Assembly (NCBI GenBank): GCA_031256395.1
Contig: JAIRQQ010000026.1
Location: forward strand, 1 to 41,546
Direction: 5' to 3'
Source: Nitrososphaerota archaeon
GTDB lineage: Archaea; Thermoproteota; Bathyarchaeia; Bathyarchaeales; Bathycorpusculaceae
Length of the DNA stretch: 41,546 nucleotides
Position 1 is the first letter of the stretch. Every line of letters starts with the position of its first letter. This document shows positions 1 to 41,546 of the stretch, piece by piece. The position numbers and the translations under genes are program-made. The notes below the pieces were generated by a model. That model did no database searches, had not been told where the DNA came from, and saw only the letters and a list, made by a program, of their open reading frames with translations.

Positions 1-363
1 ATTCTCTTGGGGCACTCAGGTAAACTGGTCAAGTTAGCCGCAAACATCTTTAACACTCACCACAAAGTTGGGGACTCAAGAAACGAAGTCATAGCAGCTT
101 ATGCCGGCGCGGTGGGAGCAGATCAAAAACTTGTCAACGAACTCTTAGAAGCAAACACCTCTGATGAGGCTACAGCAATTCTGCAAACCGCAAACTTGGT
201 AGAGGCAACCTATGACCGCATAGCTGAGCGGATACATCAAAGGGTCAGCGACCGGGTGGAAAATAAGATAAAGATAAGCGTCGTTATCGTGGCTATGGAT
301 GGCAAAGTCCTTGGCATGGACACAAACGCACGGTGTAACAAACCTTGGCAAAACTTGACATAG
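1..363 (+). CDS. cbiD: Cobalt-precorrin-5B C1-methyltransferase CbiD, C-terminal part
   Basis: This is the 3' end of a gene that starts before the window; the frame is open from base 1 and stops with TAG. The visible 120 residues contain the CbiD-type C-terminal motif GHSGKLVKLAANIFNTHHK followed by a helical region. CbiD methylates C1 of the corrin ring in the anaerobic (early cobalt) cobalamin route, using S-adenosylmethionine. It is followed at once by cbiE with a 19-bp overlap, and the next five genes belong to the same pathway, so it is the first visible gene of a cbi operon. The identification rests on the motif and the context. The catalytic N-terminal part cannot be checked. Confidence 0.9.
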   Translation: MLLGHSGKLVKLAANIFNTHHKVGDSRNEVIAAYAGAVGADQKLVNELLEANTSDEATAILQTANLVEATYDRIAERIHQRVSDRVENKIKISVVIVAMDGKVLGMDTNARCNKPWQNLT

Positions 364-1010
364 TAGGTATCGGACCAGGGTCAGCAGACTACGTTACACC
401 AGCGGCAAAAAAAGTCGTTCAACAAGCAGATCTGGTTATTGGAGCACAACGGAGCTTAGCACTTTTTTTGGGAGACATTCATGGCGAGCAGATTGTTTTA
501 ACTGCCAAGAATTTACAAGACACCCTAAAAAGAGCAGCGCAAGCAGTTAAAGAAAATAAAAAGGCGGCTTTGCTCTCAACAGGGGATCCGGGATTCTCAG
601 GGTTACTGCATACGGTTCTTGAGAGCGGACTCTTTAGTGCTGAGGACATTTATGTGGTTCCCGGAGTCAGCTCGATTCAGGCTTGTGCGGCTCGCTTAAA
701 CATCGGCTGGGACACCGCTAGACTCTTTACCTTTCATGGTGGCGAAGTCTCCGATGAGCAGAAAAACAAGCTAACCCTCGTAGCACAAGCTAAACAAACC
801 ATTTTGTTGCTGCCGGATCAGAGAAACTTTACCCCAAAAAACATAGCGGCACTTCTGCTAAAAGCAGGCTGTGAACCAAAAACACAAGTGTATGTCTGTG
901 AGAACATAACCCTTGAGAGCGAAAAAATCACACAAACCACCCTAGAAGGGATTGAGGGGTTGAGTTTTGGCTCGCTATGTGTAATGGTTATCAAACAAAC
1001 ACCAAACTAA
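345..1010 (+). CDS. cbiE: Cobalt-precorrin-7 C5-methyltransferase CbiE
   Basis: A 221-residue tetrapyrrole methylase of the CbiE type. It opens with VGIGPGSADYVTPAA, the glycine-rich SAM-binding loop of the family, and carries the second conserved loop STGDPGFSG near residue 80 and VVPGVSSIQ near residue 105. CbiE methylates C5 of cobalt-precorrin-7; with CbiT it does the job of the fused CobL of the aerobic route. The start is TTG at 345, inside the end of cbiD. No in-frame ATG fits the conserved N-terminus, and the Shine-Dalgarno match is weak, so translation is probably coupled to cbiD. cbiT follows after 16 bp. Length and order are normal for the family. Confidence 0.93.
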   Translation: MAKLDIVGIGPGSADYVTPAAKKVVQQADLVIGAQRSLALFLGDIHGEQIVLTAKNLQDTLKRAAQAVKENKKAALLSTGDPGFSGLLHTVLESGLFSAEDIYVVPGVSSIQACAARLNIGWDTARLFTFHGGEVSDEQKNKLTLVAQAKQTILLLPDQRNFTPKNIAALLLKAGCEPKTQVYVCENITLESEKITQTTLEGIEGLSFGSLCVMVIKQTPN

Positions 1011-1026
1011 CAACACGTGAAGAGAT

Positions 1027-1632
1027 ATGGTAAAAAACTGGCCCCACAAAACATCTGGAATTCCCGATGAAGCGTTTAATCAACGCGACACAGTTCCAGG
1101 ACCAACTAAAGAAGAAATTCGAGTAATCACTATAGCCAAAGCACGTCTAAGCGAGGGTGCAGTCGTGATTGATGTAGGCTGCGGTACAGGAGGCTTAACT
1201 GTTGAAGCAGCCATACAAATTGGTTCAAAAGGCAAAGTGTATGCCATCGATGAAGACCCCGCTGCGATAGATTTAACAAAAAGTAACGTAGAAAAATTTG
1301 GAGTGGAAAACATTACCATAGTTACAAGGGGAAAAGCGCCTGAGGCCCTCTTGTTGCCACCCAATGCAGATGCAGTATTTATAGGCGGAGCAGGTCCTGC
1401 TTTGAGACCCACTATTCAAACGGTTCACTATAAACTCAAATCCGGCGGCAGAATCGTCATAAATGCGATATTGCTAGAAACCGCAACTACCGCCATTGCG
1501 GAATTGAAGGCCTTGGGCTACAGAGATATCGATGTGGTTAATATTTCAGTGGCCAAGGGAAAACAAATAAACAGCGGGACCATGATGATGGCAAGAAATC
1601 CAGTAACCATAGTTTCAGCAACAAAACTTTGA
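1027..1632 (+). CDS. cbiT: Cobalt-precorrin-6B C15-methyltransferase (decarboxylating) CbiT
   Basis: A 201-residue class I SAM methyltransferase. It begins with the CbiT signature GIPDEAFNQRDTVPGPTKEEIR, here broken across residues 11-32, then has the SAM motif DVGCGTGGLTVEAA near residue 50. CbiT methylates C15 and decarboxylates the acetate side chain on ring C of cobalt-precorrin-6B. The ATG at 1027 follows GTGAAGAG, a plausible ribosome site. It sits between cbiE and cbiL in one operon. Nothing looks truncated. Confidence 0.93.
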   Translation: MVKNWPHKTSGIPDEAFNQRDTVPGPTKEEIRVITIAKARLSEGAVVIDVGCGTGGLTVEAAIQIGSKGKVYAIDEDPAAIDLTKSNVEKFGVENITIVTRGKAPEALLLPPNADAVFIGGAGPALRPTIQTVHYKLKSGGRIVINAILLETATTAIAELKALGYRDIDVVNISVAKGKQINSGTMMMARNPVTIVSATKL

Positions 1633-1644
1633 GAGGTATGTTAA

Positions 1645-2433
1645 TTGGTTGGCGTATTTATCGGCATTGGCGTTGGTCCAGGCGACCCCGAGCTTCTTAC
1701 ATTCAAGGCTGCAAAGGCTCTCAAAAAAGTAGATATTATCTGCATACCTAAGAGCCACATAAATAAACCCAGCATGGCGCTAGGTATGATTAAAGAAGTC
1801 TTAGAGGAGCGCACAACTCCCGCGGAGATCATAGAACTTGTTTTTCCCATGACTAAAGATGATCTCAATAACCGCAAACTTTGGGTAGAAAACGCAAAGA
1901 TAGTTGCTGAGAAAGCCCAAAAAGGCAAAGATGTGGCCTTTATCACCCTTGGCGATCCTATGCTCTATAGTACTTTTCGCTACCTCTATGAATGTGTCAA
2001 AGAAACCTACCCCGAAATCGAACTAGAGATTATTCCAGGGGTAACCTCAGTTACCGCAGCCGCATCCTCATCAAAGGTACCTTTAGCTGAGAAAGATGAA
2101 GTTGTTACCATCATTCCCACAAACCTTGACTCGGCCCACTTAGAAGATGCCGCCAAACACGCAGACAATCTGGTATTTATGAAATGCGCGTTTCACATAA
2201 AAGAACTCATACCCACCCTGCTCAAAGCAGGTTTCACCAAAAACTCGACCGTTGCACTGGTTAAACGATGCACTCTATCTGAGGAGAAGGTATTTGTGGG
2301 CAAACTAGAGGAAGTTAGCAACTGGGATGTACAAGAAGATTATTTTTCAGTTGCTATCGTTAAAAAAAATCCAGTACCTATTCACTGGAAACAAAACAAC
2401 GGGCACAAAGGATGTTGTTGTAAACATGAATAA
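1645..2433 (+). CDS. cbiL: Cobalt-precorrin-2 C20-methyltransferase CbiL
   Basis: A 262-residue tetrapyrrole methylase. The N-terminus GIGVGPGDPELLTFKAAKAL and the later TLGDPMLYSTF and IPGVTSVTAAAS loops are typical of CbiL/CobI, which adds the C20 methyl group to cobalt-precorrin-2. The start is TTG at 1645, placed 7 bases after GAGAGGT; the nearby ATG at 1638 is out of frame. The end overlaps cbiF by 8 bases. The last residues are GCCCKHE, a short Cys-Cys-Cys/His tail that I do not associate with the family and that could bind a metal ion. That last point is inference. Confidence 0.92.
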   Translation: MVGVFIGIGVGPGDPELLTFKAAKALKKVDIICIPKSHINKPSMALGMIKEVLEERTTPAEIIELVFPMTKDDLNNRKLWVENAKIVAEKAQKGKDVAFITLGDPMLYSTFRYLYECVKETYPEIELEIIPGVTSVTAAASSSKVPLAEKDEVVTIIPTNLDSAHLEDAAKHADNLVFMKCAFHIKELIPTLLKAGFTKNSTVALVKRCTLSEEKVFVGKLEEVSNWDVQEDYFSVAIVKKNPVPIHWKQNNGHKGCCCKHE

Positions 2434-3190
2434 AGTGGTGTTTATCGGCGCCGGATCAGGCGACCCTGAACTTATAACTCTAAAAGGCAAAAAATGGCTC
2501 GAACAAGCAGACATAGTTCTCTACACAGGCAGTCTGCTAAATCCAGAATATCTCAAATACTGCAAATCAAACGTTGAGCTCTACGACAGCGCCAAGATGG
2601 GCCTGCCTGAAATGCTCCAAGTTATGGTTAGCGGCGTTAAAGCAAACAAACTGGTGGTTCGACTCCACGATGGAGATCCCAGCTTTTATGGTGCAATTCA
2701 AGAAGTCATGACGGCCCTAGACAGTGAGGGTATTGAATACTTCCGCATCCCCGGCATCAGCTGTCTGCTAGGCGGTGCAGCAGCACTAAACAGAGAACTA
2801 ACACTGCCAAACATCAGTCAAACCGTCATAATCACCCGCCCCAAAGGACGCACCCCTGTACCCGAAGCCGAAAGCATCCAAAAACTCGCCGCACACCAAG
2901 CCACCATGGTTATCTTTTTAGGCACACCCCACATTGCCCGCGTAGTTGAGGATCTCCAAATAGGAGGTTACCCCAAAGATACACCCTGCCAAGTGGTCTA
3001 CAAAGCAACTTGGCCAGAACAAAAAATCGTCAAAGGCACCCTCAACGACATCGTCGAGAAAGTCAAAGCCCAAAACATAACCGAAACCGCACTCATCTTT
3101 GTCGGTAAAGTCCTAGACCCACAAACCTATGACTACTCTAAACTCTACGACCCCACATTCACCACGGGGTTCCGTAAGGGCGAGGAGTAA
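2426..3190 (+). CDS. cbiF: Cobalt-precorrin-4 C11-methyltransferase CbiF
   Basis: A 254-residue tetrapyrrole methylase of the CbiF/CobM type, with FIGAGSGDPELITLKGKKWL at the N-terminus, LHDGDPSFYGAIQEVM around residue 80 and RIPGISCLLGGAAAL near residue 105. CbiF methylates C11 of cobalt-precorrin-4. An open frame extends upstream to 2327, but that part lies inside cbiL. The ATG at 2426 overlaps the cbiL stop and follows AAAGGA, so it is the preferred start. cbiG starts directly after the stop codon. Confidence 0.93.
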   Translation: MNKVVFIGAGSGDPELITLKGKKWLEQADIVLYTGSLLNPEYLKYCKSNVELYDSAKMGLPEMLQVMVSGVKANKLVVRLHDGDPSFYGAIQEVMTALDSEGIEYFRIPGISCLLGGAAALNRELTLPNISQTVIITRPKGRTPVPEAESIQKLAAHQATMVIFLGTPHIARVVEDLQIGGYPKDTPCQVVYKATWPEQKIVKGTLNDIVEKVKAQNITETALIFVGKVLDPQTYDYSKLYDPTFTTGFRKGEE

Positions 3191-4276
3191 ATGACAAACC
3201 AGGGCATAACAATTGTTGCCATAACCCGCCGCGGTATTGAAACCGCACTAAAAATCCAAAAAGCACTCGATATCTGCGGGTTAGGTGCCATTGTTTATGC
3301 CCCAAAAAAATATAGCCAACCCGGCGTCACAACCATAGAGACAAACTTTGCAGATTTTATAAAAGAAAATTATAACAAAACAAAGGCCCTAGTGGCAGTC
3401 ATGGCAAGTGGTATAATTATCCGCGCCGTTGCACCACTTCTTGAGAGCAAACTTACCGATCCACCAGTTATAGGTGTAGATGCCGCAGGTAAATTTGTCA
3501 TAAGCCTCCTCTCAGGACATATAGGCGGCGCAAACGATCTAACCCGAACCATCGCCATGGGCATCAACGCCATCCCCGTCATAACCACAGCTTCGGATGC
3601 ACTAGGTAAGCAGAGCGCAGATGAACTCGCCCGAACCATGCATTTATCAATACAAAATCCAGACAGCCTTGTTGCTGTAAACTCAGCAATAGTAAATGAT
3701 GGGCACCTTGCCGCTGTATTGGTGGGTGATATCAAAATGCCCCTAGAGGCTCTGAGCGATTTTGATATAAAAAAGGTTCAAACCAGCACCGAAGCCATAG
3801 AAATTATAGATACCTACTATGATGCAGGTATCATAATCACCCAAAAACCCCTTACGCTCAAATCCAAAAAACCCCTCACCATACTAAACGCCAAACGCAT
3901 CATAGTTGGCTTGGGTGCACGCAAAGACACCCCCACAAAAGACATAGTTACAACCGTAGAAAAGGCACTAGAACAGATTCATGTGCCGCTACAAAGAGTA
4001 ACCGCTTTTGCAACGGTTGATATAAAACGTAGCTCTCAGCCCATGATAGATGCAGTGGAGGCCCTGGGAGCACCGCTTGAGTTTTTAAGTGTCGATGCAC
4101 TTCGTTCAGTGACATATGCTGATCTGTCACCAGATTCAGCGATGGTTCAACAAAAAATTGGTGTTGGAGGAGTATGCGAACGAGCAGCACTACTGATAGC
4201 GGGAAACAATTCAAAACTGATTCTCAAGAAAACCAAACTAAACGGGACAACAGTGGCAGTAGCCGAGGCAGAGTAA
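3191..4276 (+). CDS. cbiG: Cobalt-precorrin-5A hydrolase CbiG
   Basis: A 361-residue CbiG. The N-terminal half has VAVMASGIIIRAVAPLLESK and the VISLLSGHIGGANDLTR motif near residue 110, both typical of CbiG. The C-terminal half has the IVGLGARKDTP motif near residue 240 and ends in the IGVGGVCERAAL segment. CbiG opens the delta-lactone of cobalt-precorrin-5A with loss of acetaldehyde, the step that separates the anaerobic from the aerobic cobalamin route. The ATG follows the cbiF stop directly, after GGCGAGGAG. Its last 103 bases are also read, in another frame, as the start of cbiH. Confidence 0.94.
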   Translation: MTNQGITIVAITRRGIETALKIQKALDICGLGAIVYAPKKYSQPGVTTIETNFADFIKENYNKTKALVAVMASGIIIRAVAPLLESKLTDPPVIGVDAAGKFVISLLSGHIGGANDLTRTIAMGINAIPVITTASDALGKQSADELARTMHLSIQNPDSLVAVNSAIVNDGHLAAVLVGDIKMPLEALSDFDIKKVQTSTEAIEIIDTYYDAGIIITQKPLTLKSKKPLTILNAKRIIVGLGARKDTPTKDIVTTVEKALEQIHVPLQRVTAFATVDIKRSSQPMIDAVEALGAPLEFLSVDALRSVTYADLSPDSAMVQQKIGVGGVCERAALLIAGNNSKLILKKTKLNGTTVAVAEAE

Positions 4277-4998
4277 GTGTAGTCGGCATCGGACCCGGCA
4301 ACCCCGAACATCTCACACCCAAAGCCAGAACAGAAATCGAAACTGCCGATGTCGTTGTTGGTTATGGAACCTATATCAAACTTGTCGAAAACATTACCAA
4401 AAAAGATGCTGAAGTTATATCAGGCACTATGGGCAGAGAAGTGGAACGAGCCAAAATTGCAGTTGATAGAGCCAAAGCAGGCAAACAAGTTGTTATGGTA
4501 TCTAGCGGTGATCCAGGTGTATATGGAATGGCAGGCGTTGTGCTAGAGGTAGCCGCCAAAGACCCAAACCCAGTGCCGGTAGAAGTTGTGCCAGGTGTAA
4601 CAGCAGCAACATCTGCATCAGCCATTTTAGGCGCACCGTTAGTAAGTGACTTTGCAGTTATCAGTCTAAGTGATCTGCTAACACCGTGGGAAAAAATCGA
4701 GCACCGACTAGAAGCAGTCGCACTAGCGGATATGTCCATTGTACTCTATAACCCACAAAGCCAAGGACGCATCGACCCACTAACAAAAGCCTATGAGATT
4801 ATGCTCAAACACATTAACCCCAAAACGCCTGTAGGTATCGTGCGACAAGCAGGACGCGAAGGACAAACCAGCACCATCACAACACTCAAAGACATGCTCA
4901 ACTGCAACATCGACATGGTCACAACCATAGTTATCGGCAACTCCGCCACCAAAGTCATCAACGGAAAAATGATCACAGCAAGAGGCTATGACCTCTAA
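4174..4998 (+). CDS. cbiH: Cobalt-precorrin-3 C17-methyltransferase CbiH
   Basis: A 274-residue tetrapyrrole methylase of the CbiH/CobJ type: VVGIGPGNPEHLTPKA near residue 36, MVSSGDPGVYGMAG near residue 108, VPGVTAATSASAILGAPL near residue 140, and ADMSIVLYNPQSQGR near residue 190. CbiH methylates C17 and contracts the ring to the corrin frame. The ATG at 4174 follows GGAGG with a 3-base gap, and no other ATG, GTG or TTG lies in frame before the conserved core. The first 34 or so residues (Ser, Thr, Asn and Gln rich) therefore come from DNA that also encodes the end of cbiG. It is the last gene of the operon; a T-run follows the stop. Confidence 0.93.
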   Translation: MRTSSTTDSGKQFKTDSQENQTKRDNSGSSRGRVSVVGIGPGNPEHLTPKARTEIETADVVVGYGTYIKLVENITKKDAEVISGTMGREVERAKIAVDRAKAGKQVVMVSSGDPGVYGMAGVVLEVAAKDPNPVPVEVVPGVTAATSASAILGAPLVSDFAVISLSDLLTPWEKIEHRLEAVALADMSIVLYNPQSQGRIDPLTKAYEIMLKHINPKTPVGIVRQAGREGQTSTITTLKDMLNCNIDMVTTIVIGNSATKVINGKMITARGYDL

Positions 4999-5005
4999 GC
5001 TGACT

Positions 5006-5018
5006 ACTATTTTTTACA
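5006..5018 (+). terminator. T-run after the cbi operon
   Basis: A run of six T within ACTATTTTTTACAG lies about 10 bases after the cbiH stop. U-rich tracts of this kind end transcripts in archaea. No strong hairpin precedes it. The next gene is on the other strand and convergent. Confidence 0.45.
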
Positions 5019-5096
5019 GTTTAGTGAGAAGCGTAGCAACGCAATCACCAACACAAACCCTACCCTCAGTGCACTCCAACAGTTTGGGATATAGGA

Positions 5097-6854
5097 TTAA
5101 CGGCTAAAGACATGCCTTTTACGCAAGTATAGCAAAGTAATTGACAACAGTGTTGTAATAGCAACAAACAGTGCCACTACAGCAACGCCTATCCAAGCTA
5201 AGCCGAACATTACTGAGTCATCAGAAGCAGACGGGGTTGGTGTTGGTGAGGTGGTTTGTGATGGCAAAACGCTTGATAAATCAGAACGATCCAATGAATT
5301 ATTTGATGATAATGTTGTTTGGACAGGAGATGATGATGTAAGCATAGAAGTTGACGAGTCAACAGTTGTTATTTGTGTGTTATTTGGGCCACTTTCAATG
5401 TCATCAGCATATGAATTATTCGAAACCTTATTCTTACAGTTACAAGACGCTTTTGGCACACAACAACATAAATGGCGATCACAACAAGCTTTACAGGAGT
5501 TTTTAGTACAACAGCAATCACACTTACAGCAACAAGGTGCTTTTGGCACACAACAACAATGTTGCGGTGTCTTCTCGGTATTGGCATAAACTATAGTCAC
5601 ATGACTACCCGATTCTAAATCAATAGTCACCGTACCAGACGCCAAATCCACCGAATAACTACCACTGGGAGCATCCACAATAATATTAGAAATATCCCAA
5701 CCCGCCAAAGGCAACTCAGTAACAAAATAAGTACCAGGCGCCAAATCACCACTATTCCAAATACCACCATCAGACAACGTAAAGAACCCAGGAGGCACAA
5801 CAGAAGTAACGAAATCAAAGACAGCCGAAGAACCAGCAGGACAAGTCGACTTAACAACACTAATAGAACCAAACAAAGGCGCCTCCTCCTCAACATTAAC
5901 AAAAACAACAGTTACATGATTATTAGCTTGCAGGTTGATAGTTGCTGTACCGGTTACCAAATCCACAGTAGATCCCCCATTTGGATCATTCACAATAATA
6001 CTTGAAAGACTCCAACCCGCGACAGGTAATTCGGTGATATAGTAGGTTCCAGGTAACAAGTTTCCACTATTCCAGGGTATGGAGGTATCAGTTAGTGTGA
6101 AAGTTCCAATTGGAGCGGTTGTGATGAAGGTAAATGGCGTTGAAGATCCAGAGGGAACCGTTACTTTAGCGACATTGATTGATGATACAACAGCAGCCCT
6201 TTCAGTTATATTATTAGGGTTAATGTTGACAGTTTTGTCGCCAGTTCCAGGTGACGTTACTCTTGCTTGGAAAACGCCATTCCCGTGAGAGGCACCTTGA
6301 CCTTGAGGAACTATACCTCCAGAAGCGATAGGGTCACCAGTGGCCGCTAAATGGCCGCCGTATACAACGTAAACTGGTTGTGTGTCATCAGTTATTGTAA
6401 AGGTTACATTCCATCTTTGATATCCATCGTTGTAGCCAAGAAAGTTAACGGTGTCAATTTTGGCTCCCTCCGCGTTGAATCCATCCATGTTACCTGTTAA
6501 GGCATGGTCAAACGGTGGTGGAGTCATATTGATTCCATCTTGATAAAAAGTTGTATCCCAAGGTTCTATACAGGTAAAGCCATAAGCATCAGAAGTGTTA
6601 AGGGCAAGTTCTACTATAAACCATAGCGTCTGCCCTTCTGTAACGCCGTCAATTGTTACTCTAAAAGGAACTGTTTCGCCTTCAGTGTAACCCTTGGGAT
6701 TACCAGGCACCCAATTGCGGACCGACCCATCAGGATCCCAGACCTCATGAAACTTTATACAATTTCCAGCAGGTTCACCTAAAACGATTGCGGTAACTAT
6801 TGGACTTAGAAGTATTGTTAAACACAATAGAGACACTATTAAGAATTTTCTCAA
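5097..6854 (-). CDS. Membrane-anchored surface protein with two beta repeats and a cysteine cluster
   Basis: A 585-residue exported protein of unknown function. Residues 1-27 form a signal peptide. Residues 28-215 are a beta-rich domain I do not recognise. Residues 223-323 and 328-428 are two related repeats, each with a GTYYITELPVAGW-like motif, as in prealbumin-like (SpaA/collagen-binding-B-like) folds. Residues 433-473 hold 18 cysteines, including two CCCVPKA copies. A Ser/Thr/Pro linker (about 478-545) leads to one membrane helix (about 549-577) and a basic tail, so most of the protein should lie outside the cell. The start is TTG with AGGTGA 7 bases upstream. Metal or sulfur binding by the cysteines is inference. 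It stands alone, convergent with the cbi operon and downstream of the two operator copies at 7.6 and 8.0 kb. Confidence 0.8.
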   Translation of the reverse strand: MRKFLIVSLLCLTILLSPIVTAIVLGEPAGNCIKFHEVWDPDGSVRNWVPGNPKGYTEGETVPFRVTIDGVTEGQTLWFIVELALNTSDAYGFTCIEPWDTTFYQDGINMTPPPFDHALTGNMDGFNAEGAKIDTVNFLGYNDGYQRWNVTFTITDDTQPVYVVYGGHLAATGDPIASGGIVPQGQGASHGNGVFQARVTSPGTGDKTVNINPNNITERAAVVSSINVAKVTVPSGSSTPFTFITTAPIGTFTLTDTSIPWNSGNLLPGTYYITELPVAGWSLSSIIVNDPNGGSTVDLVTGTATINLQANNHVTVVFVNVEEEAPLFGSISVVKSTCPAGSSAVFDFVTSVVPPGFFTLSDGGIWNSGDLAPGTYFVTELPLAGWDISNIIVDAPSGSYSVDLASGTVTIDLESGSHVTIVYANTEKTPQHCCCVPKAPCCCKCDCCCTKNSCKACCDRHLCCCVPKASCNCKNKVSNNSYADDIESGPNNTQITTVDSSTSMLTSSSPVQTTLSSNNSLDRSDLSSVLPSQTTSPTPTPSASDDSVMFGLAWIGVAVVALFVAITTLLSITLLYLRKRHVFSR

Positions 6855-7479
6855 AAAAAATTCACCTATTTAATTGGGATATCAAGACTGGTAAAAACCC
6901 AGTCCAACCCAATGTTACTTTGAGTCACAAGGCTCTAATTAAGGTTTTTTCGTCTTAGGGCTTGTTTGTTCTATCTTTTAAATGGGCCACACTTTTTAAA
7001 GTTAGAAGAGTGGCTCTTTGTTGGAGGGCTTGGGAAAAACTCAAAATATAGATTGTTAATAAGCGGCTGGAAGGAGTGGCTGTTACTGACATATGTGCTC
7101 AGATACGGGTTGATGGAAAGTCGTTCTATCGTTGATGGAACCGCTATCAAACCAAGGGTGGAGTGGGTTGCAGGAAAAACCCAAAGGCCAGACAGGTGGA
7201 CTTGGACCGCATGAAGGAATAAAATAGTTAACACCTGCAGAAATATACCTCAAAAACAAAGGGTAGTCAATTTAATAGATAGAACACCTTGAGCGTTAGC
7301 AGAAACTTGTGTATAGGCAAGTGTATGGCTACGCCACCGTATACATACACACAAGAGTTTTTCAGATGGCGACAGACTGGCTGGAGTGTTACAAGTGAAA
7401 CATTCTAAGAGCTAATTGACAAATACTTTGCATTAGTTAACCAAAAGTAAGTATCCTCAAGGCAGGATAGGTGTTGGAT

Positions 7480-7530
7480 AATCTATCGCGGGTTGTTTAC
7501 CAAGTCAGGAAACGGAACCCACGATAGATT
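7480..7530 (-). ncRNA. Long hairpin, copy 1, in a putative leftward RNA
   Basis: Two 15-base arms (7480-7494 and 7516-7530) pair over their full length, with one G-U pair, around a 21-base loop. The same stem sequence, AATCTA followed by CG and GG, recurs in copy 2 with a different loop. The hairpin lies about 100 bases downstream of the operator/promoter at 7626-7665, so a leftward transcript would contain it. I know no named RNA family with this stem. A DNA-level role cannot be excluded. Confidence 0.45.
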
Positions 7531-7625
7531 CCAGAGATCTTGGCGGTAATCTATGATAGATCGTTGAGTTTGGTGTGACTCAGGCTTCTATCTACTCACC
7601 TCATTTAGGGAGGTACCCAACCGCA

Positions 7626-7665
7626 CATATAAACTTTAGTTCAATTTAAGTTAATGTAAAGTTGA
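7626..7665 (-). promoter_or_regulatory. Shared operator/promoter element, copy A
   Basis: On the minus strand it reads TCAAC, then TTAACTT and TTGAACTAA, then AGTTTATATG as TATA box, in the same 40-bp register as six other copies in the window. Expected transcription start is near 7605. No clear gene lies just downstream; the first hairpin (7480-7530) and, 750 bases on, the surface-protein gene do. Confidence 0.7.
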
Positions 7666-7688
7666 TCTTTATAAGTTAAGAAATAAAG

Positions 7689-7703
7689 ATAACAAAAAAA
7701 GCC
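7689..7703 (-). terminator. T-run (minus strand) ending the copy-B transcript
   Basis: The minus strand has GGGCTTTTTTTG about 235 bases after the expected start of a transcript from the operator at 7958-7997. It would end an RNA of roughly 240 bases that contains hairpin copy 2. Confidence 0.4.
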
Positions 7704-7813
7704 CACAGCAACACCACCAGCACTCTGCACACCACAGCAGAATTTGTCAAACAGCCATCAACACAAGCAACCAAATCAAAAATGAGGATCAAAAGAGCAA
7801 CAATATCAAAACT

Positions 7814-7936
7814 TTATGAATCTACGTGGGTTGCCCGGGGGGTAACCGGGTCCACGATAGATTCAGGTTTTGCACGACCACATGAGAGAGTCCACCCAAT
7901 TTTGGGATACCGATGTGCCTTGGGCTTATCCCTCAT
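7814..7936 (-). CDS. Possible leaderless 40-residue ORF (or non-coding RNA)
   Basis: An ATG sits almost exactly where transcription from the operator/TATA element at 7958-7997 should begin, about 25 bases from the TATA centre. It opens a 40-codon frame starting MRDKPKAHRY and ending in TAA. Leaderless starts like this are common in archaea. Against coding: the frame spans hairpin copy 2, and the equivalent position in copy A has ATG AGG TGA, an immediate stop. The transcript may therefore be an RNA gene with a chance frame. No family is recognised. Confidence 0.3.
   Translation of the reverse strand: MRDKPKAHRYPKIGWTLSCGRAKPESIVDPVTPRATHVDS
7818..7864 (-). ncRNA. Long hairpin, copy 2, in a putative leftward RNA
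   Basis: Arms 7818-7829 (GAATCTACGTGG) and 7852-7864 pair with one bulged base; inside them CCCGG (7834-7838) pairs with CCGGG (7846-7850). The outer stem sequence matches copy 1 while the inner part differs, as expected for a conserved RNA stem. On the minus strand, ATGAGGGA near 7936 can also pair with TCTCTCAT near 7883, giving a second helix in the same transcript. Confidence 0.45.
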
Positions 7937-7957
7937 TTCAGTCAATAGCCAACAACG

Positions 7958-7997
7958 CATATAAACTTTAGTTCAAGTTAAGTTAATGTTTAGTTGA
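7958..7997 (-). promoter_or_regulatory. Shared operator/promoter element, copy B
   Basis: Nearly identical to copy A: TCAAC, TTAACTT, TTGAACTAA and AGTTTATATG on the minus strand in the same 40-bp register. The expected start near 7935 coincides with the ATG of the 40-residue frame at 7936. Confidence 0.7.
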
Positions 7998-8017
7998 TAA
8001 CTTTTAAGGTATACAAA

Positions 8018-8112
8018 ACAACAAAACACAAAAACAACAAACACCATCATCAAAACACCAAAAAACCACCCAACCAAAAACAAACAGAAAACACCCAATC
8101 AACATTTAAAAA
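8018..8112 (-). terminator. G/U-rich 3' region after the nitrogenase-like operon
   Basis: For about 95 bases the minus strand is almost only T and G, with several runs of four to six T. It lies 50 bases after the stop of the NifK-like gene. Archaeal termination uses U-rich tracts, so this is the likely end of the btuFCD-nifHDK transcript. No hairpin is needed or seen. Confidence 0.45.
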
Positions 8113-8161
8113 AGACGATAGAGAACACTTGACAAAATAAACGCATCAATTTACAATCAAA

Positions 8162-9493
8162 TCACCAATATTTCACATGCCTTACTGCATTGAGTATATC
8201 TTCAATAAGAGTTAGAACACCATTAAAACCCATTAAAGGACGATTTGTCAGGGTAACTCTTTCATGGTAGGGAAAAGTTATAGGGATAAATTGGGGCGGA
8301 CTTGGAAGTAGTAAAGAAATATTTTTTTCAATACCGCTACCTAAGAGTAAGCTGGGTGTTGTTTTTCTAAGATAATCCATTAACTCATACTGATCAGGGT
8401 TAACAAGTACAGGCGCATTTAGCAGATTACGAGATAAATATGCTTTAATAGATTCAGAGTTTTTGGGGCCTGATTCTTTAATTCCCACAACAACCGGTAA
8501 CATGCCCAAGTATTCATAGAGAAAAGTTGTCAGTGCATAAACTTGGGAGGAATCACCAAAAACAGCAAAGGGCATACCTCTAAGACTACTGGTAAAAGAA
8601 GATACTCGGGCAAGAGCTGGATAACATTTCTTTCGAACACGACTAGATTCAAGAGTTATAGTTTCACTGGAGATATCAAAAAAGTCGGCAACTGCTTTAA
8701 ACCATGCTTCAGAGGCAGATAGACCGTAGGGTGCCTGAAGATTTAAATCGATATGGGGAATGCCACACTTATTTTCTAGATAAGAAGCAATTTTGTCACC
8801 GTATTCTTCGTTGAGAACTAGATTAAGTTCAGCCTGACTAGCTCTTTGCAGATTAGATATAGATTCGCCTGCACAAATAACAGATACTGTGTGGATACCC
8901 AGAAGTTTTAGCATCCGCTTAATTTCGGCGAGGTCATTTTCCCAGTTATAATGAAAAATGGTACTGCCAATAATGTTAACGGTACGAGAAATTTTTTGAT
9001 TACGTTTAATTAATATGTGATCCAGAATTTTAATGACCGCATCCTGAAATCCAGAGGCATATGTTCCAGTAAAGCCGGTACTGTCGATGGCTACAGATAG
9101 GGTTTTAATGTTTGCGTTTTGGATGATTTGAGTTAGGTCATCACCGATAATGGAGGTACCTGAATGATTGATGACCCCTATGAGTCCGTGTTTGTTTTGT
9201 TCGAGCTGTTTTAGGGCTTGGGTAACTTTGGGTTCACTCCCATATACGAAATCGGTTTCATCTATGTAGGTGCAAGGGATTCTTGGTTGGCCAAAATAAA
9301 AATCAGCAAAATAGTTGACATCAACAGATTGGGGATGTGAGGCCATCAGGCTTGACATGTATGCAGGATAGGTCTTACAGCCTATGGGACCGTTTAGAAG
9401 TGTACAGGCTTCTTGAATGCCTTCAAAGGCAGCTATGGCGCCTATGAGTGAGTCTGGTCTATGGGAAGCTTTTGAGGAATTATTCATCATCAT
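8162..9493 (-). CDS. Nitrogenase-like component 1, NifK-like subunit
   Basis: A 443-residue nitrogenase-superfamily component 1 protein. Residues 14-39 align without gaps to the start of the NifD-like half of the upstream fusion: DSLIGA against CSLTGA, and NGPIGC (Cys39) against SPQGC. Next come PCTYIDETDFVYG (Cys74) and SGTSIIGDD near 111-119. At the three classical P-cluster cysteine positions it thus has Asp14, Cys39 and Ser111. DPOR subunit BchB also uses an Asp as a cluster ligand, though at a different position. The ATG overlaps the fusion gene's stop by 14 bases, so translation is coupled. It probably pairs with that NifD domain around a [4Fe-4S] cluster. Substrate unknown; a tetrapyrrole is inferred from context. 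Confidence 0.85.
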   Translation of the reverse strand: MMMNNSSKASHRPDSLIGAIAAFEGIQEACTLLNGPIGCKTYPAYMSSLMASHPQSVDVNYFADFYFGQPRIPCTYIDETDFVYGSEPKVTQALKQLEQNKHGLIGVINHSGTSIIGDDLTQIIQNANIKTLSVAIDSTGFTGTYASGFQDAVIKILDHILIKRNQKISRTVNIIGSTIFHYNWENDLAEIKRMLKLLGIHTVSVICAGESISNLQRASQAELNLVLNEEYGDKIASYLENKCGIPHIDLNLQAPYGLSASEAWFKAVADFFDISSETITLESSRVRKKCYPALARVSSFTSSLRGMPFAVFGDSSQVYALTTFLYEYLGMLPVVVGIKESGPKNSESIKAYLSRNLLNAPVLVNPDQYELMDYLRKTTPSLLLGSGIEKNISLLLPSPPQFIPITFPYHERVTLTNRPLMGFNGVLTLIEDILNAVRHVKYW

Positions 9494-11642
9494 ATCGCCA
9501 GCCTTCGATAAAGGGGATTTTTAATTTTAAGCAAAGGGCTTTAGCATAGTCTAAACCAATGTTAAAACCATAGGGAGGAAGTACAGGAAAAGAGACACAG
9601 GGAACAGTGGTTATTAGAGGGCGGGCGGATAAAACGAAATCGGGGTGATTCAAACGTATGGCTTCTTCTATGTAGTCTGTTGTATAGTTTGCTTCAGGTT
9701 TAGGCAGGGCTCTTTCTTCGGGGGCAAATATGTTAAAGGCGTTGATGTGTTTTACTTCCACCTCTAAAGCGGTTAGGGTGGAGTGGAGCCATTCGATGTT
9801 AGCTCCGTTTGAGTTGATTAGGGCTTTTTTTCCTGTAAAATGGGGTTTTAATTGTTCGATCTCCTTTTTGTAGTTTGTTTGGGTTTCTGTTATGAGTTTT
9901 TCTGCTAAGGCTTCTTTGCCAAATTGTTGTGCGATTATACGAGTAAATTCGGCGGTTTGTTCAAATCCGATGGGCACAGGGGTTTGGAGTGTTTGGGTTC
10001 CAAAGTTCTTATCTAGAAATGCGCAGAGGGCATCGGTGGTGGGTCCGTTTGCTACAGGCAAATTAATTTTTGCTTTTTTAAAGTTTTTTATTTGGTCTAT
10101 GGTGGTTTGTCTGATGTAGCGGCAGTTTATTTTTATGCCCAAAGCAGTTAGGATGTGGTGTATTGTTTGGAAGTTTGGGTTAGCGGTGGTAGCGAGGTTT
10201 TGTTCGCCGATAAGGTTTATGGTGTCATTGGTTGGGTTGATAGTTTTATCTATGAATTGTTCGGCGATTAACTGGCAGGCAGTAAGCATACCTGAGTAAA
10301 AGTCGCCGCCCATTACGCCGTCGGAGGGAATGTGGAGTATTTTTTGGTTATCGGTGTTTAATTTTGATATAAGTGAGTTAATGTCATCTCCAATTAGTCC
10401 TGCAGTGCAGGAGGTTATTAGAAAAATCGGTTGGGTGGGAAATTTTGTTTTGATGTAGATTAAGGTGTCTTCTATGTTTTTTGTGCCGCCAAATATCACG
10501 TCAGTTTCTTGCATATTTGTACAGAGAAGATTGGGAAGATCCAGAGGGTATAAGTCGGGAGGGGCTTTTTGGTGTATACAGTAGCTGATGTAGGCGCAGC
10601 CTTGGGGGGAATCCATAAGAGCGGTTGCGTCTTGAATTTGATTTATGATGTTGTAAGCGCCAGTGAGTGAGCAGCCATATATGGGTATGCGTTCTTTTGG
10701 AGTCGGGGTTTGAATGTTTGGTTTGTTTGGAATGATGTTTTTAGAGTTAGTTGGGATTTGGTTTGTTGTTTGTTTTGGGGGGTTATTGTTTTGGGGGGTT
10801 TTGGGAAGTTGGGGAGGGGTTGTTTGGGGTTTTGTGTTGTAGCAGAATTCATAGATGAAGGCTTCGAGTTCTTTGTCTGAGAGAGGGGTTGGTATTACAG
10901 GGTTTGAGTGTTGTTCGATGTGGTTGGCGATTTCTGAGTAGATATTGGCTAGTTCAGTGTTGGGTGCAAATTCCATGATGGTTTTAGAGTTCAGTTCTGC
11001 TTGGGGAATAAGTTCACTTCGTGGGATAGCGGCGATTAGTTGGGTGCCAATTTTTTTAGCGAATTCTTCTAGCACTTGGCGTTCATTGTTTGTTCCTCGT
11101 TGGTTGCCTATTATGCCGCCGAGTTTTCCATGTGTGGATGTGAATCTTTGTAAGCCTTTTGCTATGTTGTTGGCGGCATAGATGGAGGCTATTTCACCTG
11201 ATGATACGATGTATATTTCGTCGGCGTAGCCATCACGCATTGGAACAGCAAAACCACCACAGACAACATCACCTAAGACGTCGAAAAAGACGTAATCAAA
11301 TTGGTTGGTGTCTAGGCCTTGGTCTTTTAGGAGTTGGAGTGTTTGAATTATTCCTCTGCCAGCACAGCCTACGCCGGGTTCAGGGCCTCCTGCTTCGATG
11401 CATTTTACTTGGTTATAGCCAGTTAGCATCACTGTATCAAGAGAGACTGTGCCGGTGCGGTTTAGTTGTTCAAGTACGGTTGTTTGGGTAAATCCTCCTA
11501 GGAGCAGACGTGTTGAGTCGTGTTTAGGGTCGCAGCCTATTTGGAGGATTTTTTTACCCTTCAACGACAGTGCGGCGATAACATTTGAGATGGTTGTGGA
11601 TTTGCCTATGCCGCCTTTGCCATAAAATGCAATACTTTTCAA
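9480..11642 (-). CDS. Fused nitrogenase-like Fe protein (NifH) and NifD-like subunit
   Basis: A 720-residue fusion. Residues 1-260 are a NifH/BchL/CfbC-type ATPase: P-loop GKGGIGKS (8-15), CDPKHDST, and the bridging [4Fe-4S] cysteines Cys93 (GVGCAGRG) and Cys128 (DVVCGG). Residues 265-318 are a Pro/Thr/Asn/Gln linker. Residues 319-720 are NifD-like, with Cys324 (YGCSLTGA), Cys349 (SPQGC) and Cys412 (SCTAGLIGDD) at the classical cluster positions. The FeMo-cofactor cysteine is replaced: the aligned stretch reads KINLPVANG, with Ala near 531. The start is TTG 7 bases after GGAGG, overlapping the btuD stop. Fe protein and component 1 normally must separate, so the covalent link is unusual. Nitrogen fixation is unlikely; reduction of a tetrapyrrole is the working idea. 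CfbCD (F430 synthesis) is the nearest alternative. Confidence 0.88.
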   Translation of the reverse strand: MKSIAFYGKGGIGKSTTISNVIAALSLKGKKILQIGCDPKHDSTRLLLGGFTQTTVLEQLNRTGTVSLDTVMLTGYNQVKCIEAGGPEPGVGCAGRGIIQTLQLLKDQGLDTNQFDYVFFDVLGDVVCGGFAVPMRDGYADEIYIVSSGEIASIYAANNIAKGLQRFTSTHGKLGGIIGNQRGTNNERQVLEEFAKKIGTQLIAAIPRSELIPQAELNSKTIMEFAPNTELANIYSEIANHIEQHSNPVIPTPLSDKELEAFIYEFCYNTKPQTTPPQLPKTPQNNNPPKQTTNQIPTNSKNIIPNKPNIQTPTPKERIPIYGCSLTGAYNIINQIQDATALMDSPQGCAYISYCIHQKAPPDLYPLDLPNLLCTNMQETDVIFGGTKNIEDTLIYIKTKFPTQPIFLITSCTAGLIGDDINSLISKLNTDNQKILHIPSDGVMGGDFYSGMLTACQLIAEQFIDKTINPTNDTINLIGEQNLATTANPNFQTIHHILTALGIKINCRYIRQTTIDQIKNFKKAKINLPVANGPTTDALCAFLDKNFGTQTLQTPVPIGFEQTAEFTRIIAQQFGKEALAEKLITETQTNYKKEIEQLKPHFTGKKALINSNGANIEWLHSTLTALEVEVKHINAFNIFAPEERALPKPEANYTTDYIEEAIRLNHPDFVLSARPLITTVPCVSFPVLPPYGFNIGLDYAKALCLKLKIPFIEGWRYDDE

Positions 11643-12976
11643 GGACTAACCTCCTCGGGTAGCTCAGCTATCACTGTTGTTACTGGTTGAGGGGCAATTG
11701 TTTTGTGGTCTGCATGTTTTTTGGCTAAACAATTAAGGGCGGCTAAGAGGGCGGGTTCATCTTTAACGGATGTGATGCCTTTGTTTTTGAGGAGTTGTAG
11801 TTTTTCTTGTGCTTGGCCTTTTGTGTAATCTTGCAACCCGATTAGATATGCATATTCATCTATCATAAAAGTAGGGATACCCTGATCTACCGCATAGAGG
11901 GCGGCGTCTAGATTTTTAATGTTGCCGTAGCCGTATGGGAAAGATGTTACGATTACGAAATCTGCTTTTTTTATTAATTGTAAGTTATTATTGTGAGCGA
12001 CTTCACTTATTGGAGACATGGGAGCTTCGGTTGTTATGGGTATTTTTAGAAAGCTTGCGGTTTCTTGGTCGGTATCTAGCAAGTTTAATACTCCCGCAGT
12101 TACGTTGTAGCCATCATCAATTAATTGTTTCATAAGTGAACTGCCGCTTCCTGCCCCGCAGATTATATGAACAGTTAAACTGCGTTTGGGTGCTGCGTGG
12201 TTAATTGAGAGAGGAATGATGTAGGGGGTTTTTGTCATGGAATTTTGCTTTACAATGGTGTCAATGTTAAAAATTGTTTTAATATTTTCGCTTGTTAGGA
12301 TATCGGTATTTCCGGTAGCAACTATTTTTCCGTTTTTTAACAGTATTAAAGAGTCACAGTAACGGGCGGCAAGGTTGAAATCATGAAATACGCCTACAAC
12401 TACAAGTTTTTTATCGTCACATAACCGCTTGAGCAAATCCATTATTTCAAGTTGATTAGCTACATCAAGAAAAGTAGTGGGTTCATCAAGGAGTAGAACT
12501 TGGGGTTCTTGGGCTAAGGCGCGGCTTATAATGATACGCTGGCGTTCGCCGCCGCTTAATTCAGTTATTAAACGATCTTGGAGATGCAAGGTTCCGGTAT
12601 AAGCCATTGCGTTTTTGGCGATAGCTACGTCTTTTTCACTCTCTATAGCAAAGCGGGAAAGATGCGGTGAGCGGCCCATCAATACCACATCAAGTGCAGT
12701 AAAGCTAAATGCAACAGTAGATCCTTGGGAGACAACGGCCATTTGCTTAGCTACATCGATAGCTTTCATTGTATAGATATCTTGGTCGCCTAGGATGATT
12801 GTACCTACTTTGGGTTTTAGGGTATGACTTATGCTTTTGAGCAGAGTTGTTTTCCCTGACCCGTTAGGTCCAAGAATGCCTACGAACTGTCCAGTTTGTG
12901 TGTGAAGGCTGATGTTTTCAATTATTTTTGTGGACTCGTAATAACAATCAATATTGTCAACTTTTAATTCTACCAT
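11639..12976 (-). CDS. btuD: Corrinoid ABC importer ATPase (BtuD type) with C-terminal extension
   Basis: Residues 1-255 form a FecE/BtuD-type ATPase: Walker A GPNGSGKTTLL, Q-loop VVSQGS, signature LSGGERQR, Walker B VLLLDEP and the switch histidine in FHDFNLA. Residues from about 258 on form a second domain starting VHIICGAGSGSSLMKQL, an extension seen in archaeal BtuD-like proteins; its role is not known to me. The ATG at 12976 lies 6 bases after AGGTGA; a GTG at 12985 is in frame but is part of that ribosome site. It follows btuC and overlaps the nitrogenase-like fusion gene, so importer and reductase are made from one transcript. Confidence 0.88.
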   Translation of the reverse strand: MVELKVDNIDCYYESTKIIENISLHTQTGQFVGILGPNGSGKTTLLKSISHTLKPKVGTIILGDQDIYTMKAIDVAKQMAVVSQGSTVAFSFTALDVVLMGRSPHLSRFAIESEKDVAIAKNAMAYTGTLHLQDRLITELSGGERQRIIISRALAQEPQVLLLDEPTTFLDVANQLEIMDLLKRLCDDKKLVVVGVFHDFNLAARYCDSLILLKNGKIVATGNTDILTSENIKTIFNIDTIVKQNSMTKTPYIIPLSINHAAPKRSLTVHIICGAGSGSSLMKQLIDDGYNVTAGVLNLLDTDQETASFLKIPITTEAPMSPISEVAHNNNLQLIKKADFVIVTSFPYGYGNIKNLDAALYAVDQGIPTFMIDEYAYLIGLQDYTKGQAQEKLQLLKNKGITSVKDEPALLAALNCLAKKHADHKTIAPQPVTTVIAELPEEVSP

Positions 12977-12985
12977 GTTTATCAC

Positions 12986-14074
12986 CTATGAAGCATCAAC
13001 TTTTTTCTTTCTTCGCATAAGATAGAGGAAAAACGGTCCGCCGCAAACTGCAGTTATTACACCAACAGGCAACTCGGAGGGGGCGATTACAATTCGTGCT
13101 AGAGTGTCACACAGCACAAGAAAAGTAGCACCCATTAAAGCGGATGCGATTATTAGAATTCGGTGGTCAGGAGAAAAGAGCAAGCGGGCCAAGTGGGGAA
13201 TGATTAAACCTACAAAAGCAATTAATCCACCAATTGAAACAGCCGCCGCAGTTACAAACGCACTAGCTACTAGGAGAATTTTCTTCAGTCTTTCAAGATC
13301 TACACCTAAATGGGTAGATTCAGATTCACCAAGTGCGAGCAGATTTAGATCACGAGAAAACATATAGATGACCACAGAACCCACGACTATAAAGAGCAAA
13401 GCATTCCAAAAATCAGACCACTCTGTATATGAGAAGCTACCCATAAGCCAGAAGGAAGTCTGACGGAATTGATCAGGAAACAAAGAATGATAAGCGTTAA
13501 CAATTGCACCAAACAAAATACTAACAGCAATACCTGAGAGAAGAAGAGTTTGGACTGGAACTTTATTACCTACTCTTGAGAGGGCATATACTCCAAACAC
13601 TGTTAACAAACAGCCTACGAACGCAAAAAGCGGCATCGTGTTTATGCCCAATACAGTTATACTGGCGCCGAGAATAACAGAGGTAGTGGCACCCAAAGCG
13701 GCTCCAGATGAGGCTCCGATTGTATAGGGGTCAGCCATTGGATTTCTAAACAGACCCTGATAGGCCGCACCTGCAATAGCTAAGCCAGCGCCCACAAGCG
13801 CGGCGCATAAAGCCCTTGGAAAGCGCACTTGAAGAATTAGGGCGGTTTCAAGGGGTGAAACTGGAAAATCAACCAATCGGTTAAGTCCAGGGATATTGGC
13901 GAAAAACACACCAAGTATGTTAGAAACGGGAATGTTGACATAACCTACACCTATGGAGAATATGATAGAACATATCAATAGCCCAAAAAGCCCCAGAGCA
14001 ATAAAACGCCAGTTTTTGGCTTTTTGAGGCGAATTTAATTTTTTTACAATCACGGCTTTAAGGTTATTCAACAT
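12986..14074 (-). CDS. btuC: Corrinoid ABC importer permease (BtuC/FecCD family)
   Basis: A 362-residue multi-span permease of the FecCD family. It has an N-terminal helix at about 24-46, the RFPRALCAALVGAGLAIAG and GLFRNPMADPYTIGASSGAALG segments (roughly 83-130), and the coupling region GLIAFVGLIIPHLAR with HRIL near the C-terminus. It forms the membrane channel of the importer with the binding protein upstream and the ATPase downstream. The stop lies 9 bases before the btuD ATG. A GGAG site precedes the start. Confidence 0.88.
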   Translation of the reverse strand: MLNNLKAVIVKKLNSPQKAKNWRFIALGLFGLLICSIIFSIGVGYVNIPVSNILGVFFANIPGLNRLVDFPVSPLETALILQVRFPRALCAALVGAGLAIAGAAYQGLFRNPMADPYTIGASSGAALGATTSVILGASITVLGINTMPLFAFVGCLLTVFGVYALSRVGNKVPVQTLLLSGIAVSILFGAIVNAYHSLFPDQFRQTSFWLMGSFSYTEWSDFWNALLFIVVGSVVIYMFSRDLNLLALGESESTHLGVDLERLKKILLVASAFVTAAAVSIGGLIAFVGLIIPHLARLLFSPDHRILIIASALMGATFLVLCDTLARIVIAPSELPVGVITAVCGGPFFLYLMRRKKKVDAS

Positions 14075-14110
14075 CCTTGTGGACTCCTCTAAAAAAAGAA
14101 AGGGAAAAAT

Positions 14111-15061
14111 TTAGGTACTGTCAAAGATTTCCGGATGGAATATTTTGGAAAGCTCATCTAAAGCAGCGATAGATCTTGGCCCGGGTCGTGAAAAGGTGCT
14201 GTCGTGACCTATGTTATAGATTTGGGTGTTTGCAACTGCAGTAATGCTTGACCACCCGGGACGAGTCTTAAAACTGTTAAGGGCGGTATAGCTTGAGAGG
14301 ATTATATCAGGATTTTTAGCGATAACAGCTTCAGAGCCAATCACCGGATAAGCTGTCGCAGCATCATCAAAAATACTTGTACCACCAGCCAAGGCAACAA
14401 GGTCACTTATATAACTGGTTGGACCCACAGACATTAAGGGATCAGCAGATATTTCGACGTAAACTTTGGGCTTATCAGTTATGCCTGCAACTTTATTTGT
14501 TATATTATCAATGCTGGTAGTGAGATCAGCTACTATTGCCGCGGCCTCATCAGCATGGCCGGTTGCTTTACCGACGATAACAAGGTTACCCAATACATCC
14601 TTGATAGTTTGAGGGTTTAACACTATTACAGTATAGCCCATATTGCGCAGTTTGCTTGCCGCTTCATCACTTGCACCGCCTCCACTTGCAATAATCAAGT
14701 CAGGTTCTAGTGCAATTATGGGCTCTATTGCCGGCTGCCAGTAACTGCCAATAGAACTCATTTTACCCTCTGCAATCCATTCGGCAAAATCGTAGGGGTA
14801 ATCACAAAAATCTGTAACACCGACAACTTGATCACCCGCACCAACAGCAAACAAAACCTCAGTAATACTGGGTGCTAAAGAGACAATACGCTGAGGAACT
14901 GAGCTAATAGTTACTTCAGTGCCATCATCATCAATTACAGTTACGGATTTACCATCACTACCGTTGTTTTGCGGGTCGGCATATAGAAATACCACAGCCG
15001 CTGAAACTACAATCACTGCAAGAAGTATTGCCACAATTAACCATAACTTTGTTTTTTGCAT
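14111..15061 (-). CDS. btuF: Corrinoid-type periplasmic-binding protein (BtuF family)
   Basis: A 316-residue binding protein with an N-terminal membrane helix or lipid-free anchor (about residues 5-25), then a class III binding fold. Key segments are RIVSLAPSITEVLFAVGAGDQVVGV with FCDYP, and SSIGSYWQPAIEPIIALEPDLIIAS, as in BtuF-type vitamin B12 binding proteins. It would capture a corrinoid outside the membrane and pass it to BtuC/BtuD. The ATG at 15061 follows GGAGAGG by 4 bases; the TTG at 15073 is less likely. It is the first gene of a five-gene operon under the operator at 15106-15145. A related ligand (haem, F430 or siderophore) cannot be excluded. Confidence 0.85.
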   Translation of the reverse strand: MQKTKLWLIVAILLAVIVVSAAVVFLYADPQNNGSDGKSVTVIDDDGTEVTISSVPQRIVSLAPSITEVLFAVGAGDQVVGVTDFCDYPYDFAEWIAEGKMSSIGSYWQPAIEPIIALEPDLIIASGGGASDEAASKLRNMGYTVIVLNPQTIKDVLGNLVIVGKATGHADEAAAIVADLTTSIDNITNKVAGITDKPKVYVEISADPLMSVGPTSYISDLVALAGGTSIFDDAATAYPVIGSEAVIAKNPDIILSSYTALNSFKTRPGWSSITAVANTQIYNIGHDSTFSRPGPRSIAALDELSKIFHPEIFDST

Positions 15062-15105
15062 AAGCCTCTCCAACTTTAAGTTTAAACGCTAAAACAACTA
15101 AAAGC

Positions 15106-15145
15106 CTAATAAACCTTAAGTTAATCTCCATTAATCTTTAGTTGA
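15106..15145 (-). promoter_or_regulatory. Shared operator/promoter element, copy E, before btuF
   Basis: Minus strand: TCAACTAAAG, ATTAA, ATTAACTTAA and GGTTTATTAG in the common 40-bp register. The middle repeat is the least conserved of the seven. The btuF ATG lies about 45 bases downstream, which fits a TATA-driven short leader. Confidence 0.75.
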
Positions 15146-15160
15146 TCAACCAAAGTTTCG

Positions 15161-15212
15161 CCACAACCAACAACAACGACTACAAACAAAAAACAACAAC
15201 CACTAAACACAA
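15161..15212 (-). terminator. G/U-rich 3' region after the second FecCD permease
   Basis: The minus strand here is T/G-rich with runs such as TTTTTTGTTTG and lies about 40 bases after the permease stop at 15250, just before the next operator. A likely U-rich archaeal terminator. Confidence 0.4.
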
Positions 15213-15249
15213 ATTCATAATAAAGGGATAGGTAGAGGCGCATTGAGTT

Positions 15250-16326
15250 TCAACGCCAATTTTGCTTCCTTCGGGTCAAAAGTATATAGATAAAGAAAGG
15301 AACACCCAATAATGAGGTTATAATACCGACAGGAAGTTCTGTTGGGACAAACACAAGCCGAGCTACTGTATCAGAACACAAAAGTAAACCAGCACCAACT
15401 AAAGCGCTACCCGGAATAAGAAACCTATGATCATTACCAATAAATGATCGAGCAATATGCGGCGAGATTAAACAGATAAACCCAATTACACCGGTAAAGG
15501 CTATTATAGCCGCGGTTGCCAAGGCTTCCAGCACCATAGTTATTGTCAAAACACGTTTAGAATTAACACCCAAACTCTTTGCCACATCTTCGCCCATACT
15601 CAAGACATTGATATCCCAAGACTGCGAAAACATAAGAACAAACGTTAACACAACCATCGGCAGAACAAACATGATACTATTCCAGGTTGCAGTGTTAAGT
15701 CCCCCCATGAGCCAGAAAACAACGGATCGCACCGCCTGATGTTCGGGCGCAATATATTGAATCAAAGACAACAACGCCGAAAACAAATAGCCCACAGCAA
15801 CACCACCCAAAATTACGGTTTCAGTGTTCATACTGCGCAAACGAGCAATACCACATACCAACAAAATAGCAAGCATACTAAACACAAAAGCATTAATGAT
15901 AACAAGAGAACCAGCGACAGAAGTTATAACACCTACACCAAAAACGATAGCCAAAGCAGCACCAAACCCGGCAGCCGCAGAAATACCCAAAATATAGGAG
16001 GAAACCAAAGGATTTCGCAAAACACCCTGCATTGTTGCACCTGAAGCGGCAAGACCAGCACCAGCAATTAAAGCAAGAACAATACGCGGAAGGCGCAAAT
16101 CCAGAATTATTTTTTGAGTCAACATGGGTTCAGGGGCAATATTTAGGAAAGGAAAAAGTTTAGACAAAACGACATTCGCAGCTTCACTAAAGCCAGGTGA
16201 ACCAGCACCAAAACTAATCGAAACCACAACAGCCACAATTATGAAAATAAAAATGGAGAGTAAACCAAGAGTTTTGCGTTTCTTGTCCTTTTTATAGAGC
16301 TGTTTTAGGTCGGCAACGCTACTCAT
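15250..16326 (-). CDS. FecCD-family metal-chelate ABC permease, second set
   Basis: A 358-residue permease of the FecCD family with a lysine-rich N-terminus, LRLPRIVLALIAGAGLAASG and GVLRNPLVSSYILGISAAAG near residues 80-120, and a FTGVIGFICLISPHIAR coupling region. It is closely similar along its whole length to the permease at 26019-27092, so the two arose by duplication. Its ATG overlaps the stop of the upstream binding-protein gene by 4 bases. No ATPase gene follows: the operon ends here. It presumably borrows the ATPase at 25189-26022 or the BtuD at 11639-12976. Ligand unknown: iron-siderophore, haem or corrinoid. Confidence 0.85.
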   Translation of the reverse strand: MSSVADLKQLYKKDKKRKTLGLLSIFIFIIVAVVVSISFGAGSPGFSEAANVVLSKLFPFLNIAPEPMLTQKIILDLRLPRIVLALIAGAGLAASGATMQGVLRNPLVSSYILGISAAAGFGAALAIVFGVGVITSVAGSLVIINAFVFSMLAILLVCGIARLRSMNTETVILGGVAVGYLFSALLSLIQYIAPEHQAVRSVVFWLMGGLNTATWNSIMFVLPMVVLTFVLMFSQSWDINVLSMGEDVAKSLGVNSKRVLTITMVLEALATAAIIAFTGVIGFICLISPHIARSFIGNDHRFLIPGSALVGAGLLLCSDTVARLVFVPTELPVGIITSLLGVPFFIYILLTRRKQNWR

Positions 16327-17591
16327 GGATATACAAACACGCCTTCCAAGGTTATGCCAAAGAATTTCTGATAGAGTTCAGCTTGCACAGCGGCTGGGTC
16401 GATGTCTGAGAGCAAATCAGGATAGAGCCATTTTTCACAATACAGCAAACCGATGGGGTAGCGTATGCCTTGGGTGATTATGTTGTAGTATGTGTAGACT
16501 TTTTGGTTTTTGACAGCGTTTGTTTCACTCAAAAGTGATCTACCAAGAACGTCATCGCGTTGTGCTTTAAGCGGGCCAACGCCATAGTTTGTGCCGCTCA
16601 CAACTTTTAGGATAATATCGGGGTTGGATTCTGCCACATATTCAGGGCTTATATCACCCATGGTTATTGTGCCTAGGCCGCCTTCAGCGATGTTTATTCC
16701 CCCTGAAGCAGTCATCAAACCAACAATTGAGGTGTGAGTGGCTGTATACCACGGATTTGTCCATTCAACATAAACGCGGGGCCGTTGGTTTGGTGATACG
16801 TTTGCAATGCGATCAGCAGCAAGGGTTTGATAACGGGTTAAGAAATCGTGTAATTCACTTGCTGTTTGTTCTTTGTTTAAGATACGGCCCATGTATTGTA
16901 TGCAGTCTAGGATGCGTGAAAAGTTGCCAGTGCTCTCAATATAGATAGGGATACCGGCATCTTCTATCATAGCCAGCACCTGTGTTTTTGTACGTATCAT
17001 CGAGTCTGCAAGGATCAGATCAGGGTTAGATTCCAGCAATAACTCCAGGTTTGGGTCATTTGATGATGAGGCAACTACGGGAATTGAGGTAACGGATGGG
17101 GGAGTTATAGATAATTCGTCGCGTCCAACGATGAGGTTTTGGCAACCTATGGCGCAGATGATTTCAGTGAGACCATAGTTGATGCTAACGATGCGGTTAA
17201 TGGGTTGTTTAATTGTTACACATCTGCCTAAGCCGTCGATTACAGTGATGCTTTTGGGTTCAGGGGTTGGTGTGGGCGTATTTGTGGAGAGAGTTGTTTT
17301 ATCAGATGAGGAAGCCGTAACGGTAGGCGGTGTGGTTGTGGCGGTTGGCAAGGAAGGAGTGGGAGACATGGGTGAGGGCGAGGGGGAAGATGATGTGTCG
17401 GGATTGGAGAGCAGGCTGTAGACGGCGCATGTTGAGGCGATGATAAGTATGACAGCGATAAGCAGGTATAGGAACTTAGATCCTTTAGCAGTTGTTTGTG
17501 TGTTTGCTTGGAGTTTGGGGGTTGCTCGTATAGGGTTTATTCGAGAGTTAGCGCGAATCTTGTGTAAGGTGATGTAATTTAATTGTTTCAT
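16323..17591 (-). CDS. Metal-chelate substrate-binding protein, second set
   Basis: A 422-residue membrane-anchored binding protein: basic N-terminus, one membrane helix at about 41-62, a Ser/Thr/Pro linker (about 66-112), then a COG0614-type binding fold starting SITVIDGLGRCVTIKQPINR. Later blocks are SNPDLILADS and PRVYVEWTNPWYTATHTS. The C-terminal part (WLYPDLLSDIDPAAV and a final VFVYP) matches the protein at 17723-18760, so the two are paralogues and differ from BtuF. The ATG follows GGTGGT by 7 bases. Operator copy F lies 41 bases upstream. The ligand cannot be told from sequence. Confidence 0.83.
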   Translation of the reverse strand: MKQLNYITLHKIRANSRINPIRATPKLQANTQTTAKGSKFLYLLIAVILIIASTCAVYSLLSNPDTSSSPSPSPMSPTPSLPTATTTPPTVTASSSDKTTLSTNTPTPTPEPKSITVIDGLGRCVTIKQPINRIVSINYGLTEIICAIGCQNLIVGRDELSITPPSVTSIPVVASSSNDPNLELLLESNPDLILADSMIRTKTQVLAMIEDAGIPIYIESTGNFSRILDCIQYMGRILNKEQTASELHDFLTRYQTLAADRIANVSPNQRPRVYVEWTNPWYTATHTSIVGLMTASGGINIAEGGLGTITMGDISPEYVAESNPDIILKVVSGTNYGVGPLKAQRDDVLGRSLLSETNAVKNQKVYTYYNIITQGIRYPIGLLYCEKWLYPDLLSDIDPAAVQAELYQKFFGITLEGVFVYP

Positions 17592-17631
17592 TGTATGACC
17601 ACCATTATACGGGGATTATCCAGCCACCGAG

Positions 17632-17671
17632 CTAATAAACCTTAGTTTAATTAAAGTTTAATCCAAGTTGA
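17632..17671 (-). promoter_or_regulatory. Shared operator/promoter element, copy F
   Basis: Minus strand: TCAACTTGGA, TTAAACTTTA, ATTAAACTAA and GGTTTATTAG, in the common register. It precedes the binding-protein/permease pair at 16323-17591 and 15250-16326. Confidence 0.75.
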
Positions 17672-17679
17672 TTAAAAAC

Positions 17680-17702
17680 AGTTATAAAAAATAATAAAAA
17701 AG
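17680..17702 (-). terminator. T-rich tract after the third binding protein
   Basis: The minus strand reads TTTTTTATTATTTTTTATAA about 20 bases after the stop at 17723, just before operator copy F. A likely U-rich terminator. Confidence 0.45.
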
Positions 17703-17722
17703 AAGTAGGTTATGCAAACAAT

Positions 17723-18760
17723 TTATGGATAGAGATAGACACCTGAAATGGTGGTTCCAAAGTATTTTTCCACCATCTCGGCATGCACAGCTTCAGGGTC
17801 TATATCCACAAATAAATCAGGATTAAACCATTTTGCAAAATACAGCAAACCCACTAGATCACGATCGACCAGTAAAGTACTTTTAATGACGTAAACCTGA
17901 TTGTTTTTGACGGCTTTCAAATTGCTCAAACCAGGGCGACTCAGCACTTGATTATGTAGCTTCTGGAAAGCATCCAAAGTTTCACCAGATGTGTAGTCTA
18001 ACATACGAATTACAATGTCAGGGCTTTGCTCAATTATCAATTCAGCGTTTAGTTGGGGATTTGTAACTGTGGCGTTTTCACCGAGATTTATTCCGCCTGC
18101 CGCTTCGATTAGTTTTGCATATGAACCATCTGGACCTGTACTGAACCATTCAGTGTACCATTCGAAGTAGACTAGCGGTTTTTCGTTTCGCGGCAGGTTT
18201 GCTACACGTTCAGTGACTAAATTCCAATAGTATGCTTCGTAACTAAGAATATCAGCGGCTCTTTGTTCTGCGTTTAGGATTAATCCCAGATTTGTGATGT
18301 ATTGGTTTCGTCTATTGCCTGTTGATGAGTCCTCTATTACAGCAATGCCAGCATTTTCAAACATTTTTCGATTTTCATCAGATAATCTTTCGCTGGCAAG
18401 TATCAAGTCAGGGCTCAGTTCGATTATTTTCTCGATGTTAGGTGCACTGTCTGTATCTCCTACAATTGGCAGATCCAAGATGTGTGAAGGAAGAACCTCT
18501 TTAATATCAGTAGTCAACATGCCAGTTATAGCAACTATTTTGTCTCCAGCACCTAGTGCATAAACTGTTTCAACTGCAGAAAGGCAAACTATACGATTCA
18601 CCGGATAGGGCACAGTTACTTCTGCTCCGGTGGCATCAATAACTGTGACAGCATCTAGTGAAGGTGAGGTGTTTGGAGACGGCAGAGTATATACACCAGC
18701 ACACAAAACGCAGATGATTACTACAAGAACAACACCAAGCATTACAAATTTTTTATTCAT
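17723..18760 (-). CDS. Metal-chelate substrate-binding protein, third set
   Basis: A 345-residue exported binding protein: signal or anchor helix at about 1-24, then AVTVIDATGAEVTVPYPVNR, SPDLILASERLSDENRK and PLVYFEWYTEWFSTGPDGS. The C-terminus WFNPDLFVDIDPEAV with a final VYLYP matches the second binding protein. The start at 18760 is preferred over an in-frame ATG at 18781 because it overlaps, as ATGAATAA, the stop of a small ORF with a strong ribosome site. No permease lies beside it, so it probably feeds one of the FecCD sets nearby. Ligand unknown. Confidence 0.83.
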   Translation of the reverse strand: MNKKFVMLGVVLVVIICVLCAGVYTLPSPNTSPSLDAVTVIDATGAEVTVPYPVNRIVCLSAVETVYALGAGDKIVAITGMLTTDIKEVLPSHILDLPIVGDTDSAPNIEKIIELSPDLILASERLSDENRKMFENAGIAVIEDSSTGNRRNQYITNLGLILNAEQRAADILSYEAYYWNLVTERVANLPRNEKPLVYFEWYTEWFSTGPDGSYAKLIEAAGGINLGENATVTNPQLNAELIIEQSPDIVIRMLDYTSGETLDAFQKLHNQVLSRPGLSNLKAVKNNQVYVIKSTLLVDRDLVGLLYFAKWFNPDLFVDIDPEAVHAEMVEKYFGTTISGVYLYP

Positions 18761-18875
18761 TGAAATCCGCGTCCTTAGCATAGTTTTTTTGGGTTAACAT
18801 CTCGCGATTTATCAGAGATTTGCTCTTGGTCAGCGGACAAAGCGACAATAAAGAAAAGACAAGGTTGTTTTGCAT
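18753..18875 (-). CDS. 40-residue upstream ORF coupled to the third binding protein
   Basis: An unrecognised 40-codon frame starting MQNNLVFSLL, with AGGAG 8 bases before its ATG and a TAA stop overlapping the ATG of the binding-protein gene (ATGAATAA). It starts about 40 bases from the TATA box of operator copy G, so it is the first thing translated on that transcript. It could be a leader peptide that couples translation, or a small protein in its own right. It has no clear signal peptide; residues 5-14 are mildly hydrophobic. Confidence 0.55.
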   Translation of the reverse strand: MQNNLVFSLLSLCPLTKSKSLINREMLTQKNYAKDADFNE

Positions 18876-18912
18876 TTTAGTTACTCCTATTAACTGGATA
18901 GCAACTAAATCA

Positions 18913-18952
18913 CTAATAAGGTTTAATTTAACTCAAGTTAACATTAGGTTGA
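18913..18952 (-). promoter_or_regulatory. Shared operator/promoter element, copy G
   Basis: Minus strand: TCAACCTAAT, GTTAACTTGA, GTTAAATTAA and ACCTTATTAG in the common register. It drives the 40-residue ORF and the third binding protein. Confidence 0.72.
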
Positions 18953-18971
18953 ATAAGTCAAGCCAAATACA

Positions 18972-19010
18972 ACCCTAAAAAACAACAAAAAAAGAAAAAT
19001 AACAAAATAG
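18972..19010 (-). terminator. T-rich tract after the ABC-2 permease
   Basis: The minus strand has repeated T-runs (TTTTTCTTTTTTTGTTGTTT) about 35 bases after the stop at 19043. It is the likely end of the long chlID-to-ABC-2 transcript. Confidence 0.45.
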
Positions 19011-19042
19011 GAAGAGGTTAACCTTTTACTTGACTAACCGGC

Positions 19043-19789
19043 TCACACACTTGATCTCTTTAAAGCGACCATACAGCCAATAAAGAAGGCCACTCCAAAG
19101 ATCAAAAGACCCACAAAGGATAACCAAGGAAAAGACAAACCCAATACAGTTGCACGTAAAAGATTAGCGGAGTGGGTTAGCGGCAGGAAATACAATACAG
19201 CCTTAGCTACAGCAGGTAATTGGTCCAGTGAAAAAAAGGTACCGCACAGAAAAGTCATAGGTAAAATCACCAGAGTAGTAAAGTTGCCCATTCCATGGTG
19301 TGTATGGACAACTAAGGCTATGAGTACACCAAATAAAGAAAACACAAAGCAGGATAGCAGTAGCATCAAAAAGAATATTGGACTAATCAGTAACGTTGGT
19401 GCAAGAATCAAACCTACCAAGTATATGGCAATAGCACTAATGGAGCCTCTCACTACACCAATCAGAGATTTACCTATAATAATCGAATGTGAACGTACAG
19501 GAGACATCAAGAGTTCATCAAAGCTTTTATAGAAAAATTTGTCCACATGCAGTTTTGATGCCGCACCATTAAAGCTAGTGGAAAACGCGGTTAATCCAAC
19601 AATACCTGGAATAACAAAGGAAAGATAATCAAGATCACCCACGTTTACCCCTCGTCCCAAACCATAGCCAAAAGCGACCAAATAAAGCAAGGGAAGCACA
19701 AGACTTGTAGCTATAGTAGCTTTCCAATGACGACGCATATTGCGTAAGTCGACCCAGAAAACGGAATAAATATCACCTAAGGTAGTCAT
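19043..19789 (-). CDS. ABC-2 type exporter permease
   Basis: A 248-residue six-helix permease of the ABC-2 (NodJ/DrrB) family, with the family blocks FSTSFNGAASKLHVDKFFYK, SFDELLMSPVRSHSIIIGKSL and FLCGTFFSLDQLPAVAKAVLYFLPL split over residues 54-196. Its ATG overlaps the ATPase stop. It would export a substrate, or integrate something into the membrane, with the ATPase upstream. It is the last gene of the operon that also carries chlID, cobN and cbiZ, so a tetrapyrrole- or chelator-related substrate is possible but unproven. Confidence 0.83.
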   Translation of the reverse strand: MTTLGDIYSVFWVDLRNMRRHWKATIATSLVLPLLYLVAFGYGLGRGVNVGDLDYLSFVIPGIVGLTAFSTSFNGAASKLHVDKFFYKSFDELLMSPVRSHSIIIGKSLIGVVRGSISAIAIYLVGLILAPTLLISPIFFLMLLLSCFVFSLFGVLIALVVHTHHGMGNFTTLVILPMTFLCGTFFSLDQLPAVAKAVLYFLPLTHSANLLRATVLGLSFPWLSFVGLLIFGVAFFIGCMVALKRSSV

Positions 19790-20652
19790 TATGGGTCACC
19801 TACTTTTTCGCCTGTTTGCTCAATAAAGACATCTTCCAAATTTGATTCACGGATAATCACTGTTTTCACTTCTGAGGGTAAACGTTTAACATAATTGGTT
19901 GCTACCTCACGGTTAGCAAAAAACTGGTAATGTGTATCTTTGTTATCTACAAGAGTTTCAACAACTATGGATCCGACTTTTTCACGAAGATTAGCAGGAT
20001 CATCCACTGCAATTAATTGCCCATGATGCATAATTCCAACGCGGTCACACAAAACCTCCGCTTCCTCGATGTAGTGTGTGGTGAGGAAAATTGTGGTGCC
20101 ATCTTTGTTTAAGCGGCGTACCAAGTCCCACAAACGACGTCTAGCCTGAGCATCTAACCCAACAGTGGGTTCATCTAAAAATAACAATTTAGGTTCATGA
20201 AGAAGACTGCAAACAATAGATGCTTTCTTTTTCATTCCACCGGAGAGCATGTCAATCATTTTATCAGCATACTCGGTAAGCTCGACATACTCTAACAGCT
20301 CAGTAATACGTTGCTTGCGCTTAGAGGAACTCAAGTGCTGTATACGTGCATGAAATTCCATGTTTTCTCGAACAGTCAAATCGCGGTCCAAACTCAAATG
20401 TTGCTGAACAACGCCAATCACTTTTTTTACTTTGTCAATTTCATCGCGTATATCATATCCGCCAACGGAGACGTACCCCGAAGTTGGACGGGTTAGAGTT
20501 GTTAAAACGCGAATAGTTGTTGTCTTCCCCGCACCATTGGGCCCTAAAAACCCAAAGATCTCTCCAGCACGGACATTCAAATTCAAATTATTTATCGCCT
20601 TAACAGAACCATAATTCTTGCAGAGATTTTCGGTATAGATATAGTCTTGCAA
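19789..20652 (-). CDS. ABC-2 type exporter ATPase
   Basis: A 287-residue ATPase of the NodI/DrrA/CcmA type: Walker A GPNGAGKTTTIRVL, Q-loop VVQQHLSLDRDLT, signature MLSGGMKKK, Walker B LLFLDEPTVGLD, switch LTTHYIEEAE and a short C-terminal domain. The start is TTG after GAGGGTA, 9 bases after the cbiZ stop. It powers the permease that overlaps its end. Confidence 0.87.
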   Translation of the reverse strand: MQDYIYTENLCKNYGSVKAINNLNLNVRAGEIFGFLGPNGAGKTTTIRVLTTLTRPTSGYVSVGGYDIRDEIDKVKKVIGVVQQHLSLDRDLTVRENMEFHARIQHLSSSKRKQRITELLEYVELTEYADKMIDMLSGGMKKKASIVCSLLHEPKLLFLDEPTVGLDAQARRRLWDLVRRLNKDGTTIFLTTHYIEEAEVLCDRVGIMHHGQLIAVDDPANLREKVGSIVVETLVDNKDTHYQFFANREVATNYVKRLPSEVKTVIIRESNLEDVFIEQTGEKVGDP

Positions 20653-20661
20653 ACACTACCC

Positions 20662-21429
20662 TCACATATTGTCAAATTTTTTCAATGCTTCTGTGACAGC
20701 TGTCTTGGCAGTAAAACCAATCAACTCACCCATCTTGGTATGACCACCAGTATGCTTTACCACCACATCTGGGTTTACACCGGAAACAACAATCATACTA
20801 TCGGTTCCCGTACCAGTAGCTTGCACTTGAGGCAAAAATGTACTCATATAACCAAGATCCTGCAATGCCGCAGACTTAGCCTCAGTAGCAGTCATAATCG
20901 CTCTAGCCATAGCACCACAAGTCAAAGTCGCATTAGTTAACAAAATAATATTTATGGTACCGGAGGACAACTGCATCTGAGTTTTATTTTCAACCCAGTT
21001 ACCAGCATCTACACCCATACGCAAAGCATTATCACGAGCGCCACCAGTGGCAATGCAACAAACATGGAAATTGCCATAAGTCTTTTCGCATACTGCCACA
21101 CACTCCATATTTACACCAGTACTTAGAAAAATAAAGTCGCTATGACAAAGACCCAAAGTGATAGGTAAATCCTGGGTAAATTGGTCATAACTCTGCAGAG
21201 TCATATGGCGCTTTGACAAAGGATCGGGAACATACACATTGCCTACGTTGCGGACTTTTTGTAGTCCATCCATGGTTGATAGTACAGTACGTTGTTCATT
21301 AAAAGAGACAAGCGCCAAGTTGAGCAATACATCTTCATATTGCTGATAAACAACTCGAGCGGTTGCTTCTTTGAATTGAAGATCTATAGGGGTTTCTTTT
21401 ATACCTTTAATACATTTACTCATTTTCAT
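20662..21429 (-). CDS. cbiZ: Adenosylcobinamide amidohydrolase CbiZ
   Basis: A 255-residue CbiZ. Diagnostic segments are IATGGARDNALRMGVDAGNW, GTINIILLTNATLTCGAMAR, ATEAKSAALQDLG, and ATGTGTDSMIVVSG with TGGHTKMGELIG. CbiZ removes the aminopropanol arm of adenosylcobinamide (or pseudocobalamin), giving cobyric acid that re-enters the archaeal pathway. It therefore marks salvage of imported corrinoids. Of several early ATGs, the one at 21429 follows GGAG by 6 bases; the frame is open back to 21459, inside the end of cobN. It sits between cobN and the ABC-2 exporter. Confidence 0.93.
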   Translation of the reverse strand: MKMSKCIKGIKETPIDLQFKEATARVVYQQYEDVLLNLALVSFNEQRTVLSTMDGLQKVRNVGNVYVPDPLSKRHMTLQSYDQFTQDLPITLGLCHSDFIFLSTGVNMECVAVCEKTYGNFHVCCIATGGARDNALRMGVDAGNWVENKTQMQLSSGTINIILLTNATLTCGAMARAIMTATEAKSAALQDLGYMSTFLPQVQATGTGTDSMIVVSGVNPDVVVKHTGGHTKMGELIGFTAKTAVTEALKKFDNM

Positions 21430-21448
21430 TTTTTTCTCCATTGTTTTG

Positions 21449-24400
21449 TTACTTTTCATTAGTGTCTTCGAGCAGACCCTCTACATCCAAGTAGAGCTTT
21501 TGCAGATCCTTCTTCATCCCATCAGAAGCCCGCCACATACCACGATCAATAGCCTCCAAGAACCGCTCAACCATATTCTGCAAAGCATAAGGATTCACAT
21601 CTTTAAGCCACTGCTGCATACCACTATCAAAAACATACTTCTGAGCCAACGACTCATACATCCAATCCTCAACAACCTCAACCGTAGCATCCCAACCAAA
21701 AACAAAATCCACATTCCTATACAAATCAGCAGCACCCTGATACCCATGCCGCTTCATACCCTCGATGTATTTTGGGTTAAGAAGCCGGGAACGGAAAACC
21801 AGGCAGGTTTCCTCTGCAGTGCTTCGAACTTTTACTCTATTAGGATCAGAGCTATCGCCGCAATACGAACGGGGTGCCTTACCGCCTACGACTTTAATGG
21901 CAGTTATCATACCACCGTGTGAGTCATACCAGTCATCACCGTCCAAGATGTCATATTCACGGGAATCCTGATTTTTGACGGTGACATCGATTTTTTTTAG
22001 GCACCGCTTAAACTGCTCAGGCGTCTGAACACCGTAAGTTTTACGGGTGTAGGCATAACTGCCCCAGTTAATGTAGATGTCGCTTAGATCAGTTTGGTCT
22101 TTCCAGTTTTTAGAATCTATAACTTCACTTACACCACACCCATATCCTCCTGGTTGGTCACCAAAGATGCGATAACATGCTTCTTCTCGTGCTTTTATGG
22201 TGTCAATACCTTGGTCGGTTTTTTCGGTGACATCGATTTCTACATGTTTGGCTATAAAGTTTTGATCATGCGGCTCGTTTAGTCCAGCAACTAATCCAAC
22301 AGCGGTATCAAGAAGATTAACTACAACGGGAAAGGTGTCTCGGAATAATCCGCTGATGCGCATAGTTACATCGATACGAGGGCGCTTAAGCATCTCCAGA
22401 GGAATAGCTTCTACGCCAATAACTCGGCCACTAGAGCGTTCCCAAACAGGTTTGACACCCAATAAATAGAGAATCTCGGCGATGTCATCACCTTTGGTTT
22501 TCATGGTATCGGTTGCCCAGATAACAATGCCCACCGATTCAGGGTATTTACCCTCATCTTTTAGATAACGTTCAAGCAACACCTCGGCCATAGAGACGCC
22601 AACTTCCCAAGAAGCCGCTGTTGGAACCATACGCGGGTCAAGAGAGTAAAAATTTCGTCCAGTCGGTAAAATATCGGCCATGCCGCGGGTTATAGAGCCG
22701 GAGGGTCCGGGGGGTATGTAGTTGCCTTGGCAACCAGAGATGGTGTAGGTTAGTTCATCAGTTGTTGATGCAAGTGCAGGAACAAGAAAACCACTGATAT
22801 AGCAGAGGCAATGGTCTATTTGGGGGTTACTTGCGCCTAATACTTCTTTTGTTAGTGCAGGGATTTGTTCTTTGTTGAAATTAGCTGAGTGATATTTTTG
22901 GATAAGTTCAAGGGAAAGAGCACTAATCTCATTTAGATGATCACCATTAGTTTTACCATCACCCCCCAACCTGCCGCGATACGCCAAAAGAACCTCATAA
23001 TCAAAACCCAACAACTCCGCAATAGACTGCCGAAGAGAAGGCACATCACCATTATTTAGGCGTGTTAATGTGACAAGGAATTTGTCTAGGCGCAAGTCTT
23101 TGGGTGCTTCGCCTAAAATATGAAGTCCATCTCGGATTTGGGCATCTGATAGCTCGTTAATGTATGCATGGAGTTGTTCTAGAAAATCATCAAATGCCGT
23201 AAAGGCAGTATCTTTAGTGAGGTTTAGGTCTTTGTCAAGTTTAGCATCAACTACGGTTTCCCAGATTAGATTACGCAAAACAGGTAATTTGTCAGGATCA
23301 ACGGTTTTAGCATGATAGTATTCTTGAAGCTGAACCTCAATTTTTGCAAGCTCATCATAAGAATCAGCATTATGCATAACAGGTACCAAATATTCGATTA
23401 TACAGCAGTAGCTTCGGCGCTTAGCTTGAGTACCTTCGCCAGGATTAGTTATAGTATAGGGGTAAATGTTTGGCAAATCAGAAATCGCTATGTCAGGAGA
23501 ACACGTACCAGACAACCCCACAGATTTGCCGGGTAGCCATTCTAATGAACCGTGAGTGCCTATGTGCAAAATAACATGAGCACCAAAAACATCACGAATC
23601 CAACGATAATAAGCAAGATAATGATGCGGCATAGACAAATCAGGACTATGATAAATACTCGCCGAAGTCTCTAAATACCCACGCGGAGGCTGCAAACCAA
23701 CAAAAACATTACCGGTTTGTATACCAGCAACCAAAAACTCACCATCATAGGTGAAGAGTTTCCCAGGACGCTCCCCCCAATCCTTCTCCATCTTAACAGC
23801 CACCTCAGAAGACAACCCGCCAAACCACACATCATACTGCTCAAGAGAAACCCTATCCAAAGCACGCTCACTCAATTCTTGGGGGCTTGCCCATCGACGA
23901 TCATTAGTCAATCCAGCAACAATAGCATCCATAAGTTTTTGGCTACTCTCAGGCAACTCACCCAAAACATACCCTTGCGCCTTTAGGTCTTGAAGGATAT
24001 TCATAACCGAAGCCGAAGAATCTAACCCAAATGCATGGCCAATCGTATCATTTCTGGGTGGATAATTGTGAAAAATAATAGCCACCTTCTTTTGGCTATT
24101 AGATAATCTCCGCAACCGGCCCCAATTCAGAGCCAAACTAACCGTTTTTCTAGTTCGCTCTGCAATAACTTCAAAGGTAATCAATCGTGCACCCGTTGTG
24201 GGATTAGTTTGACGGCAATTCATAGCGGCAACGGGTACAGTAATTAAAGCGCCGTCAAATTCGGGCATAGCAACATTAGCAGGAATATCCATAATGTTTA
24301 GGCCCTGCATGCTATCACGCCACTCCTCAAAAGTATTGCAAGAGAGTATAGCTTTGATAATTGGAACTCCTAGTTTTTTTAGGGTAGCGGTTGCGTCGAC

Positions 24401-25192
24401 ACCAGAGAGACAAGTTGAGAGTGAAAAAGAAATCAAGCTGATAACAACATCTACACGCGGCTGACCGTCCTCTTTTAAGAAGTAATTATCAACCACCCAA
24501 TCTAATCCGTTCATACCTAGCTTTTCATTTTTTGAGCCGCTGAAAAATACGGGTAGTACATTAGCATTTTGAGCTTCAATCTCGGTGATTATATCATCGA
24601 TAAAATTTGTTGTTTCGCCCTGCCAGTTACTTTGATGGAACCATAGCCCCACAGTTAGGCGGTTAGTATCAATTTTTTTTGTCAGATATTCCTCTAATGT
24701 AGGAACAGTATCAAAGCTTGGGTGGTAGATTCCTTCCCAGAGGGGTTTAGTTGGAGCTTCAAATTCATAATTGGTGCCTGTGAATCGGTTTGCAAGGTAG
24801 TAGAAGAGGTTTTCAAAGTTTTTTTTGCCGCCATAGTTTAGGTAGAAAAAGATTTTTTGCTTGTCTTCGGTTTGTACAGTTGTGAATTTAGTTTGTTCTT
24901 TGCCTCCAAAGAATGGGGTAGAAATCATGAGGGGTATTTTTAGAGGTTTTAAGGCTTCAACCAGTTTATCAAAGTCGGGCAAATCGCCCATCAAATGTAC
25001 GATGACTACGTGGGCGGTTTTAGAAAAGTTGATAAAAGCATCTAAAGTGCCGAAATCTCGAAAATCGCCACCTGAACGTAGAGATAGTTCAAGGGTATTT
25101 GGATTTTTTTTGTTTATTGTTTTTGCGGCTGATATTGCGGGGAGGATATCGGTTGGGATTGTGGTTGCAATGGCTACTTTGAGTGGTTTCAT
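21449..25192 (-). CDS. cobN: CobN-type cobaltochelatase / magnesium-chelatase H subunit
   Basis: A 1247-residue protein of the CobN/ChlH/BchH family, full length. It carries family blocks such as LHIGTHGSLEWLPGKSVGLS, IYPYTITNPGEGTQAKRRSY and RIFGDQPGGYGCGVSEVID. CobN/BchH proteins bind the tetrapyrrole and receive the metal with help from an AAA+/VWA partner, here probably the ChlI-ChlD fusion at 27307. In an organism with the early-cobalt cbi route a CobNST-type chelatase is not expected for B12. It may insert a metal into another tetrapyrrole or act in corrinoid remodelling; this is inference. Its ATG overlaps the upstream ATPase gene by 4 bases, and cbiZ overlaps or follows it. Confidence 0.92.
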   Translation of the reverse strand: MKPLKVAIATTIPTDILPAISAAKTINKKNPNTLELSLRSGGDFRDFGTLDAFINFSKTAHVVIVHLMGDLPDFDKLVEALKPLKIPLMISTPFFGGKEQTKFTTVQTEDKQKIFFYLNYGGKKNFENLFYYLANRFTGTNYEFEAPTKPLWEGIYHPSFDTVPTLEEYLTKKIDTNRLTVGLWFHQSNWQGETTNFIDDIITEIEAQNANVLPVFFSGSKNEKLGMNGLDWVVDNYFLKEDGQPRVDVVISLISFSLSTCLSGVDATATLKKLGVPIIKAILSCNTFEEWRDSMQGLNIMDIPANVAMPEFDGALITVPVAAMNCRQTNPTTGARLITFEVIAERTRKTVSLALNWGRLRRLSNSQKKVAIIFHNYPPRNDTIGHAFGLDSSASVMNILQDLKAQGYVLGELPESSQKLMDAIVAGLTNDRRWASPQELSERALDRVSLEQYDVWFGGLSSEVAVKMEKDWGERPGKLFTYDGEFLVAGIQTGNVFVGLQPPRGYLETSASIYHSPDLSMPHHYLAYYRWIRDVFGAHVILHIGTHGSLEWLPGKSVGLSGTCSPDIAISDLPNIYPYTITNPGEGTQAKRRSYCCIIEYLVPVMHNADSYDELAKIEVQLQEYYHAKTVDPDKLPVLRNLIWETVVDAKLDKDLNLTKDTAFTAFDDFLEQLHAYINELSDAQIRDGLHILGEAPKDLRLDKFLVTLTRLNNGDVPSLRQSIAELLGFDYEVLLAYRGRLGGDGKTNGDHLNEISALSLELIQKYHSANFNKEQIPALTKEVLGASNPQIDHCLCYISGFLVPALASTTDELTYTISGCQGNYIPPGPSGSITRGMADILPTGRNFYSLDPRMVPTAASWEVGVSMAEVLLERYLKDEGKYPESVGIVIWATDTMKTKGDDIAEILYLLGVKPVWERSSGRVIGVEAIPLEMLKRPRIDVTMRISGLFRDTFPVVVNLLDTAVGLVAGLNEPHDQNFIAKHVEIDVTEKTDQGIDTIKAREEACYRIFGDQPGGYGCGVSEVIDSKNWKDQTDLSDIYINWGSYAYTRKTYGVQTPEQFKRCLKKIDVTVKNQDSREYDILDGDDWYDSHGGMITAIKVVGGKAPRSYCGDSSDPNRVKVRSTAEETCLVFRSRLLNPKYIEGMKRHGYQGAADLYRNVDFVFGWDATVEVVEDWMYESLAQKYVFDSGMQQWLKDVNPYALQNMVERFLEAIDRGMWRASDGMKKDLQKLYLDVEGLLEDTNEK

Positions 25193-26022
25193 GGTTTCAA
25201 CTCGGGGGGTTTTGTTTCAAATAAGACCGATGCGCGAGAAGTAAAATCACCAAAATCATCAACAAGGGGGGTAACTACGGGTCGGCCCATAACTGAAGCG
25301 GAGACGTCAGCGCAAATTCCATAAACGGTTTTAATGTTTTGAGAAGTTATCACTTCTTCAGGACGGCCCATAGCAAAAACGTAGCCTTTTTTGAGCATGA
25401 TCATTCGATCAGAAAAGCGACTAGCTAGATTTAGATCATGTAGAGTTACAACAACGGAACGGCCGCCGCTTTGAGCAAGACCTCGAAGAATGCAGAGGAT
25501 TTCAAGTTGGTGGCGAATATCTAAAGAACTTGTAGGTTCATCAAGCAACAAAATTTCAGGTTGTTGTGCAAGAGCCCGTGCAATAATGACTTTTTGTTGC
25601 TCACCTCCGCTAAGTTCAGAAAAATGTCGCAGAGCTAAATGTCCAATACCTAAAAAGTCTAACATTAAAGCGACAATTTCACTATCACGCTCGCCTACGC
25701 TCCAATGGATATAGGGTTTTCGTCCCATCATCACCACATCAAATACCGTAAAAGGAAAAGCGCTAACAGATGTCTGAGGGACATAGCCCATTATCATAGA
25801 TAATTCCTTAACAGATAGTTTGCCACTATCGACGCCATTTATAAGTACACTATTTTGTTTAGGTTTCAAAATGCGGTTGATGCATTTCAACAAAGTACTT
25901 TTTCCTGAGCCGTTAGGACCAACAATAGTTACTAATTCGCCTAAGCCAACGTTGAATTCTACATTATTTAGAATTGGAACGCCGGCATAGTTAAATGAAA
26001 GATTACTTATACTCATTTTCAA
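25189..26022 (-). CDS. FecE/BtuD-type metal-chelate ABC ATPase
   Basis: A 277-residue ATPase: Walker A GPNGSGKSTLLKCI, Q-loop YVPQTSVSAFPF, signature LSGGEQQK, Walker B ILLLDEPTSSLD, switch TLHDLNLASRF. It lacks the long C-terminal domain of the BtuD at 11639. The probable start is TTG at 26022, overlapping the permease stop; ATG at 26016 is an alternative. It partners the permease just upstream and perhaps also the ATPase-less permease at 15250. It lies between that permease and cobN in one operon. Confidence 0.88.
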   Translation of the reverse strand: MKMSISNLSFNYAGVPILNNVEFNVGLGELVTIVGPNGSGKSTLLKCINRILKPKQNSVLINGVDSGKLSVKELSMIMGYVPQTSVSAFPFTVFDVVMMGRKPYIHWSVGERDSEIVALMLDFLGIGHLALRHFSELSGGEQQKVIIARALAQQPEILLLDEPTSSLDIRHQLEILCILRGLAQSGGRSVVVTLHDLNLASRFSDRMIMLKKGYVFAMGRPEEVITSQNIKTVYGICADVSASVMGRPVVTPLVDDFGDFTSRASVLFETKPPELKP

Positions 26023-27092
26023 TTGAAACTACGTCTCCTTTTAGATATTAACAGATATATGAAAAATGGAACTCCAAGCAAGGCAGTTACAATGCCTACT
26101 GGAAGTTCAGTGGGCATTATAATCAGTCGTCCCACTGTATCTGCGGCAAGAAGCATAAAAGCGCCCAAAAGCATGCTGCAAGGTATTAGGTAGCGGTAAT
26201 CATTGCCAATTAACATTCTAGCAATGTGTGGAGCAATCAAATCTACAAAGCCAATGATACCTGTGAAGGCTATTATGCTTGCAGTGGCGATTGTCTCCAA
26301 AACCATGTTAAACGATAGAACCCGTTTAGAATTAACGCCTAAACTAACAGCAACCTCTTCGCCCATGCTTAAGATATTGATATTCCATGCTTGAAACATC
26401 ATTAGTATGACTGTAACTGCAACAATTGGTAAACAAATCAAAATGTTTTGCCAAGATGACGTATAGAGACCGCCCATGAGCCAAAAAACAATGGCTTGAA
26501 CCGCGTTTCGTTCAGGAGAGATATATTGTACTAAGGAAAGCAGAGCAGAGAAAAGAAAACCAACGGCCACTCCAGCCAATATCACTGACTCTGAACCCAT
26601 GCCGCGTATACGTGCAACAAAATAAACGATAACCATAGCCAGTAAACAAAAAACAAAGGCGTTACCGATTACAAGGTATCCACCCAAGGTTGCAATACTT
26701 ATTCCAAAAACTATGGCTAAGGCAGCACCAAATCCTGCCGCGGAAGAAATGCCCAAAACATAAGAGGAAACAAGAGGATTACGCAAAATACCTTGCATCG
26801 TTGCTCCAGCAGCAGCCAAACCAGCCCCTGCTATTATGGCCATAACAATTCGGGGTAAGCGGATAGTCCAAATTATCGTCTCAGCAAGAGCTGAGGGGGG
26901 CGTGATGTTGAGGAAAGGAAAAGTTTTGGAAACTATGACAGACAAAGCTTCAGTTATGCCTGGAGAAGAAGCCCCAAAACTAAGAGAGAACAAAGCCGTG
27001 GCCATTAGGGCTAAAAATAGAGAAATGATGACGAGAATTTTTTTCTTTTTGCCTTTACTGTATAGTTTTTTTAGCTCAGCTGTTGTGGTCAT
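26019..27092 (-). CDS. FecCD-family metal-chelate ABC permease, third set
   Basis: A 357-residue permease with the same architecture and much the same sequence as the one at 15250: IRLPRIVMAIIAGAGLAAAG, GILRNPLVSSYVLGISSAAG, and the FTGIIGFVDLIAPHIAR coupling region. Its ATG overlaps the small upstream gene's stop by 4 bases, and its own stop overlaps the ATPase start. The operon has no binding protein, so the paralogous ones at 16323 and 17723 are the likely partners. Substrate unknown. Confidence 0.86.
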   Translation of the reverse strand: MTTTAELKKLYSKGKKKKILVIISLFLALMATALFSLSFGASSPGITEALSVIVSKTFPFLNITPPSALAETIIWTIRLPRIVMAIIAGAGLAAAGATMQGILRNPLVSSYVLGISSAAGFGAALAIVFGISIATLGGYLVIGNAFVFCLLAMVIVYFVARIRGMGSESVILAGVAVGFLFSALLSLVQYISPERNAVQAIVFWLMGGLYTSSWQNILICLPIVAVTVILMMFQAWNINILSMGEEVAVSLGVNSKRVLSFNMVLETIATASIIAFTGIIGFVDLIAPHIARMLIGNDYRYLIPCSMLLGAFMLLAADTVGRLIIMPTELPVGIVTALLGVPFFIYLLISKRRRSFN

Positions 27093-27292
27093 TGATACTC
27101 AAACAGCCCTACTGAGGTTAATTCCATAACTTTGGTCAGAGGTGTTTGAGTTTGGTGTACTGATGCAGGTAAAGAAGATAGATCGAATCGCGCTGAGGAT
27201 TTTGTTACAAAAAAACAGACAGGTATACCATAAGCCAATGCAGACAAGTCTAACGCAGATGTTGCCAAACATAGAGCTGATGGTTTTTTCAA
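27089..27292 (-). CDS. Unrecognised 67-residue protein
   Basis: A small gene with GGAGGT 6 bases before a TTG start, placed 14 bases after chlID and overlapping the next permease by 4 bases. The strong ribosome site and both junctions argue that it is translated. The product starts MKKPSALCLATSALDL, has a weakly hydrophobic stretch (about 5-30) with two cysteines, and a polar C-terminal half. I recognise no family. It may be an accessory factor for the chelatase or importer, or the remnant of a larger protein. Confidence 0.55.
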   Translation of the reverse strand: MKKPSALCLATSALDLSALAYGIPVCFFVTKSSARFDLSSLPASVHQTQTPLTKVMELTSVGLFEYQ

Positions 27293-27306
27293 CTTTTTAC
27301 CTCCAG

Positions 27307-29349
27307 TCAGTTATTGGTAGATATACTTGAGAGATCAGAATGTAGGTGAGTTCTAACAGCAGAAGCTATAGGGGCGGCACGTAATTCTTCTAAACGTAAA
27401 TATTTGCTACCCATAGTTTCAGAAATTTGTTTAACTAATCCAAAGTTAAGAAAGCCCTGTTCGGTATCTATAGTGATTGATTGTATACCTTTGGAGGCAA
27501 TTTTGTAGGCGATATTTTTGGCTTCTTCAACGGGGTCGCCACCGTAGAGGTTAACGTTTGCTCGTCCGTCTGAAACTAGCACCAACAGAGGGATATCATC
27601 AGTTCGAAGGGAAGATACCACAGCATCTAGACCGAGTTTTAATCCATGAGCTAATGGTGTGCGACCACCAGTTGGTAAATTTGTTAAGTGTTTTTGGGCC
27701 AGCTCTACGTTGTTGGTTGGTGGGAGAACAAGTTCTGCCGAGTTTTTACGGAAAACGACCATACCTACACGGTCTCTACGTTGGTAGGCATCTAATAAAA
27801 GTGAGAGAACAGCGCCCTTAGTTGCGCTCATACGTTCCTCGGCAGCCATAGAGCCACTGGCATCGACTACAAACATAATCAGATTGCCCATCTTTGTTTC
27901 TCGGATTTTTTCTCGCATGTCACAGCGCTCGATTAGAAGGGCATTTTGTGGGCTGTTGGCAGCTTCTTTTCGTCGCTTCTGGAATGGAGCGGCGGCTCGA
28001 AAGGTTGCATCGAAAGCCAGATCAGTAACTTTGCCTCTAGGAAGCATACTTGCAACATAGTGACCTCTCTTAGAATCACTGATTATTTTGGAACGCCGAC
28101 CAGATCCATGCCGTTCGAGTTCATCAAGAACAGGCGCAGAGAGGGGTTTTACGGCGTAGGGTTCATCAGCTTGGAAAAGTTGTTCTTTTGTGGGTTCATC
28201 GGGGTTATTTTGTTTATCTTGTTTATCTGGTGCATCATTGTTTGATGAATCATTGTCGGAAGAATCACTGTTTGAAGTGTCATCGTTATTTTGTGGCAGA
28301 GTTTGTTTGTCATTATTCCATTTTTGGATGCTGTCATTGATTTGTTGTTGTTCCATTTTTGGTTCTTCAAATGGTTGGCGTCGCTGTCGATGGGGAAGCA
28401 CGAGTTCGGCGGCTTCTTTTATGTCTTCTTCGGTAACTTCTGTGCGTCCATTGTAGGCAGCTATGGTACAGGCTGTTTTGTACATAACTATGTCTGCACG
28501 ATGGCCATCCACTGCAAAGTCGGTACAAATTTGGGTTATTAAATCAAGTAGTTCGGAGTTCAAGTTTACTTTTGGTAGAAGTGCTGTTGCGGATAGGATT
28601 TTTTGGCGTATGCTTTCTTGGTTATCTGTGGCGGAGGCAACAAAGGAAGCAGGGTTGCTTTCAAATGCAATGCGGCGGCGTATTATTTCTGCGCGGGCTT
28701 CTCTGTAGGGTATGCCTTTGACTTCGACTGAGAGGGCAAAGCGGTCTAGGAGTTGGGGGCGCAGTTCACCTTCTTCGGGGTTCATTGTTCCGATTAGGAC
28801 AAAATGTGATGGGTGGCTAAAGGAGACTCCTTCGCGTTCAACAAAGTTTACGCCCATCGCGGCTGCATCAAGCAAGACATCAACTAAATGGTCATCGAGT
28901 AAATTGACTTCGTCGATGTATAGGAGGTTTCGGTTAGCTTGAGCTAGAATACCGGGGTCGAAGTGTTTCTCACCGGTTTTTATGGCTTTTTCAATGTCAA
29001 TAGTGCCAACCAAGCGGTCTTCTGTAGCACCAATGGGTAACTCGACCACAGAGACGGCTCGTTTGGTGGTGAGTAATTGGGTGTTGGCGGTGTTTTTTGA
29101 TGCGCATGTTTCACAGAGGTCTTTGAGGTTTTTTGGATCACAATGGAAAGGACAGTTAGTAACGACTTCGACTTCAGGCAGGAGGTTTGCTAGGGCACGT
29201 ACAGTTAAGGATTTGCCAGTGCCTTTTTCTCCTCTTAGAAGGACACCGCCTATTTTTGGGTTGATTACATTTAGAATCAGCGCTAGTTTCATTTTGTCTT
29301 GGCCGACAATAGCGCTGAAGGGATAAACTATTTTGTTTTGGTATTGCAT
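27307..29349 (-). CDS. ChlI-ChlD fusion: chelatase AAA+ motor and VWA subunit
   Basis: A 680-residue fusion. The N-terminal half is a ChlI/BchI AAA+ domain: Walker A GEKGTGKS (about 40-47), the cysteine set CPFHCDP and CETC near 85-105, and Walker B LLYIDEVNLL. An Asp/Asn/Gln-rich linker follows, then a ChlD-like VWA domain with the metal site DASGSMAAEE. Such proteins drive metal insertion by a CobN/ChlH subunit, and cobN is four genes downstream. An ATG at 29382 is in frame, but the TATA box at 29388-29397 would start transcription after it. The ATG at 29349, just after AAGGAA, fits better. Operator copy D lies directly upstream. Confidence 0.88.
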   Translation of the reverse strand: MQYQNKIVYPFSAIVGQDKMKLALILNVINPKIGGVLLRGEKGTGKSLTVRALANLLPEVEVVTNCPFHCDPKNLKDLCETCASKNTANTQLLTTKRAVSVVELPIGATEDRLVGTIDIEKAIKTGEKHFDPGILAQANRNLLYIDEVNLLDDHLVDVLLDAAAMGVNFVEREGVSFSHPSHFVLIGTMNPEEGELRPQLLDRFALSVEVKGIPYREARAEIIRRRIAFESNPASFVASATDNQESIRQKILSATALLPKVNLNSELLDLITQICTDFAVDGHRADIVMYKTACTIAAYNGRTEVTEEDIKEAAELVLPHRQRRQPFEEPKMEQQQINDSIQKWNNDKQTLPQNNDDTSNSDSSDNDSSNNDAPDKQDKQNNPDEPTKEQLFQADEPYAVKPLSAPVLDELERHGSGRRSKIISDSKRGHYVASMLPRGKVTDLAFDATFRAAAPFQKRRKEAANSPQNALLIERCDMREKIRETKMGNLIMFVVDASGSMAAEERMSATKGAVLSLLLDAYQRRDRVGMVVFRKNSAELVLPPTNNVELAQKHLTNLPTGGRTPLAHGLKLGLDAVVSSLRTDDIPLLVLVSDGRANVNLYGGDPVEEAKNIAYKIASKGIQSITIDTEQGFLNFGLVKQISETMGSKYLRLEELRAAPIASAVRTHLHSDLSSISTNN

Positions 29350-29387
29350 TTCCTTATTTTCTACCGGGTAAAGGATAACCAATAAAC

Positions 29388-29427
29388 CATATAAACCATT
29401 ATTTAATATAAGTTAATAATAAGTTGA
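29388..29427 (-). promoter_or_regulatory. Shared operator/promoter element, copy D, before chlID
   Basis: Minus strand: TCAACTTATT, ATTAACTTAT, ATTAAATAAT and GGTTTATATG in the common register. A further TCAACTTGAG lies one more turn upstream (about 29436-29445). It should control the eight-gene run from chlID to the ABC-2 permease. Confidence 0.75.
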
Positions 29428-29600
29428 TAAACTCAAGTTGATGAATATAAACGAAACACAAACAAAATCACGCCCCCCAACCAAAACATCAAAGGCAACG
29501 CCCAAATAAAGCTGTTTTAACGCTAAAACACCAACTAACAGTCACAAAGAGAAAGATTAATAGCAACAAAATACACCTATCCCCTCGGGAGGGATGGGAT

Positions 29601-29870
29601 ATACACGCCCAGCATAAAAAAAGAAAAGAAGTATCAGATCGCCTATCCAGAATCGAAGGTCATGTACGCGGCCTCAAAAAAATGGTTGAAGAAGACAAAT
29701 CCTGCCCAGAAATTCTGCTACAATTCATCGCCATACGAGCCGCATTAAACAAAGCAGCCCGCATAGTACTTGAAGACCACGTAGAAACCTGCCTAAAACA
29801 AGCAGCCACATCAGGCGAAACAGAACAAACCCTTCAAGAACTAAAAGAAACCCTAGCCAAACTCATCTAA
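29601..29870 (+). CDS. CsoR-family metal-sensing repressor (start uncertain)
   Basis: A CsoR/RcnR-type helical repressor. The conserved start reads KKRKEVSDRLSRIEGHVRG and the metal triad Cys-X24-His-X3-Cys is present (CPEILL, then EDHVETC), the spacing of copper-sensing CsoR. The frame has no ATG, GTG or TTG before the conserved core; the first ATG in frame, 29682, would cut off the first helix. GGAGG at 29588-29592 is followed 8 bases later by ATA at 29601, giving a product of normal length (89 residues), so I propose ATA. The nearby ATG at 29594 is in another frame and stops at once. The P1B ATPase follows after 14 bases and is the likely target. Confidence 0.8.
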   Translation: MHAQHKKRKEVSDRLSRIEGHVRGLKKMVEEDKSCPEILLQFIAIRAALNKAARIVLEDHVETCLKQAATSGETEQTLQELKETLAKLI

Positions 29871-29884
29871 CAAAGGGGTACCCA

Positions 29885-31717
29885 ATGACACCAAAACAAG
29901 CGCTTCTAACTATTTTTACAGTACTGGGTTTAGCAGGCTGGATAGCATCATTTTTTGAAATTCTACCCACACCCATAGTTTTCTACATGCAAATTACCTC
30001 AGCAACTATGGCCTTATGCACCATTGGATATGGTGCCGTAAAGTCACTTCGCAACCGAGTCTTTAGCATGGATGCACTGGCAACTATAGCCATACTGGCT
30101 TCAATTATAAGTGGAGAATATTTCCCAGCAACCATGGTGGCACTTATGCTCCTAGGCGGAGAAATGCTCGAAGACTACGCCCAAGGACAAAGCTCCAAAG
30201 CCATACAAAAACTCCTCGAAGGCCAACCACAAACAGCCACAGTTCTAAGAAACGGGCAAGAAATTCAAGTTAAACCCGAAGAGGTACAAATTGGAGAAAT
30301 AGTTCTAGTTAAGCCAGGTGCAAAGATTCCTGTCGATGGCATCATCGAGAAAGGATATGCATCTATCAATCAAGCCTCAGTAACAGGGGAATCAGTGCCT
30401 GCTGAAAAAGCAAAAGGCGCAGAAGTTTACAGTGGAACAATAGTTCAGCATGGAGCCATATACATAACAGCAACCGCAGTTGGTGAAAAAAGCACATATG
30501 GTAAAATAATCAGCTTAGTTAGAGAGGCCGAAGAAAAAAAAGCGCCAATAGAGCGAACAGCAGACAAATACGCTAAATACTTTACACCAACCATACTTGT
30601 GGTAGGCCTGATTGTTTTTGCACTAACAGGAAACATCTTACGAACAGCAGCCATCTTTGTAATAGCCTGCCCATGTGCACTAATTCTATCAACACCTGCG
30701 GCTGTTGTGGCAAGCATTGGAAACGCCGCAAAAAAAGGAATTCTCATACGAAATGGAGAAACCTTGGAGAAAATGTCTAAGGTCAAAGTACTGGTTGTAG
30801 ATAAAACAGGAACAATCACCAAGGGCAAGCTCGAAGTTACAAACATAACAAGCTTTAGTCAATACACAGCTGACCAAATTTTACAGTTTGCCGCCGCATC
30901 AGAAAAATGCTCTGAACATCCCTTTGCTAAAGCCATCTTGGAGCAAGCAATCAAAAAAGGGATGGATATCTCACACCCCGAATACTTTGAGCATCATCCA
31001 GGTTTAGGGGTATGCATCACCAACAACGGGTCAGCCATAGTCACCGGAAATAAACAACTCATGCAAAAATGCTCCATACAACTAACCCAAGACGTACAAG
31101 ACTACATGATAAATCAAGACCGTTCAACCGTTGTTCTTGTTGCAAAAGAAAAAGAACTGATAGGCGCGATAACTTTGACAGATCAACCCAGAGAAAACAT
31201 CAAAGCGATACTATCAGAAGTGAAACAAACCGGAGTTAAACAGGTCATAATGTTAACAGGGGACAACAAAAGCGTTGCCCAAGCAGTTGCAGAAAATTGT
31301 GCAATCGATGAAACCGCAGCTGACTTGATGCCCACAGACAAAGTCAACAAGATTAGAAATCTCAAAGAGAAGGGTCTAACGGTTGCTATGGTGGGAGATG
31401 GAATTAACGATGCACCGGCACTCGCTGAAGCTGATGTGGGTATTGCTATGGGGTTAGCTGGAACCGAAGCAACTATTGAAACAGCCGGCATAGTACTAAC
31501 CTCAGATGATTTGTCAAGGCTACCGCAAATGTTTAAGATAGGAAAAACAACAATGACAATTATCAAGCAAAACATCGCATTTGCACTAGCCGTAAACATT
31601 GTTGGCATAGCTCTATCCAGTCAAGGGCTGATAACGCCATTGGCCGCAGCCATAATTCACGAAAGCAACGCACTAATAGTTATGGCCAATTCACTTAGGC
31701 TTCTTAGGGTAAAATAA
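29885..31717 (+). CDS. P1B-type heavy-metal ATPase
   Basis: A 610-residue P-type ATPase without an N-terminal metal-binding domain. It has TGES (167-170), the membrane motif CPC (262-264) in ACPCALILSTPAA, phosphorylation site DKTGT (Asp306), and the hinge GDGINDAPALAEADVGIAMG. The last helix has IIHESNALIVMANSLRLL, with His592. CPC is usual for Cu+ or Zn2+/Cd2+ pumps, while a His-Glu motif in the last helix is more typical of the P1B-4 (Co/Fe) group, so the metal is unclear. AAGGGG precedes the ATG. It forms an operon with the CsoR-type gene, so metal-induced efflux is likely. It ends 4 bases from the convergent cbiO. Confidence 0.9.
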   Translation: MTPKQALLTIFTVLGLAGWIASFFEILPTPIVFYMQITSATMALCTIGYGAVKSLRNRVFSMDALATIAILASIISGEYFPATMVALMLLGGEMLEDYAQGQSSKAIQKLLEGQPQTATVLRNGQEIQVKPEEVQIGEIVLVKPGAKIPVDGIIEKGYASINQASVTGESVPAEKAKGAEVYSGTIVQHGAIYITATAVGEKSTYGKIISLVREAEEKKAPIERTADKYAKYFTPTILVVGLIVFALTGNILRTAAIFVIACPCALILSTPAAVVASIGNAAKKGILIRNGETLEKMSKVKVLVVDKTGTITKGKLEVTNITSFSQYTADQILQFAAASEKCSEHPFAKAILEQAIKKGMDISHPEYFEHHPGLGVCITNNGSAIVTGNKQLMQKCSIQLTQDVQDYMINQDRSTVVLVAKEKELIGAITLTDQPRENIKAILSEVKQTGVKQVIMLTGDNKSVAQAVAENCAIDETAADLMPTDKVNKIRNLKEKGLTVAMVGDGINDAPALAEADVGIAMGLAGTEATIETAGIVLTSDDLSRLPQMFKIGKTTMTIIKQNIAFALAVNIVGIALSSQGLITPLAAAIIHESNALIVMANSLRLLRVK

Positions 31718-31721
31718 AAAA

Positions 31722-32588
31722 CTATGTAGAGGCTTTTGCCTCTTTGACTGCCTGGTCTATGAGCCGCAATATTTCACGTCTGGCCTCACTAATGGTAAGA
31801 GGAAGCTCATCAGCGATGGGTAAATTATTTTCTTTCTTTAGGACTTCAAAGAGGTGAGCTATGCGAGGCGAACGCAGATTTACTTTGCGGATTAATTCAG
31901 TGTTTGAAAAGCTTGTTTTAGGCGTACCCTCGGAGACTATTTTGCCTTTATTTAAGATGTATAACTTGTCTGCAAATAAAGGAACCATGTCTACATCATG
32001 GGTAGCCAATAGCAGGGTAATACCCTTTTCTTTGTTAAGTTTGAGCAATAAATGCAGTATATCACTTGTGGCAATGGGGTCAAGACTGGAGGTGGGCTCA
32101 TCCATTATGATAACTTCAGGTTGCATCGCAAGCACACCAGCCAGTGCAACTCGTTTTTTCTGGCCGCCGCTTAGAAAATGTGGAGGTTTGTCTACGAACT
32201 CGGTCATGCCAACAGTTGTAAGTGCATCATCGACAAGCTGCTTGACATGCTCAGAGGTATAGCCTAGATTTAGAGGCCCAAAGGCTACGTCTTGTTTTAC
32301 AGAAGAGGCAAAAAGTTGGTCATTTGGATCTTGAAAAACAAAGCCCACTCTTTTGCGCAGATTTAACAAAGATTTAGCATCATAGGAGAGGGGTTTGTCT
32401 TCAAAGTATATGTTACCAGAAGTAGGTTTTAGAATACCATTTAGATGGTTAAGCAGAGTGGTTTTTCCAGAACCGTTTGTACCTAAAAAGGCAACACGTT
32501 CGCCTCGGGTAAAGTTTAAAGAAATTTCATCAAGAGCCAAGGTTCCATCTGAGTAACGGTGGGATAATTTTTCTAAGCTAAATATCAT
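31722..32588 (-). CDS. cbiO: Cobalt/nickel ECF importer ATPase CbiO
   Basis: A 288-residue ECF-type ATPase: Walker A GTNGSGKTTLLNHL, Q-loop VFQDPNDQLFASSV (a hallmark of CbiO/EcfA), signature LSGGQKKR, Walker B VIIMDEPTSSLDP, switch ATHDVDM. The C-terminal helix is typical in length. The ATG follows the cbiQ stop directly, with GGAG 8 bases upstream. It energises metal uptake with CbiQ, CbiN and CbiM encoded upstream. It is the last gene of the operon. Confidence 0.92.
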   Translation of the reverse strand: MIFSLEKLSHRYSDGTLALDEISLNFTRGERVAFLGTNGSGKTTLLNHLNGILKPTSGNIYFEDKPLSYDAKSLLNLRKRVGFVFQDPNDQLFASSVKQDVAFGPLNLGYTSEHVKQLVDDALTTVGMTEFVDKPPHFLSGGQKKRVALAGVLAMQPEVIIMDEPTSSLDPIATSDILHLLLKLNKEKGITLLLATHDVDMVPLFADKLYILNKGKIVSEGTPKTSFSNTELIRKVNLRSPRIAHLFEVLKKENNLPIADELPLTISEARREILRLIDQAVKEAKAST

Positions 32589-33386
32589 TTAGATAACTCC
32601 TATGTTTAGTGTCAAAAACAACAAGACAACAAGTAAAACATCAAAAATCACAATGCCCACAAGTACTAGTTTTTTTGGAGAAGCAAAGTCATCAAGGATA
32701 CGTATATCACCATCGTACCCTCGGGCGTTCATAGCGGCAAGTGTCCGCTCTCCCTGATCTAGGACTCGTATGAAAAGACTACCAATAAGCATAGACAGGG
32801 CGCGTATGCGATTTAGCCAACCGGATCGTCTGAGGCGGAGTGTTTGGGCAAGACTCATCTGCTCAGAGATTTCTAAAAATAAAAAAATGTAGCGATAGAT
32901 CATCATAGATAACTCAACCATAACTTGGGGCATGCGAATACGACGGAGAAGAACACAAAGATCAGTTATTGAGGTAGTGAGTACAAGAAAGAAAAGACAA
33001 GAAAGAGCACCCTCGACTCTGAGAAAAGTAGTTATGCTCATAGAGAGACCACTTTTAAATATCGACCAAGTAAACCAAGGAAACTGGATTTCTAGTAGAG
33101 TTGCGCCAGATCCAAAGAACAGGGCTAAAAAAATACAGCTAAGCGCAAGCATATAGGTGGGATAAACAAACAAATTGAAGTAAAGACGAGCTCTAACCTT
33201 AGCAAGACCTAAGACCAGAATTGTACAGATTATAAACACTACAACCGGAACAATAAAAGTTGGTGCAGAAACACTTATTATAAGTGCTGAGAGGGCAAAA
33301 AAAGTTTTAGTTATTGGGCTGTTTTTTGCTAATGTGTTAGTATAAGCCGATCGGTCTAGTTCAGTATAAAGTTCGGAATGGCTCAA
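32589..33386 (-). CDS. cbiQ: Cobalt/nickel ECF importer T subunit CbiQ
   Basis: A 265-residue multi-span protein with the CbiQ/EcfT coupling segment LAQTLRLRRSGWL and, further on, RTLAAMNARGYDGD. These helices bind CbiO. The probable start is TTG at 33386, 9 bases after GGAG. A gap of 163 bases separates it from cbiN; nothing recognisable lies in the gap. Confidence 0.9.
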   Translation of the reverse strand: MSHSELYTELDRSAYTNTLAKNSPITKTFFALSALIISVSAPTFIVPVVVFIICTILVLGLAKVRARLYFNLFVYPTYMLALSCIFLALFFGSGATLLEIQFPWFTWSIFKSGLSMSITTFLRVEGALSCLFFLVLTTSITDLCVLLRRIRMPQVMVELSMMIYRYIFLFLEISEQMSLAQTLRLRRSGWLNRIRALSMLIGSLFIRVLDQGERTLAAMNARGYDGDIRILDDFASPKKLVLVGIVIFDVLLVVLLFLTLNIGVI

Positions 33387-33549
33387 TGGGCAGGTCTCCT
33401 TTCTTTCGGCAAATTAGTTCGTGACTCCATCCGATTTTTGCAAGTTAAACATACTTCGTTTATGCGCTATCTATACTTTGCTCATACACCCGAAGGTGTC
33501 TCCCAAAAAAATAGAGGGATACAACAATATTGGAGGGTTAACTGTTGGT

Positions 33550-34059
33550 TTAGTGCGGTTTTGCCCGCATGTACCCAACGAAATAACCCAGTATTGAGGC
33601 TCCGATGGCAACCTGTAATGAGAAAATTATACATTCTCCCAATTCATCAGGCTTATATCCCAAGGGGTCAATCCAGGGTTCATAACCGCTTGACAGGATT
33701 TCGTCAGGACCTTGGCCGTCTGTTCCGCTGAAATCGCCGGCGTTAAACACGAAAGGCAATATGAATATAGCCAACACAACTCCAATGAGCAGTATATACA
33801 CATACTTCATTTTGACTGGTTGCTTTGCAGTAATGGCTTTGCCTGCGGCACGGATGGACTTTAAGCCCTTTTTAGTTCCAATGAAGTGTCCTAGTGTAGC
33901 GGCCATTATACCTGCTTGCACTGAGAATAACAGTATCTCTGTTTCACCTGGAAGCGAAATTAACTCTTCAGTCAGAGGAGTGTATCCTAAAGCTACGATG
34001 TAGGCAAATAGGGCGAGCGGTGTCGCTATGGCCAATGCTATGTAATATTTATACTGCAT
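33550..34059 (-). CDS. cbiN: CbiN-like subunit, internally duplicated
   Basis: A 169-residue membrane protein. The second half (about 83-169) is a normal CbiN: a helix, the GYEPWIDPLGYKPDELGE loop, then IIFSLQVAIGASILGYFVG. The first half repeats the pattern: a helix at 5-24, a short loop ending LPGETE, then ILLFSVQAGIMAATLGHFIG and a basic stretch. CbiN is normally about 90-100 residues with two helices; this one has four, so it looks like a tandem duplication with a reduced first copy. CbiN helps load the metal into CbiM. The ATG overlaps the cbiM end by 11 bases. Confidence 0.85.
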   Translation of the reverse strand: MQYKYYIALAIATPLALFAYIVALGYTPLTEELISLPGETEILLFSVQAGIMAATLGHFIGTKKGLKSIRAAGKAITAKQPVKMKYVYILLIGVVLAIFILPFVFNAGDFSGTDGQGPDEILSSGYEPWIDPLGYKPDELGECIIFSLQVAIGASILGYFVGYMRAKPH

Positions 34060-34753
34060 TTTCCGAGTTCGCCTCGTTTTGTGTGTTTGTAAGGGGGATT
34101 TTTAATACCCCTAATTTTTGGAGGATACTGCCTTTGTATTTTGATAGGAAGCTAAAAAGCAAAACAGCAAGAATACCCTCAGCTATGGCTAGTGGAATCT
34201 GTGTAATGGCATATATGCTAAAGAAGGTTACAAAGGAAGCAAAAACACTACCGTTGGTTGGGAATGCAAGACCGAGTTGAACAGCTGTAGTGATATAGGT
34301 CATTAAATCGGCAACAACAACTGCAACAAAAACACCTATTGAGGGGTTAAGGCGAGTTTTTTTAAACACCCACCATATTGCAAAGGCTATCGCGGGTCCA
34401 ACAATACCCATGGAGAAAATGTTAGCTCCAAGGGTCGTTATACCACCGTGAGCCAATAATAAGGCTTGAAATGTCAGAACTATTACTGATATGGCACTTG
34501 TTATTGCCGGTCCGAAAAGAATGGACGAAAAACCAGTACCTGTTGGGTGTGAACTGCTTCCGGTTACAGATGGAAGCTTGAGGGCAGAGATTACAAAAAC
34601 AAATGCCCCAACTAGCGCCAAAAGCGGCTTGATCTCAGGCATTTTTTTTGTTAATTTAGCAACCTTGTAGATACCATAGGCCACTATAGGCAGAGATATC
34701 GCCCACCATATTTGCCACCATGGAGATGGCAGAAAACCTTCCATTATGTGCAT
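34049..34753 (-). CDS. cbiM: Cobalt/nickel ECF importer S subunit CbiM
   Basis: A 234-residue CbiM. The ATG at 34753 gives the N-terminus MHIMEGFLP, in which His2 is a known metal ligand of CbiM/NikM; GAGAGGAAA precedes it. The frame is open back to 34792, but that would bury the functional N-terminus. Other conserved blocks are GSSSHPTGTGFSSILFGP and LLLAHGGITTLGANIFSMG. It binds Co2+ or Ni2+ and passes it inward with CbiNQO. The operon is under operator copy C and divergent from a winged-helix regulator. Confidence 0.93.
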   Translation of the reverse strand: MHIMEGFLPSPWWQIWWAISLPIVAYGIYKVAKLTKKMPEIKPLLALVGAFVFVISALKLPSVTGSSSHPTGTGFSSILFGPAITSAISVIVLTFQALLLAHGGITTLGANIFSMGIVGPAIAFAIWWVFKKTRLNPSIGVFVAVVVADLMTYITTAVQLGLAFPTNGSVFASFVTFFSIYAITQIPLAIAEGILAVLLFSFLSKYKGSILQKLGVLKIPLTNTQNEANSENAV

Positions 34754-34777
34754 ATTGTGAATTTCCTCTCTTTTTAT

Positions 34778-34794
34778 GGTTGGATATACCAACC
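34778..34794. promoter_or_regulatory. 17-bp palindrome near the cbiM transcription start
   Basis: GGTTGG and CCAACC flank a 5-bp ATATA centre. The site lies about 25 bp from the TATA box of operator copy C, near the expected cbiM transcription start, so it may be a second repressor site or a small leader hairpin. No other copy was noticed in the window. Confidence 0.5.
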
Positions 34795-34804
34795 GACCCG
34801 AAAA

Positions 34805-34845
34805 CTTATAAACTTTCGTTTAACCTAAGTTCAACAATAGGTTGA
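34805..34845. promoter_or_regulatory. Shared operator/promoter element, copy C, between cbiM and the regulator
   Basis: Minus strand: TCAACCTATT, GTTGAACTTA, GGTTAAACGA and AAGTTTATAAG; one base longer than the other copies. The TATA-like centre also reads CTTATAAAC on the plus strand, about 25-30 bases before where the regulator transcript should start. The element may thus serve both directions and allow autoregulation. Confidence 0.75.
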
Positions 34846-34851
34846 ATTGAT

Positions 34852-35697
34852 ATGGCCAAACAAGCAACCAACACGCGACTCCTCCAAAACAAAGGAGAAT
34901 TCACCAAATTCCAAATCCTTCTCGAAATCATGCGCAACCAACCCCACATCAAACAAAAAGACATAAGCGACAAACTAGGCATAACCATCCAAGCCATCAG
35001 CAAATACTTTAAAAAACTCAGCAAAGAAGGCCTCCTTGAGTCAGGCAGCGAACGTGCCGACTACCGCCTAACCCCCAAAGGAGTAACCAAACTACGCGAA
35101 GACATGCAAGGCCTAGAGAGCTATGTTAAAGAAATCAAACAAGAACTAAAAATTGAACATGCCTGGCCAGCTATAGCAACCCAACCCGTCAAAGCTGGCG
35201 AAGAAGTGGGATTAATCATGAAAGAAGGCGTCATGTACACCTCACCCATCAACAACCCACAAACCCAAGCCAAAGGCATAGCCCTCGCCGATGCCCAACC
35301 AGGCGAAGACTTGGGCTTAAAAGAACTCCACGGCAAACTTCACGTTAACCAAGGAAAAATCCTCATCGTAAAACTACCCAGCATCCGCAAAGGTGGCTCC
35401 AACGCAACAGATATGACAAAAGTACAAACATACTATGACGAGTTCAAACCTGACAGAATAGGCGTCATGGGAGCAGTCGGTCGAGCAGTCCTCAACAAAC
35501 TAGGACGCAAAGCAGACATTGAATTTGGAATCAGCCGCTCAGCCGCCATCGCCGCATCAAGAGGTCTAAACGTCTTTGTACTAGTAGTAGGCCGAATGGT
35601 CAACCGTATGATCCAAGAAATCGATCAAATCAACATGAAATCCGGCGGCAACATAATCTACGAAGTCAAAGATGCACAACAACTAACCCAACAATAA
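34852..35697 (+). CDS. Winged-helix regulator with archaeal C-terminal domain
   Basis: A 281-residue protein. Residues about 15-85 form a winged helix: KFQILLEIMRNQPHIKQKDI, then SDKLGITIQAISKYFKKL and the wing YRLTPKGVTKL. A linker helix and a C-terminal domain (about 100-275) follow, with KILIVKLPSIRKGGS and GVMGAVGRAVLNKLGRKADIE. The C-terminal domain is an archaeal type without known ligand; a metal or corrinoid is my guess from context. The ATG lies 6 bases after operator copy C and 98 bp from cbiM, so its mRNA is leaderless or nearly so. It is the best candidate for the factor that binds all seven operators. Confidence 0.8.
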   Translation: MAKQATNTRLLQNKGEFTKFQILLEIMRNQPHIKQKDISDKLGITIQAISKYFKKLSKEGLLESGSERADYRLTPKGVTKLREDMQGLESYVKEIKQELKIEHAWPAIATQPVKAGEEVGLIMKEGVMYTSPINNPQTQAKGIALADAQPGEDLGLKELHGKLHVNQGKILIVKLPSIRKGGSNATDMTKVQTYYDEFKPDRIGVMGAVGRAVLNKLGRKADIEFGISRSAAIAASRGLNVFVLVVGRMVNRMIQEIDQINMKSGGNIIYEVKDAQQLTQQ

Positions 35698-35721
35698 ACA
35701 ACAAAACGACACACTGATGCA

Positions 35722-35761
35722 ACAGCTACAAGAGACGTAGCTGTAATTCAGTTATTTTTTT
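35722..35761 (+). terminator. Hairpin and T-run after the regulator gene
   Basis: ACAGCTAC (35722-35729) and GTAGCTGT (35737-35744) form a perfect 8-bp stem with a 7-base loop, extended by CTGA/TCAG outside a small bulge. Seven T follow at 35755-35761. It has the form of an intrinsic terminator, 25 bases after the stop. Confidence 0.65.
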
Positions 35762-35952
35762 GCCAACCACAACACACACGACCCAATCATACATTGTTTT
35801 TATTGTAAGAGATCACAAACTATTTTTTTTAAAAAATAAAGCAAAATTTGAGATACTTTGTCAGATCACAAACACTACTTAAAAAATCCATCAAGAAACA
35901 ATTAGTTAAAATAAAAAAAAAGAAAGGGTTGGGTTAAAGTCAACAAAGCTGT

Positions 35953-36471
35953 TTAACGTGGTGAAGTAGGATTGAAAATCGAATCGTTAAGAGATGGGTT
36001 TACGCTTATGCTTGAGATAACGTATTCAGCTTCGGCGGCGCCAGCAGGATAGTTGTAGTTTGTGCTTGCATCTTCACAGTTCTTGCCTAGATCGTCTACA
36101 ATCATAGCCATTAATATGACATATGTTTCAAAGTCCTCATCATAAGTGCTTTCAAACCATTCAGTAGCATCCATACTCATGAAGGATGTTTTATCTGCTT
36201 GGTTTATGACATAGTTGTAGGTTTCACCCTCAACAGTCATATCAATTCTCAGCACTTGGTCTTCTTTATTGACGTTTTTGATTGAACATACATAGGTTAC
36301 ATCATGCGAAGCAGCAGTAAACTTTAGAGAAGTCGCGTCAGCAATAGATACCTCAGGTGCAGGGTTTTCTTCTTCACTTGTCATCAAAAGGGCGGCCGCG
36401 GCTACAGCAACGATAACTACCGCTAAAATTGCAACAATGATGTAGATAGTTTTTTTATTCACTTGAATCAC
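35953..36471 (-). CDS. Membrane-anchored extracytoplasmic protein, unknown
   Basis: A 172-residue protein with a short basic N-terminus, one membrane helix (about 9-30), and an acidic outer domain with two cysteines (CSIKN and NCEDA) that could form a disulfide. I recognise no family. The start is GTG at 36471 or GTG at 36462. The minus strand has a TATA-like AAGCTTATATTAC near 36505-36518, at a suitable distance. It stands alone between the regulator gene (convergent) and rad50. It has a promoter of its own and no copy of the shared operator. Confidence 0.65.
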   Translation of the reverse strand: MIQVNKKTIYIIVAILAVVIVAVAAAALLMTSEEENPAPEVSIADATSLKFTAASHDVTYVCSIKNVNKEDQVLRIDMTVEGETYNYVINQADKTSFMSMDATEWFESTYDEDFETYVILMAMIVDDLGKNCEDASTNYNYPAGAAEAEYVISSISVNPSLNDSIFNPTSPR

Positions 36472-36648
36472 ACCATTTTATGGCTTTCTCTTTGCTCAAA
36501 AAGTAATATAAGCTTTTCCAAAAGCTGGCTCACCTGAAAGGCAAATCAATGAAAAATGCAAGAAAATACATACAAAAAAACAGTTACTTAAATAGCAATA
36601 CATAACAAATATAGAAGTAAGAAATCTAAAATAAATATATAGAACGTT

Positions 36649-38748
36649 TTAGCGTTCAATAGAGAGTTTGCTCGCGTTTGCTTCTTTATCTATACTAATC
36701 ACATGATCGGCTGTTGTTGCAAATGCTTCACTGTGAGTAACTGCAATTATCTGCTCAATCGCTTTGAATTTACCAATGGCATCTGCGAGCCGTTCGATAC
36801 TGCCATCTTCGCTACCCAAGTTTTCGGTGGGTTCATCTAGCATAAGCATGCTCAAACCCTGTCCAGTGTGGGATTGCATAATGAGCTGCCCCAGACCCAT
36901 GCGATAAGCAAATGCTAAGAGAGTACGTTCTCCACCGGAGAGATTGTTAACTTCACGATTTACACCTGCTTCGCTTTTTACATAAGGGGTGTAGGTTTCG
37001 TCAATAACTACGTTTAGCATAGGTGTTTCGCCGCCCACTAAACTATCTAGAACCTGTTGGACAAAGTTGTGCAAAACTTTGACAAATTCACGGCGAAGTT
37101 TAGGCTGGATACTGCGATAGGCATCACGAATTGCACCTAAAAGCTCAATTATGCGACTGATTTTTTCGCTTCGATCAAGCTTTTGTTGGGCTATTTCAAG
37201 CCGGTCTTTGATTTCCTGCAAATGCAGGTTTAGATCTGCTTTGCGGTTTGCTTTGGTGCGCAGATCTAATTCGGCGGCGTAGTATTGTTTTAGGGTTTGG
37301 TCTTTTTGGTCTTTAGCGGCCTGCAACTCGGATATGTCAAATTGAGCGATTTGGACTTGGCAGACTTGGAGCTCTGTTTGTTGGGCCACTTCGAGGCGTT
37401 GGTTGACTTCTTGTTCAGCAAGCAGATTTTTTAGGTTGTCTTGCTCCTCAACGATTCGAGCGGCCAAATCAGGGTTTCTTGCCAGATTGGTCTGCAAATC
37501 GTTGTAGGCTTGGGAGGCCGTAGTTTTTGTTTTTTGTAGAGTAGCCACCTCAAGGCGCAGACGATTAATGATTTTTTCTCGCTCTTGATTGGTTTGGGTT
37601 ATGTTTTTTAGTAAATCGTTCTTGTAGGCACCCATGAGGGGTTGGCTGCACATGGGGCATTGACTGTCTTGGGCAGATTTGCTGAGGGTCTCAGCTCTTT
37701 TTTGGTCTTGAAGCAAGCTTTGAGAAGCCGCTTCCTGCTCGGCTCGTAGTTGTGAGAGTTTATCATCAAAGCTCAAAAGACATTTGTGTAGTTGTTCAAG
37801 GGTTTGGTCTTTGGGTATCCCGGTTTGTTCTAATCGGCTCAAGCATTGATTGATTTGAGTGTCAAGGGAGGTTTGGCGTTGGATTAGGTTGGTCAGTATG
37901 GTTTTTTTGCCCTCAATGCGCTCAGTTAGGGCGGTTGAGGTTTGGGTTGTGTTGGTATAGTTGGCATTTAGGCGGGCTTCTTGGCGTTTGAGTTCTTCTA
38001 TGGCGAGTTTTTTTTCTTCGGAGCGTTTTAGGCGTAGATCAGCTTCGTCAAGGACGGATTTGGCATTGGTTAGTCGTTGGGTGGCAGTTTCAAGGGCCAT
38101 CACCAATGAGGTAAAGTCTTCACTTGCGCGGTTGTATTCTGCGCCAAGTTTTTCTAAGCTACAAACATCGGGGTCTTTTTCGTAGATGCGTTTTTCGGTT
38201 TCAAAGTCACGTTGATACTGTGCGATGCTGCTCCAGGCAGTCTCATAATCAGATAAACCGAAAAACTCGTCGATACGGATTTGGCGATCCCGGGGTTTAG
38301 CATCTAGGAGGTCTTTTAGGTGTTCTTGGCGAAACCAAACAATTTCGCGGTAGAGATCGCGATCAAGACCGGTGATTGCTTTTATTTGTTCTGCGACTGC
38401 CTCGTTTTTCATCGAGGCAACGAGTTGATCGTCTTCATAGAGTTTTAGCTGTTCGCTGTCTTGGTTTAGGGCCCGGCCTTTGCGCTTTAAGCCACGGATT
38501 AGTTTGTATATGCGGCCGTTTTGGCTAAACTGTAGAGTTACTCGGCAAAAGTCTGCGTCTTCGCGCATAAGATAGTCAAAGCTTTTGCGGCCAATGGTGT
38601 CGCCAAATAGTGCAAAGTCAATGGCGTAGAGTATGCTGGATTTGCCGCATCCCACGCCCCCCACGATACAGTTAAAGCCTCGAGTGAAAGGTACAGTGGA
38701 TTTGGTGTGGCTACGAATGTTTTCCAGCTGCACAACATCAATTTTCAT
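36649..38748 (-). CDS. rad50: DNA repair ATPase Rad50
   Basis: A 699-residue SMC-like ATPase. It has Walker A GGVGCGKSSILYAIDFALFG near residue 30, long coiled coils on both sides of the zinc hook CPMC (near residue 375), the signature NNLSGGERTLLAFAYRMGLG and Walker B MLMLDEPTENLG. The D-loop and switch VTHSEAF follow. With Mre11 it forms the complex that detects and trims DNA double-strand breaks. The ATG at 38748 (MKIDVVQLENIRSH) overlaps the mre11 end by 11 bases. The frame is open to 38808 but that part is inside mre11. It is shorter than many archaeal Rad50 proteins, mainly in the coiled coil. Confidence 0.92.
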   Translation of the reverse strand: MKIDVVQLENIRSHTKSTVPFTRGFNCIVGGVGCGKSSILYAIDFALFGDTIGRKSFDYLMREDADFCRVTLQFSQNGRIYKLIRGLKRKGRALNQDSEQLKLYEDDQLVASMKNEAVAEQIKAITGLDRDLYREIVWFRQEHLKDLLDAKPRDRQIRIDEFFGLSDYETAWSSIAQYQRDFETEKRIYEKDPDVCSLEKLGAEYNRASEDFTSLVMALETATQRLTNAKSVLDEADLRLKRSEEKKLAIEELKRQEARLNANYTNTTQTSTALTERIEGKKTILTNLIQRQTSLDTQINQCLSRLEQTGIPKDQTLEQLHKCLLSFDDKLSQLRAEQEAASQSLLQDQKRAETLSKSAQDSQCPMCSQPLMGAYKNDLLKNITQTNQEREKIINRLRLEVATLQKTKTTASQAYNDLQTNLARNPDLAARIVEEQDNLKNLLAEQEVNQRLEVAQQTELQVCQVQIAQFDISELQAAKDQKDQTLKQYYAAELDLRTKANRKADLNLHLQEIKDRLEIAQQKLDRSEKISRIIELLGAIRDAYRSIQPKLRREFVKVLHNFVQQVLDSLVGGETPMLNVVIDETYTPYVKSEAGVNREVNNLSGGERTLLAFAYRMGLGQLIMQSHTGQGLSMLMLDEPTENLGSEDGSIERLADAIGKFKAIEQIIAVTHSEAFATTADHVISIDKEANASKLSIER

Positions 38749-39949
38749 GGGTGAGTTCCTCGATGATTTGTTTAACTTTGGCATCTTGCTTTTGTGCCAA
38801 GGGTTCAATCAAACTCAGAGCGCCATGGGCAATGCGTTTAGCCTCGGTTTGGCCATATCGATCAGAGAAAATCTGTACAAAGTAATCAAAGGCCTTGGTT
38901 TTTAGGTCTTTGAATTCACCCTCAAAAATAGAGCGCACCACCTCATCGGAGACCACAGTTTCTCTGAGCTGAACAATAGGATGAACCAAAAGAGCCTTGG
39001 GGGCAGCACTGCAGATTTTGGGTACATCTAATTCGGCACGACTAGCCTCGGTGGGCAGAGTACCACAGATTATGGGCACAATTATAACCTCGGCTTCATC
39101 AGCTTCTTTGACCATCTGCACCGCCATCTCTGTTATCTTGGCAGGGGACAACCCGGTGTAGTCATATTCCAGGCTGATAAAGCGTCTTGGGGTGTATAGT
39201 TCAATTAACTCTGGGGCGGGTTGACCTTTTTCGTTGACTTGTACGTGGTAGAAGCCTTTAGTAATTTTGCCCTCATCATAGCCGGAGGACTCTGTGCAAC
39301 CGCTATAGACTAAAATTCCGCTCTTAAAGCGGCCGGTGTAGCGGTCATGGATGTGTCCTGCGGCATAGTAGCAAAAGCCATCAGGTAGCAACTCGGGAGG
39401 AATTTCAGCTTCCATATAGGAGGGCTTAACGTTTGGTAAATCCAGAGCACCGTGGAACACAAAGATGTTGGCTAGATTGGGCTGGGGAGTGGGAGGGTTT
39501 TCTTCCATAAAGCGGGGGAGAGCTTCTATGGTTTTGGGGCGGTTATGATAGTTGGGAATACCATAAACATAGCAACAATCGGGTTTGCTCCAGCAGGAGC
39601 CGCGGTGTCGGGGCAGATGAAAAATAAGCCCAGCGCTGTCAAGGGGGTAGAGAATGGTGCTGGTTAAGGTGTTTGGGGCGGAGGCGTGGCTGCCATCTAC
39701 GGTTAAAACTGGGATATGGGCATCTTTTAGGCGTTTAAAACTTCGTACCGTGTTTTCTAGGGTGTGATTGCTGGGTCGGGCTTGATGGAAAAGATCGCCT
39801 GCGATAATCATAAAGTCGGGTTTGAGTTCGAGGGTTTTGTCCACAACTTCGCTAAATGCGCTGTCAAAGTCTTGCCTTCGAACCTCTAAGCCATACTGGG
39901 TATAGCCTAGGTGTAGATCAGATACATGGACAAAGCTAAACGGTTTCAA
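38738..39949 (-). CDS. mre11: DNA repair nuclease Mre11
   Basis: A 403-residue metallophosphoesterase of the Mre11 type: DLHLG (11-15), GDLFHQARPS (51-60), the usual GNHD motif replaced by GSHA (86-89), FHGALD near 165 and AGHIHDRYTG near 206. In studied Mre11 proteins the Asn of GNHD binds a metal and the His next to it acts in catalysis. Here the His is kept and the Asn is Ser. The ATG at 39949 starts MKPFSFVHVSDLHLG. It is the first gene of a pair with rad50. Confidence 0.92.
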   Translation of the reverse strand: MKPFSFVHVSDLHLGYTQYGLEVRRQDFDSAFSEVVDKTLELKPDFMIIAGDLFHQARPSNHTLENTVRSFKRLKDAHIPVLTVDGSHASAPNTLTSTILYPLDSAGLIFHLPRHRGSCWSKPDCCYVYGIPNYHNRPKTIEALPRFMEENPPTPQPNLANIFVFHGALDLPNVKPSYMEAEIPPELLPDGFCYYAAGHIHDRYTGRFKSGILVYSGCTESSGYDEGKITKGFYHVQVNEKGQPAPELIELYTPRRFISLEYDYTGLSPAKITEMAVQMVKEADEAEVIIVPIICGTLPTEASRAELDVPKICSAAPKALLVHPIVQLRETVVSDEVVRSIFEGEFKDLKTKAFDYFVQIFSDRYGQTEAKRIAHGALSLIEPLAQKQDAKVKQIIEELTHEN

Positions 39950-40104
39950 GCGCAGACGCCTTTTGTTTTGGTTGTTAGGTTGTCTATGGGTTCTTTGAAA
40001 ATATAGTTTTTTATCGTCGTACAGTTTTTTGCTGTTTGGGTTTTGTAGTTTTCAAGGTGTTAATTGGGGGATTTTGGCGTAAAAATATAAGAAGGCATAA
40101 CGTT

Positions 40105-40959
40105 ATGATGGGCAGGCGTCAGATTATGCAATGCCAAAAGTGCACTACAGAAACGGTGATGCCGTTTCGCTGTCCGTTCTGCGGTGGGCAATTTTGTAGT
40201 CATCACAGGCTACCAGAGAACCATGGCTGTATTGGGATTAACAATGCTAGGGCTCAAACACAGCAACGCACGGTAATTCAGCAAAATGATGGCTCTTACA
40301 ATTACAGCTATGTCTATGGCCAAGACAACTACAAGCGTCAACAGCGCATACGCTGGAGCCCCAAAGAAGTCAAACATTTAGGTATCGCCATAGCGCTTGT
40401 TATTGGCATCGGTTTATCGATAGGCATCGGTTTATCTACAGATATGTATAGTTTTTGGCCGCCTCTGTGGGCATGGGAAGTGATAGGCGTGTTTGCTGTG
40501 ATTATGACTATGTCTTTTCTTGTGCATGAGATAGCACACAAAGTTATGGCACAAAAAGCAGGCATGTGGGCAGAGTTTAGATTAACAAAGTTTGGTGCAA
40601 TTATTACATTTATTTCAGTATTTATACCGTTTAAATTTATTGCTCCAGGTGCTATGATGATTGGAGGCCATGCACCCTCAGCTAAGAACATGATAAAGAT
40701 TGCTATTGCAGGGGTCATAACAAATATGATTTTTGCGGTGGTGTTTCTGGGGTTAGTGTTTGGATTACCCATCAACGCCTATTCAGGAATGCTTGTCTAC
40801 TCAGCGTTCTTTAACTCGTTTATGGCAGTCTTAAATTTGATTCCCTTTGGACCCTTGGACGGTAATAAAATCTTTACGTTAGACAAAAAAGTATGGGCGT
40901 TAGCATTTATCCCAGCAATCAGTATAATGGCATTTATTGGGTTTGTGTTTTTTATTTGA
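40105..40959 (+). CDS. AN1-type zinc finger fused to M50 (site-2 type) protease
   Basis: A 284-residue membrane protein. The N-terminus carries an AN1-like zinc finger (CQKC, then CPFCGGQFCSHHRLPENHGC). A Gln/Asn/Tyr-rich linker follows, then helices with the protease site HEIAH (about 141-145) and, in a later helix, NLIPFGPLDGNKIF with the third metal ligand Asp. Such proteases cut within the membrane. The frame is open back to 40036. A TATA-like AAAAATATAAG at 40081-40091 puts transcription start near 40108, so ATG 40105 or 40108 (leaderless) or 40126 is more likely; I chose 40105. The substrate is unknown. Confidence 0.85.
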   Translation: MMGRRQIMQCQKCTTETVMPFRCPFCGGQFCSHHRLPENHGCIGINNARAQTQQRTVIQQNDGSYNYSYVYGQDNYKRQQRIRWSPKEVKHLGIAIALVIGIGLSIGIGLSTDMYSFWPPLWAWEVIGVFAVIMTMSFLVHEIAHKVMAQKAGMWAEFRLTKFGAIITFISVFIPFKFIAPGAMMIGGHAPSAKNMIKIAIAGVITNMIFAVVFLGLVFGLPINAYSGMLVYSAFFNSFMAVLNLIPFGPLDGNKIFTLDKKVWALAFIPAISIMAFIGFVFFI

Positions 40960-40964
40960 GGCAA

Positions 40965-41132
40965 CTATTCGCCTCTGACAAAGAGTAGATAGTGGTTTAC
41001 GGTATAGTTCCATGTGCCGCCCATGCCGGCGGTGTTGTAGGTGTGTAGTTTCCAGCCTTGGGCTTCCCATTCTGTGATTGTTTTAGCGACGTGGTTGTGG
41101 TGTCCCACGACTATGCATTGCCATTCTTTCAA
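40965..41132 (-). CDS. DUF4177-like small protein
   Basis: A 55-residue protein starting MKEWQCIVVGHHNHVAKTI and containing the EWEAQGWKLHTYN block, with a final YLLFVRGE strand. This is the pattern of DUF4177-like proteins (short beta-alpha-beta, Trp-rich, function unknown). TTG at 41132 follows GAGGT by 7 bases and is preferred over an in-frame TTG at 41162. It ends 5 bases from the convergent protease gene. Confidence 0.65.
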   Translation of the reverse strand: MKEWQCIVVGHHNHVAKTITEWEAQGWKLHTYNTAGMGGTWNYTVNHYLLFVRGE

Positions 41133-41214
41133 GTGTTTTACCTCAAGCTGAAAATATAGCAATAGAATTTAAGGTGTACGCTAAAGAAAAAGAGACTAAA
41201 TAAAATTAAAAGGG

Positions 41215-41523
41215 TTAGATAAGTTCGATTGTTACGTGTACTTCTTCAGGCACGCGGATACGCATAATGCGGCGCATAACGCGTTCTTCAGAGTCAATAT
41301 CGATGAGGCGCTTGTGGATACGCATCTCCCATCTATCCCATGTTGCGGTACCTTCACCTGAGGGGCCCTTAAGAACAGGCACACGGAGGCGTTTTGTTGG
41401 CAACGGTACTGGACCGTTCATTTTTACGCCCGTCTTATGAGCGATGCTACGTAATTCCCCGCAAACCTCTTCAAGCTTCACGTAATCAGTGCTTGTGAGG
41501 CGTATTCGTGCTTTTCTTACCAT
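41215..41523 (-). CDS. rps10: Ribosomal protein uS10
   Basis: A complete 102-residue S10 of the archaeal type: [58 protein letters not shown] and a final [12 protein letters not shown]. It is part of the head of the small ribosomal subunit. In many archaea it follows the gene for elongation factor 1A, which would lie beyond the right edge. The ATG is 23 bases from the window end, so its promoter is not visible. Confidence 0.96.
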
Positions 41524-41546
41524 CTTGGTCCATCAATCCATTGTTT

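Follow-up and report, generated by a model that had tools for sequence, protein, structure and literature searches.

A nitrogenase-like protein with a tethered Fe-protein domain, encoded beside a putative corrinoid importer in Bathyarchaeia

In current models of nitrogenases and their relatives, release of the Fe protein once electrons have been transferred is a central step. A stretch of 41,546 nucleotides from a Nitrososphaerota archaeon (assembly GCA_031256395.1, contig JAIRQQ010000026.1, positions 1-41,546; hereafter the window) raises the question of what such an enzyme might do, and on which substrate, when its Fe protein is permanently attached. A reading made from the sequence alone had reported one open reading frame joining a complete NifH-type ATPase to a complete NifD-like domain, with a separate NifK-like subunit beside it, and had predicted that the tether would alter the Fe-protein cycle, which we consider plausible. 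We refer to the three parts as H, D and K, to the fused chain as HD and to the whole as HD-K.

Table 1. Features of the HD-K operon (window coordinates)
Feature	Position	Strand	Remarks
NifK/NifN-like subunit (K)	8162..9493	-	443 aa; PF00148; 14-bp overlap with fused gene
NifD/NifE-like domain (D) and stop codon	9480..10685	-	residues 320-720; PF00148
Linker	10686..10838	-	residues 269-319, 51 residues; Pro/Thr/Asn/Gln-rich
NifH-type Fe-protein domain (H)	10839..11642	-	residues 1-268; TTG start; PF00142, P-loop, Cys93, Cys128
BtuD-like ABC ATPase	11639..12985	-	PF00005, E 5e-31; C-terminal extension of about 190 aa; 4-bp overlap with fused gene
BtuC-like permease	12986..14074	-	FecCD, E 7.6e-96
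BtuF-like substrate-binding protein	14111..15073	-	Peripla_BP_2, E 1.3e-35

The fused gene and its precedents

Pfam analysis bore out the fusion: a single TTG-initiated frame of 720 residues (9480-11642, on the minus strand, which the sequence-only reading had left unstated) carries Fer4_NifH at residues 3-266 (E 1.1e-103) and Oxidored_nitro at residues 324-672 (E 1.6e-60), in the order NifH-type Fe protein, 51-residue linker, NifD/E-like domain. The P-loop, Cys93 and Cys128 are indeed present in H and are invariant in all seven aligned fused proteins. The companion K gene is likewise as described, with Oxidored_nitro covering residues 16-437 of 443 (E 2.2e-74). Completeness of D needs a qualification. 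The Pfam match ends at position 348 of 399, from which a truncated domain was at first suspected; that suspicion was dropped when alignments revealed a divergent but present C-terminus, the chain continuing to a Gly-Phe motif that can be aligned with other subunits. The span first reported, 8162-11642, does hold these genes, while the operon extends upstream to about 15073. A GGAG lies shortly 5' of the fused-gene start in 10/10 loci, the start codon being TTG in nine and ATG in one. AlphaFold models built from seven close sequences each reached a mean pLDDT of 44.7 (HD) and 43.1 (K), too poor for a pocket to be described.

Could an assembly error have joined two genes? The two parts are fused in all ten loci that have both on the contig, a count without the three loci that a contig end truncates (G094, G092 and the second G091 contig), and no linker of the ten contains a stop codon. 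Because the fusion recurs in metagenome-assembled genomes (MAGs) of more than one sample, and again in two Bathyarchaeia at a greater distance, we reject this explanation. The nearest named genome, 99% identical, is the termite-gut Ca. Bathycorpusculum hydrogenotrophicum. A scan of genome contigs returned seven loci, all from this archaeal group; plasmid records yielded no fused gene among the matches listed (60 of 271), and viral contigs, when scanned, contained no relative.

Compared with eight other fused proteins (the near-identical G082 left out), the linker is 12.8-68.6% identical, H 69-94% and D 45-86%. In six pairs with finite dS, some of them near saturation, dN/dS was 0.04-0.08 for H, 0.11-0.20 for D and 0.19-0.54 for the linker; in a seventh pair (G128/G215) H and D were saturated and the linker gave 0.98. 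Given this divergence, the linker would probably act as a flexible leash rather than as a conserved contact. If K is bound 1:1, the fusion would fix H:D:K at 1:1:1, and therefore one Fe-protein dimer would serve each (HD-K)2.

The fusion itself is not new, having been in print since 2012. The available part of Dos Santos et al. (2012, PMC3464626) mentions, as 'data not shown', a group in some Archaea, Firmicutes and Deltaproteobacteria with a fused nifH/nifE-like gene and a nifN-like gene. The present locus has the same features, namely nifH-like and nifE-like parts in one frame and a separate K/nifN-like gene. A fused nifH/nifE was also noted in Ca. Methanomassiliicoccus intestinalis (the available part of Borrel 2014, PMC4153887), which belongs to another archaeal lineage and shares the fusion by label only. 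The portion of Loh 2021 (PMC7886697) at hand devotes one sentence to a 'NifDH homolog' in the termite Bathyarchaeia TB1/TB2, naming both Pfam domains and guessing at a tetrapyrrole role; the architecture is the same, and the MAGs carrying loci L005-L009 and L011 appear in its Table 1. That portion does not analyse the homolog's operon, ligands, transporter or phylogeny. The sequence-only reading knew of no characterised enzyme with such an architecture. Our literature search likewise found none, nor any report of function, although the architecture itself had been published by all three groups. More telling on function than the fusion are the loss of ligands and the importer partner, neither of which that reading had mentioned.

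Cluster ligands and position in the superfamily

None of the nifH, nifD and nifK model cut-offs is reached by the HD and K proteins. H scores 367 bits with the TIGR01287 nifH model (cut-off 394), and D fits the nifE model (118.5 bits) better than nifD (101). Inspection of the ligand positions suggested a reduced metal complement. The three P-cluster-type cysteines of D are kept in 11/11 rows, while the column of the FeMo-co ligand has a cysteine in 0/11, although the reference NifD, VnfD, NifE and MarD rows all have one there. At the three P-cluster positions of K we found Cys (11/11), Asp (11/11) and Ser (12/12). Instead of the six P-cluster cysteines of nitrogenase there are thus three in D and one in K. 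A NifB search of the window's genome (90% complete) gave no match at E 1e-5; the same search matched 4/14 controls, two of them above the cut-off. That genome likewise revealed no other PF00148 protein and no second D-K pair. With the cofactor ligands and NifB missing, any substrate would presumably be bound without FeMo-co.

NifHDK and MarHDK share the fold family and Fe-protein motifs of HD-K but retain the cofactor cysteine and six P-cluster cysteines, which HD-K does not; for methylthio-alkane reductase these are MarD Cys270 and six P-cluster cysteines in the available part of PMC12552129. The same text describes DPOR and CfbCD as tetrapyrrole enzymes with [Fe4S4] clusters only. DPOR (BchLNB) has three parts, H, D and K, as HD-K does, and its interface [4Fe-4S] cluster is held by three cysteines of one subunit and a non-cysteine ligand (Asp) of the other, according to the available part of Dos Santos 2012 (PMC3464626). 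Judged by residues, HD-K could form a similar interface, D contributing three cysteines and K its Cys or its Asp. The examples named in that part of the paper carry cysteines either at three positions of D and no position of K, or at two of D and one of K; by this description, the bathyarchaeal family differs in having three D cysteines and one K cysteine, plus the Asp. CfbCD resembles our reading of HD-K in being archaeal, [4Fe-4S]-only, directed at a tetrapyrrole and partnered by a NifH-like protein, but its CfbC is separate and CfbD works without K, whereas HD-K has both a fused H and a K. Model scores do not assign HD-K to either system: the CfbC model gave 351.6 vs a cut-off of 402, TIGR03282 (CfbD) 31 and 34.6 vs 268.4, and the BchL, BchN, BchB, BchX and BchZ cut-offs were missed by a wide margin (best 228.9 vs 345 for BchL and 137.7 vs 490 for BchB). 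Isethionate reductase (IsrBHDK), recognised by a radical-SAM gene just upstream of H, is set apart by gene order alone, the upstream genes here being an ATPase, a permease and a binding protein.

The best trees place the H, D and K sequences of the fused loci in three separate clades, that of H grouping with NifH (support 88/90). A joint clade with CfbC (H, AU p 0.053) or CfbD (D, p 0.19) was not rejected; neither was one of D with NifD/E (p 0.42), of K with BchB (p 0.30) or of K with MarK (p 0.25). Placing each domain in a superfamily tree, as the sequence-only reading had proposed, yields separate clades in the best trees, while D and K are each compatible with more than one set of neighbours (AU p 0.19-0.42). 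The partial K of G092 was left out of the component-1 tree, in which BchN, BchB and the Sporomusa D and K considered below are long branches.

The importer and its corrinoid context

A BtuF-BtuC-BtuD importer lies directly 5' of HD-K in 8/8 loci of the same genus. The best NCBIfam model of the ATPase is 'corrinoid ABC transporter ATPase' (324 bits, cut-off 537 not reached) and that of the permease is a BtuC (318 bits, cut-off 461 not reached). Residues 262-448 of the ATPase, taken alone, matched no NCBIfam model at 1e-10, and their best PDB chain had an E of 0.35. The binding protein is best matched in the PDB by the vitamin B12-binding protein 5ysc (E 4.2e-30), followed by the iron-binding protein 4m7o (E 5.6e-27). 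BtuFCD is missing from the position immediately 5' of the fused gene in G128 and G215, the deepest two of the fused loci. At G128 a FecCD-type permease gene lies about 1.2 kb past K, and within 19.9 kb around the G215 locus nothing matched the window's importer genes.

Paralogues of the importer (ATPase 51-55% identical, with the same extension) hint at its cargo. There were 18 ATPase matches of 51-73% identity, of which 16 regions were read, leaving out fragments G089 contig 219 and G092 contig 135. Corrinoid genes adjoin at 9/16, four inside a cbi/cbiMNQO cluster and five beside cbiZ; the other seven lack an adjacent corrinoid gene, four of them at or near a contig end. All five control matches of 42-44% identity were also read: three do not adjoin corrinoid genes, and the two that do match the window's own btuD2-cobN-cbiZ cluster. 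The window itself contains cbiE, cbiT, cbiG, cobN and cbiZ, together with cbiL, cbiF, cbiH and cbiMNQO named by eye, and its cbi genes stop some 3.2 kb short of K. Because over half of the paralogue regions read adjoin corrinoid genes and BtuF matches a B12-binding protein, the importer looks like one of corrinoid type, an assignment by similarity and gene context. No Rfam family reached its gathering score in the window, and therefore no cobalamin riboswitch was recognised there. A tRNA scan of the window found none, and a search for a common DNA motif in the importer promoters gave weak AT-rich matches only.

Proposed function and alternatives

Our preferred reading, to which we assign a probability of roughly 45%, is that HD-K is a [4Fe-4S]-only, ATP-driven reductase of an imported corrinoid or similar tetrapyrrole. 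The tethered NifH domain, whose motifs are present, would take electrons from a low-potential carrier and pass them, with ATP hydrolysis, to a single [4Fe-4S] cluster at the D-K interface. The residues to hold this putative cluster are observed, namely three cysteines in D and a Cys or an Asp in K. Electrons would go on from it to a substrate that binds in the absence of FeMo-co; the likeliest would be a corrinoid, or a tetrapyrrole related to it, delivered by BtuFCD of the same operon. Candidate reactions are reduction of the metal (e.g. of Co(II) to Co(I) ahead of adenosylation) or of the ring. A wider version, which we regard as rather unlikely, would make HD-K a new class of nitrogenase-superfamily enzyme that serves as the intracellular half of an import system. 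In it, an ATP-driven reductase with a leashed Fe protein would act on a corrinoid, or on another metal chelate, upon its entry by a BtuFCD-type importer, and unfused relatives would do likewise for siderophores.

Siderophores also provide the most serious competing explanation, in which low-potential, ATP-driven electrons would reduce a metal chelate taken up by the cell, such as a ferric siderophore, and free the metal in the cytoplasm. Plasmid pSPTER of Sporomusa termitida encodes an unfused relative adjoining a siderophore-type importer, the row consisting of genes for a binding protein, a pair of FecCD permeases and an ATPase, together with NifH, two component-1 subunits and a PF00756 esterase. 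Its binding protein has an iron-uptake binding protein (2why) and siderophore binders as best PDB matches, the second PDB match of the window's BtuF is also called iron-binding, and the available part of Dos Santos 2012 (PMC3464626) places nitrogenase-like genes beside ABC transporters elsewhere. The bathyarchaeal importer nevertheless looks corrinoid-type, no esterase was found among the operon genes scanned with Pfam, and D and K of Sporomusa branch separately and at length in the tree, its K lacking all three P-cluster cysteines, so we judge this explanation improbable, if less so than those that follow. The same part of Dos Santos 2012 reports ABC transporters and lost cofactor ligands for related groups and proposes that metal transport is coupled to cofactor assembly at such loci. 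On that model HD-K would be a NifEN-like scaffold for building or inserting a metallocofactor, with metal or ligand coming in through the importer, and the higher nifE than nifD score of D fits it. That neither NifB nor another PF00148 protein to receive the product was found in a 90%-complete genome makes a scaffold quite unlikely.

A role in de novo corrin synthesis, with HD-K replacing the missing precorrin-6A reductase CbiJ, gains some appeal from the nearby cbi genes and from the lack of CbiJ in 32/32 genomes of the genus. Their distribution largely refutes it: CbiG is present in 30/32, whereas the complete fused gene occurs in 8/32 (10/32 counting fragments). The fused gene is therefore dispensable for corrin making, and most of these genomes have cbi genes with neither CbiJ nor the fused gene; we give this idea very little credence. 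Least probable of all, HD-K would be a nitrogenase, or else a methylthio-alkane or isethionate reductase that bears a cofactor. H does resemble nitrogenase, both in its grouping with NifH and in its best PDB match, the nitrogenase iron protein 6nzj (E 1.2e-94), but the cofactor cysteine missing from D, the two P-cluster cysteines missing from K, the lack of a NifB match and of a second D/K pair in the 90%-complete genome, and the unreached nifH, nifD and nifK cut-offs led us to reject both N2 fixation and a cofactor-bearing reductase.

If HD-K does act on imported metal complexes, it would be, as far as is known, the first nitrogenase-like enzyme to do so, and the first such enzyme to be characterised with a permanently tethered Fe protein at 1:1:1. 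A naturally tethered Fe protein in an enzyme seemingly without complex cofactors would offer a simple system in which to test the need for dissociation. Knowing what this group does would give a function to an unassigned branch of the superfamily, and might reveal how the corrinoids that anaerobic archaea scavenge are activated or remodelled.

Gene arrangement and recurrence of the fusion

The sequence-only reading had described a gene joining an Fe protein (H) to a NifD-like domain (D) and translationally coupled to a NifK-like gene (K). This observation was confirmed: both Pfam domains occur in one ORF, and K overlaps it by 14 bp. A search of the genome (1,989,047 bases, 135 contigs, 90.02% complete) demonstrated PF00148 matches in the fused protein and K only (E 1e-5), and PF00142 matches in the fused gene and in one weak match of 28 bits.

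Features of the window discussed in the text
Feature	Position	Strand	Description
Fused gene	9480-11642	minus	720 aa; TTG start; PF00142 residues 3-266, PF00148 residues 324-672
K-like gene	8162-9493	minus	start 14 bp ahead of the fused gene's end
BtuD-like ATPase gene		minus	upstream of the fused gene, 4 bp overlap
BtuC-like permease and BtuF-like binding protein genes		minus	before the BtuD-like ATPase gene
Surface-type protein gene	5097-6854		585 aa; CCC motif clusters; between cbi genes and K gene
GTTGATCAAC-like palindrome	within 15074-15223		5' of the importer operon
CobN-like cluster	19043-29382		CobN-like chelatase, ChlI/D-like protein, BtuCD-like importer parts, CbiZ, ABC-2 transporter

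PF00148 was present in 18 of the 256 genomes of the class, and H and D of the fused kind, when on one contig, were fused in 10/10 loci (G000, G078-G082, G091, G104, G128 and G215). Three loci cut by contig ends (G094, G092 and a second G091 contig) are uninformative on fusion and lie outside this count. In the window the linker spans 51 residues; the other aligned proteins have linkers of comparable length, apart from a longer one in G104. With the near-identical G082 left out, linker identity is 12.8-68.6%, compared with 69-94% in H and 45-86% in D. In the six pairs for which dS was finite, though close to saturation in some, dN/dS was 0.038-0.075 for H, 0.107-0.199 for D and 0.186-0.544 for the linker; in a seventh pair (G128/G215) H and D were saturated and the linker gave 0.975. 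The fused gene is thus a single reading frame that holds two constrained domains joined by a loose leash. Homology of the G215 K gene (L059, 10701-11984) to other K genes stops at 10911, and the ORF continues over an opposite-strand PmbA/TldD-like gene, possibly reflecting a frameshift or a broken gene.

The closest named match is Ca. Bathycorpusculum hydrogenotrophicum isolate Lab288P3_bin169 (best segment 99% identical). A contig scan found 7 loci, six from Bathycorpusculum (two from one MAG) and one from a Nitrososphaerota archaeon. Table 1 of Loh et al. 2021 lists the MAGs of loci L005-L009 and L011 among those from termite guts, and the genus also includes peat soil, sediment and digester MAGs, as described in PMC10684969. 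Near-identity to one termite-gut MAG suggests that the window's genome likewise came from a termite gut. In the 99%-identical relative (L005, 3053-5385), two ORFs take the place of the second binding protein, whose permease has a shorter ORF than in the window.

The fused architecture is already published, including in near-identical MAGs, and Borrel et al. 2014 (PMC4153887) mention a 'fused nifH/nifE' in Ca. M. intestinalis. Dos Santos et al. 2012 also describe nitrogenase-like genes next to ABC transporters, as well as the loss of cofactor ligands. H is tethered in the fused family, whereas it is described as separate in isethionate reductase (PMC11423573) and methylthio-alkane reductase (PMC12552129). 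In line with the sequence-only reading, no characterised enzyme with an H-D fusion appeared among the matches listed from the open-access literature.

Cluster ligands and placement in the superfamily

The Fe-protein motifs claimed for the fused gene, the P-loop and both cluster cysteines, are kept. The nearest PDB matches of H are nitrogenase iron proteins, and H scores 367 bits with the nifH model, below the 394 cut-off. Three cluster cysteines are present in 11/11 D rows, and the K P-cluster positions hold Cys at one (11/11), Asp at the second (11/11) and Ser at the third (12/12). The four Cys and one Asp thus left for the D/K interface would be sufficient for a [4Fe-4S] cluster and insufficient for the P-cluster as known. 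NifD, VnfD, NifE and MarD rows carry the cofactor cysteine, but it occurs in 0/11 D rows of the fused family and in 1/12 K rows (G128). A search of the genome for NifB found none.

In domain-by-domain maximum-likelihood trees, the fused-family H (10 rows), D (11) and K (11) each formed one clade with 100/100 support, and several joint deep placements were not rejected by AU tests. H is placed with three NifH on a branch of 88/90 support, which is not firm, and joint clades with CfbC (p 0.053), BchL (p 0.12) and Sporomusa H (p 0.056) were not rejected. D joins a component-1 subunit of genomes G443 and G487 at 87/83, with CfbD (p 0.19) and NifD/E (p 0.42) not rejected; a joint clade of H with the H of G443/G487 was rejected (p 0.010). 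For K, BchB (p 0.30) and MarK (p 0.25) were not rejected.

G487 (L074, 2293-9771) and G443 (L071, 4118-7795) encode unfused nitrogenase-like H with two component-1 subunits. The G487 set lies next to cbi-like genes in divergent orientation and belongs to a clade distinct from the fused family. G101, of the same genus as the window, has a nifH-nifB-nifD-nifK-homocitrate-synthase-like cluster (L076, 8857-14713), in which cut-offs are exceeded for the nifH model (433 bits) and for two nitrogenase alpha models, nifB falls below its own (326 versus 344), and the cysteines for cofactor and P-cluster are retained. PF00148 pairs with comparably high scores are also found in G087, G088, G096, G126 and G130; these genomes and G101 are candidates for N2 fixation in Bathyarchaeia.

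Importer neighbourhoods and cargo

The importer genes BtuF1-BtuC1-BtuD1 lie immediately 5' of the fused gene in 8/8 loci of the genus where that gene is complete and directly upstream in 0/2 deeper loci (G128, G215). All 8 genomes with a complete fused gene, of 32 in the genus, carry an ATPase 79-100% identical to that of the window. The BtuD1 extension gave no matches of note. The palindrome, identified by eye, recurs with changes in 8/8 fused loci and is a possible operator.

An ATPase paralogue at 51-73% identity occurs in 14/24 genus genomes without a complete fused gene and in 3/8 with one. Among 16 paralogue regions read, four (G095, G098, G099, G100) lie between cbiMNQO and a divergent regulator, adjoining cbi genes, and five (G090, G105, G092, G091, G080) are next to cbiZ. 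The other seven (G096, G097, G083, G108, G094, G093, G104) adjoin neither; in G083, G108, G093 and G104 the contig ends there or close by. Among five control loci, whose ATPases are more distant, two adjoin cbiZ and cobN and three do not. The PDB ranking of BtuF1 placed a vitamin-B12-binding protein first, then one called iron-binding, then further B12 binders. Based on these neighbourhoods and matches, BtuF1-BtuC1-BtuD1 is probably a corrinoid importer. The CobN-like chelatase elsewhere in the window scores above the CobN cut-off and barely above that of BchH, and G101, lacking the fused gene, has much the same CobN-like cluster.

Reduction of a ferric siderophore is a rival to a corrinoid reaction, and it is still alive because of Sporomusa termitida, obtained from the gut contents of termites. 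Its plasmid pSPTER encodes unfused NifH and two component-1 subunits between importer genes, for a binding protein, two permeases and one ATPase, on the upstream side and a PF00756 esterase gene on the downstream side. This binding protein is similar to binders of siderophores and of iron-uptake systems, and the importer looks siderophore-type.

Proposed mechanism

Motifs, gene order, conservation, ligand pattern and importer context were directly observed and form the basis of the mechanism proposed here. Tethered H2 would pass electrons in an ATP-gated step to a putative interface [4Fe-4S] cluster, which would reduce a bound corrinoid or tetrapyrrole. H, D and K would occur at 1:1:1, and therefore an (HD-K)2 complex of fused protein and K would hold a single Fe-protein dimer from both chains, or H would pair across complexes. 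A candidate reaction is the low-potential reduction of Co(II) to Co(I) in scavenged corrinoid, which is attractive because no other operon gene would supply it. The fused nitrogenase-like protein is now linked to a probable corrinoid importer, and a reductase of this superfamily adjoining a metal-complex importer may be a wider theme in which the cargo differs.
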